From the NCBI RefSeq assembly GCF_037023745.1, contig NZ_CP146101.1, positions 6,030,001-6,094,000 on the forward strand: DNA of 64,000 bases, written 5' to 3'. The notes under the pieces were generated by a model. The model saw only the letters and a list, made by a program, of their open reading frames with translations. It was not told where the DNA came from and ran no database searches. Numbering within the stretch: position 1 is the stretch's first letter; the number at the start of each line of letters is the position of its first letter. This document shows positions 1-64,000 of this stretch, one piece after another. A program made the position numbers and the translations under genes. The stretch is from Streptomyces sp. SCSIO 30461. Its GTDB lineage: Bacteria > Actinomycetota > Actinomycetes > Streptomycetales > Streptomycetaceae.

Positions 1-6
1 TCGCCA

Positions 7-27
7 CGACCGACATTATGTCGGTCG
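7..27. promoter_or_regulatory. Perfect inverted repeat upstream of receiver gene
   Basis: Two perfect 10-bp arms (CGACCGACAT / ATGTCGGTCG) are separated by one T. The repeat lies 170 bp upstream of the receiver gene at 197, at the left window edge. It could be an operator for that gene or for a divergent gene to the left (in related genomes the ctaE/qcr operon, from memory). The protein that binds it is unknown. Confidence 0.4.
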
Positions 28-196
28 CTTATCCAGCCCTCACTCCGGGGGTGCCGTTCGGTGTGTCAGTACCGCTTGTCCAGCCCGAACGGCCCAGCGA
101 AAGCCTGTCATTCGCGGTGCCGATGGGGTCCGTACGGGGGTAGCATCCGCGCATCGGTGCACGGCCGGACGATCTCCCCGACGAAGCGGAGGAACC

Positions 197-598
197 ATGC
201 AGGCGACCGCAACGGTGTTGGTGTACAGCGACAACGCCATCACGCGCGAACAGGTGCGACTCGCCGCAGGCCGCCGTCCGGCCCCCGATGTTCCCCCGGT
301 CGGGTACATCGAGTGCGCCACGCTGCCCGCCGTGCTGTCCGAGCTGGAGAAGGGCGGCGTCGACATCTGCGTGCTGGACGGCGAGGCCGCCCCCGCGGGC
401 GGCATGGGGGTCTGCCGGCAGATCAAGGACGAGATCTTCCGCTGCCCGCCGGTGCTGGTCCTCATGGGGCGCCCGCAGGACGCCTGGCTGGCCACCTGGA
501 GCCGCGCGGACGCGGCGGTCACTCTTCCGGTGGATCCGGTGGAGTTCAGCGAGTCCCTGGCGGCACTGCTGCGCACCCGGCTCGCCGCCAACCACTGA
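197..598 (+). CDS. Atypical response-regulator receiver protein
   Basis: This 133-residue protein is a single receiver-like domain with no output domain. The predicted phospho-acceptor Asp is in VCVLDG-like context (VDICVLDGE, about residue 61), followed by the usual GGMGVCRQIK helix. Two hallmark positions are altered: the acidic pair after strand 1 reads YSDNA, and the lysine expected near the C-terminus (KP motif) is replaced by TLPVDP. Phosphorylation may therefore be lost or unconventional. The start at 197 is supported by GGAGGAA just upstream. It is monocistronic and convergent with the L,D-transpeptidase gene. From memory it corresponds to the small conserved protein encoded between ctaE and ctaF in other streptomycetes. 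The fold is fairly sure and the role is unknown. Confidence 0.75.
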   Translation: MQATATVLVYSDNAITREQVRLAAGRRPAPDVPPVGYIECATLPAVLSELEKGGVDICVLDGEAAPAGGMGVCRQIKDEIFRCPPVLVLMGRPQDAWLATWSRADAAVTLPVDPVEFSESLAALLRTRLAANH

Positions 599-643
599 GG
601 GGTCCCGAGGCCCCCGAGGGACCGGCAGGTGGTGGGGCAAGGC

Positions 644-1903
644 TCACACCAGGGGCGCGAGCCGCGCGGTGACCGCGGGTCCGGCACCGTCCCTGGTGCC
701 GTTCAGGACGGCGCTGCCGACCCGCCACTTGTCCCAGGGCAGGTTCCAGTCCCCGAAGCCGTTGCCGAACGTCTCCATCGTGTGGCCCAGGCTGTTGACG
801 ACCTTCACGATGTCCCCTTCGCGCACGGTGTTGAAGAACCACTGGGCGTTGGCACTGGACATCCCGGTGCAGCCGTGGCTGACGTTGGCGTACCCCTGGG
901 AGCCGACCGACCAGGGGGCCGCGTGGACGTACTCCCCGCTCCAGGTCAACCGAGTGGCGTAGTAGACATCCAGATCGTAGGAGTCGGATGTGCCCTCGGG
1001 GATGCCGATGCTCGTGCCCCGCATCCGGACGTAGTACTCCTTGCCGAGCACGACCTTGACCCCGTTGCGGGTGGAGAAACCGGGCTTGCCGGTGGTCACC
1101 GGAATGGTGTTGATCACTTTTCCGTTGCGCAGCACTGTCATCTGGTGCGTGGCGGCGTCGGTTATCGCCTCTATTCGGTCACCTATGGTCAGCGTCAGCG
1201 GCTTGGTGGCGCCGCCGTAGAGCTTCTTGCCGACCTTGACGCCATCGAGGTTGCTCTGCACGACGACCGTGGCGCCGGCGGGCCAGTACTCCTTTGGGCG
1301 GTAGTGCAGCTGCTTGTCGTCCACCCAGTGCCAGGCGCCTTCGACTGCGGGCGTGGAACGCACCGTGAGGGCGCGCTCTATGGCGCTCCTCGCCGCCTTG
1401 TCCTTCACGGGTGCGCTGAGCTCCACGGTGACGGGCTGGCCGACCCCGTAGGTGCCCGCCTTGGGGCCCAGGGTGACCTTCAGCCGGTTCGTGGCCGCCG
1501 CCGTCTCGAACGTCTGGGTACGGAGCCCCGGAGCGCCTGCGGCGTCCTCCGTCGCCACTCTGACGGTGTAGCGCGTGCCGGCCGCCAGCGGGCCCGTGGA
1601 GCGCCATCTGCTGCCGTCGGCAGCCAGCACGCCTGCGAGGTAGCGCCCGGCCGTGTCGACGGCGGTGACATCGGTGATCCGGGCGTCACCGCTCTTCGCG
1701 GTGACCTCCAGTGGCTTCTCCGGATCCGCCTTGGTGCTGCCGGAGGGCGCGCTGAGGGCGACCTGCCGGGCCGCGTCATAGGGCCGTGCCGCCAGCGGGT
1801 GGCTTTCGGAGCCGCTGCACGCGGCGATTCCGGCACCCAGAGACAGGAGCAGCACCGTACATCCGGTGACATTGCGCACAGGCGATATGTCGTTCATGAG
1901 CAC
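644..1903 (-). CDS. L,D-transpeptidase lipoprotein (YkuD domain)
   Basis: This is a peptidoglycan cross-linking enzyme of about 417-419 residues, predicted to be anchored outside the membrane. The N-terminus has a hydrophobic stretch ending in the lipobox-like GIAAC, so Cys of the first 30 residues is probably lipidated. Two Ig-like domains follow (about residues 60-250), then a YkuD catalytic domain (about 255-380) with the active-site motif SHGCTGMS. This is the order seen in actinobacterial LdtMt2-type enzymes, which form 3-3 cross-links. The start is either GTG at 1903 or ATG at 1897; neither has a strong ribosome-binding site. It sits next to the cytochrome oxidase operon, as in other streptomycetes, with no obvious functional link. 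Confidence 0.9.
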   Translation of the reverse strand: MLMNDISPVRNVTGCTVLLLSLGAGIAACSGSESHPLAARPYDAARQVALSAPSGSTKADPEKPLEVTAKSGDARITDVTAVDTAGRYLAGVLAADGSRWRSTGPLAAGTRYTVRVATEDAAGAPGLRTQTFETAAATNRLKVTLGPKAGTYGVGQPVTVELSAPVKDKAARSAIERALTVRSTPAVEGAWHWVDDKQLHYRPKEYWPAGATVVVQSNLDGVKVGKKLYGGATKPLTLTIGDRIEAITDAATHQMTVLRNGKVINTIPVTTGKPGFSTRNGVKVVLGKEYYVRMRGTSIGIPEGTSDSYDLDVYYATRLTWSGEYVHAAPWSVGSQGYANVSHGCTGMSSANAQWFFNTVREGDIVKVVNSLGHTMETFGNGFGDWNLPWDKWRVGSAVLNGTRDGAGPAVTARLAPLV

Positions 1904-1951
1904 ACGCTATGGACAAAGCCCCGGCGCGGCGCGCCGGATGACTGCAAACGA

Positions 1952-1992
1952 GGGGCCCGGACCTCACCCGATTGGGCGAGTGTCCGGGCCCC
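1952..1992 (-). terminator. Terminator hairpin after the ctaCDF operon
   Basis: The 11-bp arms GGGGCCCGGAC and GTCCGGGCCCC are perfectly complementary, and the loop can itself form a smaller stem (CTC.CCC / GGG.GAG). It lies 27 bp past the ctaF stop codon and also follows the start region of the leftward L,D-transpeptidase gene. It most likely ends the oxidase transcript. There is no T-run, as is common in Streptomyces. Confidence 0.75.
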
Positions 1993-2018
1993 TGCGTGAT
2001 GCGGAGCAGCTCGGGGAG

Positions 2019-2417
2019 CTACTGGTTCTGGCTCTCTCCGCGGTAGTACTCGAAGACCCAGCCCCAGACGCCGACCAGGATCAGCGGCGCCGAGAAGTAC
2101 AGCAGCCACCAGCCGATCGCGACCGCGAGGAAGGCCAGGGCACCGCCGATGGCCAGCGACAGCGGCTGCCAGCTGTGCGGCGAGAAGAAGCCGACCTCAC
2201 CGGCCTCGTCCGCGACATCGGCCTCCTTGTCGTCCTGAGCCATGGCGTCCACTCGCCTGGCCGTGAAAGCCAGGTAGTAGCCGATCATGATGCTCAGGCC
2301 GAAGGCCAGGAAGAGCGCCGTCGTACCGGCCGGCTCCTTCGACCACACGCCATAGAGGATGGCCATGGCGAGGATGAAGACGCTCAGCCAGATGAACATC
2401 TTGCCCTGGATCTTCAC
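2019..2417 (-). CDS. ctaF: Cytochrome c oxidase subunit IV (actinobacterial CtaF)
   Basis: This 132-residue integral membrane protein has about four predicted transmembrane helices, at roughly residues 7-25, 34-53, 87-104 and 108-124, separated by an acidic loop ([13 protein letters not shown]). It is the small accessory subunit of the actinobacterial aa3-type terminal oxidase. Its ATG overlaps the ctaD stop codon (2414-2417, ATGA), so translation is coupled. It is the last gene of ctaC-ctaD-ctaF and is followed by a strong hairpin. Confidence 0.93.
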
Positions 2418-4153
2418 TTGCCGGCCTCCTTGTCAGCGGCAATGGCACCGAGGCCGGCGTGCTCGAGCTGGTCGAGCGCCGCGATCTCCGGGTGGTGCAG
2501 ATCGAACGCCGGGGATTCGGAGCGGATCCTCGGCAGGGTGAGGAAGTTGTGCCGCGGCGGCGGGCAGGACGTCGCCCACTCGAGCGAACGGCCGTAGCCC
2601 CACGGGTCGTCCACCTCGATCTTCTCGCCGTACTTGGCGGTCTTCCAGACGTTGTAGATGAACGGCAGGATCGACAGGCCGAGCAGGAACGACGCGATGG
2701 TCGAGATGGTGTTCAGCAGGGTGAAGCCGTCGGCGGCCAGGTAGTCCGCGTAACGGCGTGGCATGCCCTCGGCGCCCAGCCAGTGCTGGACCAGGAACGT
2801 GCCGTGGAAGCCGATGAACAGGGTCCAGAAGGTGATCTTGCCGAGGCGCTCGTCGAGCATCTTGCCGGTGAACTTCGGCCACCAGAAGTGGAATCCGGCG
2901 AACATCGCGAACACCACGGTGCCGAAGACGACGTAGTGGAAGTGCGCGACGACGAAGTACGAGTCGGAGACGTGGAAGTCCATCGGGGGCGAGGCCAGGA
3001 TGACACCGGTCAGACCACCGAAGGTGAAGGTGATCAGGAAGCCGATCGTCCAGAGCATGGGTGTCTCGAAGGACAGCGAGCCCTTCCACATGGTGCCGAT
3101 CCAGTTGAAGAACTTCACACCGGTCGGTACCGCGATCAGGAAGGTCATGAAGGAGAAGAACGGCAGCAGCACACCGCCGGTGACGTACATGTGGTGGGCC
3201 CACACCGTCACGGACAGACCGGCGATCGCGATCGTGGCGGCCACCAGGCCGATGTAGCCGAACATCGGCTTGCGGCTGAAGACCGGGATGATCTCCGAGA
3301 CGATACCGAAGAACGGCAGGGCGATGATGTACACCTCAGGGTGTCCGAAGAACCAGAAGAGGTGCTGCCAGAGCAGGGCGCCGCCGTTGGCCGCGTCGAA
3401 GATGTGGGCACCGAACTTGCGGTCCGCCTCCAGGGCGAACAGCGCGGCGGCCAGCACCGGGAAGGCGAGCAGGACCAGCACACCGGTCAGCAGCACGTTC
3501 CAGACGAAGATCGGCATACGGAACATCGTCATTCCGGGTGCGCGCATGCAGATGATCGTGGTGATGAAGTTGACCGAGCCGAGGATCGTGCCGAAGCCGG
3601 AGAAGGCCAGGCCCATGATCCACATGTCGGCGCCGACACCCGGCGAGCGGACCGCGTCCGACAGAGGGGAATAGGCGAACCAGCCGAAGTCGGCCGCACC
3701 CTGCGGGGTGAGGAAGCCGGCCACCGCGATGAGCGAGCCGAAGAGGTACAGCCAGTAGGCGAACATGTTCAGCCGCGGGAACGCCACGTCGGGCGCGCCG
3801 ATCTGAAGCGGCATGATCCAGTTCGCGAAGCCGGCGAACAGCGGCGTCGCGAACATCAGCAGCATGATCGTGCCGTGCATCGTGAACGCCTGGTTGAACT
3901 GCTCGTTCGACATGATCTGCGTGCCCGGGCGGGCGAGCTCGGCGCGCATGAAGAGCGCCATCACACCGCCGATGCAGAAGAAGACGAACGACGTGACCAG
4001 GTACAGCGTGCCGATGGTCTTGTGGTCGGTGGTGGTAAGCCACTTCACCACCACGTTGCCGGGCTGCCGGCGCCGGACCGGGAGCTCGTTCTCGTACGCG
4101 TCACCGTGCGAGTCGGCCCCGGCGACACCCTGGGGTTCGTTGGAGATGCTCAC
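2414..4153 (-). CDS. ctaD: Cytochrome c oxidase subunit I
   Basis: This 579-residue heme-copper oxidase catalytic subunit has about 12 transmembrane helices. It reduces oxygen to water and pumps protons in the plasma membrane. The expected ligands are visible: heme a His in TMHGTIM, the CuB His and cross-linked Tyr in GHPEVYI, the CuB His pair in WAHHMY, and the heme a3/heme a histidines in [10 protein letters not shown]. The start ATG overlaps the end of ctaC (4150-4153) and the stop overlaps ctaF, giving a tightly coupled operon. Length and motifs are complete. Confidence 0.98.
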
Positions 4154-5154
4154 AGTTGGTTCTTCTCCGCATTCAGGGCCGGGGTCGACTGCTCAATGCC
4201 CGACGGGACGAAGCCATTCTGCCCCTTGTCGGCCAGCTCCTTGAGGTACTCCTGGTACCGCTCCGGGGAGACGACCTTCACGTTGAAGAGCATCCGGGAG
4301 TGGTCCACACCGCAGAGCTCGGCACACTTGCCCATGAAGGTGCCCTCCTGGGTGGGGGTCACCTCGAACACGTTGGTGTGACCGGGAATGACGTCCTGCT
4401 TGAACAGGAAGGGAACCACCCAGAAGGAGTGGATCACGTCACGCGAGGTCAGGATGAAGCGGACCTTCTCGCCCTTGGGCAACACGAGCGTGGGGCCCGG
4501 GTTGCCGGTCTGCGGGTTCCGGTCGCCGGGGATACCGGCCTCGTAGACACCCTCGGCTCCCTTGGGGAAGTCGTTGGTGTACTTGTCCGGAATCGCGTTC
4601 AGTTCCTTCTGGGCGGCCGCGTCGCCGGTGGCCGGGTTCCCGTCCACGTCCTCCAGGTAGTTGAAGCCCCAGCTCCACTGGTAGCCGACCACGTTGATGG
4701 TGTGGGCCGGCTTGTCGGAGAGAGCGAGGAGCTTCGACTCATCGCGCGCGGTGAAGTAGAAGAGCACCGAGACGATGATGAGGGGGACCACGGTGTACAG
4801 CGCCTCGATGGGCATGTTGTACCGGGTCTGCGGCGGCACCTCGATCTTGGTGCGGCTGCGTCGGTGGAAGAAGACGCTCCACAGGATCAGACCCCACACC
4901 AGCACGCCCACGGCGAGCGCTGCCGCCCACGAGCCCTGCCAGAGGGAGAGGATCCGCGGAGCTTCCTCCGTGACCGGTGTGGGCATGCCGAGGCGAGGGA
5001 AGTCTTCCCAGTTGTACGAGCAACCGGTGGCTGTCGCCAGGATCAGGCCCGCAGTCAGCACCTGCGGCAGCTTCCGCCGCAACGGGCGCCGCGGCGTGGG
5101 GGTACCGCCCGCGCCCCCCGGGGCGTGGGGGAGGTCGGAGCCGTTGGGACTCAC
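4150..5154 (-). CDS. ctaC: Cytochrome c oxidase subunit II (CuA subunit)
   Basis: This 334-residue subunit accepts electrons through a binuclear CuA centre. The N-terminus is a signal or anchor sequence ending in ATATGC (lipobox-like). Two transmembrane helices follow (about 75-97 and 117-137), then a periplasm-facing cupredoxin domain. The CuA motif is intact: GKCAELCG followed by VDHSRM, with the upstream His in the VIHSFW segment. It is the first gene of the leftward ctaC-ctaD-ctaF operon. Confidence 0.97.
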
Positions 5155-5234
5155 GTAGCGCCTTCCCGAGAGTCTCGCCCGCGCGGCCGGCTGCGGCCGT
5201 CTCGCTGGTCGGTCGCCGGCCCTGACGCGGGCAG

Positions 5235-5262
5235 GGGTTTGATGTTTATGCGGACCAAACCC
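5235..5262. promoter_or_regulatory. Inverted repeat in the ctaC upstream region
   Basis: GGGTTTG and CAAACCC form a 7-bp inverted repeat about 80 bp upstream of the ctaC start, in an unusually AT-rich patch between ctaC and the divergent cysteine desulfurase gene. It is a candidate operator or promoter element for oxidase expression. No protein is assigned. The rest of 5155-5425 shows no gene. Confidence 0.4.
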
Positions 5263-5425
5263 TACTGGACGCTATTTGGGGTCGCGCGGGGAGGGTGCCC
5301 AACGCGCCGTCCGACGACCCGAAGGGGTGGACTGAGGCCTTCCGCGGCCCCTCCCCCGCCCCCGTATCAACGGCGCCGCAGAGCCTTCTGACGCTCTCTT
5401 CGGGAGGGAGCGTTAGCGTGGCCGC

Positions 5426-6820
5426 GTGCCCTATTTCGACAGCGCATCGTCCGCTCCCCTGCACCCCGTGGCCCGGCAGGCCCTCCAGGCCGCACTCGAC
5501 GAGGGCTGGGCCGACCCCGCCCGTCTCTACCGCGAAGGCCGGCGTGCACGACTGCTGCTCGACGCCGCGAGGGAGGCGGCGGCAGACGCCGTGGGATGCC
5601 GCCCGGACGAACTGGTTTTCACCAGTTCGGGTACTCGTGCCATCCATACGGGACTTGCCGGGGCGATGGCGGGACGCCGGCGCACCGGGCGGCATCTGGC
5701 GGTGTCGGCGGTGGAGCACTCGTCCGTGCTGCACGCCGCCAAGGGCTTCGACGCCACCGAGGTACCGGTGGGCCGCTCCGGTGCGGTGTCGCCCGGAGAC
5801 TTCGGCGCGGCGCTGCGCCCGGACACCGCGGTGGCCGCCCTCCAGTCGGCCAACCACGAGGTGGGCACGGTGCAACCGGTCGCCGAGGTCGCCGGAATGT
5901 GCCGGGAGGCGGGGGTACCGCTGCTCGTCGACGCGGCGCAGTCGCTGGCCTGGGGCCGGGTCGAAGGGGACTGGTCCCTGCTGACCGGGAGCGCGCACAA
6001 ATGGGGCGGACCGGCAGGGGTAGGGCTGCTCGTGGTGCGCAAGGGCGTCCGTTTCGCCTCGCAGGACCCGGCGGACGAGAGGGAGTCAGGACGAGCCCCC
6101 GGCTTCGAGAACATCCCGGCCATCGTGGCCGCCGCGGCGTCACTGCGCGCCGTACGGGACGAGGCCGCGGCCGAGTCGGCGCGGCTGCGCGCCCTGGTGG
6201 ACCGGATCCGGGCCAGGGTCCCGGAGCTGGTCCCGGACGCCGAGGTGGTCGGCGATCCGGTCCGGCGGCTGCCGCATCTGGTCACCTTCTCCTGTCTCTA
6301 CGCCGACGGGGAGGCCGTGCTGCACGAGTTGGACCGGGCGGGCTTCTCCGTGTCGTCCGGTTCGTCGTGCACGAGTTCGACGCTCACCCCGAGCCATGTG
6401 CTGCGGGCGATGGGAGTGCTGACCGAGGGCAATGTGCGGGTGTCGCTGCCGCTCGGCACGGCTGAGGCGGATGTGGACCGCTTCCTGGATGTGCTGCCGG
6501 GGGTCGTCGCCGGGGTACGCGGACGCCTCGGCGCCCCCGTGTCTCCCGGGTCGGCTGCGGATGCCCGTGCCGACGCGGATGCGGGCACCGACACCGGGAC
6601 GCTGCTCGTGGACGCGCTCGGCAAGCGCTGCCCGATCCCCGTGATCGAACTGGCCAAGGTCATCGGGGACGTCCCGGTGGGCGGCACCGTCACCGTGCTC
6701 TCCGACGACGAGGCGGCACGCCTGGACATCCCGGCCTGGTGCGAGATGAGGGAGCAGGAGTACGCGGGCGAGCGCCCGGTGGAGGGCGGCACCGCTTATG
6801 TGGTGCGCCGGGCGCGCTGA
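5426..6820 (+). CDS. Cysteine desulfurase fused to a TusA-like sulfurtransferase domain
   Basis: This 464-residue protein is a class V aminotransferase-fold PLP enzyme (about residues 1-375) joined to a TusA/SirA domain (about 390-464). The PLP lysine is in GSAHKWGG, with the upstream VDAAQS aspartate, and the mobile catalytic-loop cysteine is in SSGSSCTS. The C-terminal domain carries the TusA motif LGKRCPIP, whose Cys would receive persulfide. The linker is Ala/Asp-rich. The architecture suggests the enzyme takes sulfur from cysteine and passes it to its own carrier domain, for tRNA thiolation, cofactors or clusters. The start is GTG at 5426, with a GGGAGGGAG patch upstream. An Fe-S carrier gene and nadA are nearby. 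The exact acceptor is unknown. Confidence 0.9.
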   Translation: MPYFDSASSAPLHPVARQALQAALDEGWADPARLYREGRRARLLLDAAREAAADAVGCRPDELVFTSSGTRAIHTGLAGAMAGRRRTGRHLAVSAVEHSSVLHAAKGFDATEVPVGRSGAVSPGDFGAALRPDTAVAALQSANHEVGTVQPVAEVAGMCREAGVPLLVDAAQSLAWGRVEGDWSLLTGSAHKWGGPAGVGLLVVRKGVRFASQDPADERESGRAPGFENIPAIVAAAASLRAVRDEAAAESARLRALVDRIRARVPELVPDAEVVGDPVRRLPHLVTFSCLYADGEAVLHELDRAGFSVSSGSSCTSSTLTPSHVLRAMGVLTEGNVRVSLPLGTAEADVDRFLDVLPGVVAGVRGRLGAPVSPGSAADARADADAGTDTGTLLVDALGKRCPIPVIELAKVIGDVPVGGTVTVLSDDEAARLDIPAWCEMREQEYAGERPVEGGTAYVVRRAR

Positions 6821-6874
6821 CTTCATCAGAACGCCCGGCTCACTCGTATCAGGACAGGGGCCGGCCCGGTACCG

Positions 6875-7849
6875 CTACGACAGGAAGGCCTGGACCTCGG
6901 AGCCCGCGTCGTGACCGTAGGCCTTGGTGAAGCGCTCCATGAAGTGGGCACGGCGCAGGGTGTACTCCTGGGTGCCCAGGGTCTCGATGACGAGGGTGGC
7001 GAGCATGCACCCGACCTGGGCGGCGCGCTCCAGGTCGACGCCCCAGGACAGACCGGAGAGGAACCCGGCACGGAAGGCGTCGCCCACACCGGTCGGGTCG
7101 ACCTTGGACTCCTCCTCCGGGCAGCCGACCTCGATGACCGGCTCGCCGGCCCGCTCGATACGCACACCGCGCGAGCCGAGGGTGGTGACCCGGTGTCCGA
7201 CACGGGACAGGATCTCCTCGTCCGTCCAACCGGTCTTGGACTCGATGAGCCCCTTCTCGTACTCGTTGGAGAACAGGTAGGTCGCCCCGTCCAGCAGTAT
7301 CCGGATCTCGTCACCGCTCATCCGGGCGATCTGCTGGGAGAAGTCCGACGCGAACGGGATTGCGCGGGAGCGGCACTCCTCGGTGTGCCGCAGCATGGCC
7401 TCCGGGTCGTCGGCGCCGATCAGCACCAGGTCCAGGCCGCCGACGCGGTCGGCGACCGACTTGAGCTCGATCTGGCGGGCCTCGCTCATCGCGCCGGTGT
7501 AGAAGGAGCCGATCTGGTTGTGGTCGGCGTCGGTGGTGCAGACGAAGCGTGCGGTGTGCAGGACCTCGGAGATCCGCACCGACTCGGTGTCCACGCCGTG
7601 CCGGTCCAGCCATGCGCGGTACTCGTCGAAGTCGGATCCGGCGGCACCGACCAGGATCGGGCGGGTGCCGAGCTGCCCCATCCCGAAGCAGATGTTGGCG
7701 CCGACCCCTCCCCTGCGCACATCGAGGTTGTCGACCAGGAAGGAGAGGGAGACCGTGTGCAGCTGGTCCGCTACCAGCTGGTCGGCGAAGCGACCGGGAA
7801 AGGTCATGAGGTGGTCGGTGGCGATGGAGCCGGTGACTGCGATTCGCAC
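6875..7849 (-). CDS. PfkB-family sugar/nucleoside kinase
   Basis: This 324-residue ribokinase-like kinase has the N-terminal GSIATDHL start and a GGVGANICFGMG sugar-binding segment. The C-terminal PfkB signature is DPTGVGDAFRAGF, where the Asp of GVGD is the catalytic base. Family members in this position in actinobacteria are often annotated as adenosine kinase or carbohydrate kinase; the substrate cannot be told from the sequence. The start is a GTG with AGGAG a few bases upstream. It is convergent with the desulfurase gene and stands alone. Confidence 0.88.
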   Translation of the reverse strand: MRIAVTGSIATDHLMTFPGRFADQLVADQLHTVSLSFLVDNLDVRRGGVGANICFGMGQLGTRPILVGAAGSDFDEYRAWLDRHGVDTESVRISEVLHTARFVCTTDADHNQIGSFYTGAMSEARQIELKSVADRVGGLDLVLIGADDPEAMLRHTEECRSRAIPFASDFSQQIARMSGDEIRILLDGATYLFSNEYEKGLIESKTGWTDEEILSRVGHRVTTLGSRGVRIERAGEPVIEVGCPEEESKVDPTGVGDAFRAGFLSGLSWGVDLERAAQVGCMLATLVIETLGTQEYTLRRAHFMERFTKAYGHDAGSEVQAFLS

Positions 7850-7981
7850 GGCGAGGCGCTCCTGGAGGGGAGACGGGCGTTGACAGTTAACGCTACCCGT
7901 TTTCGGGCACCGCCCTGCAGTACGAAAACTACCCGATAGTAGGTCTTTTTTCCGTCAACCCGACGTGCTTAACGTGCCCGC

Positions 7982-8188
7982 ATGCCCAAAACCTTCGCCT
8001 CGCACCACGCACAGGACACCGAGATCAGCCTCGCCGAGCTCCGTGGCCGAAGCGCCCGGATGGCCCCGCACTGGATCGTCGCACCCTCCTCGACCTCCGC
8101 CCCGGTGCCGCACTCGCGCATCAGCGGAGTGGTCGTGTCCACCGCTTCGGCACGGCTGGTCAGCTCCATGCCCGCGTTCGCGGACTAG
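7982..8188 (+). CDS. Possible small leaderless gene, unknown product
   Basis: A 68-codon reading frame with streptomycete-like third-position GC fills part of the 480-bp gap between the kinase and the next membrane-protein gene. There is no ribosome-binding site. A TAACGT hexamer at 7970-7975 is placed correctly for transcription starting at or next to the ATG, so a leaderless mRNA is possible. The protein has no recognisable motif or membrane segment. A reading frame of similar length exists on the opposite strand (7969-8169, rich in Cys, Arg and Glu) and cannot be excluded as the real gene. Apart from this the gap holds only promoter-like AT-rich sequence (about 7870-7970). Confidence 0.3.
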   Translation: MPKTFASHHAQDTEISLAELRGRSARMAPHWIVAPSSTSAPVPHSRISGVVVSTASARLVSSMPAFAD

Positions 8189-8328
8189 GTCCCGCCGTCG
8201 AGGTCTGCCGCTGAACAAATGTTCCCGCGTCCTGGCACGGCGCGTACGGGAACCGCACGCCCCCTCGTACCGTCACAGGGGTGTCCCCTGAGACGGACAC
8301 GTGTGACGGGTACTGAAGGAGCGATGCG

Positions 8329-9837
8329 GTGAACAGCAAGGAGCGGCCCACCAAGACCACCGACGCCGACGGATCGGCCCGGCGGCGTTCCCAGCTGGTC
8401 GTCACCTCGGTGGCAGCGGCGGCAGTGCTGCTCGTGGGCGGTGGCGGTGCCTACTGGGCGACCACTGCGGCCGACGGCTCGGGCGGCTCGGCCGCCACCC
8501 CGGCGTCCGACGGCGAGCCACCGCCGTTGTCGCTGGACGGGCCGTCCGAGGCCGGCCCGGGGCCGGGGATCGCCCCGGGCGAGCCCGACCCGAACGGCGC
8601 CCGGTACCGGGCGAGTGGCGAACTGCCGGACGGCCCCGAGCGCGCGCCCGTGTACCGCGCGCAGGGCGACGTGGCCGCCGCCGATGTCACCCGGCTGGCC
8701 GCGGCCCTCGGAGTGGAGGGCACCCCGAGGTCGGTTGGCGACGTATGGCGGATCGCCGCGGAGAAGGACTCCAGCGGGCCGGTCCTGCAGGTCCGCAGGC
8801 AGGCTCCCGGCACCTGGACGTTCGCCCGGTACGGAGCCGCCCCCAAGGGCGACAACTGCCTCAAGGGCAAGCCCTGCCCGAACGGCGGGACCCCGGGGAC
8901 GAGCGGGGACGCCGGCAAGGCGGCGGTGAGCGAGGAGGCCGCCAAGAAGGCGGCCGCCCCCGTACTCACCGCTGTGGGCCAGAGCGGCGCGCGGCTTGAC
9001 GCCTCCCAGACCATGGGCGCGACGCGGGTGGTGAACGCGGATCCGGTGATCGGAGGGTTGCCGACGTACGGCTGGCTGACCGGGATCCAGGTCGGGGCCG
9101 ACGGCCAGGTGGTCGGTGGCAGCGGGCAGCTGGCCAAACCCGTGAAGGGGGCCGACTACCCGGTGCTCAGCGCGGACAAGACCCTGGAGCGGATGAACCA
9201 GGCTTCCCGGAGCGGCGGCCCGGGGAAGATCGGGGGCTGCGCGACGCCGGTACCGGCCGCGAATCCGGACGCTGCCCCTGACCAGCGGATCGCGCCGTGC
9301 GAGCCCCATCCCGGCTCCGGCTCCGGCTCCGGCTCCGATGCCGGCTCGGCGGAGCCGGTGATGATCAGCAAGGCGGTCTTCGGGCTCGCGGTGCACTCCG
9401 TGGACGGCAGGCCCGCGCTCGTACCGTCGTGGCTGTTCGAGGTGGACCCTGACGGCGACGCCGAGTCGTTCACGATCACGCACCCGGCGGTGGACCCGAA
9501 GTATCTGAGGCAGCCCGGATCGAGCGCTTCGCCGTCCAAGCCCACCGATCCCTCCCCGCAGCCGGAGACCCACACGCGCAAGGTCGAGTCGTACGCCGTC
9601 TCGGACGACGGCCGCACCCTCACACTGCGGTTCTGGGGCGGGGTGTGCAGCGAATACAGCGGAAAGGCCGAGGAGAGCGCCTCGGAAGTGAAGGTGCACA
9701 TCACCGAGACCCGCAAGGATCCGGGGAAGGTCTGCATCCTGATCGCCAAGGAGCTGACCACCGAGGTCACGCTGGACAAGCCGCTGGGCGACCGGAAGGT
9801 CGTGGAACCCACGGGTCAGGCGGTGCCCTTGAGGTAG
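8329..9837 (+). CDS. Membrane-anchored extracytoplasmic protein, unknown function
   Basis: This 502-residue protein has a short charged N-terminus, one hydrophobic helix (about residues 24-46) and a long exported region. The exported part is rich in Pro, Gly, Ser and Asp, with a Pro/Gly/Glu linker (about 55-100) and a Gly-Ser run encoded near 9310-9340. Two Cys pairs (near DNCLKGKPC and the IGGC / IAPC segment) may form disulfides. I recognise no catalytic motif. The start is GTG at 8329 with GAAGGAG 8 bases upstream. It is monocistronic and ends at a strong hairpin. Related proteins occur at this place in other streptomycetes, from memory. Confidence 0.82.
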   Translation: MNSKERPTKTTDADGSARRRSQLVVTSVAAAAVLLVGGGGAYWATTAADGSGGSAATPASDGEPPPLSLDGPSEAGPGPGIAPGEPDPNGARYRASGELPDGPERAPVYRAQGDVAAADVTRLAAALGVEGTPRSVGDVWRIAAEKDSSGPVLQVRRQAPGTWTFARYGAAPKGDNCLKGKPCPNGGTPGTSGDAGKAAVSEEAAKKAAAPVLTAVGQSGARLDASQTMGATRVVNADPVIGGLPTYGWLTGIQVGADGQVVGGSGQLAKPVKGADYPVLSADKTLERMNQASRSGGPGKIGGCATPVPAANPDAAPDQRIAPCEPHPGSGSGSGSDAGSAEPVMISKAVFGLAVHSVDGRPALVPSWLFEVDPDGDAESFTITHPAVDPKYLRQPGSSASPSKPTDPSPQPETHTRKVESYAVSDDGRTLTLRFWGGVCSEYSGKAEESASEVKVHITETRKDPGKVCILIAKELTTEVTLDKPLGDRKVVEPTGQAVPLR

Positions 9838-9850
9838 GCCCCCGACGCGC

Positions 9851-9893
9851 GAAAGGGCGGCGGTCCCGGGATTCCCGGGACCGCCGCCCTTTC
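9851..9893. terminator. Bidirectional terminator, 21-bp perfect stem
   Basis: Two perfectly complementary 21-base arms, beginning GAAAGGGCGG and ending CGCCCTTTC, are separated by one base. It lies between two convergent genes (unknown membrane protein and the Fe-S carrier), with A and T runs at the stem base, so it can serve both directions. Confidence 0.92.
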
Positions 9894-9900
9894 GGCGTGC

Positions 9901-10257
9901 CTAGCTGAACGAGTCTCCGCAGGCGCAGGAGCCCGTCGCGTTCGGGTTGTCGATCGTGAAGCCCTGCTTCTCGATGGTGTCCACGAAGTCGATCGAGGCG
10001 CCGCCCAGGTACGGAGCGCTCATGCGGTCCGTGACGACCTTCACACCGTCGAAGTCCTTCACGACGTCACCGTCGAGGGTGCGCTCGTCGAAGAAGAGCT
10101 GGTACCGCAGGCCGGAGCAGCCGCCGGGCTGAACGGCGACGCGCAGCGCCAAGTCGTCCCGGCCCTCCTGGTCCAGCAGGGCCTTGACCTTGGCCGCGGC
10201 GGCGTCGGACAGGAGGATGCCGTCGCTCACGGTGGTGGTCTCGTCCGATACGGACAT
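9901..10257 (-). CDS. erpA: A-type iron-sulfur cluster carrier (ErpA/HesB/IscA family)
   Basis: This 118-residue HesB-like domain protein delivers Fe-S clusters to apo-enzymes. The three cluster-binding cysteines are present: one in PGGCSG and the C-terminal pair in GSCACG. The start ATG at 10257 is chosen because the family domain begins shortly after it and GGGAGAAG lies just upstream. It is divergent from nadA, whose product is a 4Fe-4S enzyme, so the pairing may be functional. ErpA is the likeliest family name, but IscA-type members look alike. Confidence 0.92.
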   Translation of the reverse strand: MSVSDETTTVSDGILLSDAAAAKVKALLDQEGRDDLALRVAVQPGGCSGLRYQLFFDERTLDGDVVKDFDGVKVVTDRMSAPYLGGASIDFVDTIEKQGFTIDNPNATGSCACGDSFS

Positions 10258-10400
10258 CTGCTTCTCTCCCGGGTTGTACGGAGACTGCTTGCCGACGTTG
10301 GCAACCGGCCGGGCCCCCGATTCATTCCGGGCCGGCCCTGGTCTTTCCTCTTCATGCTCGCATACGCGCTCCGGTATGGGCAGCGACCTGTTGATCGGGA

Positions 10401-10421
10401 ATTGCGTCACATCGACGCTAT
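10401..10421. promoter_or_regulatory. Operator-like dyad 1 upstream of nadA
   Basis: The sequence reads ATTGCGTC, five bases, GACGCTAT. Its core CGTC-N5-GACG recurs at 10428-10440 and 10462-10474 in the same promoter region. This looks like a repressor site for NAD synthesis control. An NrtR-type regulator is the best guess from family knowledge. Confidence 0.6.
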
Positions 10422-10427
10422 CGCCAT

Positions 10428-10440
10428 CGTCAAAGTGACG
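10428..10440. promoter_or_regulatory. Operator-like dyad 2 upstream of nadA
   Basis: CGTC-AAAGT-GACG is the same core and spacing as its neighbours. It overlaps the place where the -35 element of the nadA promoter should lie. Confidence 0.55.
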
Positions 10441-10449
10441 TGAAGCGGT

Positions 10450-10478
10450 TATGATAGATAGCGTCAAATAGACGAAAA
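10450..10478 (+). promoter_or_regulatory. nadA promoter -10 with overlapping operator dyad 3
   Basis: TATGAT at 10450-10455 is a good -10 hexamer. It is followed at once by the dyad ATAGCGTC-AAATA-GACGAAAA (10458-10478), so a protein bound here would block the start point. The likely transcript start falls inside the dyad, about 80-95 bases before the nadA start codon. Confidence 0.6.
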
Positions 10479-10557
10479 GATCCCGGCGGCGCAGCCTCGG
10501 TCCCTGAACCGGACTCGACATCGCCGGGCTGACCGCAGAGAAGAAAGGGTGCGTGCC

Positions 10558-11772
10558 GTGACCACCGCCCACACCGCCCTCACCGAACCGAGCGCAGGAA
10601 GGGACTCCTCCCTGGACGTCCAGCCGACACCGCTCGCCCTGCTGCTGCTCGGCCGTGAGGCCGACCCCAGGAGCGAGCGGGGCGTCGAGTGCCCCGGGGA
10701 CCTCCCGTCCCCTTCCGACCCGGACCTGGTGGCGCGGGCCCGTGCGGCGAAGGAGAAGCTCGGGGACAAGGTCTTCGTGCTCGGTCACCACTACCAGCGC
10801 GACGAGGTCATCCAGTTCGCGGATGTCACCGGCGACTCCTTCAAGCTCGCCCGTGAAGCGGCGGCGCGCCCCGAGGCGGAGTACATCGTCTTCTGCGGTG
10901 TGCACTTCATGGCGGAGTCCGCGGACATCCTGACCACCGACGACCAGAAGGTCGTGCTTCCGGACCTCGCGGCAGGCTGCTCGATGGCGGACATGGCCAC
11001 GGCCGAACAGGTCGCCGAGTGCTGGGACGTACTCGCCGAAGCGGGCATCACCGATGTGACCGTACCGGTCTCGTACATGAACTCCTCCGCCGACATCAAG
11101 GCCTTCACGGGCAAGCACGGCGGCACCATCTGCACCTCGTCCAACGCCAAGCGCGCGCTCGACTGGGCTTTCGAGCAGGGCGAGAAGGTGCTCTTCCTGC
11201 CCGACCAGCACCTCGGACGGAACACCGCGGTGCGCGACATGGGGATGACCCTCGACGACTGCGTCGTCTACAACCCGCACAAGCCGAACGGCGGGCTGAC
11301 GGCCGAGCAGTTGCGCACCGCGAAGATGATCCTGTGGCGCGGCCACTGCTCGGTGCACGGCCGCTTCTCGCTGGACTCCGTGAACGACGTCCGCGAGCGC
11401 ATCCCGGGCGTGAACGTGCTGGTCCACCCCGAGTGCAAGCACGAGGTCGTCGCGGCGGCGGACTACGTGGGCTCCACGGAGTACATCATCAAGGCCCTGG
11501 AGGCGGCCCCGGCCGGCTCCAGGTGGGCGATCGGTACCGAGCTGAACCTGGTGCGGCGACTGGCGAACCGTTTCGCCAGCGAGGACAAGGAGATCGTCTT
11601 CCTCGACAAGACGGTGTGCTTCTGCTCCACGATGAACCGCATCGACCTGCCGCACCTGGTGTGGGCGTTGGAGTCCCTCGCGGAAGGGAACCTGGTGAAC
11701 CGCATCCAGGTCGACCCCGAGACCGAGAGCTTCGCGAAGCTCGCCCTGGAGCGCATGCTGGCCCTGCCGTAA
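10558..11772 (+). CDS. nadA: Quinolinate synthase A
   Basis: This roughly 404-residue enzyme condenses iminoaspartate and dihydroxyacetone phosphate to quinolinate in NAD synthesis. It carries LGHHYQRDE near the N-terminus of the fold and ligand-type cysteines at VFCGVH, HPECKHE and CFCSTM for the 4Fe-4S cluster. An N-terminal extension of about 60 residues precedes the fold, as usual in actinobacteria. GTG at 10558 is preferred because AAAGGG sits about 8 bases upstream; GTG at 10549 is the alternative. It is divergent from the Fe-S carrier gene, and its promoter has three CGTC-N5-GACG dyads. nadB and nadC are not adjacent here. Confidence 0.95.
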   Translation: MTTAHTALTEPSAGRDSSLDVQPTPLALLLLGREADPRSERGVECPGDLPSPSDPDLVARARAAKEKLGDKVFVLGHHYQRDEVIQFADVTGDSFKLAREAAARPEAEYIVFCGVHFMAESADILTTDDQKVVLPDLAAGCSMADMATAEQVAECWDVLAEAGITDVTVPVSYMNSSADIKAFTGKHGGTICTSSNAKRALDWAFEQGEKVLFLPDQHLGRNTAVRDMGMTLDDCVVYNPHKPNGGLTAEQLRTAKMILWRGHCSVHGRFSLDSVNDVRERIPGVNVLVHPECKHEVVAAADYVGSTEYIIKALEAAPAGSRWAIGTELNLVRRLANRFASEDKEIVFLDKTVCFCSTMNRIDLPHLVWALESLAEGNLVNRIQVDPETESFAKLALERMLALP

Positions 11773-11796
11773 CGGGGCGCTGCCCCCGCCGGTCCG

Positions 11797-11839
11797 CCGT
11801 CGCCCCGCACACGATGAAGAGCCGTGTGCGGGGCGACGG
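11797..11839 (+). terminator. nadA terminator hairpin
   Basis: Perfect 17-base arms starting CCGTCGCCCC and ending GGGGCGACGG enclose a 9-base loop, 25 bp after the nadA stop codon. Confidence 0.88.
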
Positions 11840-11904
11840 GCGTCACGGAGGACCGCGACCGAGCGCTTCGGTCGGCCCTGCAACGCCCGGTGCCGGCCAC
11901 CGCG

Positions 11905-11997
11905 GGTGGCAGCTACGGCGAGTACGCGCTGCTCGACCACCCGGTGTCCAAGCCTGGGGCGCTGTCGTGGGAAACCGCCGCGTCCCTGGTCACGGTC
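11905..11997 (+). pseudogene. Fragment of a quinone oxidoreductase/alcohol dehydrogenase (MDR) gene
   Basis: Translation of this stretch gives GGSYGEYALL followed by KPGALSWETAASL. This resembles the segment before the nucleotide-binding domain of zinc-type or quinone oxidoreductases (GxYAEY ... KPxGLSWExAA). The similarity starts and stops abruptly within about 30 codons, between two terminator hairpins and with no domains on either side. It is probably a decayed remnant. The rest of 11773-12132 is hairpins without a gene. Confidence 0.5.
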
Positions 11998-12012
11998 AGC
12001 CCTGCCCCCTGT

Positions 12013-12045
12013 CCCCGTCCCGCGCCGCTCGGGCGCGGGACGGGG
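12013..12045. terminator. GC-rich hairpin between nadA and RND gene
   Basis: Arms CCCCGTCCCGCGCC and GGCGCGGGACGGGG flank a short loop. It is one of three stacked hairpins between the convergent nadA and RND transcripts. Confidence 0.6.
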
Positions 12046-12071
12046 CCGGGGCGTGCGCTCCTGCCCCGGAA

Positions 12072-12113
12072 GCGCGGCGCCCCCGGTACCGAGAGATACC
12101 GGGGGCGCCGCGC
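12072..12113. terminator. Terminator hairpin after RND pump gene
   Basis: Perfect 17-base arms beginning GCGCGGCGCCC and ending GGGCGCCGCGC surround an 8-base loop. It lies 20 bp beyond the stop codon of the leftward RND gene. Confidence 0.88.
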
Positions 12114-12132
12114 TGTGAGGCACAGGCGGTGG

Positions 12133-15100
12133 TCAGACGCCCGCAGGGGCCGCAGACTCCGTGGGCTCGGGAGCCCCGGAGGCCTCGGAGCCACCGGACT
12201 TGAGGGACCTCTTCGCGCGGCGGCGCTCCTTGCGGAGCTCCACCATCGCGTACAGCGTCGGCACCAGCAGCAGCGTCAGCAGCGTGGAGGTCACCAGACC
12301 GCCGATCACGACCACCGCCAGCGGCTGCGCGATGAAGCCGCCCTCGCCGGTGACGCCCAGCGCCATCGGCAGCAGTGCGAAGATCGTCGCCAGGGCGGTC
12401 ATCAGGATCGGGCGCAGACGGTGCCGCCCGCCCTCGATCACGGCCTCGATCACGCCCAAACCCTGGGCCCTGTACTGGTTGATCAGGTCGATCAGCACGA
12501 TCGCGTTGGTCACCACGATGCCGATCAGCATCAGCATGCCGATCATCGCCGGAACGCCCATGGGCGTTCCGGTGGCCACCAGCAGACCGATCGCGCCGGT
12601 CGCCGCGAACGGGACGGACACCAGCAGGATCAGCGGCTGGACCAGCGACCTGAAGGTGGCGACCAGCAGCATGAAGACGATCGCGATCGCCGCCAGCATC
12701 GCCAGGCCCAGCTGGGCGTTGGCCTCGGACTGGTCCTCGGAGACACCGCCGATGGAGGCGGTCGCGCCTTCGGGCAGATCCAGGCCCTTGATCTTCGCGT
12801 CGAGCGCGTAGCTGACCGCGCCCGTGTTGTCGTCGGTCGGCTTCGCCGTGATCGTCGCCGCGCGGGCCCCGTCGATCCGGGTCATCGAGACCGGTCCCGG
12901 CACCAACTCGACCTCGGCGATGTCGCCGAGCTTCACCGGGCCGAGCGGCAGCTTCTTGAGCTCCGCCATGGTCGTGGCCGGCTTGACGGAGGTGACGACG
13001 ACATCCCGCTCGCTGTCGTTCAGGACCGCCTTCGCCGCCGGGGTGCCGCGCACCGCCTGGGCCACGGCGAACCCGAGGGTGGTGTCGTTGAAGCCGGCCG
13101 CCGCCGCCTTCGCGGTGCCCTTGACCGAGATCCGCGGCACGGACTGCGACAGGTCGCTCTGCACATCGGTGACGTCGTCCAGCTTGGCGACCTCGGCACG
13201 GACCTGCTCGGACGCCTTGCGCAGCACCTGCGGGTCGGCGGCCTTCACCACGACCTTCAAATCCTGGTTGTTGAACCCGTCACCGGCCGCGATGGTCGTG
13301 TCGCCGATGCCGTCGAGCTTGTCCAGCTCCTCGTTGACGCGGTCGCGGACCTTCTCGTAGGCGGAGGAGTCCTTGAGCGTGACCTGGTACGAGGCCTGGT
13401 TGGCACCGGTGCCGCCGCCGAAGGCCGCCATGAAGCCGGACGAGCCCACGGTGACCTGGTAGTCCTTGACCTCGCTGATTCCGTCGAGGACCTTCTCGAC
13501 CTTCCTGGCTGACGCGTCGGCCGCTTCCAGGCTGGTGTCGGGCTCCAGCTTCTGCTTGATCGACATGACCTCCTGCTCGCCCTGGTCGAAGAAGTTCGTC
13601 TTCAGAAGACCGGCCATGCCGAACGTGCCGAGCAGCACGGCGACGGCGAGCACCACGCTGGTGACGCGGCGGCGGGTCGCGAACCTCAGCACCGGGAGGT
13701 AGCCGCGCTGGAGCAGACTGCGGGCTTCCTTCTCCTCCGCCTTGCGGCGTGCCTCGTCCGGGTCGAGCCCGCGCACGGCCTTCGGGGCGCGCAGGAACCA
13801 GTACGACAGCACGGGGACGACCGTCAGGGACACCAGCAGCGAGGCGAGCAGCGCCGCGGTGACCGTCAGCGAGAACGAGCCGAAGAGCTCGCCGACCATG
13901 CCGCCTACGAGTCCGATCGGCAGGAAGACGGCGACGGTGGTCAGCGTGGACGAGGTGACGGCGCCGGAGACCTCGCGTACGGCGGTGATGATCGCCGCCT
14001 CACGGCTCTCGCCGTAGCCGAGGTGCCGCTTGATGTTCTCCAGGACCACGATCGAGTCGTCGACCACCCGTCCGACGGCGATCGTCAGCGCGCCCAGGGT
14101 GAGCACGTTCAGCGACAGGTCGCGGGTCCACAGCACGATCAGCGCGAGGACGACGGACAGCGGGATGGAGACCGCGGTGACGAGCGTGGAGCGCAGCGAG
14201 CCGAGGAAGACCAGGATGATCACGACCGCGAACAGCAGGCCGAGCGCGCCCTCGGTGGTCAGACCCGAGATCGACTTGGACACGGCCGGTCCCTGGTCCG
14301 AGACGACCGACAACTCGGCACCGGAGCCGAGGTCCTTGCGGAGCTCGGGCAGCTTGTCCTGGACCGCTTCGGAGATACGGACGGCGCTGCCGTCCTTGTC
14401 CATGGTGGCGAGTACGGCGAGGCTGGGTTTGCCGTTGGTACGGGTGATGGAGACGCGCTGCGACTCCTCCTGCTTCACCGTGGCGATGTCGCCCAGGCGT
14501 ACCGGCTTGACGTCCTCGGCTCCGGCACCCGGGCCGGCCGCCGGCGCGATCCGCAGGTCCTCGATCTGCTTCAGCGAGGTGAAGCCGCCGCCCACCTGGA
14601 TCGTGCGGCTGCTGCCCGCCTCGGAGAGCGAGCCGGCGGGCATCGTCCCGCCGCCGGCCTTGAGGGCCTCGGCGAGCGCCTGCGTGTTCAGTCCCGCCGC
14701 GGCCAGCTTCTTCTCGTCGGGGGTGACGGACACCTGGAGGTCCTGGACCCCGTCCACGGTGACCTGCCTGACGCCCTCGATGTCCGCGAGCACGGGGACG
14801 ACGGTCCGGTCGAGCTGGTCGGCCAGTGCCTGCTGGTCCTTGTTCGAGCTGACGGCGAGCACCACGGTCGGTATGTCGTCGGTGGAGCCGGCGACCACCT
14901 CCGGGTCGACGCCCTCGGGGAGGACGGCGCGGGCGCGGTTGACGGCCTGCTGGACATCGGCGACGAGCTGCTTGGTGCCCTCGTCCCCGTAGTCGAACGT
15001 GGCCATGATCACGGCGTTGCCCTCGCTCGCCGTGGAGGTGACGCCCTTGATGCCGTCGACGGCCTTGATGTTGTTCTCAAGGGGTTCGACGACCTGCTTC

Positions 15101-15282
15101 TCGACCACATCGGGAGACGCGCCCTGATAGGGGGCGAGCACCGACACGATCGGGAGTTCGATCGAGGGGAACAGCTGCTGCTTGAGCTGGGGGATGGCGA
15201 TCGCTCCGAAGATGATCGCGACGATCGACATCAGCCCTATCAGGGCCCTTTGCGCGAGGCTGAATCTTGACAGCCAGGACAT
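12133..15282 (-). CDS. RND-superfamily efflux pump (AcrB/SwrC-like)
   Basis: This 1049-residue inner-membrane transporter shows the classic RND duplication: a first helix at residues 12-30, a large extracytoplasmic loop, a block of helices (about 340-545), a second large loop and a second helix block (about 860-1020). The N-terminal LFPSIELPIVSV and the AIxVGRVVDDSIVVLENI helix with its acidic pair, which drives proton coupling, are typical of the HAE/AcrB branch rather than MmpL. No membrane-fusion or outer-membrane partner is encoded nearby, as expected in Gram-positives. It lies downstream of a same-strand two-component system that may control it. The substrate is unknown; drug, lipid or metabolite export is likely. 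Confidence 0.92.
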   Translation of the reverse strand: MSWLSRFSLAQRALIGLMSIVAIIFGAIAIPQLKQQLFPSIELPIVSVLAPYQGASPDVVEKQVVEPLENNIKAVDGIKGVTSTASEGNAVIMATFDYGDEGTKQLVADVQQAVNRARAVLPEGVDPEVVAGSTDDIPTVVLAVSSNKDQQALADQLDRTVVPVLADIEGVRQVTVDGVQDLQVSVTPDEKKLAAAGLNTQALAEALKAGGGTMPAGSLSEAGSSRTIQVGGGFTSLKQIEDLRIAPAAGPGAGAEDVKPVRLGDIATVKQEESQRVSITRTNGKPSLAVLATMDKDGSAVRISEAVQDKLPELRKDLGSGAELSVVSDQGPAVSKSISGLTTEGALGLLFAVVIILVFLGSLRSTLVTAVSIPLSVVLALIVLWTRDLSLNVLTLGALTIAVGRVVDDSIVVLENIKRHLGYGESREAAIITAVREVSGAVTSSTLTTVAVFLPIGLVGGMVGELFGSFSLTVTAALLASLLVSLTVVPVLSYWFLRAPKAVRGLDPDEARRKAEEKEARSLLQRGYLPVLRFATRRRVTSVVLAVAVLLGTFGMAGLLKTNFFDQGEQEVMSIKQKLEPDTSLEAADASARKVEKVLDGISEVKDYQVTVGSSGFMAAFGGGTGANQASYQVTLKDSSAYEKVRDRVNEELDKLDGIGDTTIAAGDGFNNQDLKVVVKAADPQVLRKASEQVRAEVAKLDDVTDVQSDLSQSVPRISVKGTAKAAAAGFNDTTLGFAVAQAVRGTPAAKAVLNDSERDVVVTSVKPATTMAELKKLPLGPVKLGDIAEVELVPGPVSMTRIDGARAATITAKPTDDNTGAVSYALDAKIKGLDLPEGATASIGGVSEDQSEANAQLGLAMLAAIAIVFMLLVATFRSLVQPLILLVSVPFAATGAIGLLVATGTPMGVPAMIGMLMLIGIVVTNAIVLIDLINQYRAQGLGVIEAVIEGGRHRLRPILMTALATIFALLPMALGVTGEGGFIAQPLAVVVIGGLVTSTLLTLLLVPTLYAMVELRKERRRAKRSLKSGGSEASGAPEPTESAAPAGV

Positions 15283-15337
15283 GGGGTCTCTCTTCTGTGG
15301 CTCTACGGCTTGTGCGCCTTACGGGACGTGCGCATGC

Positions 15338-15360
15338 GGCGGGTGCGGGGGCCACCCGCC
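15338..15360 (-). terminator. Hairpin between response regulator and RND gene
   Basis: GGCGGGTG and CACCCGCC form a stem in the 177-bp gap after the response-regulator stop codon. It may end the two-component transcript, so the pump gene may have its own promoter. Confidence 0.5.
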
Positions 15361-15424
15361 TATACGATCGGTCATCCGCGAGGGTGAATCCGTCGCCCCC
15401 AGGTCCAGATCCTTACGTCGCGCA

Positions 15425-15440
15425 TACTCTGAACGGAGTA
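15425..15440. promoter_or_regulatory. Inverted repeat upstream of the RND pump gene
   Basis: TACTC, six bases, GAGTA lies about 140 bp upstream of the pump start and just after the response-regulator stop. It is a candidate site for the neighbouring NarL-type regulator. Only the symmetry and position support this. Confidence 0.3.
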
Positions 15441-15459
15441 CACGCGGGTAGTCGGTGTC

Positions 15460-16149
15460 TCAGTCCGTCCGGGGGCGAACCAGACCCGATTCATAGGCGA
15501 AGACCACCAATTGGGCCCTGTCCCGTGCTCCCAGCTTCGCCATGGCCCGGTTGACATGGGTCTTGACCGTGAGCGGGCTGACCTCCAGCCGCTCGGCGAT
15601 CTCGTCGTTGGGGTGCCCTCCCCCGACCAGCACGAGTACCTCGCGTTCGCGGCCGGTCAGCGCCGCGAGCCGCTCCGCGTACTGCGCCGAGTCCTGGCCT
15701 CCGTCGTCCCAACCGCCGCCCTGGGCGAGGAACGTGGCGATGAGCCCTTTGGTCGCCGCAGGGGACAGCAGGGCCTCCCCCGCGGCGGCGATACGGATGG
15801 CGTTGAGCAGCTCGTCCGGCTCCGCACCCTTGCCGAGGAAGCCGGAGGCCCCGGCGCGCAGCGCCTGGACGACGTACTCGTCCACTTCGAAGGTCGTCAG
15901 CATGACCACCCGTACGGCGGCGAGCGCGGGATCGGCGCTGATGGTGCGGGTGGCCGCGAGCCCGTCCGTGCCGGGCATCCGGATGTCCATCAGGACGACG
16001 TCGGGGCTTCGCTTCCGGGCGACGTCCACGGCCTCGGCACCATCCGCCGCCTCGCCGACCACCTCCATGTCCGGCTCGGAGTCGACCAGCACCTTGAACG
16101 CGCTGCGCAGCAGCGCCTGGTCGTCGGCGAGCAGCACCCTGATCGTCAT
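15460..16149 (-). CDS. NarL/LuxR-family response regulator
   Basis: This 229-residue two-domain regulator has a receiver at residues 1-120, with the acidic pair in LLADDQ, phospho-acceptor Asp in VVLMDIRMPG, Thr in MLTTF and the conserved lysine in FLGKGA. The C-terminal LuxR-type helix-turn-helix has LTGREREVLVL and PLTVKTHVNRAM. Its ATG overlaps the histidine kinase stop codon (16146-16149), so the pair is co-translated. The downstream RND pump is a plausible target. Confidence 0.95.
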   Translation of the reverse strand: MTIRVLLADDQALLRSAFKVLVDSEPDMEVVGEAADGAEAVDVARKRSPDVVLMDIRMPGTDGLAATRTISADPALAAVRVVMLTTFEVDEYVVQALRAGASGFLGKGAEPDELLNAIRIAAAGEALLSPAATKGLIATFLAQGGGWDDGGQDSAQYAERLAALTGREREVLVLVGGGHPNDEIAERLEVSPLTVKTHVNRAMAKLGARDRAQLVVFAYESGLVRPRTD

Positions 16150-17444
16150 GCGTCCCCCTCCGCGTGGGCCTTGATCGGCAGTATCGCCTGCACGCGGAAG
16201 CCGCCGTTGAAGCGGGGCCCGGCGGTCAACGTACCGCCGAGCGCGGTGGCGCGCTCGCGCATACCGATGAGTCCATGGCCGCCACCCTCGGCGGCGCAGG
16301 ACGCGGCACCCGTCCCGCTGTCGAGCACCGTGACCTCGACCGTCCGGCCCACCCACACGACGCTCACCTCGGCCCTGGCCGCCGCCCCCGCGTGCTTCTG
16401 CACATTGGTCAGGGCCTCCTGGATGATCCGGTACACGGCCAGGTCGACGGCCGCGGGCAGGGTGGCACCGTGATCGGTCCTGGCCAGCTCGACCGCCTGT
16501 CCGGCATGGCGGAACGACTCGAGGAGCTGATCGAGCGCGGCGAGTCCGGGTGCCGGCTCGGTGGGCGCCTCCGGGTCGCCCGACTGCCGCAGCAGACCGA
16601 CCGTGGCGCGCAGCTCGTTCAGTGCGGACCGGCTGGCCTCCCGCACATGCCCGAGCGCCTCCTTGGCCTGGTCCGGGCGCCTGTCCATGACATGCGCGGC
16701 GACTCCGGCCTGCACATTGACCAGGGCGATGTGGTGCGCCACGACATCGTGCAGATCGCGGGCGATCCTCAGCCGCTCCTCCGCGACCCGCCGCCCCGCC
16801 TCCTCCTCCCTGGTCCGCTCGGCACGCTCCGCCCGCTCCCTCATGGCGTCGACGAAGGCCCGCCGGCTGCGTACGGCGTCACCGGCCGCGGCCGCCATCC
16901 CGGTCCACGCGAAGACCCCGATGTTCTCCTGGCTGTACCAGGGCGCGGAGCTGAACAGCATCGCGGTCGCAGTCAGCACCGTCATCGACAGCAGCCCGAC
17001 CCGCCAGGTGGTGGGGCGGTCGGTACGGGACGCGACCGTGTACAGAGCCACCACCGCCGTCATCACCACGGGCGCCGGCGGATCTCCGGCGACGAACTCC
17101 ACGGCGGACAGCGTGCCCGTGGCGGCCAGTACGGCCATCGGCCGGCGGCGCCGGTACACCAGCACGACCGCGGCGAGCAGCATCAGGACCAGCGCGTGCG
17201 GCTGCGGTGTACGGGCTCCGAAGGTGGGCCCGTGCGGCCCGTGCGGATCGGCGAACGACATCCCGATCATGCAGACGAGCACGCCGAACGCCAACGCGGC
17301 GTCGAACGCGAGTGGGTGCTCGCGCAGCCAGCCTCGGGCGCGGTCGAGCCTGCCGGCTCCGGTCGGTAGTGCCGTCACGTCAAGCAACGGTACGGGGTAC
17401 CCCTCGGTGCCCGCCGCCCCCGTTCCGACATCGCCTGAGGTCAA
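16146..17444 (-). CDS. NarL-type sensor histidine kinase
   Basis: This kinase of about 430 residues has four to six N-terminal membrane helices (about residues 45-165), a HisKA_3 dimerisation domain with phospho-acceptor His in RDLHDVVAHH (about residue 240), and a C-terminal ATPase domain with the GHGLIGMRER box. It lacks a large extracellular sensor, so the signal may be sensed in the membrane. The start is uncertain: the longest frame begins at TTG 17444, and a later GTG around residue 23 is possible. It is coupled to the regulator downstream. The next gene upstream on the same strand is an MFS transporter 92 bp away, so read-through from the accessory block is possible. Confidence 0.9.
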   Translation of the reverse strand: MTSGDVGTGAAGTEGYPVPLLDVTALPTGAGRLDRARGWLREHPLAFDAALAFGVLVCMIGMSFADPHGPHGPTFGARTPQPHALVLMLLAAVVLVYRRRRPMAVLAATGTLSAVEFVAGDPPAPVVMTAVVALYTVASRTDRPTTWRVGLLSMTVLTATAMLFSSAPWYSQENIGVFAWTGMAAAAGDAVRSRRAFVDAMRERAERAERTREEEAGRRVAEERLRIARDLHDVVAHHIALVNVQAGVAAHVMDRRPDQAKEALGHVREASRSALNELRATVGLLRQSGDPEAPTEPAPGLAALDQLLESFRHAGQAVELARTDHGATLPAAVDLAVYRIIQEALTNVQKHAGAAARAEVSVVWVGRTVEVTVLDSGTGAASCAAEGGGHGLIGMRERATALGGTLTAGPRFNGGFRVQAILPIKAHAEGDA

Positions 17445-17536
17445 AGAGGGCGGCGGCGCGCCGAGTGGCCAAGCTCACGGCTGACCGTTCGGTGGACCGA
17501 GGCGGAGCGGCCGGTGCCGTGGCAGAGTTCACCGGC

Positions 17537-18835
17537 TCAGGCGTTGGTGGCGCGCCCGGCCAGTCGCCGGCCGAGGCCCGTGCCGAGGCAGACCAGGAGG
17601 AGGAGGTACAGCCCGATCGCCTCGCTGCCGACGGCGGTGTGCAGCCAGACGGCGATCAGCGGGGAGACGGCACCTCCGGCGACGGCGGCCGTGTTGTAGG
17701 TCAGTGCCGATCCCGTGTAGCGAAGCCCCACAGGGAACGCGTGGATCATGATGATCCACGCGGGCACCGCGGCGAAGGCGGAGCAGGAGAGCGCCAGCGC
17801 GACGCCGATGGCGTAGGTGAAGGGGGGAGCGAGGTCGACCAGGGGGAACAGCGTCAGGGCGATGACGGCCTCGGCCGCGCCGAAGACCAGGAGCGCCCTG
17901 GTCACTCCCATCCTCATGCTGACCCAGACGCCGATGAGGACGCTGAGCACGTAGACCACACCGCTGCAGGTGTCCGCGATGAGCACCGTGGTGGGTTCCA
18001 GGTGCAGTTGCCGGCGGGCGTACGCGATCAGGTACGAGGCCGCGATGTAGTTGAACGCGAACGGCGTGGTGAACATGGCCACGCCCATGCCGATCTCGGC
18101 GAGGTGACCGCGCGTCACCGCGCGTAGAGGGGAGCGGAAGGGCTGGTCCGCGCGTACGAAGCGCGAGAAGTCCTTGGTCTCCTCGATCCTGCTGCGGATG
18201 AAAAGGCCGATGAGGATGAGGACAGCGCCGAACAGCAGCGAGATCCTCCAGCCCCAGGCGAGGAACGCCTCCTGGCTCATGGCCAGGGAGACGACGAGCA
18301 GGACCAGCGAGGCCACGACGAAGCCCAGCGTCCCTCCGAGCAGGGGCCACGCGACGACGGCAGGCCGCCTGCTCGGGGGTGTGTTCTCGACGACCAGGAG
18401 AATCGATCCCGCGTACTCACCTCCGAGGGAGAAGCCCTGCACGAGCCGGAGCAGCAGAAGCAGGACCGGTGCGATGATCCCGATCGCGGCGGCTCCGGGG
18501 AGGAAGGCGACGCCGAGCGTCCCGATGCCCATGAGGATCAGGGTCGCGATGAGGACCCGCCGGCGGCCGAGGCGGTCCCCGAACTGCCCGAAGAAGACCC
18601 CTCCGACCATGCGTGCGAGGAAGGCGGAGCTGAAGACGGCCAGTGAGGCGACGGATCCGGCAACCGGTCCCAGCGACGGGAAGAAGACCTTGCTGAACGC
18701 GAGGGCGGCGATGGAGCCGAACACGGCGAAGTCGTAGGACTCGACCGTGCTGCCAGCCATGCTCGACAGTTTGACCAGCCGGAACTGCCGGGTCGGGAGC
18801 CAGGGTGCGGCCTCGTCGCCGGAGGTTTTCGCCAT
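17537..18835 (-). CDS. MFS transporter, metabolite:H+ symporter (MHS) type
   Basis: This 432-residue protein has 12 predicted membrane helices. Signature segments of the MHS subfamily (ShiA/ProP/KgtP-like) are STVESYDFAVFG at the N-terminus, FGQFGDRLGRRRVL in loop 2-3, and LRLVQGFSLGGEYAGS in helix 4. Members import organic acids, osmolytes or aromatic acids with protons. It follows the TauD-family dioxygenase gene by 166 bp on the same strand and may carry that enzyme's substrate. It could equally move the product or a precursor of the phosphonate pathway. The start ATG at 18835 fits the family N-terminus. Confidence 0.9.
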   Translation of the reverse strand: MAKTSGDEAAPWLPTRQFRLVKLSSMAGSTVESYDFAVFGSIAALAFSKVFFPSLGPVAGSVASLAVFSSAFLARMVGGVFFGQFGDRLGRRRVLIATLILMGIGTLGVAFLPGAAAIGIIAPVLLLLLRLVQGFSLGGEYAGSILLVVENTPPSRRPAVVAWPLLGGTLGFVVASLVLLVVSLAMSQEAFLAWGWRISLLFGAVLILIGLFIRSRIEETKDFSRFVRADQPFRSPLRAVTRGHLAEIGMGVAMFTTPFAFNYIAASYLIAYARRQLHLEPTTVLIADTCSGVVYVLSVLIGVWVSMRMGVTRALLVFGAAEAVIALTLFPLVDLAPPFTYAIGVALALSCSAFAAVPAWIIMIHAFPVGLRYTGSALTYNTAAVAGGAVSPLIAVWLHTAVGSEAIGLYLLLLVCLGTGLGRRLAGRATNA

Positions 18836-19001
18836 GGTGTCCCGTTCCCGATTCCGCAGCGGGGCGGTGCGCGGCTCACACCGGGCCCGCTCGTCCACAC
18901 GCGCTGGATGCGCTGCACGGTATTCGACGTCCTCGGGTTCGGGCGCGCGCGCTGCCCCGCCGAGGTTCGCACCAGGCCAACCCCTTCGGTGGAGGCGGGG
19001 C

Positions 19002-19964
19002 TCAGCGGGCGCGTACGCCCCCGACCTGGTAGGGATCACCGCTGATGGCGCGCGACCTGGCGCCGGAGGGTCCCACGGCGGGCTCTCCGGCGACGAACAC
19101 CCGGTACATCGCGCGTTCCTGCCCCAGCTTCTCGTGGTCCGTGGGGGCGACGTGGATGGTGGCCCGGTTGTCCCACATGGCCACATCGCCCGCCGTCCAG
19201 CGGTGTCGGAACGTCAAGTCGCGGTGTGTGGCGTGTGTGAAGAGCAGGTCGAGGATCCGTCTGCTCTCCGCCGGCGTCAGCTCGTTGATGTGGCTGGTGA
19301 AGCTGGGGTTCACGAACAGGCAGCGCTTGCCGGTGTCCGGCAGGGCGCGAACGACGGGGTGGTGCGCGACCAGCCCGGCATCGACGCTGGTGCGGGTGAA
19401 CGCGTCACTGATACCGAACGGCACATAGCCGACCAGGTAGCGGTGCTCCGCGGTCAACTCGTCGGCGAACTGGCGCAGCGGGGCCGACAGGCGCTCGTAG
19501 GCGGTCACCATGTCGGCCCAGATGGTGTCGCCTCCGTGCGACGGGACCTTTTCGGCGCGCAGCACGCAGAACACGGGAGGGTCGGCGGCGGCCGTGATGT
19601 CGCTGTGCCAGCCGGACAGGAAGTCCGGGTTCCGCCAGAGCGCGGCGTGCCGCTGCTCATCGGTCGTCTCCGGTCTCTCACCGTTCCCTGTGATCAGGGC
19701 GTGCACGTACGGGTGCCCCTCGACATGGGGAACCCATGGATGGGAGGGGGCGGGAGGGCCGAACTGCCCGGCGTACGCGATCTGCTGGTCGTGGGTGAGG
19801 TGCTGGTCGCGGAAGATGAGCACCCTGTGCTCTTCCAGAGCCCGCCGGACGACGGCGGTCAGACGCGGTGTGAGGGGAACGGCGAGGTCGATGTCCTCGA
19901 TCTCGGCGCCGATGCAACCGGCGAGCGGGGTGATGCTGACGCTGCTGCCGTCTTCCGCGTCCAC
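19002..19964 (-). CDS. TauD/TfdA-family Fe(II)/2-oxoglutarate dioxygenase
   Basis: This 320-residue non-heme iron dioxygenase has the 2-His-1-Asp facial triad: HSD in SGWHSDIT and the distal His in RATIHVAP. The 2-oxoglutarate-binding Arg lies in AMYRVFVAGE. GDTIWADM matches the TauD active-site region. Relatives hydroxylate taurine, alkyl sulfates, aryloxyacetates or, in phosphonate clusters, hydroxyalkylphosphonates (DhpA, FzmG). GTG at 19964 is chosen over upstream starts because GAAGGAGG lies 5 bases before it. It sits at the left of the phosphonate block, transcribed leftward with the MHS transporter. Whether it tailors the phosphonate or belongs to a separate sulfonate-use unit is open. 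Confidence 0.9.
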   Translation of the reverse strand: MDAEDGSSVSITPLAGCIGAEIEDIDLAVPLTPRLTAVVRRALEEHRVLIFRDQHLTHDQQIAYAGQFGPPAPSHPWVPHVEGHPYVHALITGNGERPETTDEQRHAALWRNPDFLSGWHSDITAAADPPVFCVLRAEKVPSHGGDTIWADMVTAYERLSAPLRQFADELTAEHRYLVGYVPFGISDAFTRTSVDAGLVAHHPVVRALPDTGKRCLFVNPSFTSHINELTPAESRRILDLLFTHATHRDLTFRHRWTAGDVAMWDNRATIHVAPTDHEKLGQERAMYRVFVAGEPAVGPSGARSRAISGDPYQVGGVRAR

Positions 19965-20125
19965 GGCGTCCTCCTTCTCCCCTGTGATTCTCACCCTTGA
20001 ATGACTTTGATCCCTGTTGATCATGGGATACCGCATTCGACATACGGCAAAAAGTGTACCTTTTCTGATATGTCCATGAGGTGGCTCCGAGGGGCTCGAC
20101 GCAGCCGGTGTCACCACGCGGGCGA

Positions 20126-21742
20126 TCAGGACTCGGCATCATGTCGCGCGTCGGCTGCGGAACCGGGGCCTGTCCCCGCCGGCCGGGAGCCGGGGTGCAG
20201 GAGCGCGCAGCAGAAGGCCATGGCCGCCGCGAGAGCCATGGCCATGAAGACCCACTGGTGGGCTCTGACGATGTCGAGCCGGATGGTCTCCTGGATGGCG
20301 GGGGTGAGCTGGACGCCTCCCACGCTGCTCTGAAGCCGGTCGCCCTGGTCGTCGCTGACGAAGTGCACGAGCTGCCGCGCCGCCTCCCCCACCGCGCCGG
20401 GAGCCATACCCATATCCTTCAGCGTCGATGTGACCCGGGACTGGGCGACATCGGAGAACACACTGCCGAGCAGGGCCAGCCCGAGGGCACCGGAGAAGAT
20501 GCGCGTGGTCTGGACGACGCCGCCGACCATTCCGCTTGCCTCCGGCCCCGCCCGCCCGTAGGCGTCCGTGGCCGCCGGCGGGACCACGAGCCCGACGCCC
20601 ATGCCGGCCATGGCGATGAACGGCCACTGCGCGCTCACGGAGAGCTCCCTGAGCTGCAGGGCCCACAGGGCGAACCCCGCGGTCCCGAGTCCCGCCCCGA
20701 TCAGCAGGGCCGGTTTCACCCCGACCCGGTCCTGCAACTGGCCGCCGAACTGCGCGCCGACGCTGTACGCGAGCTGGAAGAACAGGAGGTAGACGCCCGC
20801 TTGGACGGCCGTGTCCCGCAACGCCAGCTGGGCGTAGAAGGACGCGAAGAACAGCATGGGCATGTACGCGATGGTCGAGAAGAACAGGATGCTCATGTCC
20901 AACGCGAAGCAACGGTCGCGGAACAGGCGGATGTCGATGAGCGGGAACGGCGTTCGCTTCTCCCGGAGCACGAACAGCGCGAGGGCTCCCGGGCCGCTCA
21001 CGATCAGGAGCAGCGTGACGGGGTCGGACCATCCCAGCAGCGCAGCCTGCTCCAGCGCGAGCACGCTGGTCGTCATCCCCGCGGCGAGCAGGGCGGCACC
21101 CTTCAGGTCCTGGGAGACCCCCCGCTGCCCGATGTCGTTCCTGCCACGCGCGATCGCGATCAGCGCCAGCGCGCCGACACCGATCGGCAGGTTGATCCAG
21201 AACACCCATCGCCAGCTGAGCGTGGTCAGCCAGCCGCCCAGGGGCAGCCCCAGCGCACTGAGCAACTGGGAGCAACCGAACAGTGTGGCCAGGGCGCGGC
21301 CGCGCTGATGGACGGGGAACTCCGCAACGACCAGAGCCATCGCGGCCGGGTACATCACTCCGCCGCCCGCACCCTGGGCCACGCGGCACGCCACCAGCCA
21401 GGGCGTGCCGGCTTCCTGGGGGGCGAAACCGCACAGCACGGACGCGATCACGAAGACGGCGAGGCCGGCGAGCAGTACGCGCCGGGGCCCGTACACATCG
21501 GCCAGCCGGCCGCCCAGGGCGAAGGTCGCGGCGCGGGCAAGGGTGTAGCTGTTGACGACCCAGCGGATGCCCGCCGATGACAGGTCGAGATCCGCGGCCA
21601 TCGTCGGTGCCGCGATACTGACGACCATTCCGTCGATGATCGACAGCGACAGGGCCAGGAAAATGCCGACGAGCAGAACGCGGTCGACGCCGAGCCGCAC
21701 GGCCGGCCCGGCACTTTCCGCGCCTTCGCTGTGATCGCTCAT
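20126..21742 (-). CDS. MFS drug-export transporter, DHA2 (14-helix) family
   Basis: This 538-residue protein has 14 predicted helices. DHA2 features include the N-terminal LSIIDGMVVSIAAPTM helix, RWVVNSYTLARAATFALGGRLADVYG, the motif-A region DVYGPRRVLL, and the antiporter helix MALVVAEFP. These exporters usually give resistance to the host's own antibiotic. It is divergent from the nucleotidyltransferase-pepM-ppd operon (241-bp gap) and is the best candidate for product export or self-protection. The start ATG at 21742 lacks a clear ribosome-binding site; an upstream in-frame start near 21796 is possible. Confidence 0.9.
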   Translation of the reverse strand: MSDHSEGAESAGPAVRLGVDRVLLVGIFLALSLSIIDGMVVSIAAPTMAADLDLSSAGIRWVVNSYTLARAATFALGGRLADVYGPRRVLLAGLAVFVIASVLCGFAPQEAGTPWLVACRVAQGAGGGVMYPAAMALVVAEFPVHQRGRALATLFGCSQLLSALGLPLGGWLTTLSWRWVFWINLPIGVGALALIAIARGRNDIGQRGVSQDLKGAALLAAGMTTSVLALEQAALLGWSDPVTLLLIVSGPGALALFVLREKRTPFPLIDIRLFRDRCFALDMSILFFSTIAYMPMLFFASFYAQLALRDTAVQAGVYLLFFQLAYSVGAQFGGQLQDRVGVKPALLIGAGLGTAGFALWALQLRELSVSAQWPFIAMAGMGVGLVVPPAATDAYGRAGPEASGMVGGVVQTTRIFSGALGLALLGSVFSDVAQSRVTSTLKDMGMAPGAVGEAARQLVHFVSDDQGDRLQSSVGGVQLTPAIQETIRLDIVRAHQWVFMAMALAAAMAFCCALLHPGSRPAGTGPGSAADARHDAES

Positions 21743-21881
21743 ACCACGACATTCTTGAGCTCGCCCGCCTGCCCACTCCGCAGACACCCTTGGCACAGGC
21801 CCGGCACTCGCCCGAATGCGAGGCCCCCGGTCCCGCCCTCATACTCGAATCCGACGGTTCCGGTGGAAGCGGACGACCGAT

Positions 21882-21887
21882 TTGACA
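21882..21887 (+). promoter_or_regulatory. Candidate -35 element for the phosphonate operon
   Basis: A consensus TTGACA lies about 100 bp before the nucleotidyltransferase start, in the divergent gap between the DHA2 exporter and the operon. The stretch 21870-21960 is clearly more AT-rich than its surroundings. No convincing -10 is seen at the right distance, so the call is weak. Confidence 0.3.
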
Positions 21888-21983
21888 GCCCTATGCGACG
21901 TTGCTTCCCTGGATCAAGGTCTCCCCTTGTATTTTCGCGATCCCGATCCACAGCTCCACGGGCCGTATACGGGAAGAGGCAGG

Positions 21984-23081
21984 ATGAAGGCTTTGATCCT
22001 TTGCGGGGGGAGGGCGAGCCGGTTGCGTCCTCTTAGTTTCTCCATGCCCAAACAACTCGCTCCCGTGGCCAACAAGCCCGTCGTCTTCCACGGCTTGGAG
22101 ACGATCAGAGGATTCGGTGTCACGGAAGTCGGCATCATTGTCGGCACCTGGGCGGACGCCATCGTCGACGCGGTGGGCGACGGATCGGAGCACGGCCTCC
22201 GCATCACCTATGTGAAGCAGGAGAAGCCCTTGGGCCTCGCGCACTGCGTGGTGGTGGCCAGGGAATTCCTGGGCGACGACGATTTCGTCATGTATCTCGG
22301 TGACAACGTCATCTTGGGAGATCTCAGTAAGGCCGCAGAGGAATTCGAGCGAAATCGCCCGGACGCCCAACTCGTCGTCGCCCGGGTGCCCAATCCTTCG
22401 TCACACGGGCTGGCTGAGGTCACCCCGGACGGAAAAGTGCTGTGTCTCCCCGAGAAACCCGCTGTTCCCACAACGGACCTGGCCGTCATGGGCGTCTTCT
22501 TCTTCACGTCAGCCATCCACAAAGCCGTACGCTCCATCCAGGCGAGCGAGCGCGGCGAACTGGAGATCACCCACGCCATCGAGTGGCTCATCGAGCACGG
22601 CGGCGGCGTGCGGGCGACGCGTTTCTCCGGGTACTGGAAGGACACCGGGACCGTCGAAGGGCTGTTGGACTGCAACATGGTCATGCTCGACACCCTGGAG
22701 CGCCGGATCATCGGCTCGGTCGACTCACTGAGCGACGCGACGGGACGGGTGGTCGTGGAACGGGGTGCCCGAATCAGGGGCTCGCAGATCGTGGGCCCTG
22801 CGGTGGTCGGGGCATCCAGCCTCGTGGAGGACTCCAGGATCGGCCCGTACGCCAGCCTGGGCGCCAACTGCGTGGTGACCGGCACGGACATCGAGCGGTC
22901 GATCGTCTTCGACGGTGGCCGCCTCAAGGACATCGGGCGGCTCCACGACTCGCTGATCGGCCCCTGCGCCGAGGTCCGCGCCGTACGCGATCAGCGGGCC
23001 GGACACCGGCTGATCGTGGGCGAGTGGACGACGATGGACATCGCCGAAGGACCGAACCGGACAACGGATGCGTGGCCGTGA
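21984..23081 (+). CDS. StrD/RmlA-like nucleotidyltransferase with left-handed beta-helix tail
   Basis: This 365-residue enzyme has an N-terminal NTP-transferase domain (about 1-240) and hexapeptide-type beta-helix repeats (about 250-350). The catalytic start ALILCGGRASRLRPL and PKQLAPVANKP match long-form glucose-1-phosphate thymidylyltransferases, though the usual GxGTRLRPLT loop is altered (RASRLRPLS). The metal-binding Asp is in YLGDN. Family members make dTDP- or other NDP-sugars. Overlap with pepM (TGA/ATG at 23079-23083) suggests it may instead activate a phosphonate, as CMP-phosphonate enzymes do, or a sugar that carries one. Its first 25 codons use forms rare here (TTG, CTT, AGT, AAA, CAA), hinting at transfer. 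The start ATG at 21984 follows GGAAGAGGCAGG. Confidence 0.88.
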   Translation: MKALILCGGRASRLRPLSFSMPKQLAPVANKPVVFHGLETIRGFGVTEVGIIVGTWADAIVDAVGDGSEHGLRITYVKQEKPLGLAHCVVVAREFLGDDDFVMYLGDNVILGDLSKAAEEFERNRPDAQLVVARVPNPSSHGLAEVTPDGKVLCLPEKPAVPTTDLAVMGVFFFTSAIHKAVRSIQASERGELEITHAIEWLIEHGGGVRATRFSGYWKDTGTVEGLLDCNMVMLDTLERRIIGSVDSLSDATGRVVVERGARIRGSQIVGPAVVGASSLVEDSRIGPYASLGANCVVTGTDIERSIVFDGGRLKDIGRLHDSLIGPCAEVRAVRDQRAGHRLIVGEWTTMDIAEGPNRTTDAWP

Positions 23082-23959
23082 TGACCAGCGAACTCGCGAG
23101 TCCTGGAACCCGGTTGCGCCGGCTGCTGGCCGAGCCGCAACCGACCCCGCTCATGGGGGCCCACGACGGGCTGAGCGCACGCATCGCGGCGGAGGCCGGC
23201 TTCCCCGCACTGTGGGCGTCCGGACTGTGCATGTCCACCACGCTGGGCGTGCGCGACAGCGACGAGGCATCCTGGAGCGACCTGCTCGGCCTGGTGATGC
23301 GCGTCGTGGAGGCGGCGGATCTCCCCGTCCTGGTGGACGGTGACACCGGCTACGGCAACTTCAACACCGCCCGCACCTTCACCGCCCGCGCTGAACGCAT
23401 CGGAGCAGCGGGCGTCTGCTTCGAGGACAAGGTGTTCCCCAAGATGAACTCCTTCTTCGGGGACAGCCACGCGCTCGTGCCCGTCGACGAGTTCAGCGGA
23501 ATGATCAGAGCCTGCCGGGACATTCTGCGCGATCCGGAATTCGTGATCGTAGCCCGCACGGAAGCGTTCGTGGCGGATGCCGGCGCGGAGGAAGCCCTCA
23601 GGCGGACCGAGGCCTACCGGAAGGCGGGGGCGGACGCCGTCTTCATCCATTCCCGCAGCGAATCCGTGGACGAGATCGCGCAGTTCATGGAGATATGGCA
23701 CGACCGGCTCCCGGTCGTCATCGCCCCCACCACCTTCTACCGGACGCCGCCCGAGGTGTTCGCGAACCTCGGCATCAGCGCGGTGATCTGGGCCAACCAG
23801 AGCCTGCGGTCCGCCGTGGCGGCGATGCGCCGAGCCTGCCGCGTGCTGCGAACGGAGGGACCTGTCGCCCTGGAGGAGGAGATCGCCCCCCTCGACGTCG
23901 TCTTCCGACTCATGGACTACAAGGGGCTCACCACGGACCAGGAGCGGTACCGCGCATGA
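23081..23959 (+). CDS. pepM: Phosphoenolpyruvate mutase
   Basis: This 292-residue TIM-barrel enzyme of the isocitrate-lyase/PEP-mutase superfamily turns PEP into phosphonopyruvate, the entry step of nearly all C-P bond biosynthesis. The motif that separates true mutases from hydrolases and lyases is complete: EDKVFPKMNS (EDK-x5-NS). Other mutase segments are WASGLCMSTTLGVRDSDEAS and VDGDTGYGNFNTA. The reaction is uphill and needs the decarboxylase encoded next, whose ATG overlaps this stop codon (23956-23959). The start ATG at 23081 overlaps the stop of the nucleotidyltransferase. Function is very secure. Confidence 0.97.
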   Translation: MTSELASPGTRLRRLLAEPQPTPLMGAHDGLSARIAAEAGFPALWASGLCMSTTLGVRDSDEASWSDLLGLVMRVVEAADLPVLVDGDTGYGNFNTARTFTARAERIGAAGVCFEDKVFPKMNSFFGDSHALVPVDEFSGMIRACRDILRDPEFVIVARTEAFVADAGAEEALRRTEAYRKAGADAVFIHSRSESVDEIAQFMEIWHDRLPVVIAPTTFYRTPPEVFANLGISAVIWANQSLRSAVAAMRRACRVLRTEGPVALEEEIAPLDVVFRLMDYKGLTTDQERYRA

Positions 23960-25128
23960 TCACCGCGGGGGCGCTTGTGGACGAACTGGCCGCCCGGAGC
24001 GTGGCCGAGGTGACGGGCGTACCCTGCTCCTTCCTGACACCGCTGATCAACAAGGTGGCGTCGGATCCCTCCGTGCGCTACCTGCCCGCCACCCAGGAGG
24101 GCGAGGCCGTGGCGATCGCCACCGGAGCATGGCTGGCAGGCGCGACGACGTGTGTCATAGCCCAGAACTCCGGGCTGGGCAACATGGTCAACCCTCTGAC
24201 CTCGCTCAACCACCCCTGCCGGATCCCGGTGCCGCTGATCGTCACCTGGCGCGGTGAGCCGGGCAGACCGGACGAACCGCAGCACGAACTGCTCGGCGCG
24301 ATCACCACCGACCTGCTGACGACGCTCGGTGTCAGCCACTCGCTCATCCCTCCCGGCCCCGAGGATCTCGGGGCCGTACTCGACCAGGGCTGGGACGCGA
24401 TGCGCGGGCGGGAGCTTCCGCACGCGTTCGTCATGCGGAAGGGGACGATCGCGGCGGAGACGCTGAGCGAGCCGTGGCCGCAGCCGTCACCGGAGACGAA
24501 GGTGGTCCGCTTCGGGGATGCCGGGCGACGACGGCCACCACGCCGGATCGAGGCACTGGAGTGCCTGCTCCGTACCGTCGACGATCGGAGCGCCGTCATC
24601 TCGACCGCCGGGAAGTGCAGCCGGGAGCTGTTCACTCTCGCCGACCGGCCGCAGCACTTCTACCTGGTCGGCGCGATGGGCTCGGCATCGGCCGTGGGGT
24701 TGGGAGTCGCCCGCCACTCGGCCCGCCGGGTCGTCGTCGTCGACGGCGACGGCGCCGCCCTGATGCGCCTGGGCACACTGGCGGCCATCGGGGCGGAGCC
24801 GCCGCTGGCGTTGACGCATGTGCTGCTGGACAACCAGGTCCACGATTCCACCGGCGGCCAGCGCAGCCTCTCCGCGGGCACCGACTTCCCCGCGGTGGCG
24901 GCTGCCTGCGGCTACCCGAGCGTCTTCGACTGCACCGACCTGGCCGGTCTGCGGGAGGCGCTGCAGGAGGCGGCGGCCGCCCCCGGCCCCTGCTTCGTCC
25001 ACGCGCGCATCCAGCCCGGTTCGCTGGAGCCGCTCGGGCGGCCGACCCTCCATCCATCCGATGTGGCCCGCAGGTTCCGGTCGTTCGTCGCCGGCGGCGA
25101 CCGGGCGGAGGCGCCTCGTACGGGATGA
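23956..25128 (+). CDS. ppd: Phosphonopyruvate decarboxylase
   Basis: This 390-residue thiamine-diphosphate enzyme decarboxylates phosphonopyruvate to phosphonoacetaldehyde, which pulls the mutase reaction forward. The N-terminal Pyr domain has VPCSFLTPLIN and the catalytic-Glu region ATQEGEAVAIA. The C-terminal PP domain has the ThDP/Mg motif beginning VVDGDGAALM and ending LLDNQ, and VHDSTGGQ is typical of Ppd. The two domains are in one chain, as in Streptomyces Ppd enzymes (some other families split them). It is the third gene of the coupled operon. After it come 57 bp and then a convergent gene. Confidence 0.96.
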   Translation: MITAGALVDELAARSVAEVTGVPCSFLTPLINKVASDPSVRYLPATQEGEAVAIATGAWLAGATTCVIAQNSGLGNMVNPLTSLNHPCRIPVPLIVTWRGEPGRPDEPQHELLGAITTDLLTTLGVSHSLIPPGPEDLGAVLDQGWDAMRGRELPHAFVMRKGTIAAETLSEPWPQPSPETKVVRFGDAGRRRPPRRIEALECLLRTVDDRSAVISTAGKCSRELFTLADRPQHFYLVGAMGSASAVGLGVARHSARRVVVVDGDGAALMRLGTLAAIGAEPPLALTHVLLDNQVHDSTGGQRSLSAGTDFPAVAAACGYPSVFDCTDLAGLREALQEAAAAPGPCFVHARIQPGSLEPLGRPTLHPSDVARRFRSFVAGGDRAEAPRTG

Positions 25129-25185
25129 CACCGCAACCGGCGGGAACCCGGTGGGCCGGTGCGGGGATGCCGGATGGCGACGGGG

Positions 25186-26403
25186 TCAGGCAGGCCCCGG
25201 CAGGCCCTCCAGGAACCTGTCGCAGTCGAGCAGCCGGTGCGCTCGCACCCCCGGGCTCCGCCAGGGCAGGTCCAGCCGCGGGGGGCGGTCGGCGTCGTGG
25301 AAGTAGCAGGCCTCCAAGCTCTGGTCCAGCCCGATCAGCAGCACGGGATTCGCCACCAGGAAGTCCCGTACCGCCGGGGTGTCCCGGCGCACCCACAGCA
25401 GCATGCGCTTGTCCCGGTAGTGGTCGTCGGGCAGGCCGACCTGCGGGTGCATCCTGCGCTTGAACTGGAAGATGCCCTTGCTCAGGAAGGGCTCGCAGCC
25501 CGCCAGGTCGACCCGCCTCAGCCCCTGGGCGGTGGCCCACTGCAGCAGCAGGACGTACACGGCCAGGTAGGTGCCGGTGTGGTAGTAGCGCTGATCGCCG
25601 TCGGCCACGCCGACGAGCCGGAGGACCAGCGTGCGGCCTTCCAGCCGGCACAGCGTCCCCGCCACACGCCGCCCCGATTCGCACAGGAAGAACAGCACAC
25701 CGCGGTGGAACAGGCAGCGCCGCGCGTGCTCACGCTCCTCCGAGTGCGCTCTGTCACCGTGCCTGCGGTCCATGGTCGGCCGGTGCATACGGTCGTAGAA
25801 GTAGTCGAAGTCACTTTCCCGGGTGGCCACTTCCAGTGAGCGGCGGCGCACGGACATCTCATGCCGGTGCTGCTCGCGCGCCCGGCGGGAGAGGCGGTCG
25901 ATGACGTCGCCGTACTCGGGGCCGACGGGGACCGCCTGGCCGACCCGGAAGGGCAGCAGCAGGCTGTGGCGTGGCGGTGGCGACGGCGCCATCCGCTGCG
26001 GCACACCGATCACCAGGAGCTCGGCCGCGGGGGCTGCCCGGCCGCCGGTCAACTCGGCCCACGAGGTCCGGCTCACCTGCCGGATCGGCCGACCGCCGCG
26101 ACGCCATTCGAGGAACGGGAGCCCATGGCTTCGGCCACGGGCCAGACCTCCGTAGGCCAGCACCGGCACCCCGGCCAGGGCCGATCGTGACTCCACCAGC
26201 CAGGGCCGGGTCGCGGCGACCGCATCCGCCCAGGCGTGGGCCCCCGCCACCAGAGGGTTACCGCTGTGCTCCCAGGCATAGCGGATGTTCGGGGGGATCA
26301 TCCGTGCCCCGCCGCGCGGACCCACCCGTGCCCCGCCGCTGCCCTTCCCCTGCCGCCCGGATCGCTCCGGCCGCCCGGTCTCCGGCTTCGCCGATTCCAC
26401 CAC
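25186..26403 (-). CDS. FemAB/GNAT-like acyltransferase, possibly tRNA-dependent
   Basis: This protein has about 405 residues. The C-terminal half (about 210-340) looks like a GNAT/FemAB-type domain: a long basic helix region (RRAREQHRHEMSVRRRS), then GTYLAVYVLLLQWATAQG, then RVDLAGCEPFLSKGIFQFKRR. The final K-G-x-F-Q-F-K-R-R pattern is typical of FemAB/CelD-like enzymes. In phosphonate peptide pathways such enzymes (DhpH, FzmI) add an amino acid from aminoacyl-tRNA. That role is inferred, and N-acetylation is the alternative. The start at 26403 (GTG) follows GGAGAGG; an ATG at about 26301 would drop a basic, low-complexity N-terminus. It lies 36 bp behind the PLP-enzyme gene, probably in one transcript. 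Confidence 0.65.
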   Translation of the reverse strand: MVESAKPETGRPERSGRQGKGSGGARVGPRGGARMIPPNIRYAWEHSGNPLVAGAHAWADAVAATRPWLVESRSALAGVPVLAYGGLARGRSHGLPFLEWRRGGRPIRQVSRTSWAELTGGRAAPAAELLVIGVPQRMAPSPPPRHSLLLPFRVGQAVPVGPEYGDVIDRLSRRAREQHRHEMSVRRRSLEVATRESDFDYFYDRMHRPTMDRRHGDRAHSEEREHARRCLFHRGVLFFLCESGRRVAGTLCRLEGRTLVLRLVGVADGDQRYYHTGTYLAVYVLLLQWATAQGLRRVDLAGCEPFLSKGIFQFKRRMHPQVGLPDDHYRDKRMLLWVRRDTPAVRDFLVANPVLLIGLDQSLEACYFHDADRPPRLDLPWRSPGVRAHRLLDCDRFLEGLPGPA

Positions 26404-26439
26404 CGTCGTCCTCTCCGCCGGTCCTCCCTGGTCAGGGGA

Positions 26440-27807
26440 TCAGACACGCGCCGCCGCGAGGACGGCGCCGGCCAGTTCCTCGGTGGTGTCGGCCCGGCCG
26501 AGGTGTTCGGCCGGGAACGGGTCGATGAGATCGTCGCTGTAGTAGCCGGCTCCGTGGACGACGACATCGGCCGACTCCGCGATCAGCCCGCGCTCCCGTG
26601 CCACGAGCACTCCCGCGAACGCCTTCACCAGCGACCACTCCTGGATCAGGGAGGGATCGCGGGCGATGGCGATGCCCGCCTCGGCGACCAGCCCGCGCAC
26701 CCGGTCCAGGCGCTCGATGCACTCACGCTTGGACACCACCACGCCGCCACCGCCGTGTCGTCTGATGACCGCGCCGATCAGGGCGCTGGTGGCCGGTCGG
26801 CGGGTCCAGAAGGTCGGGTCGATGACCTCCTGCGGATCATCCGTGGCAGCGGGGAACTCGGGTACGGAAGGTACGGACGACTGGCGCCACAGGGCCGCTG
26901 CGGCGTCGTACGCGTATTCGGGCGGCTGAACGCCCAGGGAGGTCACCAGATCGGGAGTCGCCAACTGCTGGACGAGGAGGAAGGCGGGGTGGCTGGCCGG
27001 CCGCGGGAACCCCGCCATTCCTTCGGTGAGCATCCGGTGCCCCAGGTGGTATCCGAGCAGTCCGAAGGCGCTGGAGACGGCGTGGGCGTGCACCCGCGAC
27101 GCGCTCTCGGGGGTGAGGGGAAGCAGTTCGGCCTCGGCGAAGGCGCGTGTCGCGTCACCGACACGGTAGTTGTCGAGGTCGTGGGTGTAGCAAAGGCGGA
27201 ATCCGGTGGTGTCGAAGACGCGGTCGGCGTACCCGGTCAGCACCCTCCCGGCCATGGCCTTCACCTCGCTCGGCTCCCCGACGTCGGCGACGAGCACAGG
27301 GTTCGCGGCACGCAGCGCAGGGTCTGCGTTCAGCGCACTGTCGCGGAACTTGTACCGCGAGGCGGCGGGCACGAGGACCGCCGAGCGGACCTCTTCCGGT
27401 GAAGCCAGTCCGCTCGTGTACGCGCGGGCGACCGCGTCCCGCAACGCCATGCCTTTGTTACCGGAAGTAGGGGTGAGGAACAGCACCCGCTCGCCGGTCT
27501 TCCGGACATGGGCCGCCGCACGCGCCACCATGAGCAGGGACGCCAGGGTCTTGGTGGTCCTGGTCCCCGGGTTCCGTGTCAGATCCAGCAGGTAGGTGCG
27601 CTGCTCCACACGGGTGAGGCCGATGTCGCTGACGGCAGCGAACTCCGCGAAACCCGGGGGCTTCTCGACCAGCTCGAGAGGAAGGAGGGGGGCCGTCTCG
27701 CGCTCCGCGTCGGCCGCACGCGCCGCGGCGGCGATCCCGTGGAAGTACCGGTCGAGCGCACACGGCACAACCCCCGGGGCGTCGGCCGACTGCTCTGCGG
27801 AACACAC
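26440..27807 (-). CDS. PLP fold-type II enzyme, threonine-synthase-like
   Basis: This 455-residue protein has features of fold-type II PLP enzymes: a likely Schiff-base Lys in GTRTTKTLASLL (about residue 95) and a phosphate-binding loop PTSGNKGMALRD (about 125), arranged as in threonine and cysteine synthases. It is divergent from standard ThrC and resembles proteins from other secondary-metabolite clusters that, I think, are filed as DUF6002. In a phosphonate block there are two readings: a beta/gamma-replacement or lyase step building the phosphonate amino acid, or an insensitive threonine synthase for self-resistance, as proposed for the rhizocticin cluster. GTG at 27807 is chosen because GGAAGGAG lies 10 bases before it. 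It is divergent from the ornithine-acetyltransferase gene. Confidence 0.7.
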   Translation of the reverse strand: MCSAEQSADAPGVVPCALDRYFHGIAAAARAADAERETAPLLPLELVEKPPGFAEFAAVSDIGLTRVEQRTYLLDLTRNPGTRTTKTLASLLMVARAAAHVRKTGERVLFLTPTSGNKGMALRDAVARAYTSGLASPEEVRSAVLVPAASRYKFRDSALNADPALRAANPVLVADVGEPSEVKAMAGRVLTGYADRVFDTTGFRLCYTHDLDNYRVGDATRAFAEAELLPLTPESASRVHAHAVSSAFGLLGYHLGHRMLTEGMAGFPRPASHPAFLLVQQLATPDLVTSLGVQPPEYAYDAAAALWRQSSVPSVPEFPAATDDPQEVIDPTFWTRRPATSALIGAVIRRHGGGGVVVSKRECIERLDRVRGLVAEAGIAIARDPSLIQEWSLVKAFAGVLVARERGLIAESADVVVHGAGYYSDDLIDPFPAEHLGRADTTEELAGAVLAAARV

Positions 27808-28015
27808 CGTCGATGCACTCCTTCCTCTCCTCATTCTCATCCCGGCCCGGCCGACCCGCCCACCGGCGGGGCCTGGACCCGAACGAGGGATTACGGGCGG
27901 CGGAAGGGCGTGCGACCCGCCCGCCGGGGCACCCATGTCGCGGCGTGTCCGATGGGTGCCGCGGGACCGCGGGAACCACCAGGGGTCCACCGGGTGGACG
28001 GGAAAGGAGGCGGGT

Positions 28016-29254
28016 ATGGCGGGAGCGGTGGCAGCGCCTCGTGGGTTCCTCGTGCATACCGCGTCGGTCGGCCTCGGCGGGGATGAGCGCGACGGCGGTG
28101 ACGACTTCGCCATCCTGCTCTCCGCCCACCCGGCGGAGTGCAGCGCGGTGTTCACGCGCTCGCTCTTCGCGGGTCCCAGCATCGTGGTGTCCAGGGACGA
28201 GAGCCGGGTGGCGGCGGCGCGTGGAGTCGTCGTCACCGCCCGTAACGGCAATGTGGCCAACGGACCCCGGGGGCTGCGGGACGCCCGGGAGCTGCGCGCG
28301 TCCGCGGCCCGTGCCTGCGCGGTACCCGAGACGGAGTTGCTGATCGCGTCCACCGGGGTCATCGGCAGGCCGTACCCCATGGGCGAGATCCTGGCCCATC
28401 TGTCGTCGCTCGAATGGCCGCCCACGGACGACGACGGCTGGCCGGAGCGAGCGGCCCGCGCCATCATGACCACCGACACCCGGCCCAAGACGGCGACGGA
28501 GCGGTGCGGTCCCGCCACCGTCCTCGGCATCGCCAAGGGCGTCGGGATGATCGAGCCGGACATGGCCACGCTCCTGGCCTTCTTCCTCACCGACGCGAAC
28601 ATCCCCCGCCCCGCCCTCGACGCGATCTTCCGGAGGGTGGTGGACGCGACCTTCAACGCCGTGTCCGTGGACACCGACACCTCCATCGCCGACATGGCGG
28701 CGGTCTTCGCGAACGGACTGGCCGGACCGGTCGACCTCGGAGAGTTCGAACGCTCCCTCCACTCCGTCGCCCTCCCCCTGGCGAAGATGGTCGCCAGGGA
28801 TGGGGAGGGCGCCTCCAAGCTGATCGAGGTCACCGTGACAGGGGCCAGGGACAGCGCGCAGGCCAAGCGCGTGGCCAAGGCCGTGGTCAACTCCCCGCTG
28901 GTCAAGACGGGTGTGACCGGCGGGGACCCCAACTGGCTGCGGATCGCGGTGGCGGTGGGCAAGTGCCATGACGACACCGACATCGATGCGGACCGGGTCA
29001 CCATCGGCATCGGCGGGACGCCCGTCCAACCTGCCGGGCCCGCGGACCGGCCCGAGCGCACAGAACGCGCCATCGAGGAGCACCTGCGCGGAGACGAGGT
29101 GCACATCACCGTGGGACTCGGCATCGGCGACGCCCGGTACACGGCTTTCGGCTGCGACCTGGGACCGGGTTTCCTGGACATCAGCTCGCGGCGCACCTGC
29201 TGGAGCACCGACACCTGGGGCATCGGCAGCCGCAGCGGCCCGCCGCGCCCCTGA
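28016..29254 (+). CDS. Ornithine acetyltransferase-like protein (ArgJ family, OAT2 type)
   Basis: This 412-residue Ntn-type enzyme is made as one chain and probably cleaves itself at the Ala-Thr bond in GMIEPDMATLL, giving a Thr nucleophile. The upstream oxyanion segment STGVIGRPYP and the conserved AKGVG before the cleavage site are present. Housekeeping ArgJ moves acetyl from N-acetylornithine to glutamate; this copy is not near arg genes and its cleavage-site text resembles the clavulanic-acid OAT2, so it probably acts on the cluster product. It could add or remove a protecting acetyl group or supply ornithine/arginine. The start ATG at 28016 follows AAAGGAGG by 5 bases. Confidence 0.87.
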   Translation: MAGAVAAPRGFLVHTASVGLGGDERDGGDDFAILLSAHPAECSAVFTRSLFAGPSIVVSRDESRVAAARGVVVTARNGNVANGPRGLRDARELRASAARACAVPETELLIASTGVIGRPYPMGEILAHLSSLEWPPTDDDGWPERAARAIMTTDTRPKTATERCGPATVLGIAKGVGMIEPDMATLLAFFLTDANIPRPALDAIFRRVVDATFNAVSVDTDTSIADMAAVFANGLAGPVDLGEFERSLHSVALPLAKMVARDGEGASKLIEVTVTGARDSAQAKRVAKAVVNSPLVKTGVTGGDPNWLRIAVAVGKCHDDTDIDADRVTIGIGGTPVQPAGPADRPERTERAIEEHLRGDEVHITVGLGIGDARYTAFGCDLGPGFLDISSRRTCWSTDTWGIGSRSGPPRP

Positions 29255-29325
29255 TCGCGACCGTACGCGGAGCATTCGCCCGCCCCACCCGGCTCCGTGC
29301 GCACACGGCGAGGCCGAGCCGGTCG

Positions 29326-30075
29326 TCAGCCGCGGAGCGGAATACCCGCGACGAGGCCGCCGTCGATCACGAACTCGGCGCCCGTGCAGTACCCGGACTC
29401 GTCGGAAGCAAGGAACAGCACCAGGTCCGAGACCTCCTCGGGCCGCGCTCCGCGGCCGAGTGGAATCTGCAGCACGGCCGGGTCGATGCCCTCCGTCATG
29501 GGCGTCTCGATGAAGCCTGGGTGCACGGAGTTCACCCGGATCCCGAAGCTCCCGACCTCGACCGCCACCGACTTGGTGATCCCACGCACCCCGAACTTGG
29601 CCGCCACGTAGCCGTGCAGCCAGGGGCTGCCGCGAAGGCCCTCGACCGACGAGATGTTGACGATCGAGCCGCCACCCTGAGACTTCATGGCCGGCACCAC
29701 AGCCCGCATGCCGTAGAAGACGCCGGACAGGTTGATGCCGATGATCTTCTCCCAGTCGGCGGGCTCGAAGCTGTCGACCGGGCTCCCGTTCGCGATACCC
29801 GCGTTGTTGACCAGGATGTCGACCCTCCCGCCGAACTCATCGAGCGTCCGGCGCACCGCCTGCTCCCACTCAGCCGGGCTTGTGACGTCGAGGCGCGCGA
29901 ACGCGGCAGCGTCTCCCAGCTCGGCGGCCAGGGCCTCCCCCGCGTCGACCAGCACGTCGGCGACAAGCACCCGCGCGCCCTCCGCCACCAGTCGGCGCAC
30001 GTGCTGCTCGCCCATACCGCGCGAACCCCCCGTCACGATTGCGGTCTTCCCCACGACGCGTCCCGCTTCACCCAT
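29326..30075 (-). CDS. Short-chain dehydrogenase/reductase
   Basis: This 249-residue classical SDR has the nucleotide-binding motif TGGSRGMG, the structural NNAG, Ser in NISSVEG, and the catalytic pair YVAAK. It ends with the usual VIDGG region. It resembles 3-alpha/20-beta-hydroxysteroid dehydrogenases, a label often given to SDRs of unknown substrate. At the right edge of the phosphonate block it is the only visible candidate to reduce phosphonoacetaldehyde to 2-hydroxyethylphosphonate, although known enzymes for that step are iron alcohol dehydrogenases. AAGGGAG precedes the ATG. It could instead be an unrelated flanking gene. Confidence 0.88.
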   Translation of the reverse strand: MGEAGRVVGKTAIVTGGSRGMGEQHVRRLVAEGARVLVADVLVDAGEALAAELGDAAAFARLDVTSPAEWEQAVRRTLDEFGGRVDILVNNAGIANGSPVDSFEPADWEKIIGINLSGVFYGMRAVVPAMKSQGGGSIVNISSVEGLRGSPWLHGYVAAKFGVRGITKSVAVEVGSFGIRVNSVHPGFIETPMTEGIDPAVLQIPLGRGARPEEVSDLVLFLASDESGYCTGAEFVIDGGLVAGIPLRG

Positions 30076-30545
30076 GGCTCGCCACTCCCTTGGATACCGT
30101 TCGCCGCGGACCTCCTGCCGGGCCCATCTCCCGAATGTGGACCACGCACAGGCGGAGGGCGCCCGGAGCGCACCTGTTCGGGTAGCCGCCCAGCCGGTGA
30201 GGCGGTGCCTGTTCTGCCCCGTACCCACCTCCCGCACGGCCGAGGACGGAACCGGCGAGGTGGCGGGCCGCAGCCGTCGAGGAGGGTGGATGACCGGCTG
30301 GTCGACGAACCGGTCCACCGACTGCGGGCCGATGGCCCAGCGAGTCGACCGCCACGGACGGGCTGCTCCGGCAGTCGGCACACGACGTACGCCGGAGCGG
30401 CCCGTCCCAGCCCGCGCTCACGACGGCTGCTTCGACCGGTGCCCGCTTCGGCACGGAGTGCGGTCGGCGGACGGCTCGCCGAAGGCGGCGGCCGCCGGGC
30501 CAGGACGCAGACCGCGCACACCACCGGGCTTTGAGGCGGAGAGGC
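30076..30545. other. 470-bp gap without a recognisable gene
   Basis: Open frames on both strands here are Arg/Pro/Gly-rich, without start signals or known motifs. This gap is the probable right edge of the accessory block, just before the conserved pspAA-pspA genes. No direct repeat, integrase or tRNA was seen. Confidence 0.5.
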
Positions 30546-30824
30546 TCAGCCCGGGATCAACCCGTCGTCGTCGAGCATGTCGCGGACTTCCTCCAGCGTC
30601 GCCTCCGGGGACGGCAGTATCAGCTCGGACGGCTCCAACGAATCATCGGGCAGCGGAGCGCCGAGCCGGCGGACCGCGTCGAGCAGTCCGCACAGCGTCC
30701 GCCGGAAGCCGGGCTCGTCGCCGGACTCCATTTCCGCCAGGAGCTCATCGTCCAGCTTGTTCAGCTCGTCGAAGTGCCCGTTGTCGACCCTCCACTGGCC
30801 TTCCCCCATGATCCTGACGATCAT
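30546..30824 (-). CDS. pspAA: PspA-associated protein PspAA
   Basis: This 92-residue acidic protein starts MIVRIMGEGQW and has a DELNKLDDELL helix, matching the small PspAA domain found beside actinobacterial PspA. It probably helps regulate or bind PspA at the membrane. It begins 35 bp after the pspA stop on the same strand, so the two are likely one operon. Confidence 0.82.
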   Translation of the reverse strand: MIVRIMGEGQWRVDNGHFDELNKLDDELLAEMESGDEPGFRRTLCGLLDAVRRLGAPLPDDSLEPSELILPSPEATLEEVRDMLDDDGLIPG

Positions 30825-30858
30825 GACGCGCCGTCCCTACCGCTCATCGCCGCTCACG

Positions 30859-31641
30859 TCACTGCTTGTTGAGGTTCGGCCCGTCCTGCGCCGTGGAACC
30901 GTCGCCGCCCTCGATGGCCTGCTGCTGGCCGCCGCTGCCTCCCGCCAGCTCTGCCTTCATGCGCTGGAGCTCCAGCTCGACGTCCGTGCCACCGGAGATA
31001 CGGTCCAGCTCGGCCGCGATGTCGTCCTTGGCCATGCCCGTCGGGTCGTCCAGCGCGCCGGAGGCGAGCAGTTCGTCGATCGCGCCGGCGCGCGCCTGGA
31101 GCTGGGCGGTCTTGTCCTCGGCACGCTGGATCGCCAGGCCGACATCACCCATCTCCTCGGAGATCCCGGAGAACGCCTCGCCGATCCTGGTCTGGGCCTG
31201 GGCCGCGGTGTAGGTGGCCTTGATGGTCTCCTTCTTCGTGCGGAAGGCGTCCACCTTGGCCTGGAGCCGCTGGGCCGCGAGGGTGAGCTTCTCCTCCTCG
31301 CCCTGCAGGGTCTGGTGCTGGGTCTCCAGATCGGTGACCTGCTGCTGGAGCGCGGCGCGGCGGGACAGCGCCTCCCGGGCCAGGTCCTCGCGGCCGAGCG
31401 CGAGTGCCTTGCGGCCCTGGTCCTCCAGCTTCGACGACTGGCCCTGGAGCTGGTTGAGCTGCAGTTCCAGGCGCTTGCGGGAGGTCGCGACGTCGGCGAC
31501 GCCGCGGCGTACCTTCTGCAGCAGCTCAAGCTGCTTCTGATACGAATAATCGAGGGTCTCGCGCGGATCCTCGGCCCGGTCAAGGGCCTTGTTTGCCTTC
31601 GCGCGGAAGATCATCCCCATACGCTTCATGACACCGCTCAT
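30859..31641 (-). CDS. pspA: Phage shock protein A / IM30 family membrane-stress protein
   Basis: This 260-residue, almost wholly coiled-coil protein starts with an amphipathic helix (MKRMGMIFRAKANKALDR). It is followed by the PspA/IM30 core (DPRETLDYSYQKQLELLQKVRRGVADV) and long heptads rich in Gln, Glu and Lys. Members form ESCRT-III-like rings that patch damaged membrane. The C-terminal 35 residues are Gly/Gln-rich and disordered. It is the first gene of a leftward operon with pspAA. Confidence 0.95.
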   Translation of the reverse strand: MSGVMKRMGMIFRAKANKALDRAEDPRETLDYSYQKQLELLQKVRRGVADVATSRKRLELQLNQLQGQSSKLEDQGRKALALGREDLAREALSRRAALQQQVTDLETQHQTLQGEEEKLTLAAQRLQAKVDAFRTKKETIKATYTAAQAQTRIGEAFSGISEEMGDVGLAIQRAEDKTAQLQARAGAIDELLASGALDDPTGMAKDDIAAELDRISGGTDVELELQRMKAELAGGSGGQQQAIEGGDGSTAQDGPNLNKQ

Positions 31642-31927
31642 GGGCTTCGCGCGCCCCCTTCTGACGGACCGGCTCCAGCTACTCCAGAACCCACAGTACG
31701 GGCCCTGGTTCCATTACCGCACTGTTCGAGCGCTGATGCGCTCCTCCCCAGGAACGACCTGCCACCCGCCGCGGTCCCGCGCAGGGAGGAGAAGGCCGTC
31801 GGGAACACAGACGCCGGCCGGCCGCGGATCGTTGCAGCGGGCTCCCGGGGCGGGGCCCGGAAGTGCGGAAGTCCCGGGGAGCACCTACGGTCCCACCCGC
31901 TTTCTCCACCCCGTACCCTTGGGTGTT

Positions 31928-32527
31928 GTGTTCCGTAGCCGATCGAAGGATGAGAAGGCCCCCACCGAGAAGGTGACGGCGGACCTCTCCAAGCAGCCCC
32001 GCGACCCTGAGGCCCCCAAGGGCAGGCCCACCCCGAAGCGGAGTGAGGCCCAGGGCCAGCGCCGCCGTGCCCAGTCGGGTGCGCCCGTCGACCGCAAGGA
32101 GGCCGCGCGCCGCCAGCGTGAGGCGCGCCGTGCCGACCTGGCCAAGCAGCGCGAGGCACTCGCCGGTGGCGATGAGCGGTATCTGCCGCCCCGCGACAAG
32201 GGTCCGGTGCGTCGTTTCGTACGCGACTACATCGACTCGCGCTTCTGCATCGCGGAGTTCTTCCTGCCCCTGGCCGTCGTGATCCTGGTGCTGTCCATGA
32301 TCCGTGTGGCGCAGCTCCAGAACATCTCACTGCTGCTGTGGCTGGGCGTCATCGTGATGATCGTCATCGACTCGATCGGGGTCTCCTTCCGGCTGAAGAA
32401 GCAGCTGAAGGAGCGCTTCCCGAACGAGTCGACGCGCGGCGCGGTGGCGTACGCCCTGATGCGCTCGCTCCAGATGCGTCGACTCCGCCTGCCGAAACCG
32501 CAGGTCAAGCGCGGAGAGCGGCCCTGA
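31928..32527 (+). CDS. DUF3043 membrane protein
   Basis: This 199-residue protein has a long, very basic and hydrophilic N-terminal half (Lys/Arg/Gln-rich to about residue 100) followed by two adjacent membrane helices (about 113-131 and 137-155) and a basic tail. This is the standard layout of actinobacterial DUF3043, of unknown function. GTG at 31928 is chosen because upstream sequence does not read as coding. It is divergent from pspA, and the 286-bp gap before it shows no gene. Confidence 0.85.
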   Translation: MFRSRSKDEKAPTEKVTADLSKQPRDPEAPKGRPTPKRSEAQGQRRRAQSGAPVDRKEAARRQREARRADLAKQREALAGGDERYLPPRDKGPVRRFVRDYIDSRFCIAEFFLPLAVVILVLSMIRVAQLQNISLLLWLGVIVMIVIDSIGVSFRLKKQLKERFPNESTRGAVAYALMRSLQMRRLRLPKPQVKRGERP

Positions 32528-32565
32528 GCACTGATGCGTCCGGCGCCTGCGGCGACGTCTCGGGT

Positions 32566-33372
32566 ATGTCCGGTGCCCCCTCCGGTGTCGCCGGTTTCGA
32601 CGGTGGCGCCGCCGCCTGGATCCAGGGCTTGGGCGGGCTGCGCAACACCGTCCGGCAGGAGCTTGTGGCGCGCCAGCTGGACGAGCAGATCGCCGGGCGC
32701 TTCCCGGTCGGGCAGCGCCTGCGGATCCTCGACGTCGGCATGGGCCAGGGCACCCAGGCGCTGCGTCTCGCCCGCGCCGGGCACACGGTGACCGGTCTCG
32801 AATCCGACCCCGGGATGCTTGCGCTGGCGCGTGAGGCGCTGGCGTCGGAGCCCGCCGGTATCCGGGAGCGCTTCCGGATGATCGAGGGCGACGGCCGGGA
32901 CACCGGAGTGCACTTCCTGCCCGGCGCCTTCGACGTGGTGCTGTGCCACGGGGTGCTGATGTACGTGTCGGACCGCGACGCGATGCTCGCCGGCCTGGCC
33001 CGGATGCTGGCGCCCGGTGGTCTGCTGTCGCTCCTGGTGCGCAACGGTGACGCACTGGCCATGCGCCCGGGTCTCGGGAGTGACTGGTCGGGTGCGCTGG
33101 CGGCCTTCGACACGGACGGGTACACCAACCGCCTCGGCCTGGCCGTACGCGCCGACCGGCTTTCCGACCTGACGGCGACGCTCGCGGGGATCGCGGCACC
33201 GCTGCACGCCTGGTACGGGGTGCGGGTCTTCACGGACAACGTGCCCGACGAGGCTGAGCCGCCGTCCGGTGCGGCGCTCGACCGGCTGCTCGCGGCCGAG
33301 GACCGGGCGGGCCGGACCGATCCGTACCGGGCGGTGGCGGCGCTGCTGCACCTGTGCGGGGTGCGCGACTGA
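32566..33372 (+). CDS. SAM-dependent methyltransferase
   Basis: This 268-residue class I methyltransferase has SAM-binding motif I in ILDVGMGQGTQAL, an acidic end of strand 2 in GLESDPGM, and a motif near VVLCHGVLMYV. The best match by eye is the CmoM/SmtA-like group of tRNA or small-molecule methyltransferases. The start is uncertain. ATG at 32566 is used here; a CTG overlapping the upstream stop codon, with GGAGAG before it, would add about 14 residues. It follows the DUF3043 gene closely on the same strand. Confidence 0.88.
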   Translation: MSGAPSGVAGFDGGAAAWIQGLGGLRNTVRQELVARQLDEQIAGRFPVGQRLRILDVGMGQGTQALRLARAGHTVTGLESDPGMLALAREALASEPAGIRERFRMIEGDGRDTGVHFLPGAFDVVLCHGVLMYVSDRDAMLAGLARMLAPGGLLSLLVRNGDALAMRPGLGSDWSGALAAFDTDGYTNRLGLAVRADRLSDLTATLAGIAAPLHAWYGVRVFTDNVPDEAEPPSGAALDRLLAAEDRAGRTDPYRAVAALLHLCGVRD

Positions 33373-33547
33373 CAGGCGCACTACAGGCTCGGCGGCGTCC
33401 TGTCGCCGAGCATGAGCCGGTCTTCGGCGCCCGAATCGTCTCGGCACCCGAGTCGGTCCTCCGCGCAGGAGTCGGCCTTCAGGGCCGAAGGCGGCGGCCG
33501 TCGCGGGCCGCCGCCGAGCCGTGGGAGTGACTGCGACCGGGCCGCCG

Positions 33548-33757
33548 TCACGCTCCTTCGGCGTGCAGGCTCATGGGCCCGTAGATCCGGCCGCCGTCCT
33601 CGAAGAGGAACACCTGGTCGGCGCCGCCCTCCAGCAGTTCCCTCCAGACCTCGCCGATCCAGGACTCGGCGTCTGCCTGGGTGCTGAACTCCTCCGGCTC
33701 CACGGCCGGGCTGACCTCCGTCCCGTCAGCCTTCTCGAACCGCCACGTCCACGCCAT
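33548..33757 (-). CDS. Small conserved acidic protein
   Basis: This 69-residue protein begins MAWTWRFE and ends GPMSLHAEGA, with no membrane helix and no catalytic motif. GGGAGG sits five bases before its ATG, which strongly supports expression. It is common in streptomycetes beside cobU, to my recollection, but I know of no function. Confidence 0.8.
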   Translation of the reverse strand: MAWTWRFEKADGTEVSPAVEPEEFSTQADAESWIGEVWRELLEGGADQVFLFEDGGRIYGPMSLHAEGA

Positions 33758-33840
33758 CTGCGCCTCCCGGAGCTGATCGGTTTGCTGCCCGCAGCGTAGC
33801 CGGGCGAGCACCCGCAGCGGCGGCGCGGGAGGATCGTCCT

Positions 33841-35049
33841 GTGGATGTGACTCTGCTCGGCACCGGCGCCCCCAGCGGGCTCCCCCGCCCCGACTGCACC
33901 TGCGCCGTCTGCGCAGCCGCTCGCGACGCTCACGCGCGCGCCGTGACCGCCCTGCTGGTCGACGGGGCCCTGCTGCTCGATCTGACCCCGGGGGCGGCGT
34001 TGGCCGCCGCTCGGGCCGGGCGCTCACTCGTGGGCGTACGCCAGGTGCTGCTGACACATCCGCACGACGGGCCCGCGGTGGAGCTGCCCGTGGGCCTGCC
34101 GACCGCGGGGCGGGTGCCGGACGGCCAGGAGTTGACGCTGATCAGCGGGCACCGGGTGCGCGCTGTGCCGCTGGACTCACCGGGCACGGGGTACGAGGTG
34201 ACCTCGCCGGACGGCGACCGGCTGCTGTACCTGCCGCCGGGCGGAGCGCCCGCGGGTGTCACCGGCGCGGCGGGCGGCACGGCCCCGTACGACATGGTGG
34301 TCGCCGATGTCATCGGTCGCCCGGACGGGCTCGCGCGGCTGCGCGGTTCCGGCGTGGTCATCCCGACGACGGATGTGGTCGCGGTCCATATCGACCACGA
34401 CGTCCCACCGGGCGCGGAGCTGGAGCGGCGGCTCGCGGCAGCGGGCGCACGGACCGTTCCCGACGGTACGACGCTGTACGTGGGCGACTACCGAGCGGTG
34501 CCGGACGTACCTCGCCGCACCCTGGTCACGGGCGGGGCGCGGTCAGGGAAGTCGCTGGAGGCGGAGCGCCGGCTGGAGTCGTTCCCCGACGTGCTGTACG
34601 TGGCGACCAGCGGTGTCCGCGCCGGTGACCCGGACTGGGCGGCCCGTGTCGCGGCCCACCGGGAACGCCGCCCGGGCAGCTGGCGGACTCTGGAGAGCTG
34701 TGAGCTGGTGCCCCTGCTGGCCGAGAACGGCCCACCGTTGCTGATCGACTGCCTGTCGCTGTGGCTGACCGATGCCATGGACCGGGTGGACGCCTGGGAC
34801 GACGAGGTGTGGGAGTGCTCGGGCCGTGAGGCACTGCACCGCCACGTGGCGGAGCTCGTCGCGGCGGTGCGCGCCACTCGCCGCACGGTCGTCGCGGTCA
34901 CCAACGAGGTCGGTTCGGGTGTGGTGCCGGCGACGGCGTCGGGCCGCCGCTTCCGCGATGAGCTGGGCCGCCTGAACACGGCGTTCGCCGCCGAGTGCGA
35001 GCACCTGCTGCTGGTCGTGGCCGGCCAGCCGCTGGTCCTACGGGGCTGA
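33841..35049 (+). CDS. cobU: Fused metallo-hydrolase-like domain and CobU cobinamide kinase/guanylyltransferase
   Basis: This 402-residue protein has two parts. Residues 1-215 resemble a metallo-beta-lactamase (PhnP-like) fold, starting with LLGTGAPSG, but the metal-binding HxHxDH is degraded (THPHDGP), so hydrolase activity may be lost. Residues 220-402 are CobU/CobP, with Walker A GGARSGKS, the GMP-linked His region in VAAHRERRP and VTNEVGSG. CobU phosphorylates adenosylcobinamide and attaches GMP in late B12 assembly. GTG at 33841 is the start. cobT follows after 141 bp on the same strand. Confidence 0.92.
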   Translation: MDVTLLGTGAPSGLPRPDCTCAVCAAARDAHARAVTALLVDGALLLDLTPGAALAAARAGRSLVGVRQVLLTHPHDGPAVELPVGLPTAGRVPDGQELTLISGHRVRAVPLDSPGTGYEVTSPDGDRLLYLPPGGAPAGVTGAAGGTAPYDMVVADVIGRPDGLARLRGSGVVIPTTDVVAVHIDHDVPPGAELERRLAAAGARTVPDGTTLYVGDYRAVPDVPRRTLVTGGARSGKSLEAERRLESFPDVLYVATSGVRAGDPDWAARVAAHRERRPGSWRTLESCELVPLLAENGPPLLIDCLSLWLTDAMDRVDAWDDEVWECSGREALHRHVAELVAAVRATRRTVVAVTNEVGSGVVPATASGRRFRDELGRLNTAFAAECEHLLLVVAGQPLVLRG

Positions 35050-35190
35050 GGGTCCCGGCCGCCGAAACGGGGCGCGCTTCGCGGGACGACGGCCGGGTGG
35101 GCGAACCGGTGGCGGTCCTGGTTCGCCGCTCCTGGTGACGGTCCAGGGTCGGCAGCGGCAACGACGCGCTCTGCCGGTACTGTTCGCCGA

Positions 35191-36315
35191 ATGAGCTCGC
35201 TGAATCTCGACGACTTCTCCGACCTGATCGAGCGCCCGGACGGCGGTGTCCGGCGCGAAGCCGAGGAGCGCAGGGAGCGGCTGGTCGTGCCGCCCGGCGC
35301 CCTGGGACGGCTGGACGAACTCGGGGAATGGCTGGCTGCCGCCCAGGGGGACGTGCCCGTACGGCCCGTGGAGCGACCCAAGGCGGTGCTGTTCGCCGGG
35401 GACCACGGCGTCGCCGAGCTGGGCGTGTCGGGGCGGGCGGCGGGCACCGCGTACACGCTGGTGCGGGACGTGCTGGACGGGTCGAGCCCCGCCGCGGTAC
35501 TGGCCCGGCAGCTGAACGTCCCGGTGCGGATCGTCGATGCCGGACTCGACTGCGATCCGGAGCTGCTGCCCGCCGCCGTCGTAAGCCACCGGGTGCGGCG
35601 CGGCAGCGGGCGTATCGACATCGAGGACGCCCTCACCCGCGACGAGGCGGAGCGGGCCGTGCGCCTCGGGATGGCGATCGCCGACGAGGAGGCCGACTCG
35701 GGCACCGATCTCGTCGTGATCGGCGATCTCAGCGTGGGCGGCACCACCGCCGCGGCGGCGCTCATCGCCGCGTTGTGCGGCACCGACGCATCCGTGGTGA
35801 CAGGCCGGGGCGGTGTCGCCATCGACGACCTCGCCTGGATGCGCAAGTGCGCGGCGATCCGCGACTCGCTGCGGCGCGCCAGGCCGGTCCTGGGCGACCA
35901 GGTGGAGCTGCTGGCCACGGTCGCCGGGGCCGACCTCGCCGCGATCACGGGCTTTCTGCTGCAGGCCGCGGTACGGCGGCTACCGGTGATCCTCGACGGT
36001 GTGGTGTCGGCGGCATGTGCCCTGGTGGCGCAGCGTGCGGCGTTCCGGGCGCCGGACTGGTGGCTGGCGGGGCAGGTCAGCGGTGAACCGGCACAGGCAA
36101 AGGCGCTGGACCGGATGGCGCTCAGCCCGCTGCTGGACCAGGGGGTGACGGTCGGCGAGGGCACCGGGGCACTGCTCGCGCTTCCGTTCGTGCTGGCGTC
36201 GGCGGCGCTCGCGGCCGAGCTGCCGGAGCGCACACCGGACACCGGGGACGCGGTGGAGCCCGAAGACGGGCCGGCCGGCGGGGACACGGCGGACGACGAG
36301 GACCCGACGGACTGA
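35191..36315 (+). CDS. cobT: Nicotinate-nucleotide:dimethylbenzimidazole phosphoribosyltransferase
   Basis: This 374-residue enzyme makes alpha-ribazole phosphate, the lower ligand of cobalamin. Family motifs are FAGDHGVAELGVS, GDLSVGGTTAAAA, LDGVVSAACAL and the catalytic Glu in GVTVGEGTGALL. The C-terminal 30 residues are an acidic Asp/Glu/Pro tail beyond the normal domain end. It works with CobU and CobS encoded on either side. Confidence 0.96.
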   Translation: MSSLNLDDFSDLIERPDGGVRREAEERRERLVVPPGALGRLDELGEWLAAAQGDVPVRPVERPKAVLFAGDHGVAELGVSGRAAGTAYTLVRDVLDGSSPAAVLARQLNVPVRIVDAGLDCDPELLPAAVVSHRVRRGSGRIDIEDALTRDEAERAVRLGMAIADEEADSGTDLVVIGDLSVGGTTAAAALIAALCGTDASVVTGRGGVAIDDLAWMRKCAAIRDSLRRARPVLGDQVELLATVAGADLAAITGFLLQAAVRRLPVILDGVVSAACALVAQRAAFRAPDWWLAGQVSGEPAQAKALDRMALSPLLDQGVTVGEGTGALLALPFVLASAALAAELPERTPDTGDAVEPEDGPAGGDTADDEDPTD

Positions 36316-36457
36316 TCGACCCGTACGCCGTACGGCTGACCCGGATCCGTACGACTGACCGACGAGTTCGAAATACCCCAGCCGGCACTCAACCTCGGGC
36401 TGGCCGAACCGGTCTTCGGACGTGGCCGCATACCGATCCACCCGGGAGCCACGATCC

Positions 36458-37330
36458 ATGCCGTTCGAACCGAGCGCCGCCGGCGCGCGCGCTTTCGCGC
36501 GGCGCGAATGGGGGTCGCTGTACAGCGCCGTCGGAACCGCTCTGATCGAGCGGCGGTGGAAGGCGGCCCCGATGACGCTCATCGCGGTCTGCCTGACCGC
36601 GCTCTGCCAACTGGTCCAGAATCAGTCCTGGGGCTACGAGGCGGTGCACGCCGTCGGCTCGGTCCAGGCCGAGTACCCGCTGTGGACGGCGTTGCTGCGC
36701 ACCCCGCTGTCGCTGTTCGTCCCGGCGCTCGACCTGCCGGTGTGGGGCGCGCTGGCACAGATCCTGCTGGTATTCGGGATCGCCGAGATCTGCCTCGGCC
36801 GGCTGCGGACGCTGGCGATCGCGTACACGTCCACCCTGGCCGGGACGCTGTACGCGCGGCTCGGGATCGCGCTGGGCCCCGACAGCCCACTGGGGCTGCC
36901 CGCCGCCGACGCCCATGTCGTCGACACCGGCCCGTCGGCCGCTGTCGTCGGCCTGGCGGTGTACGTGGGCTACCGGTACCGGGCCTGGCTGACGATGAAC
37001 CTGGTGATCGCCGCAATGGTGATCGAGATCCTGATCAAGAACAACCTGGCGGGCAAGGAGCACCTGGCGGCCATCGCCGCCGTGCTGGTGGTGTGCGCGG
37101 TGACGGCCTTGCGAGGGCGCGTGGGTCAGCGCGGTCCGGATTCGCCGGAGGTCTCACTCGGCGCGTCGCCCGAGGATGTCCTCGTGCCGTCGCCGGCCAC
37201 GTCATCGCGCGGGACGCCGGCCACGTCACCTCCCGGGGCGGCGGACGCGCCACCGGTCAGAGCAGGCGGACCGTCACCGGATGCGGGGACCGCCGCCACC
37301 CGGTCGGGAGCTCCGCCGACCAGGTCCTGA
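36458..37330 (+). CDS. Rhomboid-like multi-pass membrane protein, unknown function
   Basis: This 290-residue protein has about six predicted membrane helices between residues 40 and 225. Its overall shape resembles rhomboid-like proteins, but the GxSG serine and partner histidine of active rhomboids are not seen. The last 65 residues are a Pro/Ser/Gly/Ala-rich tail. That tail overlaps, on the opposite strand, the equally low-complexity tail of the convergent gene ending at 37126 (205-bp overlap). The start ATG at 36458 follows GGGAGCC. Confidence 0.75.
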   Translation: MPFEPSAAGARAFARREWGSLYSAVGTALIERRWKAAPMTLIAVCLTALCQLVQNQSWGYEAVHAVGSVQAEYPLWTALLRTPLSLFVPALDLPVWGALAQILLVFGIAEICLGRLRTLAIAYTSTLAGTLYARLGIALGPDSPLGLPAADAHVVDTGPSAAVVGLAVYVGYRYRAWLTMNLVIAAMVIEILIKNNLAGKEHLAAIAAVLVVCAVTALRGRVGQRGPDSPEVSLGASPEDVLVPSPATSSRGTPATSPPGAADAPPVRAGGPSPDAGTAATRSGAPPTRS

Positions 37331-38037
37331 AACCTGCGGCGCGGCCCCGTCCAGCGTTTGTCGTGGCGAAAGGCGCGCAGCGTCGCCCGCGCCCGCGAGC
37401 GCGGGCGGTTCCGGTAGAGGCGCTTGGCCCAGGGCGAGGTGGGGCGGGCAAGCCGCAGCGCGCCGAACAGCGCCACGAACGGCACCAGGACTCCGATGAC
37501 CGCCATCCGCAGCTTGCCCTTCAGCAGCGTGACCAGCACGAAGCAGAAGTTGACGGCGACGAAGAGCAGGAAGAGCCGACGGTCGTCCCGTTCGTCCTCG
37601 CTGAGGTTGTCCACGCCGAGCGGGGAGAAGCCGGCCAGAATGAGCAGCAACACCGAGGCGGTGAGGACCACGGCCTCGACGCTCTTGCGGCCCTCGTTGG
37701 TCCAGTAGACGTCGTCCAGGTGCAGGATCAGCGCGAACTCGTCCAGTACGAGCCCCGCGCCCATTCCGAAGATCAGCGCGCAGACGACGGTGCCCGCGCC
37801 GGTGTGCTGGCTGCTGGCGACGGAGCCGAAGCCACCGACCACGGTGAGGATCACCCCGGGCACCACATGGTGGATGTGCAGCCCACCGGAGCTGACGTTG
37901 CCGAACGGGCCCTTGCCTGCCCTGATCATGCGGGTGACCACACGGGTGATCAGGAAGGTCAGCACGAACGAGGCCAGCGCGAGCAGCAGCGGGAGCTTCC
38001 CCGGCTCCACGATGTTTCGGTAAAACCAGTCGCCCAT
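37126..38037 (-). CDS. Multi-pass membrane protein, unknown function
   Basis: This 303-residue protein has about seven membrane helices in its first 210 residues. A distinctive HIHHVVPGV segment near residue 54 and LDEFALILHLDDVYW (about 100) place His and Asp residues near the membrane surface, which suggests metal or lipid chemistry. The C-terminal 90 residues are basic, then Gly/Ala/Pro/Asp-rich, and overlap the convergent membrane-protein gene. It is divergent from cobS (69-bp gap). Confidence 0.78.
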   Translation of the reverse strand: MGDWFYRNIVEPGKLPLLLALASFVLTFLITRVVTRMIRAGKGPFGNVSSGGLHIHHVVPGVILTVVGGFGSVASSQHTGAGTVVCALIFGMGAGLVLDEFALILHLDDVYWTNEGRKSVEAVVLTASVLLLILAGFSPLGVDNLSEDERDDRRLFLLFVAVNFCFVLVTLLKGKLRMAVIGVLVPFVALFGALRLARPTSPWAKRLYRNRPRSRARATLRAFRHDKRWTGPRRRFQDLVGGAPDRVAAVPASGDGPPALTGGASAAPGGDVAGVPRDDVAGDGTRTSSGDAPSETSGESGPR

Positions 38038-38106
38038 GCCCGCCTACTCCCGTTTCGCCCGTCATGCGCAATCTACCGCCGGGATTCACGGGCTACCCTG
38101 CGCGCG

Positions 38107-38943
38107 ATGAGCTCCAAGACCGCCGCCGGGCCCGTGACCGGCATACGTTTCGCCTTCGGCACCCTGACGGTGCTGCCGACGCGGGTCACCCGCTGGGACC
38201 GGGAGGCGGCCCGCGCGGGCATGCTGTGCGCCCCCGTGGCCGGTCTGGTGGTCGGGCTCCTCGGCGCGGCGGCGGGTGCGCTGCTCCTGCTCGCCGGGGC
38301 GGGGCCGCTGCTCGCGGCGGTGGCCACGGCCGCCGTACCGGCCGTGCTCACCCGGGGACTGCATCTCGACGGACTCGCCGACACGGCGGACGGGCTGGGC
38401 AGCGGCAAGCCGGCCCCGGAAGCGCTGCGGATCATGAAGCAGTCGGACATCGGCCCGTTCGGAGTGATCACCCTGGTGTTCACCCTGCTGGCGCAGATCG
38501 CGGCCCTGGCCGAACTGTACGGCGGCAACGGCCGGGAGGGCGGTGACTGGGCCCGGGGCGCGGGAGCGGCCGTACTCGCCGGGGTGGTGGCTCGGCTCGC
38601 CCTCACCCTCGCCTCACGGGGCGGCGTTCCGGCGGCGAGGCCGGAGGGCCTGGGGGCGGCCGTGGCAGCCACCGTGCCGGGGCGGGCCGCGGCTACGGCC
38701 GTACTGCTGGTCCTCACCGCCGCGGCCGGGGTGGGCGCGGGCACCGCCGCGCTGGTCGGCACGCCCGCCGACCCGCTGGGACGCGCCGTCGCGGCCGTGG
38801 CAGCCGCCTCGGTGGCGCTGCTCGTCGCCGAGTTCCTGCTGCGGCGCTGTGTGCGCCGCTTCGGCGGGGTGACGGGCGATGTGTTCGGGGCCGTCGAGGA
38901 GACGGCGGCCACGGCCGCACTCGTCGCGCTCGCCACGCTGTGA
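38107..38943 (+). CDS. cobS: Adenosylcobinamide-GDP ribazoletransferase (cobalamin synthase)
   Basis: This 278-residue integral membrane enzyme joins adenosylcobinamide-GDP with alpha-ribazole in the last step of cobalamin assembly. The motif LHLDGLADTADGLG, with its Asp-rich metal site, and MKQSDIGPFG are diagnostic. It has several predicted helices. It stands alone here but completes the cobU-cobT-cobS set within 5 kb. Confidence 0.95.
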   Translation: MSSKTAAGPVTGIRFAFGTLTVLPTRVTRWDREAARAGMLCAPVAGLVVGLLGAAAGALLLLAGAGPLLAAVATAAVPAVLTRGLHLDGLADTADGLGSGKPAPEALRIMKQSDIGPFGVITLVFTLLAQIAALAELYGGNGREGGDWARGAGAAVLAGVVARLALTLASRGGVPAARPEGLGAAVAATVPGRAAATAVLLVLTAAAGVGAGTAALVGTPADPLGRAVAAVAAASVALLVAEFLLRRCVRRFGGVTGDVFGAVEETAATAALVALATL

Positions 38944-38970
38944 TCGGGCAGTGCTTCCGCCGTCCGCCAT

Positions 38971-39002
38971 CGACCCTCCCGGCGGGGCCGCCGGGAGGGT
39001 CG
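38971..39002. terminator. Terminator between cobS and deacetylase gene
   Basis: Perfect 15-base arms (CGACCCTCCCGGCGG / CCGCCGGGAGGGTCG) surround a 2-base loop, 28 bp after the cobS stop. The next gene is convergent, so the hairpin may serve both. Confidence 0.85.
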
Positions 39003-39160
39003 GGAGGTCGGTGTGTCCCGGCAGACCGTCGAGGCGCCGCCTTGGTCACGGATGACCACAGCTGGCACGTGCCATGTGTCACGCGTCAGCTGTTTCCTCC
39101 GGACGGCCGGGTCCGTGGGCCAGGGCTCCCGGGCCACCGGGGAGCGCGGCGGTTCCTCGG

Positions 39161-41311
39161 TCAGGCGGGCAGCCTCAAGGTGACCGCGGACTGCAGCAGC
39201 TCCGGTGAGGTCCAGTCCGACCGCTTGCCCGCGTAGGCGGTGCCGAATGCGGCGGTACCCAGCAGGAGCTGCTTACGGGTGCCTTCGGGCACGGTGACCG
39301 GGATCGCCACTCCGGACGGCGCCTGCACGGTGACGGTGGTGCCGATCCGGTAGGCGGTCACCCGTCCGTTGTCGATCGCCTGCTGCCAGGCGGTACGGCG
39401 ACTCAGCTCCGTACCGATGTCGCGGTGGCGGAGGTTCACCACCGGTGTGCTGTCGGCGAACAGATCGCGGTAGTCACCGAGAATCCGGTCGAGCACCGGG
39501 TAGAGGATCCGTCCTTCTGCCAGGTTGGACTGATGCACATAGTGCGGACGGGGATCGTTGGCGAAGACATGCCCGAGGGCGATCCTGGCTTCCTGCGGAA
39601 CGATGTGGTCCGCGTATCCGCTCTCGACGTCCAGCGGTTCGTCGAGGCAGGTCGAAGCCGCGTTGGTCTCACAGATACCGCTGCCACCGTCGGCCTGGGA
39701 CGTGTAGATCCAGTTGTACTCGTCCGCCATCTCGGCCGCCGTGCCCGTGTTGTAGTACACGTTCATCGGGTACCGGGGCACGGTCAGTGCGCTGCCCACA
39801 GAACGCTGCTGAGACTCCCGGGAGTTGTCACTGGCGATCCATTTGACGCCGTTCTCGGCGAGCGCGGTGGCGAGGTTGGGGTTGTCGACCGGCTGCTGCG
39901 GCAGCGTCTTCAGGCCCGAGTGCTCGCCGGTGACCAGCTCGGCGCGGTCGACCGAGAGGCCCTTCGTCACACCCCAGTCGTGGTTGTCACGGATCTGCCC
40001 GGAGATATCGGCGCGACTCACCCAGCGGATGTTGCCCGCGCTGTCCTTGCTGCACTGCCACGGGACCACGGTCACGTCCTGCACACAGCCCAGGAACGGA
40101 TGCGTGTAGGTGTGGTTGACCCAGCGGTACTTGGCCCGGTCGGCGAGCAGCTGCGTGGTGAGCGCGTCGGTGCCGCCGTGCTCCGCCTTCCACTCCTCAC
40201 CCGCACCGGCGTTGTAGACCATGTCCAGCGTCAGTCCGCTGGACTGCTGCCACTGGGCGGCGTACTGCGCGTCGGCGGCGGTCATCCGGATGTCCGGAGT
40301 GGTGCTCTCCTCGCCGCCGCCGCAGTCGATGTCGCCGGGCGTGCAGTTGCGCTCGCTGTCCCAGCGGGCGTCGGACGCGAAGACGTCGTCCACGTGCACG
40401 GCGAAGTAGTTGCGGCTCTGACCGAGGTGGACGCCCTGGGTGAGCCATTCCACGATTCCCCGGGCCAGCAGCCGGAACTGCCGCTGGTGCTGGTTGTAGG
40501 CGAAGGTCACGACCAGCTCGCGGCGCCCGTCGTGGGCGTACTCGCCGAGCAGGCTGGCGCGGCCCTCACCGCCCGGGACGGGCGCGTCCACATAGCTCGT
40601 GAAGCCCTCGCGCGGACGCGCCAGATAGCCGTAGCTCTCGGGGACCGACGGGGAGTTGTCCTCGAAGGACACAGCGCCGTCGAGGTAGGCGAAGGGCCCG
40701 GAGCGGCCCGCGGTGGTGACGGCGGCGGCGGTGCCGTCGAGGGTCCCGGACCAGCCGCCCTCGCTGGTGTAGTCCAAGCCGACACCCGGGTGTGCCCAGG
40801 TGTACGCGTCGACCTGGGGGATGCCGAAGGTCTGCTCGTAAGCGACCAGCGCGGCCTGCTCCGCGGCACCCGCCGTGCTCGTGCCGAACGGCGCCTCGTT
40901 CGGCATCACCACGCCCTGGTACTTGGCACGCGGCCGGCCGCTCACCGTGTCGCTCAGGAAGGCCGCGTTGATCTGCGGCCTGTTGGGGGCGTCGAGGTCG
41001 AGCACGCTGTACGGGACCCCGGTGCTGCGCAGCTCGGATGTGACCGCCGCGACCGATTCCCCGCCGTCGTCGATGACCAGCACCTTGAGGTCGACCCTCG
41101 GCGCGGTCGCGTCCTCCGCCGCCGCGGCGTTCGACGCGGGCAGCGCCGTGGCGAGCAGCGCGGACGCGGAGGACACGGCGAGCGCGACCGCCGTCCTGCC
41201 GCCGCGCCCGCGCAGCCCGCCGCCGTTCGGGCGCGGCGCCCCCGTCTCGTATGTCCCGTGCGTCGCGGGCCCCCCTCGCTCGTGATCACTCGAACTGAAT
41301 CCGTACGCCAT
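39161..41311 (-). CDS. Secreted polysaccharide-deacetylase-like protein (Agd3/CE18-like)
   Basis: This 716-residue exported protein has a signal sequence with a basic start and a hydrophobic core (about residues 35-65, AVALAVSSASALLATALPAS). A beta-rich domain comes first (about 70-300), then a NodB-like region with metal-ligand motifs HVDDVF (about 345) and NHTYTHPFLG (about 445), where the Asp and His residues fit a deacetylase site. This pattern recalls the fungal galactosaminogalactan deacetylase Agd3. Activity on an aminosugar polymer of the cell surface is inferred. The start ATG at 41311 is the first in the coding frame before the signal; long in-frame sequence further upstream is antisense to pepA and not coding. 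Confidence 0.68.
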   Translation of the reverse strand: MAYGFSSSDHERGGPATHGTYETGAPRPNGGGLRGRGGRTAVALAVSSASALLATALPASNAAAAEDATAPRVDLKVLVIDDGGESVAAVTSELRSTGVPYSVLDLDAPNRPQINAAFLSDTVSGRPRAKYQGVVMPNEAPFGTSTAGAAEQAALVAYEQTFGIPQVDAYTWAHPGVGLDYTSEGGWSGTLDGTAAAVTTAGRSGPFAYLDGAVSFEDNSPSVPESYGYLARPREGFTSYVDAPVPGGEGRASLLGEYAHDGRRELVVTFAYNQHQRQFRLLARGIVEWLTQGVHLGQSRNYFAVHVDDVFASDARWDSERNCTPGDIDCGGGEESTTPDIRMTAADAQYAAQWQQSSGLTLDMVYNAGAGEEWKAEHGGTDALTTQLLADRAKYRWVNHTYTHPFLGCVQDVTVVPWQCSKDSAGNIRWVSRADISGQIRDNHDWGVTKGLSVDRAELVTGEHSGLKTLPQQPVDNPNLATALAENGVKWIASDNSRESQQRSVGSALTVPRYPMNVYYNTGTAAEMADEYNWIYTSQADGGSGICETNAASTCLDEPLDVESGYADHIVPQEARIALGHVFANDPRPHYVHQSNLAEGRILYPVLDRILGDYRDLFADSTPVVNLRHRDIGTELSRRTAWQQAIDNGRVTAYRIGTTVTVQAPSGVAIPVTVPEGTRKQLLLGTAAFGTAYAGKRSDWTSPELLQSAVTLRLPA

Positions 41312-41620
41312 GGCGCACTCCCACCCCTTGAAGGCCCCCCCATGTGGATTCCCCGGGGAGGATCTGTGGAAATCATGCAAAGCGGCGCGTTGCCGCCTTG
41401 CGTATTCGGCCCGAGTGTGGCGTAGGACTCGCCCGCTCTCATGGTGATCGCGCCAGAGACACCTCGGAAGGGTGAACACCCGCTGATGTGAGCGAACCTC
41501 GCGGGCGCGCGTAGGCTCGTTGCGGCGCGCCGACCCGCCCGATCTACGATGCGCCGGGCACGGCCGACCCCACCTCTTCGGCCCATAGAACTCAACAAAC
41601 GGAAGCGAGAAATCACCACC

Positions 41621-43186
41621 GTGACTGCTCTCACTCTCAGCACGGCCGGCGCGGCGACGCTGCGCGCCGACGCGATCGTCGTCGGCGTCGCGAAGAGCCC
41701 CAAGGGCGGCAACGGACTTGTCGTCGCCCCGGGCGCGGAGGCCGTGGACAAGGCGTTCGGCGGAAAGCTCGCCACCGTCCTGGAGACCCTCGGCGCCGCC
41801 GGTGCCGAGGGCGAAGTGACCAAGCTGCCCGCGCCGTCCGGGCTCAAGGCGCCGGTCGTCCTGGCCGTCGGCCTCGGTGCGGCTCCCGAGAAGGACGAGA
41901 CGTACCAGGCCGAGACCCTGCGGCGGGCCGCCGGTTCCGCGGCCCGCGCCCTGACCGGCAGCAAGAAGGCCGCCTTCGCGCTGCCGATCGAGGCGTCGGA
42001 GGACGCCGAGGCGATCGCCGAGGGAGCGCTGCTGGGCGCGTACGCCTTCACCGCCTACCAGGACGGCAACGGCGGTCTCTCCGGAAGCGCCAAGAGCACC
42101 AAGAACGCCAAGGGCACAGACCGCAAGCAGCCCCTCGCCGAGGTCGCGCTGCTCGGCGCCAAGCCGCGCGACAAGGCGTACAAGGCCTCGGCCGAGCGTG
42201 CCATCGCACTCGCCGAGGAGATCAACCGCGCCCGGGACCTGGTCAACACCCCGCCGAACGACCTCTACCCCGAGTCGTTCGCCGCCGTCGCCGCCGCCGC
42301 CGGCAAGGAGCACGGCCTCAAGGTGCAGATCCTGGACGAGAAGGCGCTCGTCAAGGGCGGCTACGGCGGCATCCTCGGCGTCGGCCAGGGCGCGGCGAAC
42401 GGCCCGCGTCTGGTGAAGCTCGTCTACACGCACCCCCAGGCGGAGAAGTCCCTGGCCTACGTCGGCAAGGGCATCACCTACGACTCGGGCGGCATCTCGC
42501 TGAAGCCGGCCGGCCACAACGAGACGATGAAGTGCGACATGAGCGGCGCCGCCGCCGTCTTCGCCGCCGTCGTCACGGCCGCGCGCCTCGGGCTGAAGGT
42601 GAACGTCACCGGCTGGCTGGCGCTCGCCGAGAACATGCCGTCCGGCACCGCGACCCGGCCGGGCGACGTGCTGCGTATGTACAGCGGCATGACGGTGGAG
42701 GTGCTCAACACCGACGCCGAGGGCCGTCTCGTGCTCGCCGACGCGATCTCCAAGGCTTCGGAGGACAACCCCGACGCGATCGTGGACGTGGCCACGCTGA
42801 CCGGCGCGATGATGCTGGCGCTGGGCAACCGGCGGTTCGGGATCATGGCCAACGACGACGCGTTCCGCACCTCCATCCACGAGATCGCGGAAGAGGTCGG
42901 CGAGGACTCCTGGCCGATGCCGCTCCCGGCCGACCTGCGCAAGAGCATGGACTCGCCGACCGCCGACATCGCGAACATGGGCGAGCGGATGGGCGGCGGC
43001 CTGGTCGCCGGCCTCTTCCTCAAGGAGTTCGTCGGCGAGGGCATCACCTGGGCCCACCTCGACATCGCGGGCCCCGCCTTCCACGAGGGCGCCCCGTACG
43101 GCTACACCCCCAAGGGCGGCACCGGCTCCGCGGTCCGCACCCTGGTCAGGCTCGCCGAGCGCACCGCGTCGGGCGACCTGGGCTGA
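41621..43186 (+). CDS. pepA: Leucyl aminopeptidase (M17 family)
   Basis: This 521-residue cytosolic enzyme is a two-metal exopeptidase that releases N-terminal residues. The C-terminal catalytic domain carries VGKGITYDSGGISLKP, DMSGAAAV and the family signature NTDAEGRL. The N-terminal domain is less conserved. GTG at 41621 is used as the start, although the ribosome-binding site is weak. The 309-bp divergent gap upstream contains no gene. It ends at a GC hairpin and is followed by a tandem-repeat region before lpd. Confidence 0.96.
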   Translation: MTALTLSTAGAATLRADAIVVGVAKSPKGGNGLVVAPGAEAVDKAFGGKLATVLETLGAAGAEGEVTKLPAPSGLKAPVVLAVGLGAAPEKDETYQAETLRRAAGSAARALTGSKKAAFALPIEASEDAEAIAEGALLGAYAFTAYQDGNGGLSGSAKSTKNAKGTDRKQPLAEVALLGAKPRDKAYKASAERAIALAEEINRARDLVNTPPNDLYPESFAAVAAAAGKEHGLKVQILDEKALVKGGYGGILGVGQGAANGPRLVKLVYTHPQAEKSLAYVGKGITYDSGGISLKPAGHNETMKCDMSGAAAVFAAVVTAARLGLKVNVTGWLALAENMPSGTATRPGDVLRMYSGMTVEVLNTDAEGRLVLADAISKASEDNPDAIVDVATLTGAMMLALGNRRFGIMANDDAFRTSIHEIAEEVGEDSWPMPLPADLRKSMDSPTADIANMGERMGGGLVAGLFLKEFVGEGITWAHLDIAGPAFHEGAPYGYTPKGGTGSAVRTLVRLAERTASGDLG

Positions 43187-43200
43187 CGCAGCCCCCTCGA

Positions 43201-43228
43201 CCGGGCCGGGGGCGCCGCCCCGGCCCGG
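43201..43228 (+). terminator. pepA terminator hairpin
   Basis: CCGGGCCGGGG and CCCCGGCCCGG form a perfect 11-bp stem with a 6-base loop, 14 bp after the pepA stop codon. Confidence 0.8.
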
Positions 43229-43350
43229 CGCCGGGCGCAGGAATACGTGCCACCGGATCCCTGTTCCGGCTGACGGACCGCAGTGGATCGGACGTCGGGC
43301 GGCATGCGTGGACTTCACGGGCGTACACCGACGTGCGCGGGCGTCAGCCG

Positions 43351-43460
43351 GCGTTCGTGAGCGCTCGCCGGTGTTCGTCGGCGTTCGCCGGTGTTCGTCG
43401 GCGTTCGCCGGTGTTCGTCGGCGTTCGTCAGCGTTCGCCGGTGTTCGTCGGCCTTCGCCG
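43351..43460. repeat. 10-bp tandem repeat array between pepA and lpd
   Basis: Eleven consecutive 10-base units are variants of GCGTTCGCCG and GTGTTCGTCG, mostly alternating, so a 20-base higher-order unit is visible. Weaker units extend a little upstream. The period equals about one DNA helical turn. The array lies in a 478-bp region with no gene, 200-300 bp before lpd. No function is known. Confidence 0.9.
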
Positions 43461-43664
43461 GATCTGGCCGGGCCGGAGAGCCGTGCGAACGGCTCGCCGC
43501 CGCCCCAGATCCCATCCCCGCGTCCCGCCTGCCGTCGACAAGTGCGAAGATGGGTTCTCGGCAGGACAGGGCCCCCACCACAGGGCCGAAGAAAAGCGGC
43601 CGAACACCAGCCGCCGCGCGGTCGTGACGACCGACGCCCGGCGCACATGCATGGAGGACGTGAC

Positions 43665-45053
43665 GTGGCGAACGACGCCAGCACCGTTTTCGACCTAGTG
43701 ATCCTCGGCGGCGGCAGCGGCGGCTACGCCGCGGCACTGCGCGGAGCGCAGCTGGGCCTGGACGTCGCCCTGATCGAGAAGGACAAGGTCGGCGGCACCT
43801 GCCTGCACCGTGGATGCATCCCCACCAAGGCCCTGCTGCACGCCGGCGAGATCGCCGACCAGGCGCGTGAGAGCGAGCAGTTCGGCGTCAAGGCCACGTT
43901 CGATGGCATCGACGTCCCGGCCGTCCACAAGTACAAGGACGAGGTGATCTCCGGGCTCTACAAGGGCCTTCAGGGCCTGATCGCCTCCCGCAAGGTCACC
44001 TACATCGAGGGCGAGGGTCGACTGTCCTCCCCCACCTCGGTGGATGTGAACGGCCGGCGAGTCCAGGGCCGCCACGTGCTGCTGGCCACCGGTTCCGTGC
44101 CGAAGTCACTGCCGGGCCTGACCATCGACGGCAACCGCATCATCTCCTCCGACCACGCGCTGGTGCTGGACCGGGTCCCGAAGTCCGCGATCGTGCTGGG
44201 CGGCGGTGTCATCGGTGTCGAGTTCGCCTCCGCGTGGAAGTCCTTCGGCACCGACATCACCATCGTCGAGGCCCTGAAGCACCTCGTCCCGGTCGAGGAC
44301 GAGAACAGCTCGAAGCTTCTTGAGCGCGCCTTCCGCAAGCGCGGCATCAAGTTCAACCTCGGCACCTTCTTCGAGAAGGCCGAGTACACCGAGGACGGTG
44401 TGCGGGTCACCCTCGCCGACGGCAAGACCTTCGAGGCCGAAGTGCTGCTGGTCGCCGTCGGCCGCGGCCCGGTCTCGCAGGGCCTGGGCTACGAGGAGCA
44501 GGGCGTCGCGATGGACCGCGGCTACGTCCTGGTGGACGAGTACATGCGCACCAACGTGCCGACCATCTCGGCCGTCGGTGACCTGGTCCCGACCCTCCAG
44601 CTCGCGCACGTCGGCTTCGCCGAGGGCATCCTGGTGGCGGAGCGCCTGGCCGGGATGAAGACCGTCCCGATCGACTACGACGGTGTGCCGAAGGTGACCT
44701 ACTGCCACCCGGAGGTCGCCTCCGTGGGCCTGTCCGAGGCGAAGGCCAAGGAGGTCTACGGCGCGGACAAGGTCGTCGCTCTGAAGTACAACCTGGCGGG
44801 CAACGGCAAGAGCAAGATCCTCAAGACCGCGGGCGAGATCAAGCTCGTCCAGGTCAAGGACGGTGCCGTGGTCGGCGTCCACATGGTCGGTGACCGTATG
44901 GGCGAGCAGGTCGGCGAGGCTCAGCTGATCTACAACTGGGAGGCCCTGCCGGCCGAGGTCGCGCAGCTCATCCACGCGCACCCGACGCAGAACGAGGCGC
45001 TCGGCGAGGCCCACCTGGCTCTGGCCGGAAAGCCGCTCCACTCCCACGACTGA
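43665..45053 (+). CDS. lpdA: Dihydrolipoamide dehydrogenase (E3)
   Basis: This 462-residue FAD disulfide reductase reoxidises the lipoyl groups of 2-oxoacid dehydrogenase complexes. It has an FAD motif (LGGGSGGYAAA), redox-active cysteines in GGTCLHRGCIP, an NAD-binding motif (VLGGGVIGVEF), and the catalytic His-Glu pair in HAHPTQNEALGE at the C-terminus. GTG at 43665 is the start, with GGAGG 8 bases upstream. It lies 56 bp before the E2 gene on the same strand and forms an operon with it. Confidence 0.97.
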   Translation: MANDASTVFDLVILGGGSGGYAAALRGAQLGLDVALIEKDKVGGTCLHRGCIPTKALLHAGEIADQARESEQFGVKATFDGIDVPAVHKYKDEVISGLYKGLQGLIASRKVTYIEGEGRLSSPTSVDVNGRRVQGRHVLLATGSVPKSLPGLTIDGNRIISSDHALVLDRVPKSAIVLGGGVIGVEFASAWKSFGTDITIVEALKHLVPVEDENSSKLLERAFRKRGIKFNLGTFFEKAEYTEDGVRVTLADGKTFEAEVLLVAVGRGPVSQGLGYEEQGVAMDRGYVLVDEYMRTNVPTISAVGDLVPTLQLAHVGFAEGILVAERLAGMKTVPIDYDGVPKVTYCHPEVASVGLSEAKAKEVYGADKVVALKYNLAGNGKSKILKTAGEIKLVQVKDGAVVGVHMVGDRMGEQVGEAQLIYNWEALPAEVAQLIHAHPTQNEALGEAHLALAGKPLHSHD

Positions 45054-45109
45054 TCCAGTCAACGGGCGCGACGACCACTACCGCAATTTCGTAAGGAGAA
45101 ACCGAAACC

Positions 45110-46855
45110 ATGCCGGTTTCCGTAACCCTTCCGGCGCTCGGCGAGAGCGTCACCGAGGGCACCGTCACCCGCTGGCTGAAGGCCGAGGGCGAGCGCGTCG
45201 AGGCCGACGAGCCGCTGCTTGAGGTGTCGACCGACAAGGTCGACACGGAGATCCCCGCACCGGCCTCCGGTGTGCTGGCGTCCATCAAGGTCGCCGAGGA
45301 CGAGACCGTCGAGGTCGGCGCCGAGCTGGCCGTCATCGACGACGGCTCGGGCACGCCTGCCGCCGCCCCGGCCCCCGCCGCCGAGGCCCCTGCTGCTCCC
45401 GCTCCGGCCGCCGAGGCTCCTGCCGCTCCCGCCCCTGCGGCGTCCTCCGAGGGCAGCGCTTCCGGCACCGACGTCGTGCTGCCCGCGCTGGGCGAGTCGG
45501 TCACCGAGGGCACCGTCACCCGCTGGCTGAAGCAGGTCGGCGAGGAGGTGGCCGAGGACGAGCCGCTGCTCGAGGTCTCCACGGACAAGGTCGACACCGA
45601 GATCCCCGCACCGGCCGCCGGCGTGCTGCTGGAGATCGTGGTCGGCGAGGACGAGACCGCCGAGGTCGGCGCGAAGCTGGCCGTGATCGGCGCTCCGGGA
45701 GCCGCTCCGGCCGCCGCCGCACCTGCGGCTCCCGCGGCTCCGGCCCCGGCTGCCACCCCTGAGCCGGCCCCGGCTCCGGCTGCCACCCCTGAGCCGGCCC
45801 CGGCTCCGGTCCAGGCCCAGCCCGCCGCCGCTGCCCCGGCCCCCGCGGCTCAGGCTCCGGCCGCCCCCGCGGCTCAGGCTCCGGTGGCACCCGCCGCTCC
45901 CGCGGCCACGGCATCGGACGAGGGCGCGTACGTCACCCCGCTGGTGCGCAAGCTCGCCGCCGAGAACGGCGTGGACCTGTCCGCGGTCCAGGGCACCGGT
46001 GTCGGTGGCCGTATCCGCAAGCAGGACGTCGTCGCCGCCGCCGAGGCCGCGAAGGCCGCCGTTGCCACCCCGGCTCCGGCCGCCGCGCCCGCGCCGTCCG
46101 CCGCCAGGAAGGCCCCGGCGCTCGAGGTCTCTCCGCTGCGCGGCCAGACCGTCAAGATGACCCGTATGCGCAAGGTCATCGGCGACAACATGATGAAGGC
46201 GCTGCACGGCCAGGCCCAGCTGTCCTCGGTCGTCGAGGTCGACGTCACCAAGCTGATGAAGCTGCGCAACCGGGCCAAGGATGCTTTCGCGGCCCGCGAG
46301 GGCGTCAAGCTCTCCCCGATGCCGTTCTTCGTGAAGGCAGCGGCCCAGGCGCTGAAGGCCCACCCGGTCGTCAACGCCCGGATCAACGAGGACGAGGGCA
46401 CCATCACCTACTTCGACTCGGAGAACATCGGCATCGCCGTGGACTCCGAGAAGGGCCTGATGACCCCGGTCATCAAGGGTGCGGGTGACCTCAATCTCGC
46501 GGGTATCTCCAAGGCCACGGCCGACCTGGCGAACAAGGTCCGCGGCAACAAGATCACCCCGGACGAGTTGGCCGGTGCGACCTTCACCATCAGCAACACC
46601 GGTTCGCGCGGCGCGCTGTTCGACACGATCATCGTTCCGCCGAACCAGGTCGCCATCCTGGGCATCGGTGCCACGGTGAAGCGTCCGGCCGTCATCGAGA
46701 CGGAGGAGGGCACGGTCATCGGCGTCCGCGACATGACGTACCTGACCCTGTCCTACGACCACCGCCTGGTGGACGGCGCCGACGCGGCCCGCTACCTGAC
46801 GATGGTCAAGGCGATCCTGGAAGCCGGCGAGTTCGAGGTCGAACTCGGGCTGTAA
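45110..46855 (+). CDS. sucB: Two-lipoyl-domain dihydrolipoamide acyltransferase (E2)
   Basis: This 581-residue protein contains two lipoyl domains (about 1-80 and 122-200), each with the lipoylated Lys in TDKVDTE. They are joined by Ala/Pro-rich flexible linkers. A peripheral-subunit-binding domain follows (about 268-305, [14 protein letters not shown]), then the catalytic domain with the active-site [16 protein letters not shown]. In actinobacteria this single E2 is thought to serve both pyruvate and 2-oxoglutarate dehydrogenase, so the succinyl name may be too narrow. AAGGAGAAA precedes the ATG. It is ended by a hairpin. Confidence 0.95.
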
Positions 46856-46867
46856 CCAGCCTCACCT

Positions 46868-46909
46868 GCGGTGCCCCTGCCTGGAAGTACTCCCGGGTAG
46901 GGGCACCGC
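46868..46909 (+). terminator. Hairpin after the E2 gene
   Basis: GCGGTGCCCCT and AGGGGCACCGC are complementary 11-base arms, 13 bp past the E2 stop codon. It separates the lpd-E2 operon from the GntR gene. Confidence 0.78.
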
Positions 46910-46949
46910 CGTATTGTCTAGGAGTCTTCTCTTCTTGAAGGAGCGCTCC

Positions 46950-47573
46950 ATGACCATCCCCGTCGTCCACTCGCTTCGCGATCAGATCCGCGAGCACATC
47001 GTGGAGGGCATCGTCAGCGGTCGCTGGAAGCCGGGCGAGCGGATCGTCGAGCGCCGTATCGCGACGGAACTGGCCGTGAGCCAGACGCCGGTACGGGAGG
47101 CCCTCCGCGAGCTGGAGTCGCTCCGTCTGATCGAATCCGCCCCGAACAAGGGCGTACGGGTACGGAACCTGACCGCCGCGGACCTGGAGGAGAGCTACCC
47201 CGTCCGGGCCGGCCTGGAGCAGATCGCCGCGGAGCTCGCGGCGGACCGGCTGGCGGCCGACTGCTCGGCCCTGGAGCCGCATGTGGCGGCCCTGTACGAG
47301 GCGGACCGCACGGCGGACGGCACCGCGCAGGTCCGGCACACCGTGGCGTTCCACCGCGAGCTGGTCAAGGCCGCGGGGAACGGCGTGCTGCTGCACACCT
47401 GGGAAGGTCTGGGGATCGAGGTCTTCACGGCGCTGTCGATCCGCTGGCTGGGGACGAAGCAGAAGTCGTACGCGGAGGAGCACGCGGACCTCGTCGCGGC
47501 GTTCCGCCGCCGCGACCCGGCGATCGGCGCCCTCGTCAAGTCCCACGTCCTGGGCTGCGCCCCCCGCGCGTAA
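46950..47573 (+). CDS. GntR-family transcriptional regulator, FCD type
   Basis: This 207-residue protein has an N-terminal winged helix-turn-helix (GRWKPGERIVERRIATELAVSQTPVREALRELE pattern, residues 25-65) and a C-terminal all-helical FCD ligand domain with metal-type histidines (HxxFHREL). FCD regulators such as PdhR and LldR sense small carboxylates. Placement between E2 and aceE makes it the best candidate to control pyruvate dehydrogenase here. GAAGGAG precedes the ATG. Confidence 0.92.
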   Translation: MTIPVVHSLRDQIREHIVEGIVSGRWKPGERIVERRIATELAVSQTPVREALRELESLRLIESAPNKGVRVRNLTAADLEESYPVRAGLEQIAAELAADRLAADCSALEPHVAALYEADRTADGTAQVRHTVAFHRELVKAAGNGVLLHTWEGLGIEVFTALSIRWLGTKQKSYAEEHADLVAAFRRRDPAIGALVKSHVLGCAPRA

Positions 47574-47826
47574 CGCCCTGCCGGGTCGCCCGCACCCCGG
47601 TGCTCGTGTCCGGGAGCGGACCCGACACCGGCTACGGGCGACCCCGACCACCCAGCCCGGTCTCAACCGAGGGCTCCGGTGGGGACCACCGCGACACCCC
47701 AGCGCCCCGTGCAACGGGGCTCACGGAGTGCGGCGCACCCGCGAGAAATCCAGGCACGGAGTGCCCCATTTCGAGGCACCGTGTGCCGACTTTGACGCCG
47801 GACCTCACTTTTTACCTCCAGGACTT

Positions 47827-47856
47827 TGATCGATCATCGATCGTCGGCTTAGAGTC
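47827..47856 (+). promoter_or_regulatory. aceE promoter with overlapping operator-like palindrome
   Basis: TTGATC (47827-47832) and TAGAGT (47851-47856) are separated by 18 bases and form a good vegetative promoter. A perfect 15-bp palindrome GATCGAT-C-ATCGATC (47829-47843) covers the -35 and spacer. That placement suits a repressor, and the FCD-GntR protein encoded just upstream is the likely one. The rest of the 365-bp gap has no gene. Confidence 0.65.
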
Positions 47857-47938
47857 AACCCGGACTCACCAGTCCCTGGGCCCCGTCCTGCCAGACAGGC
47901 CCCCTCACCACCCCCTCCCACTCCGGAAGGCGGCGATC

Positions 47939-50629
47939 ATGCCCGACACCGTAGGCAACCTGCTGCTTCCGAGCGAGCTCGACCAGCTCCCGGACCGCGA
48001 CGCCGAAGAGACCGCCGAATGGGCTGCCTCACTCGACGCCGTCACCAAGGCCGCCGGACCGCACCGGGCCGCGTACCTGATGCGGCGGACGCTCCAGCAC
48101 GCCGAGGGCGTCACCGGGCTCGAACTGCCCAAGCTTCTGGAGACGGACTACGTCAACACCATCCCGACCGCCGCCGAGCCCGCCCCGGCCGGTGACGAGG
48201 AGATGGAGCGCCGGATCACCGCCTGGAACCGGTGGAACGCGGCGGCAATGGTCACCCGCGGCGCCAAGCACGGTGTCGGCGGGCACATCGCCACCTTCGC
48301 CTCCGCCGCCTGGCTCTACGAGACCGGCTTCAACCACTTCTTCCAGGGGAAGGAGCGCGACGGCTCCGGCGACCAGCTCTACATCCAGGGCCACGCCTCC
48401 CCCGGCATCTACGCCCGCGCCTTCCTCGACGGCCGGCTCACCGAGGCGCACCTGGACAACTTCCGCCAGGAGTCCGGCGGCGACGGCCTGCCGTCCTATC
48501 CGCACCCCCGCCGCCTCCCCTGGCTCTGGGAGTTCCCGACGGTCTCCATGGGCCTCGGCCCGCTCTCCGCGATCTACCAGGCGCGGTTCAACCGCTATCT
48601 GACCAACCGCGGCATCAAGGATGTCTCCGCCTCCCACGTCTGGGCCTTCCTCGGCGACGGCGAGATGGACGAGCCCGAGTCCACCGCGGCCCTCGCGCTG
48701 GCCAGTCGCGAAGGTCTGGACAACCTGACCTTCGTCGTCAACTGCAACCTCCAGCGCCTCGACGGGCCGGTCCGCGCCAACTTCAAGATCGTGCAGGAGC
48801 TGGAGGCCCAGTTCCGCGGCGCCGGCTGGAACGTCGTCAAGACCCTCTGGGGCAATGCCTGGGACGAACTGTTCCGGCTGGACACCACCGGTGCCCTGGT
48901 GCGCCGCCTCCGCGAGGTGCCCGACGCGCAGGTGCAGACGTACCAGACCCGCGACGCCGCCTACATCCGCGCGGACTTCTTCGGCAAGGACCCCGCCCTG
49001 GTCGAGATGGCGAAGCTGCTGAGCGACGACCGGATCCTCGAGTGCTTCCACCTCTCGCGCGGTGGCCATGAGCCGCGCAAGGTGTACGCCGCGTACAGGG
49101 CGGCCCTGGAGCACAAGGGCGCCCCGACGGTCATCCTGGCCCAGACGGTCAAGGGCTTCACCCTCGGCGAGGGCTTCGCCTCCAAGAACGCCAACCACCA
49201 GATGAAGAAGCTGTCGGTGGACGAGTTCAGGGCGATGCGGGACCTGCTGGACCTGCCGATCCCGGACACCGCGTTCGCCGACGGACAAGTGCCGTACGGC
49301 CACCCGGGCGCGGACGCCCCCGAGGTCCGCTACCTCCAGGAGCGCCGCGCGGCCCTCGGCGGCCCCGCCCCGGCCCGCCGCCTCCACCCGGTCGGCCCGC
49401 TGCCGACGCCCGCCGAGAAGGCGTTCGCCGCCTTCGACAAGGGCTCCGGCAGCCAGTCCGTGGCCACCACGATGGCGTTCGTCCGGCTCATCAAGGACCT
49501 GATCAGGGACAAGGAGACCGGCAGGCGCTGGGTCCCGATCGTTCCCGACGAGGCCCGTACGTTCGGCATGGAGTCGCTGTTCCCGTCGCTCGGCATCTAC
49601 TCGCCGAAGGGCCAGACGTACGAGCCGGTCGACCGCGACCAGCTGATGTACTACCGCGAGGCGGCCGACGGCCAGATCCTCAACGAGGGCATCACCGAGG
49701 CCGGCTCGATGGCCGACTTCATCGCCGCGGCGACCTCGTACGCCACGCACGGCGAGACGATGATCCCCTTCTACATCTTCTACTCGATGTTCGGCTGGCA
49801 GCGCACCGCCGACCAGATGTGGCAGCTCGGCGACCAGCTCGGCAAGGGCTTCCTGGTCGGCGCGACAGCCGGTCGGACGACCCTCACCGGCGAGGGCCTC
49901 CAGCACGCCGACGGCCACTCGCCGATGATCGCGGCGACCAACCCGGCGGCGCTGACCTACGACCCCGCGTTCGCCTACGAGGTCGCCGCCATCGTCAAGG
50001 ACGGTCTGCGCCGTATGTACGGCGAGGCCCGGCCGGACGAGGACCCGGACGTCTTCTACTACCTGACGGTCTACAACGAGCCGATGCCCCAGCCTGCCAA
50101 GCCCGAGGGCGTGGACGAGGGCATCGTGCGCGGTCTCTACCGCTTCAAGGAGGGCGAGGGCGCGGCGGACGACCCGCGTATCCAGCTGCTGGCCTCCGGC
50201 ACGGCCATCCACTGGGCGTTGCAGGCGCAGAAGCTGCTCGCCGCCGACTGGAACGTCACGGCCGACGTCTGGTCCGCGACCTCCTGGACCGAGCTGCGGC
50301 GCGACGCGCTGGAGGCGGACGCGGCGCTGTTGCGCGGCGAGGAGCGCATCCCGTACGTCCGCCAGGCACTGGAGGGCGCCGAGGGCCCGGTGCTCGCGGT
50401 CAGCGACTACATGCGGCAGGTCCCAGACCAGATCGCGCAATGGGTCGAGCAGGACTGGTCATCGCTGGGCGCGGACGGCTTCGGTCTGTCCGACACGCGC
50501 GCGGCGGCCCGCCGCCACTTCGGGGTGGACGCCGAGTCGGTGGTGGTCGCGGCTCTGGCGCAGCTCGCCCGGCGTGGTGAGGTCCCGGCATCGGCGGTGA
50601 AGGAGGCGCGCGAGCGCTACGGCCTGTAG
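47939..50629 (+). CDS. aceE: Pyruvate dehydrogenase E1 component (homodimeric)
   Basis: This 896-residue homodimeric E1 decarboxylates pyruvate and hands the acetyl group to the lipoyl E2. The ThDP motif begins LGDGEMDEPES and ends NCNLQ. Typical segments include SAAWLYETGFNHFF, HASPGIYARAFL and, in the C-terminal half, the TTLTGEGLQHADGHS loop. Length and order match E. coli AceE. The start ATG at 47939 follows GGAAGG. With lpd and the E2 gene nearby, all three catalytic parts of the complex are encoded within 7 kb. Confidence 0.97.
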   Translation: MPDTVGNLLLPSELDQLPDRDAEETAEWAASLDAVTKAAGPHRAAYLMRRTLQHAEGVTGLELPKLLETDYVNTIPTAAEPAPAGDEEMERRITAWNRWNAAAMVTRGAKHGVGGHIATFASAAWLYETGFNHFFQGKERDGSGDQLYIQGHASPGIYARAFLDGRLTEAHLDNFRQESGGDGLPSYPHPRRLPWLWEFPTVSMGLGPLSAIYQARFNRYLTNRGIKDVSASHVWAFLGDGEMDEPESTAALALASREGLDNLTFVVNCNLQRLDGPVRANFKIVQELEAQFRGAGWNVVKTLWGNAWDELFRLDTTGALVRRLREVPDAQVQTYQTRDAAYIRADFFGKDPALVEMAKLLSDDRILECFHLSRGGHEPRKVYAAYRAALEHKGAPTVILAQTVKGFTLGEGFASKNANHQMKKLSVDEFRAMRDLLDLPIPDTAFADGQVPYGHPGADAPEVRYLQERRAALGGPAPARRLHPVGPLPTPAEKAFAAFDKGSGSQSVATTMAFVRLIKDLIRDKETGRRWVPIVPDEARTFGMESLFPSLGIYSPKGQTYEPVDRDQLMYYREAADGQILNEGITEAGSMADFIAAATSYATHGETMIPFYIFYSMFGWQRTADQMWQLGDQLGKGFLVGATAGRTTLTGEGLQHADGHSPMIAATNPAALTYDPAFAYEVAAIVKDGLRRMYGEARPDEDPDVFYYLTVYNEPMPQPAKPEGVDEGIVRGLYRFKEGEGAADDPRIQLLASGTAIHWALQAQKLLAADWNVTADVWSATSWTELRRDALEADAALLRGEERIPYVRQALEGAEGPVLAVSDYMRQVPDQIAQWVEQDWSSLGADGFGLSDTRAAARRHFGVDAESVVVAALAQLARRGEVPASAVKEARERYGL

Positions 50630-50634
50630 ACGGC

Positions 50635-50674
50635 GTCGCGGGTCCCGGCACAGCGGTGTGCCGAGGCCCGCGAC
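50635..50674 (+). terminator. aceE terminator-like hairpin
   Basis: GTCGCGGG and CCCGCGAC form the outer stem, with GGCA and TGCC forming an inner stem. It ends one base before the ATG of the WYL regulator, so it could also affect that gene's translation. Confidence 0.6.
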
Positions 50675-50675
50675 A

Positions 50676-51884
50676 ATGGCTGTCATGCGTGCCGCCCGTC
50701 TCATCAAGATGGTCCTGCTGCTCCAGTCGCGGACTTCCATGACCGCCGCCGAGCTCGCCCAGGAGCTCGAGGTCTCCGAGCGGACCATCACCCGTGACGC
50801 GCTCGCGCTGTCCGAGGCCGGGGTGCCGGTGTACGCGGACCGGGGGCGGGCGGGCGGCTACCGGCTGATCGGCGGGTACCGGACCCGGCTGACGGGTCTG
50901 GCCAGGAGCGAGGCGGAAGCGCTGTTCCTGTCCGGTGTGCCGGTGGCCCTGCGCGAGATGGGGCTCGACGACGCCGGTTCGGCGGCCCGGCTGAAGGTGT
51001 CGGCGGCGCTGCTGCCGTCGCTGCGGGACGCCTCCGACACGGCCGCCCAACGGTTCCATCTGGACGCGCCCGGCTGGTGGCAGGAGCCGGGGACCCCGGA
51101 GCTGCTCCCGGCGATCGCCGAGGCGGTGTGGGGGGACCGGATCGCCGTCGCCCGCTATCGGGATGCCGAACGGCGGCTTGAGCCGTACGGTCTCGTCCTC
51201 AAGGCAGGGGTCTGGTATCTGTGCGCCCGCGCCGACGGGAAGTCCTTCCGGGTGTACCGGATCGACCGGTTCAGTGCCGTCTCCGTCTCCGACGAGCGCT
51301 TCACCCGGGACGATGCCTTCGATCTACCCGGCTTCTGGGAGGAGCGGGCCGCACAGTTCGCCCGCTCGATCCTTCGCTCCGATGTCGTCGTACGCCTCTC
51401 CCCCGACGCTGCCCGCAGGCTCCCGCATGTCACCGACCGGGCCGCCGCCGTCGAGGCGCTGGAGTCCGCCGGGCCACCGGACGGGCAGGGCTGGGTGACG
51501 GTGACCCTCGCGGTCGAGTCGGATGAGGTGGCGTTCAGCCAGCTGCTCTCCCTCGGCGCGGAGTCGGAGGTCCTGGAGCCCGCGGACCTCCGCACGCGTT
51601 TCGCGGAGGCCGCGGCCCGGATGCACGCCCGCTACGGACCCGGCGGTAGGCCTCGGTGGCAGGCGGTCGGTGTCGAGACGTCAGCGGTAGGCGTCGACGG
51701 AGGCGTCCTTGCCACCGTGGACCACGTCGAGGAAGTACCCCCAGGCGTCCGGCCTGCTGCCGTCGGCGTCCGTGAAGCCGTACTCACGGGCGAGCTGCCC
51801 ACTGGAGAGCGTCTGCCCGTTCCACCGCGCCCGCTCCGGGTCGGCGGCGACAGCGGCGATGCCCCGGGCGACGTAGACCGGTGA
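50676..51884 (+). CDS. HTH/WYL-domain transcriptional regulator
   Basis: This protein has an N-terminal winged helix (AAELAQELEVSERTITRDALALSEAGVPVYA pattern, about residues 20-55), then a WYL domain with KAGVWYLCARADG and FRVYRIDRF (about 175-205), and a C-terminal WCX region. WYL proteins sense nucleic acid or other ligands and often control stress genes. The expected family end is near residue 330 (about 51660), yet the frame runs on 68 codons, antisense to the 3' end of the convergent SDR gene. The tail is probably not conserved and may reflect a frameshift near 51645. The start is ATG 50676 or 50685. Confidence 0.85.
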   Translation: MAVMRAARLIKMVLLLQSRTSMTAAELAQELEVSERTITRDALALSEAGVPVYADRGRAGGYRLIGGYRTRLTGLARSEAEALFLSGVPVALREMGLDDAGSAARLKVSAALLPSLRDASDTAAQRFHLDAPGWWQEPGTPELLPAIAEAVWGDRIAVARYRDAERRLEPYGLVLKAGVWYLCARADGKSFRVYRIDRFSAVSVSDERFTRDDAFDLPGFWEERAAQFARSILRSDVVVRLSPDAARRLPHVTDRAAAVEALESAGPPDGQGWVTVTLAVESDEVAFSQLLSLGAESEVLEPADLRTRFAEAAARMHARYGPGGRPRWQAVGVETSAVGVDGGVLATVDHVEEVPPGVRPAAVGVREAVLTGELPTGERLPVPPRPLRVGGDSGDAPGDVDR

Positions 51885-52610
51885 CTCGGCCACGGCGAAG
51901 TGGGGCTCCTTGGCGACGGCGTCGCGCCAGTTCTCCTCGCTTACGCCGAAGGCGTCGAGCATCTGCTCGGAGCGCAGGAATCCGGGGGTGACGCAGACGG
52001 CAGAGCAGCCGAGGTCCTCCAGGTCGTGCCCGAGGGCGAAGGCCATCCTGATGGGGGCGTTCTTGGCCAGGTCGTAGTAGAAGTTCTCGCGGAAGCGCCG
52101 GTTGTACTCGGGTGTGCCGTCGGTGATCTCGAAGAGGATGCCGCCCGGCCTGCGCACCAGCAGCGGGAGGGCCACGCTGCTGGTGATGATGTGGCTGCGT
52201 ACACCGAGCTCCAGCAGGCGCAGCCCCCGGGCGAGTTCGGTGTCCCACATCTTGGTGTGCCATTCGAGCAGGTGGTCGCCGCCCCAGAGGTCGTTGACGA
52301 GGACGTCCAGCCGGTCATGCTCTCGTTCGATCAGGGCGACCAGCGCCCTCACCTGGTCCGGGTCCAGATGATCGGTGGGTACGGCGATGCCCTTGCCGCC
52401 CGCGGCAGTGACCAGTTCGGCGGTCTCCTCGATGGTCTCGGTCGTCCGGCCGACCTCGCTGACGCGTTCCCTGGTCGTACGCCCCGTCACATAGACGGTC
52501 GCGCCCGCCGCACCCAGCTGTACGGCGATGGCGCGGCCGGCGCCCCGGGTCGCGCCCGCCACGAGCGCGACCTTCCCCCTGAGTCCCTTGAATGGTGTGT
52601 CAGTCGTCAT
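51681..52610 (-). CDS. Short-chain dehydrogenase/reductase
   Basis: This 309-residue SDR has GATRGAGRAIA for NAD(P) binding and a catalytic Tyr/Lys in NFYYDLAKNA (YxxxK). The usual NNAG motif is changed to NDLWGGD, a variant seen in a group of longer bacterial SDRs. It is probably an oxidoreductase of unknown substrate. Its 3' end overlaps the WYL-regulator frame by about 200 bp on the opposite strand. The start ATG at 52610 is the first that fits the fold, with a weak ribosome-binding site. Confidence 0.88.
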   Translation of the reverse strand: MTTDTPFKGLRGKVALVAGATRGAGRAIAVQLGAAGATVYVTGRTTRERVSEVGRTTETIEETAELVTAAGGKGIAVPTDHLDPDQVRALVALIEREHDRLDVLVNDLWGGDHLLEWHTKMWDTELARGLRLLELGVRSHIITSSVALPLLVRRPGGILFEITDGTPEYNRRFRENFYYDLAKNAPIRMAFALGHDLEDLGCSAVCVTPGFLRSEQMLDAFGVSEENWRDAVAKEPHFAVAESPVYVARGIAAVAADPERARWNGQTLSSGQLAREYGFTDADGSRPDAWGYFLDVVHGGKDASVDAYR

Positions 52611-52720
52611 GCGGTGACAGTTCCACTGAACTCCGACACCTTCTGTCCACATTTCCGAAAGACTGCATTTCGGCCGCTCCACGTGCGCCGCCGCCCGCGA
52701 ACCCCGATGCTTGTGCCGTG

Positions 52721-53239
52721 ATGGACGAGACGGAGTTCTGGGAGATCATCGACCGCACCCGCGAGGCCGCCGAAGGCGACCCCGAGGACCATGCCGATCT
52801 GCTGGTCGAGCGGCTGCTCCAGTTGGACCCCGACTCCGTCCTCGACTTCGCCCGCCACTTCGAGGCGCGCTACAACCGCGCATACCGCTGGGACCTGTGG
52901 GGGGCGGCTGCGGTGCTGCTCGGCGGGGCGAGTGACGACGCGTTCGACTACTTCCGCTGCTGGCTGATCGGTCAGGGGCGGGAGGTATTCGAGGGCGCGG
53001 TGCACGACCCCGACTCCCTCGCAGGCCTGCTGGCGGACTTCGACGAGGAGATCGACGGCGACGGGGAGGAGTTGGGCTACGCGGCGGACGAGGCGTACGA
53101 GCAGCTCACCGGGGCGGTCGCGCCCGATCTGGGAGTCCCGTCGCAGTCGGCGGAACCGGAGGGCACCCCGTTCGACTTCGAGGACGACCGGGCATTGGCG
53201 GAGCGCTTCCCGGCGCTGTGGGAGCGTTTCGCGGTCTGA
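52721..53239 (+). CDS. DUF4240 family protein
   Basis: This 172-residue acidic cytosolic protein starts MDETEFWEIID and has WDLWGAAAVLLGGASDDAF followed by FRCWLIGQG, which are the signature segments of DUF4240. Family members are common in streptomycetes and often lie near toxins or unknown loci; no activity is established. It is divergent from the SDR gene. Confidence 0.9.
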   Translation: MDETEFWEIIDRTREAAEGDPEDHADLLVERLLQLDPDSVLDFARHFEARYNRAYRWDLWGAAAVLLGGASDDAFDYFRCWLIGQGREVFEGAVHDPDSLAGLLADFDEEIDGDGEELGYAADEAYEQLTGAVAPDLGVPSQSAEPEGTPFDFEDDRALAERFPALWERFAV

Positions 53240-53531
53240 TGGTGCGACGGTCCGCGGTCCCGCGGTCCGTCCCCCGGTCGCCCGTCGCCGGTAGTCGGTC
53301 TCGGGGAACGTCCGCGGAGGAAGCCGGTGCGGTGAAGCAGTGTCACTCAAAGCCGTGGACCGCTTCGGCCCGGGGGCAGCGCAGGGTGCCACACTCCCTG
53401 CCGCAGGGGGCGAGTGGATTCGGCGCGCGGCGGCGTCGCTTCCCCGTGCCGCGCGGAGGGCTGGGCGCATCCGGCGCGGCGGATGGCCCACGGGCATGAC
53501 GGCACCGTGTCAGCTGGGCAGGATGGGGGGC

Positions 53532-54425
53532 ATGCGTATTGCGATCACCGGCTCCAACGGGCTCATCGGTAAGGCGCTTGTCCGCTCCCTGACGGCGGAC
53601 GGCGGGCATGAGGTGGTCCGCCTGGTGCGGCGGTCCGTGCGCACCCCTGACGAGGTGCGATGGGATCCCGTACGCCAGGAGGTCGACGCGCTGGGCCTGG
53701 ACGGCTGCGACGCCGTGGTCCACCTGGCCGGCGCGGGGGTCGGGGACCACCGGTGGACGGAGGCGTACAAGAAGGAGATCCGGGACAGCCGGGTGCTCGG
53801 TACGGCCACGATCGCGCAGGCCGTGGCGTCGCTGGAGGAGCCACCGCGGGTGCTGGTCTGCGGCTCCGCGATCGGATACTACGGCGATACCGGCGACCGT
53901 GCGGTGGACGAGACCGCACCGCCCGGTTCCGGATTCCTCGCCGGGGTCTGCGAGGAGTGGGAGGCAGCCGCGGCTCCCGCGCAGGAGGCCGGAATCCGGG
54001 TCGCCTTCGCGCGTACGGGCCTGGTGGTGGCGCGGGAGGGCGGGGCATGGGGGCGGCTGTTCCCGATCTTCCGGGCGGGGCTCGGCGGACGGCTCGGCAG
54101 CGGTCGCCAGTTCTGGAGCTTCATCTCCCTGGAGGACGAAGTCGCCGCCTTCCGTCACATCATCGATGCGGACGAGCTGTCCGGACCGGTGAATCTGACC
54201 GCACCGAACCCGCTGACCAACCGTGAGATCACCGCGGCGATGGGGCGGGTCCTGCGTCGCCCGACGCTGTTCGCGGTGCCGCCGTTCGCGCTCCGTGCCG
54301 CCATGGGCGAGTTCTCCGACGACGTGCTGGCCAGCCAGCGGGTGCTGCCGCGCAGGCTGCTCGACTCGGGGTTCGAGTTCGCCCACCCGTCGATCGACGA
54401 GTCCATCCGGGCGGCCGTGGACTGA
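53532..54425 (+). CDS. TIGR01777/YfcH-family epimerase-like protein
   Basis: This 297-residue extended SDR has ITGSNGLIGKAL at the NAD(P) site, HLAGAGVGDHRW (typical of the YfcH/SDR39U1 group) and YYGDTGDRAVDE. C-terminal PNPLTNREIT and PPFALRAAMGE are also family marks. The substrate is unknown; it is often called a nucleoside-diphosphate-sugar epimerase. ATG at 53532 is the best fit to the fold start. Confidence 0.92.
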   Translation: MRIAITGSNGLIGKALVRSLTADGGHEVVRLVRRSVRTPDEVRWDPVRQEVDALGLDGCDAVVHLAGAGVGDHRWTEAYKKEIRDSRVLGTATIAQAVASLEEPPRVLVCGSAIGYYGDTGDRAVDETAPPGSGFLAGVCEEWEAAAAPAQEAGIRVAFARTGLVVAREGGAWGRLFPIFRAGLGGRLGSGRQFWSFISLEDEVAAFRHIIDADELSGPVNLTAPNPLTNREITAAMGRVLRRPTLFAVPPFALRAAMGEFSDDVLASQRVLPRRLLDSGFEFAHPSIDESIRAAVD

Positions 54426-54606
54426 CTCATCTCCCACACAAGGAGGCGCACACTTGTGCGAGTTCATGCTGCCGGGCGACCGATGTGCGCCGCTGGCCGT
54501 GCACCTGCCGGAGGGTTTCTACTCTCCAGTCCAAACTTCCGCATCGCACCGGCAGGTTAGGGGAATGAGGCCCCACACCAAGCCGCGCCGACTCGGGGAG
54601 GGCCAC

Positions 54607-55953
54607 GTGCTCAGCAGCGCACGCCACGCGGACGTCGTCATCGTCGGGGCCGGTCTCGCCGGTCTTTCGGCGGCTCATCAGCTCACCGGTGCCGGGGTCA
54701 CGGTCACCGTCCTGGAAGCCTCGCCGACCGTCGGGGGCCGGATGGCCACCGAACGTGTCGACGGGTTCCGACTCGACCGGACCGGCCACCTGCTCAACAC
54801 CGCCTATCCGGAACTACGTCGCAATCCGGGGCTTGCAGGCCTCGAACTGCGCTCCTTCGCGCCCGGTGTGCTAGTGCACAGCGAAGGACGCCAGCACAGG
54901 ATGGGCGTACGCCGGAGCGCACTCCGAGGTTCGCCCCATGCGCCGCGGCGCGTCGAGGGAGCGCTCACAGCAGCACGCGCTCTTGCGAGCGCCCCCCGCA
55001 CGCCGATCGGCACCGCCCTGGACCAGGCCCGCCTCGCCGCCGCGCTGGCGCGGCTCGCGGCGACCCCGACCCGGCGGCTGCTCGCCCGCCCCGAACTCCC
55101 GGCACTGGACGCACTGCACACCCGGGGCTTCTCCGCCCGGACCGTGAACGGTTTCCTGCGCCCACTGCTGTCCGCCCTGCTCTGCGACCCGGAGCTCAGC
55201 AGCTCGAGCCGGGTCGCCGAGCTCGCCCTGCGGGCCTTCGCCCGCGGTCGGCTGTGCGTTCCGGCAGGCGGTGCGGCAGCACTTCCCGAACTGCTCGCCG
55301 CCACCCTGCCGCCCGGCACAGTGCACACCGGGGTGCGGGTCACCGACGCGTCGATCAACGGTGTGCTCACGGAGGAGCACGGCTCCGTCAGCTCCCGCTC
55401 GCTGCTCCTCGCGACCGGCGCCCGCACCGCCGCCGCCCTGCTGCCCGGGCTGCGCATACCCGCGTTCCACCCCGTGACGGTCCTTCACCACACGGCTCCC
55501 GTGGCGCCGCTGGCCGAACCGTCCCTGTTGCTGGACGGCGACCGCGCCGGGCCCGTGTCGCACACCGCCGTGATGAGCGAGGTGGACCCGTCCCGGGCCC
55601 CGTTCGGCCGGGCACTGGTCACCTCCACCGTCCTCGGGAGGCCACCGGCGGATCCCGACCGCCGGGTGCGAGCTCAGCTCGCCGCGCTGTACGGCACCCC
55701 CACCGACGACTGGGAGCTGCTCGCCGTGCACCACGACCCGGAGGCCGTGGCCGCGATGCCGCCACCGCACGACGCACGTCGCGCGGTACGGCTGCTCGCC
55801 GGGCTCTATGTGTGCGGCGACCACCGCGACACCAGCACGGTCCAGGGGGCGCTGCACTCGGGGCGCAGGGCAGCGCACGCGATCCTGCGCGACTTCGGCA
55901 TCCAGCCCGGCTACTCGGCGGGGGCGCCGACCGCGGACGCCATGGCCGCGTAG
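54607..55953 (+). CDS. FAD-dependent oxidoreductase (amine oxidase/phytoene-desaturase-like)
   Basis: This 448-residue flavoprotein has the N-terminal dinucleotide motif VIVGAGLAGLSAA, followed by the GGRMATERVDGFRLDRTGH segment typical of the amine-oxidase/protoporphyrinogen-oxidase superfamily. The C-terminal FAD motif is YVCGDHRDTSTVQGA. The substrate is unknown. GTG at 54607 is preferred because GGGGAGGG lies a few bases upstream; an earlier ATG at 54565 has no proper spacing. It lies 180 bp after the epimerase gene on the same strand. Confidence 0.87.
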   Translation: MLSSARHADVVIVGAGLAGLSAAHQLTGAGVTVTVLEASPTVGGRMATERVDGFRLDRTGHLLNTAYPELRRNPGLAGLELRSFAPGVLVHSEGRQHRMGVRRSALRGSPHAPRRVEGALTAARALASAPRTPIGTALDQARLAAALARLAATPTRRLLARPELPALDALHTRGFSARTVNGFLRPLLSALLCDPELSSSSRVAELALRAFARGRLCVPAGGAAALPELLAATLPPGTVHTGVRVTDASINGVLTEEHGSVSSRSLLLATGARTAAALLPGLRIPAFHPVTVLHHTAPVAPLAEPSLLLDGDRAGPVSHTAVMSEVDPSRAPFGRALVTSTVLGRPPADPDRRVRAQLAALYGTPTDDWELLAVHHDPEAVAAMPPPHDARRAVRLLAGLYVCGDHRDTSTVQGALHSGRRAAHAILRDFGIQPGYSAGAPTADAMAA

Positions 55954-56103
55954 GCGCCCCGCCACCTCGCCACCGCCACCTCGCCACCGCCAAGTCATCG
56001 CCGTCACCACACCATCGAAGCCACCACACCATCGAAGCCGAGGCCGATCGGCCCCCGGTCGAGTACGGGTCGAGACGCCCGCCCCGTCCTGGACCGCTGA
56101 CGC

Positions 56104-57651
56104 TCAGCCGATGGCCATCACCCGGTCCCGGTAGCCCCGAACGGCCGCCGCGTCCCGGTACGGTTCGAGGCGGCGCTCGAAGTCGCGGATGTAGTCCACC
56201 GCGCGGGCCGACCGCATCTCGGATGCCTGCTGCGCGGCTTCAGCACCCAGCGCGCAGGCCTGGTCGAGTTCGCCGAGGCCGAGCCGGGCCGTGGCGAGGA
56301 CGACCCGGCAGAAGAGACGGCTGCGTGCGTAGCCGGGCGGGCGCAGTTGCAGGGCGCGCTCGGCGTGCTGGACCGCCGGGCGGTACTGCTGCAGGTCGCG
56401 GTGGCAGTGGCCGAACTCGTCCGCGAGCTGTGCCTCGTCGAAGTGGCACGCCCAGTGCGGGACCTCGTCGCCCGGCCGCGCCGCCTCCAGCGCCCGCTCG
56501 GCACGTACCAGCGACGCCGTGCACGAGCGGACGTCACCGAGCACCCCGTGCCCTCGCGCCTCCACCGCGTGCAGCAGCGCCTGCACGGCGTGCGGCGCTC
56601 CCGTACCGATGCCCTGCTGGGCGACCCGGGCGAGCTGGACGGCCTCGCGGCCATGACTCAGGTAGACCGCCTGCCGGGCCATGGTGGCCAGCACATACGC
56701 CCCGTACGCCCGGTCACCGGCCGCCTGGGCCAGCCGCAGCGCCTGGACGAAGTACCGCTGGGCGAGGCCGTGCGCGGCGATGTCGTACGAGGTCCAGCCG
56801 GCGAGCCGGGTGAGGTCGGCCGCGGCGGTGAACAGCCTTCGCCCGGTCGCCTCCGGGTAGCTGCCGCGCAGCATGGGCTCCAACTCGTGCTCCAGGTAGC
56901 GCACGAGGGCCTGCCGGGCGTGGCCGCCGCCGTAGTTCTGGTCGAGGGTACGGAACAGCTCGCTGACCGAGCGCAGCGCGGCGATGTCGCCCGCGCCGAC
57001 CCGCTGGCCCGGCCCCCGGTCGGTGCCGCGCTGGCGCGGGACATGGACCCGGGCGCCCTGGGCGGGGACCCGGGCCCGTCCCTGCGCGGCGGAGCCGGAC
57101 GGAGCGGCCGTCCCCAGGGAGGCGACTCCGGGCTGCGCGGCCCGCAGCACGGTCCCGGGGTGCACGGGCTGGCCACCCGGTGCGACGGCCCCGTCCTGCC
57201 TCCCGACCCGCTCGTCGGCCCGTCCGATGAGCCAGTCCCGGCTCGGTACGACGAGGCCCGCCGGGGTGAAGGCGATCTTCCGCAGCTCGGCATGGCTGCC
57301 GGAGTCCTTTCGCCACAGCCCGCTGACGATGTCCACGGCCTCCTCGGGGGTGGCTGCGAACTCGAGACCCGCGTAGACCGGCGCACACGCGTCGAGCCCC
57401 AGGTCCTGCGCGGACAGCCGCCGGCCCAGTCGCCGGGTGAACACCTCGGCGATCAGTGCGGGCGTCGTACCGCGCGGCTGCTGACCGCGCAGCCATCGGG
57501 TCACCGAGGTCTTGTCGTAGCGCAGGTCCAGACCGTGCTCCAGGCCTAGCTGGTCCACCCGCCGGGCGAGCCCGGCGTTGGAGAATCCGGCCTCTTCGAT
57601 GAGCGCGGCGAGCTGGCGGTTGGGGGTGCGCTGCGGGGGTCGTTCCGTCAT
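56104..57651 (-). CDS. XRE-like transcriptional regulator with TPR-type C-terminus
   Basis: This 515-residue protein has an N-terminal helix-turn-helix region (LAALIEEAGFSNAGLARRVDQL and YDKTSVTRWLRGQQP). After a Pro/Arg/Gly-rich linker (about 195-240) there are helical repeats resembling TPR (about 250-500, e.g. RYFVQALRLAQAAGDRAYGAYVLATMARQAVYLSHG). This layout is that of streptomycete NsdA/RRNPP-like regulators that affect development and antibiotic production. It stands alone and divergent from lipB. Its target genes are unknown. Confidence 0.87.
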   Translation of the reverse strand: MTERPPQRTPNRQLAALIEEAGFSNAGLARRVDQLGLEHGLDLRYDKTSVTRWLRGQQPRGTTPALIAEVFTRRLGRRLSAQDLGLDACAPVYAGLEFAATPEEAVDIVSGLWRKDSGSHAELRKIAFTPAGLVVPSRDWLIGRADERVGRQDGAVAPGGQPVHPGTVLRAAQPGVASLGTAAPSGSAAQGRARVPAQGARVHVPRQRGTDRGPGQRVGAGDIAALRSVSELFRTLDQNYGGGHARQALVRYLEHELEPMLRGSYPEATGRRLFTAAADLTRLAGWTSYDIAAHGLAQRYFVQALRLAQAAGDRAYGAYVLATMARQAVYLSHGREAVQLARVAQQGIGTGAPHAVQALLHAVEARGHGVLGDVRSCTASLVRAERALEAARPGDEVPHWACHFDEAQLADEFGHCHRDLQQYRPAVQHAERALQLRPPGYARSRLFCRVVLATARLGLGELDQACALGAEAAQQASEMRSARAVDYIRDFERRLEPYRDAAAVRGYRDRVMAIG

Positions 57652-57944
57652 CGGTTGTGCGGTCTCCTGCCTTCCGGGCCTTGGGCCGTGCTGGGGAACT
57701 GGAGCCAGGCGGAAGCTCTCCGGCACGGCCTGAGTGCAGCCCACATGAAACGGCGCGAATGTAGCGGGCTCGACCGACCCCACTGGCGCACCTTGTCTCC
57801 GCATTCATCCGATCGTGTGAGGATTAGGGGTGCCGCTGACGACTGCAGCACCCGGCAGGGCCAGTCGTGGCGGGTCGTACAGTGGCCGGGGGCGCGATGA
57901 GCGCACCCGCGAGAGCATGAGGCAGCTTGAGGGAGGCACAGCCG

Positions 57945-58796
57945 GTGAGCGAGCTGCGTTTTGTCCATCTGGGCTTCGGCGAGGACGCCGTCGAGTACCA
58001 GGAGGCCTGGAACGAGCAGCGCCGTGTACACGCGGCCCGGTTCGCCGGCGAGATCCCCGACACCTGTCTGCTCCTTGAGCACCAGCCCGTCTACACGGCG
58101 GGACGGCGCACCGAGGACGACGAGCGTCCCCTGGACGGCACCCCTGTCGTCGACGTGGACCGCGGCGGCAAGATCACCTGGCACGGCCCCGGCCAGCTGG
58201 TCGGCTACCCGATCATGCAGCTGCCGCGACCGGTGGACGTCGTCGCGCATGTACGGCGGCTGGAGGAGGCGCTGATCCGCACCTGCGCCGACTTCGGCGT
58301 GGAGACCACCCGGATCGAGGGCCGCAGCGGGGTCTGGGTGCTGGGCGACACGCTGGAGCACCGCCCGGCGACAGGCGGCCTGTCCCTGGATTTCGACCCG
58401 CGTCTGCACGACGGGGGCCCCTCATCGCCGAAAGCGGGCGACGAGGGAGAGTTCGACCCGCGGCTCAGCGGGCCCGAGTACGCCCCTTCGAACGCCGGCC
58501 AGCGCCGTGAGGACCGCAAGCTGGCCGCCATCGGCATCCGGGTCGCCAAAGGTGTGACGATGCACGGCTTCGCTCTGAACGTGAACCCGGACAACACCTG
58601 GTTCGACCGGATCGTGCCGTGCGGCATCCGGGACGCCGGGGTCGCCTCGCTCGCGGGCGAGCTGGGCCGGGACGTGACGATCGCCGAGGTGCTGCCGGTG
58701 GCCGAGAAGCATCTGCGCGAGGTGCTGGAGCACGCGGAGCTGAAGCCCCGCGCGGTCGAGCACGGCGCCGTGGAGGCCCCGCTCCCCGCCGGGTGA
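57945..58796 (+). CDS. lipB: Lipoate-protein ligase B (octanoyltransferase)
   Basis: This 283-residue enzyme moves octanoyl from acyl carrier protein to lipoyl domains. Family motifs are [16 protein letters not shown], catalytic Lys in [10 protein letters not shown] and catalytic Cys in [11 protein letters not shown]. It is about 60 residues longer than E. coli LipB because of an acidic, Pro/Gly-rich insertion (about 145-195) just before the catalytic Lys. GTG at 57945 is the start, with GGGAGG upstream. lipA follows 141 bp later. Its target is the E2 protein encoded 11 kb upstream. Confidence 0.95.
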
Positions 58797-58937
58797 GCGA
58801 TGTCGCCCCGTATACGGGCGATGCCGGTCCGTACGGGGAATGTCCACCCAAGGCCAGAGGTTGGCCAGGCGTAGGGGCATCAAAACATCGGGCGTACCCT
58901 GGTGGTCGCCGAGGAATCGAAGTGTAGGGAGCCGGTC

Positions 58938-59906
58938 GTGTCCGCTGTCGCACCCGACGGACGCAAGCTGCTGCGCCTGGAGGCCAGGAACAGCCAGACC
59001 CCCATCGAGCGCAAGCCCGAGTGGATCAAGACCCGGGCGAAAATGGGCCCCGAGTACAACCAGCTCCAGAAGCTGGTGAAGAGCGAAGGCCTGCACACGG
59101 TGTGCCAGGAGGCCGGCTGTCCGAACATCTTCGAGTGCTGGGAGGACCGCGAGGCGACCTTCCTCATCGGCGGCGACCAGTGCACCCGGCGCTGCGACTT
59201 CTGTCAGATCGACACCGGCAAGCCCCAGGCCCTGGACCGCGACGAGCCGCGCCGGGTCGGTGAGTCCGTGGTGGCGATGGATCTGAACTACGCGACGATC
59301 ACCGGCGTCGCCCGCGACGACCTGGTGGACGGCGGTGCCTGGCTCTACGCGGAGACCGTGCGCCAGATCCACACCCAGACCGCGGCCCGCGAGGCCGGCC
59401 GCACCAAGGTCGAGCTGCTGATCCCCGACTTCAACGCGGACCCGGACCAGCTGGCCGAGGTCTTCTCGTCCCGCCCCGAGGTGCTCGCGCACAACGTGGA
59501 GACGGTGCCGCGGATCTTCAAGCGGATCCGGCCGGGCTTCCGCTACGAACGCTCACTGAGGGTGATCACCGAGGCCCGTGCCGCCGGACTGGTCACCAAG
59601 TCCAATCTGATCCTCGGCATGGGCGAGACCCGCGAAGAGGTCAGCGAGGCGCTCCAGCACCTCCACGACGCGGGCTGCGAGCTCATCACCATCACGCAGT
59701 ACCTGCGCCCCTCCGTGCGGCACCACCCGGTGGAGCGCTGGGTGAAGCCGCAGGAGTTCGTGGAATTGAAGGAGGAGGCCGACGAGATCGGCTTCTCCGG
59801 CGTGATGTCCGGCCCCCTGGTGCGATCCTCATACCGGGCGGGCCGCCTCTTCCAGCAGGCGATGGAACGGCGTGGCGCGACGACGGCGGCCACCCAGAAG
59901 GTGTGA
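58938..59906 (+). CDS. lipA: Lipoyl synthase
   Basis: This 322-residue radical-SAM enzyme inserts two sulfurs into protein-bound octanoate. The auxiliary-cluster cysteines are in [13 protein letters not shown] and the radical-SAM cluster in CTRRCDFC. The C-terminal RSSY motif, whose Ser ligates the auxiliary cluster, is present in [11 protein letters not shown] at 58938 is the start, with AGGGAG 6 bases upstream. It acts after LipB. Confidence 0.97.
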
Positions 59907-60033
59907 ATTCCCACACAAGGTACTACCGGCCGGTAATGGCCGAATCGGCGCGGCTCATACGCTCCCCGCAGGTCGGGGGCGCGCATGGGCCGCGTTCGCG
60001 TTCACACGGCCCGAATAGAGGTTTCATCGGTGT

Positions 60034-60062
60034 TTGACCCCTCAGTCACACCCTGGTAACAC
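60034..60062 (+). promoter_or_regulatory. Candidate promoter for small conserved gene
   Basis: TTGACC (60034-60039) and TAACAC (60057-60062) are separated by 17 bases, upstream of the small gene at 60141. An inverted repeat AGTCAC / GTGACT overlaps and follows the promoter. Confidence 0.45.
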
Positions 60063-60140
60063 CAATCAGTGACTCTGGATTCACACAGCGCACGCTCTCG
60101 CTCACTCATCGCCACCCCGCCCCCGAGGGAGAACTCCACC

Positions 60141-60344
60141 ATGCAGGCCGCGACCTCCGTACGCGCCAACGCCTTCCCGACCTTCACCCAGGCCCTTCGC
60201 GCCGTGGAATCCGTACTCCTGCGCGGCGGCCAGAGCACCGCCCGCCGCAACGCCTGGATCGCCGTGCTCGAAAACCGCCGACTCGCCAAGGACCGGGTCG
60301 AGGCCGAGCACGTGATGGAGGCCGCGCTGACTCGCCCCTCCTGA
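60141..60344 (+). CDS. Small conserved streptomycete protein
   Basis: This 67-residue helical protein is rich in Ala and Arg, with no membrane segment or Cys. GAGGGAGAA lies just before its ATG. It sits between lipA and a DUF4191 gene, a place where other streptomycetes also have a small gene (SCO2195, from memory). The function is unknown. Confidence 0.8.
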   Translation: MQAATSVRANAFPTFTQALRAVESVLLRGGQSTARRNAWIAVLENRRLAKDRVEAEHVMEAALTRPS

Positions 60345-60362
60345 GCCACGTAAACTTCAAAC

Positions 60363-61067
60363 ATGGCGAGGAAGGAACAGGCAGAGACTGCTGCCTCTGC
60401 GAACCCCGGGCGACTCAAGCAGATCGCCCTGACGTACAAGATGACCCGACGGTCGGACCCGAAGATCGGTCTGATCATCGGCGCTGTGGGAATCGTCACC
60501 TTCGGTGTCCTTCTCGCGATCGGCTTCCTGATCGGTCACCCGGTCTACCTCGGCATCCTTGGTTTCCTGCTGGGCTTCCTCGCGATGGCGATCGTCTTCG
60601 GGCGCCGCGCCGAGCGCGCCGCCTTCGGGCAGATGGAGGGACAGCCGGGAGCGGCGGCCGCAGTGCTCCAGAACGTCGGCCGCGGCTGGACCACGAAACC
60701 CGCGGTCGCGATGAACCGCAGTCAGGACGTCGTCCACCGCGCCGTCGGCAAGGCCGGCATCGTGCTGGTGGCCGAGGGCAACCCGAACCGGGTGAAGACG
60801 CTGCTGGCGGCCGAGAAGAAGAAGATGTCCCGCGTCGCGGTGGAGGCCCCGGTGCACGACATCATCGTGGGCGACGGCGAGGGCCAGGTGCCGCTGAAGA
60901 AGCTACGCACCACCATGGTCAAACTGCCGCGGGTACTGAGCGGCCCCCAGGTGACGCAGACCAACGACCGGCTGCGTGCGATGGGCGACCTCATGAGCAA
61001 CATGCCGTTGCCGAAGGGCCCCATGCCCAAGGGCATGCGCATGCCGCGCGGCGGAAAGGCGCGCTGA
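60363..61067 (+). CDS. DUF4191 membrane protein
   Basis: This 234-residue protein has a basic N-terminus, two closely spaced membrane helices (about 36-57 and 61-79) and a long cytosolic C-terminal domain ending in a Met/Pro/Lys-rich tail (GPMPKGMRMP). This is the actinobacterial DUF4191 layout, of unknown role. It lies 18 bp after the preceding small gene, so the two may share a transcript. Confidence 0.87.
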   Translation: MARKEQAETAASANPGRLKQIALTYKMTRRSDPKIGLIIGAVGIVTFGVLLAIGFLIGHPVYLGILGFLLGFLAMAIVFGRRAERAAFGQMEGQPGAAAAVLQNVGRGWTTKPAVAMNRSQDVVHRAVGKAGIVLVAEGNPNRVKTLLAAEKKKMSRVAVEAPVHDIIVGDGEGQVPLKKLRTTMVKLPRVLSGPQVTQTNDRLRAMGDLMSNMPLPKGPMPKGMRMPRGGKAR

Positions 61068-61082
61068 CGCTGATCGCTGAAC

Positions 61083-61122
61083 ACGACGTGAGGGCCCGGA
61101 TGCATCCGGGCCCTCACGTCGT
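61083..61122. terminator. Perfect 40-bp palindrome terminator
   Basis: Twenty-base arms with no loop are centred on ATGCAT, starting ACGACGTGAG and ending CTCACGTCGT. It lies 16 bp after the DUF4191 stop codon and can act on both strands. Confidence 0.82.
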
Positions 61123-61209
61123 TGTCTGATGAGCCGCTCCGAGCAGCCGGCCGCGCGAGATGACTCCCTGGCCCGATGGCCCAGGGCCTTTCGTTTGGAT
61201 CAGGCCTAG

Positions 61210-61382
61210 GGCGTGTTGCGAAAGTCCCTCCTGACCCGCGACGCCTGGCACACACGCTCGCTGCGTTGCCGGAGTCATCCACGTACGTCCAGTACGAGGA
61301 TGATCCTCCGCCTTGCGATCGCACGCACCAGACGCCGCAGGCCCCGCCCTGCGGGCGGACGGAGCTGCTTTCGCAACACGCC
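61210..61382. mobile_element. 173-bp MITE-like element
   Basis: The ends are a perfect 15-bp inverted repeat (GGCGTGTTGCGAAAG / CTTTCGCAACACGCC), flanked on both sides by CTAG (61206-61209 and 61383-61386), which looks like a 4-bp target duplication. No coding potential is seen. The interior is also an imperfect palindrome, so the whole element could fold into one long hairpin. It is probably a non-autonomous relative of an IS with the same ends. Confidence 0.8.
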
Positions 61383-61386
61383 CTAG

Positions 61387-63244
61387 GTGACTGGTGTTAA
61401 GCGGGTCGTCCTGGGCGTGCGGTGTCGCCGTTGGGGGTGTCAGGGTCGTGGTTGCTGGCTGGTGGTCGGGCGGCGTGTGGGTGGTTCGTGGCCGTCGTGG
61501 GGGCTGTTGGGGGCTTGGCACGGCCGCGTGCGGGTCGTTTGCATGGTCCAGGGCGCCCTCGGGACGGTCAGCCGGCGGCGACCGCCCACTTGTCACTGCC
61601 TGTGGACATGATTCCGAGCACGCCGAGCCGCGCGACGTTGACGGCGGCGGCCAGCAAGGAGAAGTCGGCGGCGATCTTGGCCCGGCCCCGCACCCGGGCG
61701 CGGCGTCCGCCGTGTCGCCGCCGCATCAGGTGGGCGATCTTGCGTTCGACCTTGGGGCGGGTGGCCCGGTAGGCGGCCAGCCAGACGGGGTCCGCACTGC
61801 GAGCCCGGCCCCGGGCCAGGTGTTCTTCGTGAGGGCCGATGGTGATGACGCGTCCGTTCCTGGCGGTAGTGCACTGCGCCGCAAGGGGGCAGGCGGCGCA
61901 GGCGGTCTTGAAGCAGGCCGCCCCACCGCCATCAGACTTCGGGCGGATCGCGGCGGTCACCTGGTTCGGGCAGGTGACCTGCCCTGCCTCCAGATCGATG
62001 GTGAAGGCGTCCTTGGAGAACCGCCCACCGGGCGCGTTGGCCGCCTGCACCTTGACCATCACCCGGGCGCCCGCGTCGTCCAGCTCGGCCAGCAGCGGCC
62101 CGGTCCCGTAAGCGGCGTCGCCGTAGACTTCGGCCCGCGCCTGGTCTGCCTGCTCGGCGGCAGGTGGTTGGAGAACGTCGGCGAGCAGGTCGGCGGCGGG
62201 CTCGGCATCGCCGGCGTTGCCCGCCGTGACCTCGGTCGCGGTGATGACCTCGCTGTCGGGTTCCTCGGCCACATGACCCTTGTAACCGTCGAAGGACCGG
62301 CGGACGGTCTTGTGGCCGTGCCGGGCCTCGGGATCAACCGTGGAGATGACCCGGTCCGCGGCCACCTTGCGGGCGATCTTGAAGACGCCCCCGTCCTGCT
62401 CCAGGTCCTGGCCCAGCACGGTGGCCAGCAACCGCGCGGCCTGGCCCACATCCCCGGGCACGGCCCGGCCGTCCAGCACGGTCAGCAGCGCGAACCCGTC
62501 ACGGGCCCGCGAATCGATGAGGGCTTCCCGCTCGGCCGCGTCCGTCCAGTCGATGACCGGCTTGTCCGTGCTGGTGTAGGCGTCCCCGCTGGAGATCACC
62601 GCCCGCAGCTCGGCCCGCAGCACGTGATCGGCCGCCCGCAGCAGGCCGCGGATGGCCGAACGGATCAGCGTGATGGTGTCCTGCGTGGCCACCGCGTCAT
62701 AGATCGGTGCCGAGTCCAGCACCCTCCTGCGGCCGACCAGTCCGGCCTGTGCAGCAACCTCTACCGTCCGCTCGAAGATCCGGTTCGGCCGGGCGGAAGC
62801 GGCAAGCCTCGCCCGCATGTCGACCAGCACGGTGTGCACGAACCCCGGATGGTCGAAGTCCAGCCCGCCGGCGGCGTACTTCCAGCGCACATCGAACGCG
62901 AACCGCTCGACCGCCTCGCGATCGGACAAACCCTCCAGACGCTGCAGGACCATCACGACCGCCACGATCATCGGCGGCACCGACCTGCGGCCGTCCTCGG
63001 CGAACAGATCGGCGAACATCTCATCGGGGAACAACGCCCGGCACTCGCGGTGCAGCACCGCGTAGATCGAGTTCGGCGCCAGCCGACCCTCGCAGAAACC
63101 CACTGTGGAGGAGAGCAACCCCGGCTGCATCGGAGTCCGGCCCACTGCCATCGCTCAACCTCTCCCCACACCCAGCGACCAACACCCCGCAGCCTGACAC
63201 AGGACGAAGACCCAGCGCGAGCTCACACGATTAACACCAGTCAC
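61387..63244. mobile_element. IS1182-family insertion sequence, complete
   Basis: The element is 1858 bp with perfect 14-bp terminal inverted repeats (GTGACTGGTGTTAA at 61387-61400, complement at 63231-63244) and CTAG on both flanks (61383-61386, 63245-63248). It contains one intact transposase gene. Its left end abuts the MITE-like element with a shared CTAG. The right CTAG contains the stop codon of the RDD gene, so that reading frame is kept. Confidence 0.9.
61568..63151 (-). CDS. IS1182-family transposase
   Basis: This 527-residue DDE transposase has an N-terminal domain (about 50-120, with LQRLEGLSDREAVERFAFDVRWKYA-like text typical of IS1182), first Asp in VLDSAPIYD, second Asp in EVYGDAAYGTG, and a C-terminal Cys cluster (CFKTACAACPLAAQC). 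The Glu is expected in the KVERKIAHLMRR region. The frame is intact, so the element may be active. The start ATG at 63151 lies 80 bp inside the right inverted repeat. Confidence 0.92.
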   Translation of the reverse strand: MAVGRTPMQPGLLSSTVGFCEGRLAPNSIYAVLHRECRALFPDEMFADLFAEDGRRSVPPMIVAVVMVLQRLEGLSDREAVERFAFDVRWKYAAGGLDFDHPGFVHTVLVDMRARLAASARPNRIFERTVEVAAQAGLVGRRRVLDSAPIYDAVATQDTITLIRSAIRGLLRAADHVLRAELRAVISSGDAYTSTDKPVIDWTDAAEREALIDSRARDGFALLTVLDGRAVPGDVGQAARLLATVLGQDLEQDGGVFKIARKVAADRVISTVDPEARHGHKTVRRSFDGYKGHVAEEPDSEVITATEVTAGNAGDAEPAADLLADVLQPPAAEQADQARAEVYGDAAYGTGPLLAELDDAGARVMVKVQAANAPGGRFSKDAFTIDLEAGQVTCPNQVTAAIRPKSDGGGAACFKTACAACPLAAQCTTARNGRVITIGPHEEHLARGRARSADPVWLAAYRATRPKVERKIAHLMRRRHGGRRARVRGRAKIAADFSLLAAAVNVARLGVLGIMSTGSDKWAVAAG

Positions 63245-63712
63245 CTAGATCCGCACCTGCACGGCGCCCGAGAAGCGGTCGTGCAGCCCGCGCCCGTCGC
63301 GGTCCCACACCAGCGCCGGGATACCGAGGCAGAGCAGGAGGCTGCGCAGCACCGCACGCCCGAAGCCGAGTCGTCCGCCGTGCACCGAAACGACCCGGAG
63401 GCCGAGGATCCGCTTGCCGGGGGTGCTGCCGACGGTGCCGACGGTGAGCACGCTCAGTGCGAGCAGGACCAGCAGCGCGGGGTTGCCCGCCGAGGACCAG
63501 TCGCCTCCCGTGATGAGCCCCCACGCGATGAGCATGCAGAGGCCCCAGTCGATGAACAGCGCCCCGAAGCGCCGCCCGAGCGGGGCGATGGCGCCCGGCC
63601 CCTCCTGAGGCAGTCCGAGCTGCTCGCCCCGGTAGCCGAGGTCGCCGCCCGCCTCTTCGACCGCCGCGCGGGGGCCGGACAGCCACGAACCGATTGCTTG
63701 CCTGTTGTCCAC
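63245..63712 (-). CDS. RDD-family membrane protein
   Basis: This 155-residue protein has an N-terminal cytosolic part and an RDD domain with RRFGALFIDWGLCMLIAW (Arg-Asp pair), TPGKRILGLRV and RDGRGLHDRFSG, spanning two to three helices. RDD proteins are often ion or solute carriers of unknown specificity. GTG at 63712 (MDNRQAIGSWL) is preferred; 63766 is an in-frame alternative. Its TAG stop lies in the CTAG target duplicate of the IS, so the coding sequence is intact although its downstream region was displaced. Confidence 0.87.
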   Translation of the reverse strand: MDNRQAIGSWLSGPRAAVEEAGGDLGYRGEQLGLPQEGPGAIAPLGRRFGALFIDWGLCMLIAWGLITGGDWSSAGNPALLVLLALSVLTVGTVGSTPGKRILGLRVVSVHGGRLGFGRAVLRSLLLCLGIPALVWDRDGRGLHDRFSGAVQVRI

Positions 63713-63775
63713 CAGTCCACGGTACTGTGCGCGCTTTCGATCACCCCCGGCCGGGTCAACCGGCAACCGGTCCGG

Positions 63776-63791
63776 TTAACGTCCGCGAAAC
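63776..63791 (+). promoter_or_regulatory. GlnR-type box in the glnA promoter region
   Basis: TTAAC, six bases, GAAAC matches the GlnR half-site pattern gTnAc-n6-GaAAc. It lies about 120 bp before glnA, where GlnR control of glutamine synthetase is well known in Streptomyces. The region also serves the divergent RDD gene. Confidence 0.65.
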
Positions 63792-63912
63792 AAATGAGTC
63801 ATGCTGGAGAAATCCCCGATACCTAGGGTCGTGTGCAGCGTGTGCCACCGCACTGGCCGCACGACCGAGCGACAACCCCGCCCCACCCCGGGCCGGGAGT
63901 AGGAGGAGTTGG

Positions 63913-64000
63913 ATGTTCCAGAACGCCGACGACGCCAAGAAGTACATCGCGGACAACGACGTGAAGATGATCGACGTCCGTTTCTGCGACCTTCCGGGCG
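63913..64000 (+). CDS. glnA: Glutamine synthetase type I, N-terminal part (cut by window end)
   Basis: Only the first 29 codons are present. MFQNADDAKKYIADNDV followed by DVRFCDLPG is the conserved start of actinobacterial GlnA, the ammonia-assimilating, dodecameric enzyme. AGGAGGAG lies a few bases upstream of the ATG at 63913, and a GlnR-type box lies further upstream. The frame is open to the window edge. Confidence 0.93.
   Translation, partial: MFQNADDAKKYIADNDVKMIDVRFCDLPG

Follow-up and report, generated by a model that had tools for sequence, protein, structure and literature searches.

The window, the 64,000-nucleotide stretch of Streptomyces sp. SCSIO 30461 DNA that was analysed, contains an accessory block that we read, at a probability of about 0.6, as a self-contained inserted cluster whose genes make a small phosphonate conjugate and export it; this figure refers to the class of product and not to the individual steps. 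The product is probably an undescribed small phosphonate carrying an amino acid, because the combination of genes found here (Table 1) is absent beside the related PepM genes examined. We infer both the product and every step after phosphonoacetaldehyde.

Table 1. Features of the inserted block and its flanks (positions in the window)
Feature	Position	Strand	Basis
Left flank, core histidine kinase, outside block	16146..17444	-	57-79% identity; adjoins pspA in 15/18 relatives
Inserted accessory block, ~13.1 kb	17402..30542		Between histidine kinase gene and pspA operon
MFS transporter, metabolite:H+ symporter-like (MHS/ProP type)	17537..18835	-	PF00083, PF07690; TIGR00883 324 bits, under cut-off 443
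TauD/TfdA 2-oxoglutarate dioxygenase (TauD), HxD motif	19002..20036	-	PF02668 7.6e-58; HSD at residue 144
DHA2/EmrB-type MFS exporter, probable efflux	20126..21742	-	TIGR00711 205.7 bits, under cut-off 230.2
RmlA/StrD-like nucleotidyltransferase (NTP), divergent	21984..23081	+	TIGR01208 rmlA_long 380.3 bits vs cut-off 320.25
PEP mutase (PepM), predicted	23081..23959	+	PF13714 7e-58; EDKVFPKMNS at residues 115-124
Phosphonopyruvate decarboxylase (Ppd), single-chain	23956..25128	+	TIGR03297 378.9 bits vs cut-off 312.5; ThDP motif GDGA at 264
FemAB/GNAT-fold transferase (FemAB), probable aminoacyl-tRNA-dependent ligase	25186..26301	-	PF13480 weak, 25.2 bits vs 22
DUF6002, PLP-enzyme-like, threonine synthase fold (model)	26440..27807	-	Pfam DUF6002 E 3e-139
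OAT2-type ArgJ (ornithine acetyltransferase)	28016..29254	+	PF01960; PDB 1vz6 7e-139
SDR-family oxidoreductase (SDR)	29326..30075	-	PF13561 7.8e-61; TGGSRGMG + YxxxK
Right flank, core 92-aa ORF + pspA, outside block	30546..31641	-	

The preliminary description of this DNA had placed ten genes in an accessory block, and all of them were found at or very near where it put them. Comparison by blastn with 18 same-genus relatives showed that homology on the left extends no further than position 17401 and that on the right it is back at 30543-30561; in two relatives (L175 and L190) the long right segment begins at 30903 and 30879, respectively, and a further segment at 30545 and 30543. The two flanks directly adjoin each other in 15 of the 18 relatives, the 92-aa ORF has a match in all 18, and pspA has one in all 31 genomes, its own included. 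These borders and joined flanks bear out the accessory nature of the block, and since homology stops and resumes at these points, all ten genes belong to one insertion. NTP, PepM and Ppd form one operon, with NTP first, in which starts overlap stops by one base between NTP and PepM (TGATG) and by four between PepM and Ppd (ATGA). The overlaps and the presence of ten genes within one insertion argue that the block is no chance grouping.

The same overlaps confirm that pepM, whose product has an intact EDK-x5-NS motif, and ppd are coupled to a StrD-like nucleotidyltransferase gene, as first proposed. That PepM would act as a PEP mutase is expected from this motif, from its coupling to Ppd and from its relatives (57-74% identical among those listed, many of them named PEP mutase), and not from the TIGR02320 model, on which it scores 307 bits, below the curated cut-off of 319.55; the next-best model, the TIGR02321 hydrolase, gives 170 bits. 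Going by their sequence families, PepM would convert PEP to phosphonopyruvate and Ppd would convert phosphonopyruvate to phosphonoacetaldehyde. TauD, SDR and the two MFS genes, also named in the preliminary description, were all recovered by profile match. SDR may take phosphonoacetaldehyde to 2-hydroxyethylphosphonate or act at a later step, TauD (closest PDB entry 5keu, 2e-76; start codon not certain) may hydroxylate the carbon chain, and the DHA2 carrier may export the product.

The enzyme earlier described as PLP fold-II is DUF6002, whose predicted structure has the threonine synthase fold (the fold of the ThrC/cysteate synthase group) and which carries a TTKT lysine and an SGNKG motif. 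Sequence searches gave no NCBIfam match at 1e-3, no ThrC match and nothing in the PDB, either with the single protein (E 1) or with an 18-row profile (E 10), and a literature search on the family name found no papers. DUF6002 may catalyse a PLP-dependent elimination or replacement that makes or alters an amino acid. Of 20 other DUF6002 loci, 13 have a FemAB homologue nearby and none has a PepM match, and the pair recurs with NRPS, AsnB and monooxygenase partners. Seventeen of the 20 loci entered alignment A1 (L156, L164 and L168 were left out); the gene caller set some starts late and missed the DUF6002 of L164. A hunt for a second copy of the cluster in 384 same-family genomes gave a best DUF6002 match of 64%, in G687, where an NRPS cluster holds the gene together with a Ppd-like decarboxylase. 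The candidate role of self-resistant threonine synthase was set aside, given the lack of a ThrC sequence match and of a PepM match in any of the 20 loci fetched.

FemAB, which lies next to DUF6002, was first noted as a FemAB-like transferase, and this assignment holds: the PF13480 match is weak, and the model is nearest to aminoacyl-tRNA-dependent transferases. Its top fold matches are aminoacyl-tRNA-dependent peptide synthases, that is, natural-product aminoacyl-tRNA ligases, and the predicted structure has the fold of known FemABX-type transferases of this kind; by sequence, nothing was found in the PDB. Lys281 (QFK) is invariant in 14/14 and is a candidate catalytic lysine and counterpart of DhpH-C Lys329. 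On the model, FemAB is a probable aminoacyl-tRNA-dependent ligase, which would join on an amino acid from aminoacyl-tRNA.

ArgJ is of OAT2 type, as had been claimed, matching S. clavuligerus OAT2 (1vz6) at 7e-139 against 7e-34 and 2e-19 for the other ArgJ structures, 1vra and 3it4; Thr185 aligns with the first residue of the OAT2 beta chain, at the cleavage site. It is 30.5% identical to the other ArgJ of the genome, and may either supply ornithine/arginine-family precursors or pass an acetyl group to a glutamate-like intermediate. In 16 of the 20 cases fetched, close relatives of ArgJ have two or more of four clavam-type gene families next to them, and the one clavaminate synthase scanned beside them was over its cut-off. 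The clavam clusters (oat2) share this type of ArgJ with the block, but the ten block genes include no clavam gene. Polyoxin PolN was dropped as a precedent for ArgJ, as it is described as a GCN5-type enzyme in the available part of the source (PMC4029187).

It is possible, though unlikely, that the block is made up of two adjacent but unrelated modules, with NTP, PepM and Ppd making a simple phosphonate and TauD, FemAB, DUF6002, ArgJ and SDR making a separate amino-acid-derived compound. The two gene sets do face each other in transcription, and the pairing of DUF6002 with FemAB in 13 of 20 loci, away from any PepM match, would fit such an arrangement; however, a single sharp-bordered insertion holds all ten genes. 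One strain, Streptomyces sp. NPDC127084, was found with close orthologues of a member of each set, NTP (86%, on a 116.9 kb contig) and DUF6002 (88%, on a 29.5 kb contig), and at such similar identity the two seem to travel together; no close PepM was seen there, which would favour separate modules, although a contig break could explain it.

Within the reading of one phosphonate cluster, the product could be a small molecule or a surface polymer, and the preliminary description had favoured a small phosphonate peptide or amino acid. The FemAB fold matches and the lack of a glycosyltransferase or lipid-anchor gene in the block agree with this choice, but the OAT-like gene that had also been invoked is weak evidence for it, since its close relatives are mostly in clavam-type clusters. 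Argolaphos, dehydrophos and fosfazinomycin are described as using tRNA-dependent GNAT-family enzymes in the portion of a paper available to us (PMC11867202). A cell-surface phosphonate of the Pnt type, with the nucleotide-phosphonate from NTP passing to a polymer or lipid, is quite unlikely. NTP-PepM coupling is compatible with it, and the text available from Rice et al. gives cell-surface tailoring as the use of most bacterial phosphonate capacity and nucleotidyltransferases as common beside PepM, with the RmlA/StrD fold outside the two nucleotidyltransferase families counted there (PMC6697681). However, Pfam searches found no glycosyltransferase, phosphotransferase, polymer or lipid transferase, or lipid-anchor gene among the ten, and NRPS, AsnB and monooxygenase are the recurring partners of DUF6002 and FemAB.

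NTP differs at 19 of the 131 positions that are invariant in 14 genus homologues (extracted from 19 loci), while the homologues held out in turn differ at 0-8 of 131-139, a contrast flattered by these 14 resembling one another more than they resemble the NTP of the block. Fourteen of the 19 changes are identical in its 86% orthologue (P0123), and because the changes are common to the two proteins, sequence comparison points to NTP being a member of a distinct subfamily. Fom1 and PntC put a nucleotide on a phosphonate, and NTP, being translationally coupled to PepM, may likewise attach one. That NTP instead provides an ordinary NDP-sugar to build a glycosylated product is very unlikely: its rmlA_long score and the many active-site stretches kept in the alignment to RmlA would allow it, but neither a glycosyltransferase nor a sugar-modifying gene is present in the block, a further nucleotidyltransferase adjoins RmlB elsewhere in the genome (2584756/2585714), and the changes at G11, F141 and Y172 are also present in the orthologue.

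The gene set had not been recognised from known pathways, and comparison of 16 window genes with 99 loci (E 1e-8), of which 80 were fetched PepM loci with up to 10 kb each side and some short or MAG contigs, upholds this. Homologues of TauD, FemAB, DUF6002 and ArgJ occur in none of these 80 PepM loci at this threshold, and NTP has weak, partial matches in three (L044, L052 and L070). Identity with a known cluster was rejected, the gene set being unlike every one of the 80. The nearest PepM homologue in a set of 5.8 billion proteins is 74% identical; 392 same-genus genomes (own included) gave 15 matches at 1e-60 (best other 60%), and a plasmid collection gave 119 records (best 66.9%).

In a PepM tree of 38 hand-chosen rows, four of them with long branches, from which nine same-genus loci had dropped out by a script filter (L008, L009, L010, L012-L016 and L018), the closest group is a 6-row set with Umezawaea L020 and an S. 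aurantiacus plasmid (support 96/93), near clades holding PTT-type clusters. Unlike the block, L020 (by scan) and the plasmid cluster (by annotation) have transketolase halves and a class IV-type aminotransferase, and the latter also has a phytanoyl-CoA-dioxygenase-family gene and NRPS/PKS. Among the nearest relatives of PepM and Ppd, some lie in gene sets with a CPEP mutase over cut-off (Nonomuraea L021, 73%; Kitasatospora phosalacinea L030, 64%), but the block PepM scores 91 bits against 420 on this model, and in the block nothing reaches the cut-off for a CPEP mutase or an iron ADH, nor is there an NRPS. A PTT-like or other known phosphonate with its remaining genes elsewhere in the genome is highly improbable despite this proximity, as none of the ten genes reaches the cut-offs for the PTT hallmarks (CPEP mutase, iron ADH, HEPD, NRPS), each being in another Pfam family, and the genome's one further PF13714 match above the Pfam cut-off is 38% identical to PepM, scores 52.9 bits against 420 for CPEP mutase and has EDS in place of EDK.

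The block may differ from the dehydrophos (dhp) and fosfazinomycin (fzm) clusters too. Like the dehydrophos pathway of Streptomyces luridus, the block combines PepM, Ppd, a 2-oxoglutarate dioxygenase and PLP chemistry with a GNAT-fold transferase, but its PLP protein is the separate threonine-synthase-fold DUF6002, it has no iron ADH, methyltransferase or kinase, and it has an RmlA-like enzyme and ArgJ. DhpH-C and DhpK are described as the GNAT-fold aminoacyl-tRNA transferases of dehydrophos in the available part of the source (PMC12945691). The argolaphos gene table, like the block, lists PepM, Ppd and an MFS gene as well as GNAT ligases (AlpF is assigned to pfam13480) and a nucleotidyltransferase, AlpM, which unlike NTP belongs to family cd05403. 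Only alp has ATP-grasp, an HPP-epoxidase-like enzyme, an aminotransferase and a phosphonoacetaldehyde reductase, and DUF6002, ArgJ, TauD and SDR are absent from that table, so the block content does not correspond to the alp set listed there (PMC8976061). Rhizocticin/APPA clusters with threonine synthase differ as well, since DUF6002 has no ThrC sequence match, its fetched relatives lie away from PepM, and the block has no aldolase or ATP-grasp.

A more specific layout, which is new and which we consider doubtful, would have the RmlA/StrD-fold NTP form a nucleotide-phosphonate, DUF6002 produce a special amino acid through a cysteate-synthase-like beta-replacement on O-phosphoserine, and FemAB add an amino acid taken from aminoacyl-tRNA.

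Fosfomycin, fosmidomycin and phosphinothricin are all phosphonates. In the part available of a PepM-guided mining study, 22 of 45 cluster families were unmatched, so that unmatched status by itself is not rare (PMC12723261). The cluster described here is compact and sharp-bordered, and cloning it in one piece is feasible. An NTP that acts on a phosphonate would mean that a sugar nucleotidyltransferase had been recruited to phosphonate activation. DUF6002, an unnamed family, now has a predicted fold and a recurring FemAB partner, and therefore the function of the pair is testable in several clusters at once. Should the more specific layout be true, a mixed phosphonate-sulfonate or a phosphonate-ornithine/arginine conjugate would be possible, and DUF6002 with FemAB would form a tailoring module of general use, so far unrecognised, in actinomycete natural products.

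The genomic evidence bore out the preliminary description of an accessory block built around PepM and Ppd: ten genes are present (see table), within one contig of 8.05 Mb. The left-flank histidine kinase adjoins pspA in 15 of the 18 same-genus relatives used for flank comparison, and it went undetected in the short fetched loci of the other three (L175, L187 and L188). Because the DNA shared with these relatives ends and resumes at the borders of the block, and the kinase lies beside pspA in 15/18, the block is a single insertion of ~13.1 kb. Right-flank similarity was broken into two segments in two relatives (L175 and L190), and gene calling gave no further genes of at least 90 codons within the insertion. 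The NTP and PepM genes overlap by 1 base, PepM and Ppd by 4 bases.

Coordinates of the block, its borders and other loci discussed (block and borders in window positions)
Feature	Position	Content or definition
Window	6030001-6094000	Part of the contig
Left border	17401	Common DNA stops here at latest (18 relatives)
Ten-gene block	17537-30075	Two MFS carriers, TauD dioxygenase, RmlA/StrD-like NTP, PepM, Ppd, FemAB-like transferase, DUF6002, ArgJ, SDR
Right border	30543-30561	Common DNA starts again (18 relatives)
Second PEP-mutase-superfamily gene (L002)	G000:C1:1319517-1320236	EDSAYPKCNS replaces EDK-x5-NS
NRPS-type cluster	L166:7216-17070	With DUF6002
NRPS-type cluster	L260:2578-12291	With DUF6002
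UvrD-like helicase gene	L155:11654-14083	Adjoins DUF6002-FemAB

The PepM falls ~12 bits short of the curated TIGR02320 cut-off, a point against reading the block as a phosphonate pathway. Its closest counterpart is 60% identical among 392 same-genus genomes and 74% identical in a set of 5.8 billion proteins (best of the 8000 scored candidates). A tree built from 38 selected PepM rows places it in a group with Umezawaea and three Streptomyces sequences that differ from one another (support 96/93); Nonomuraea/Streptosporangium, Nocardia and a clade that includes PTT producers lie nearby. A search of genome contigs gave at least 80 PepM loci, compared over up to 10 kb per side; homologues of TauD, FemAB, DUF6002 or ArgJ were found at 1e-8 in none of the 80 listed, and the NTP had partial matches (23-34% identity) in three. 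The Nonomuraea (L021) and Kitasatospora phosalacinea (L030) loci carry a hallmark of PTT clusters, CPEP mutase, above its curated cut-off. Transketolase halves occur together with an aminotransferase of class IV type in the clusters of Umezawaea (L020) and of a S. aurantiacus plasmid. The plasmid's PepM-Ppd cluster (L252, NZ_CP114282.1) also includes a PhyH-family dioxygenase and a large NRPS/PKS. The block could instead make a known phosphonate, PTT-like or other, with the remaining genes elsewhere in the genome, which does hold a second PEP-mutase-family gene. However, this gene turned out to be no CPEP mutase, so that an already improbable explanation became slightly more so and is now very unlikely; its score with the PEP mutase model, 203.7 bits (cut-off 319.55), exceeds those with the lyase, hydrolase and CPEP models.

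The NTP scores above the rmlA_long cut-off, and its best match is PF00483, with a weaker overlapping match to PF12804 (31.1 bits vs 27). It departs at 19 of 131 positions invariant among 14 genus homologues, against 0 to 8 differences when each homologue was held out in turn, a contrast that is in part a distance effect, since the homologues are mutually closer than to the NTP. Because 14 of the 19 changes, including G11A, D55T, F141H and Y172F, recur identically in the 86% orthologue of Streptomyces sp. NPDC127084, they suggest a distinct subfamily rather than decay. Positions 141 and 172 fall within stretches alignable to RmlA, whose sugar site we take them to line. Another nucleotidyltransferase adjoins RmlB elsewhere in the genome. 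The nucleotidyltransferases that Rice et al. counted beside PepM are PF12804 and PF01467 (PMC6697681).

Strain NPDC127084 also supplies evidence against the proposed phosphonate pathway: its NTP and DUF6002 (88%) orthologues lie on two separate contigs, and no PepM more than 74% identical to ours was found in the protein set, this strain included. A contig break within its PepM, leaving pieces too short for protein search, is one of several possibilities.

The ArgJ structure most similar to the block's enzyme is, by a wide margin, that of S. clavuligerus OAT2; the genome's second ArgJ is 30.5% identical to the block's copy. OAT2-type ArgJ occurs in 51 of 392 genomes at the threshold used (our own counted), and at least two of four clavam-type families, three of them named on our assumption, adjoin it in 16 of the best 20 relatives; one representative clavaminate synthase was above its cut-off. 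The nearest ArgJ genes (L232, 66%; L233, 65%) have none of the four within ~9 kb, but have other neighbours in common with clavam-type loci. In the block, ArgJ could serve ornithine/arginine supply or acetyl transfer.

DUF6002 has other neighbourhoods. The two NRPS-type clusters combine it with FemAB, AsnB, DUF885, an FMN reductase and a split Ppd/ComDE-like decarboxylase; the genome of L166 (G134) gave no PepM match at 1e-60, and the product possibly contains a sulfonate. A PanD-family aspartate decarboxylase gene (assigned by Pfam in L151, above the TIGR00223 cut-off in L263, elsewhere by clustering) adjoins DUF6002 in L150-L153, L157 and L263, four of which also have a TauD-family gene. The helicase gene recurs beside DUF6002-FemAB in L156, and both clusters have cytochrome P450 genes.

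Phosphonate clusters commonly lack a match; in one survey, no known producer was linked to 22 of its 45 cluster families (PMC12723261). No gene set equal to the block was found among the compared PepM loci and related clusters, and at the sequence level the earlier proposal of an undescribed phosphonate pathway finds support; a small phosphonate peptide or amino acid, put forward as its class of product, appears plausible.
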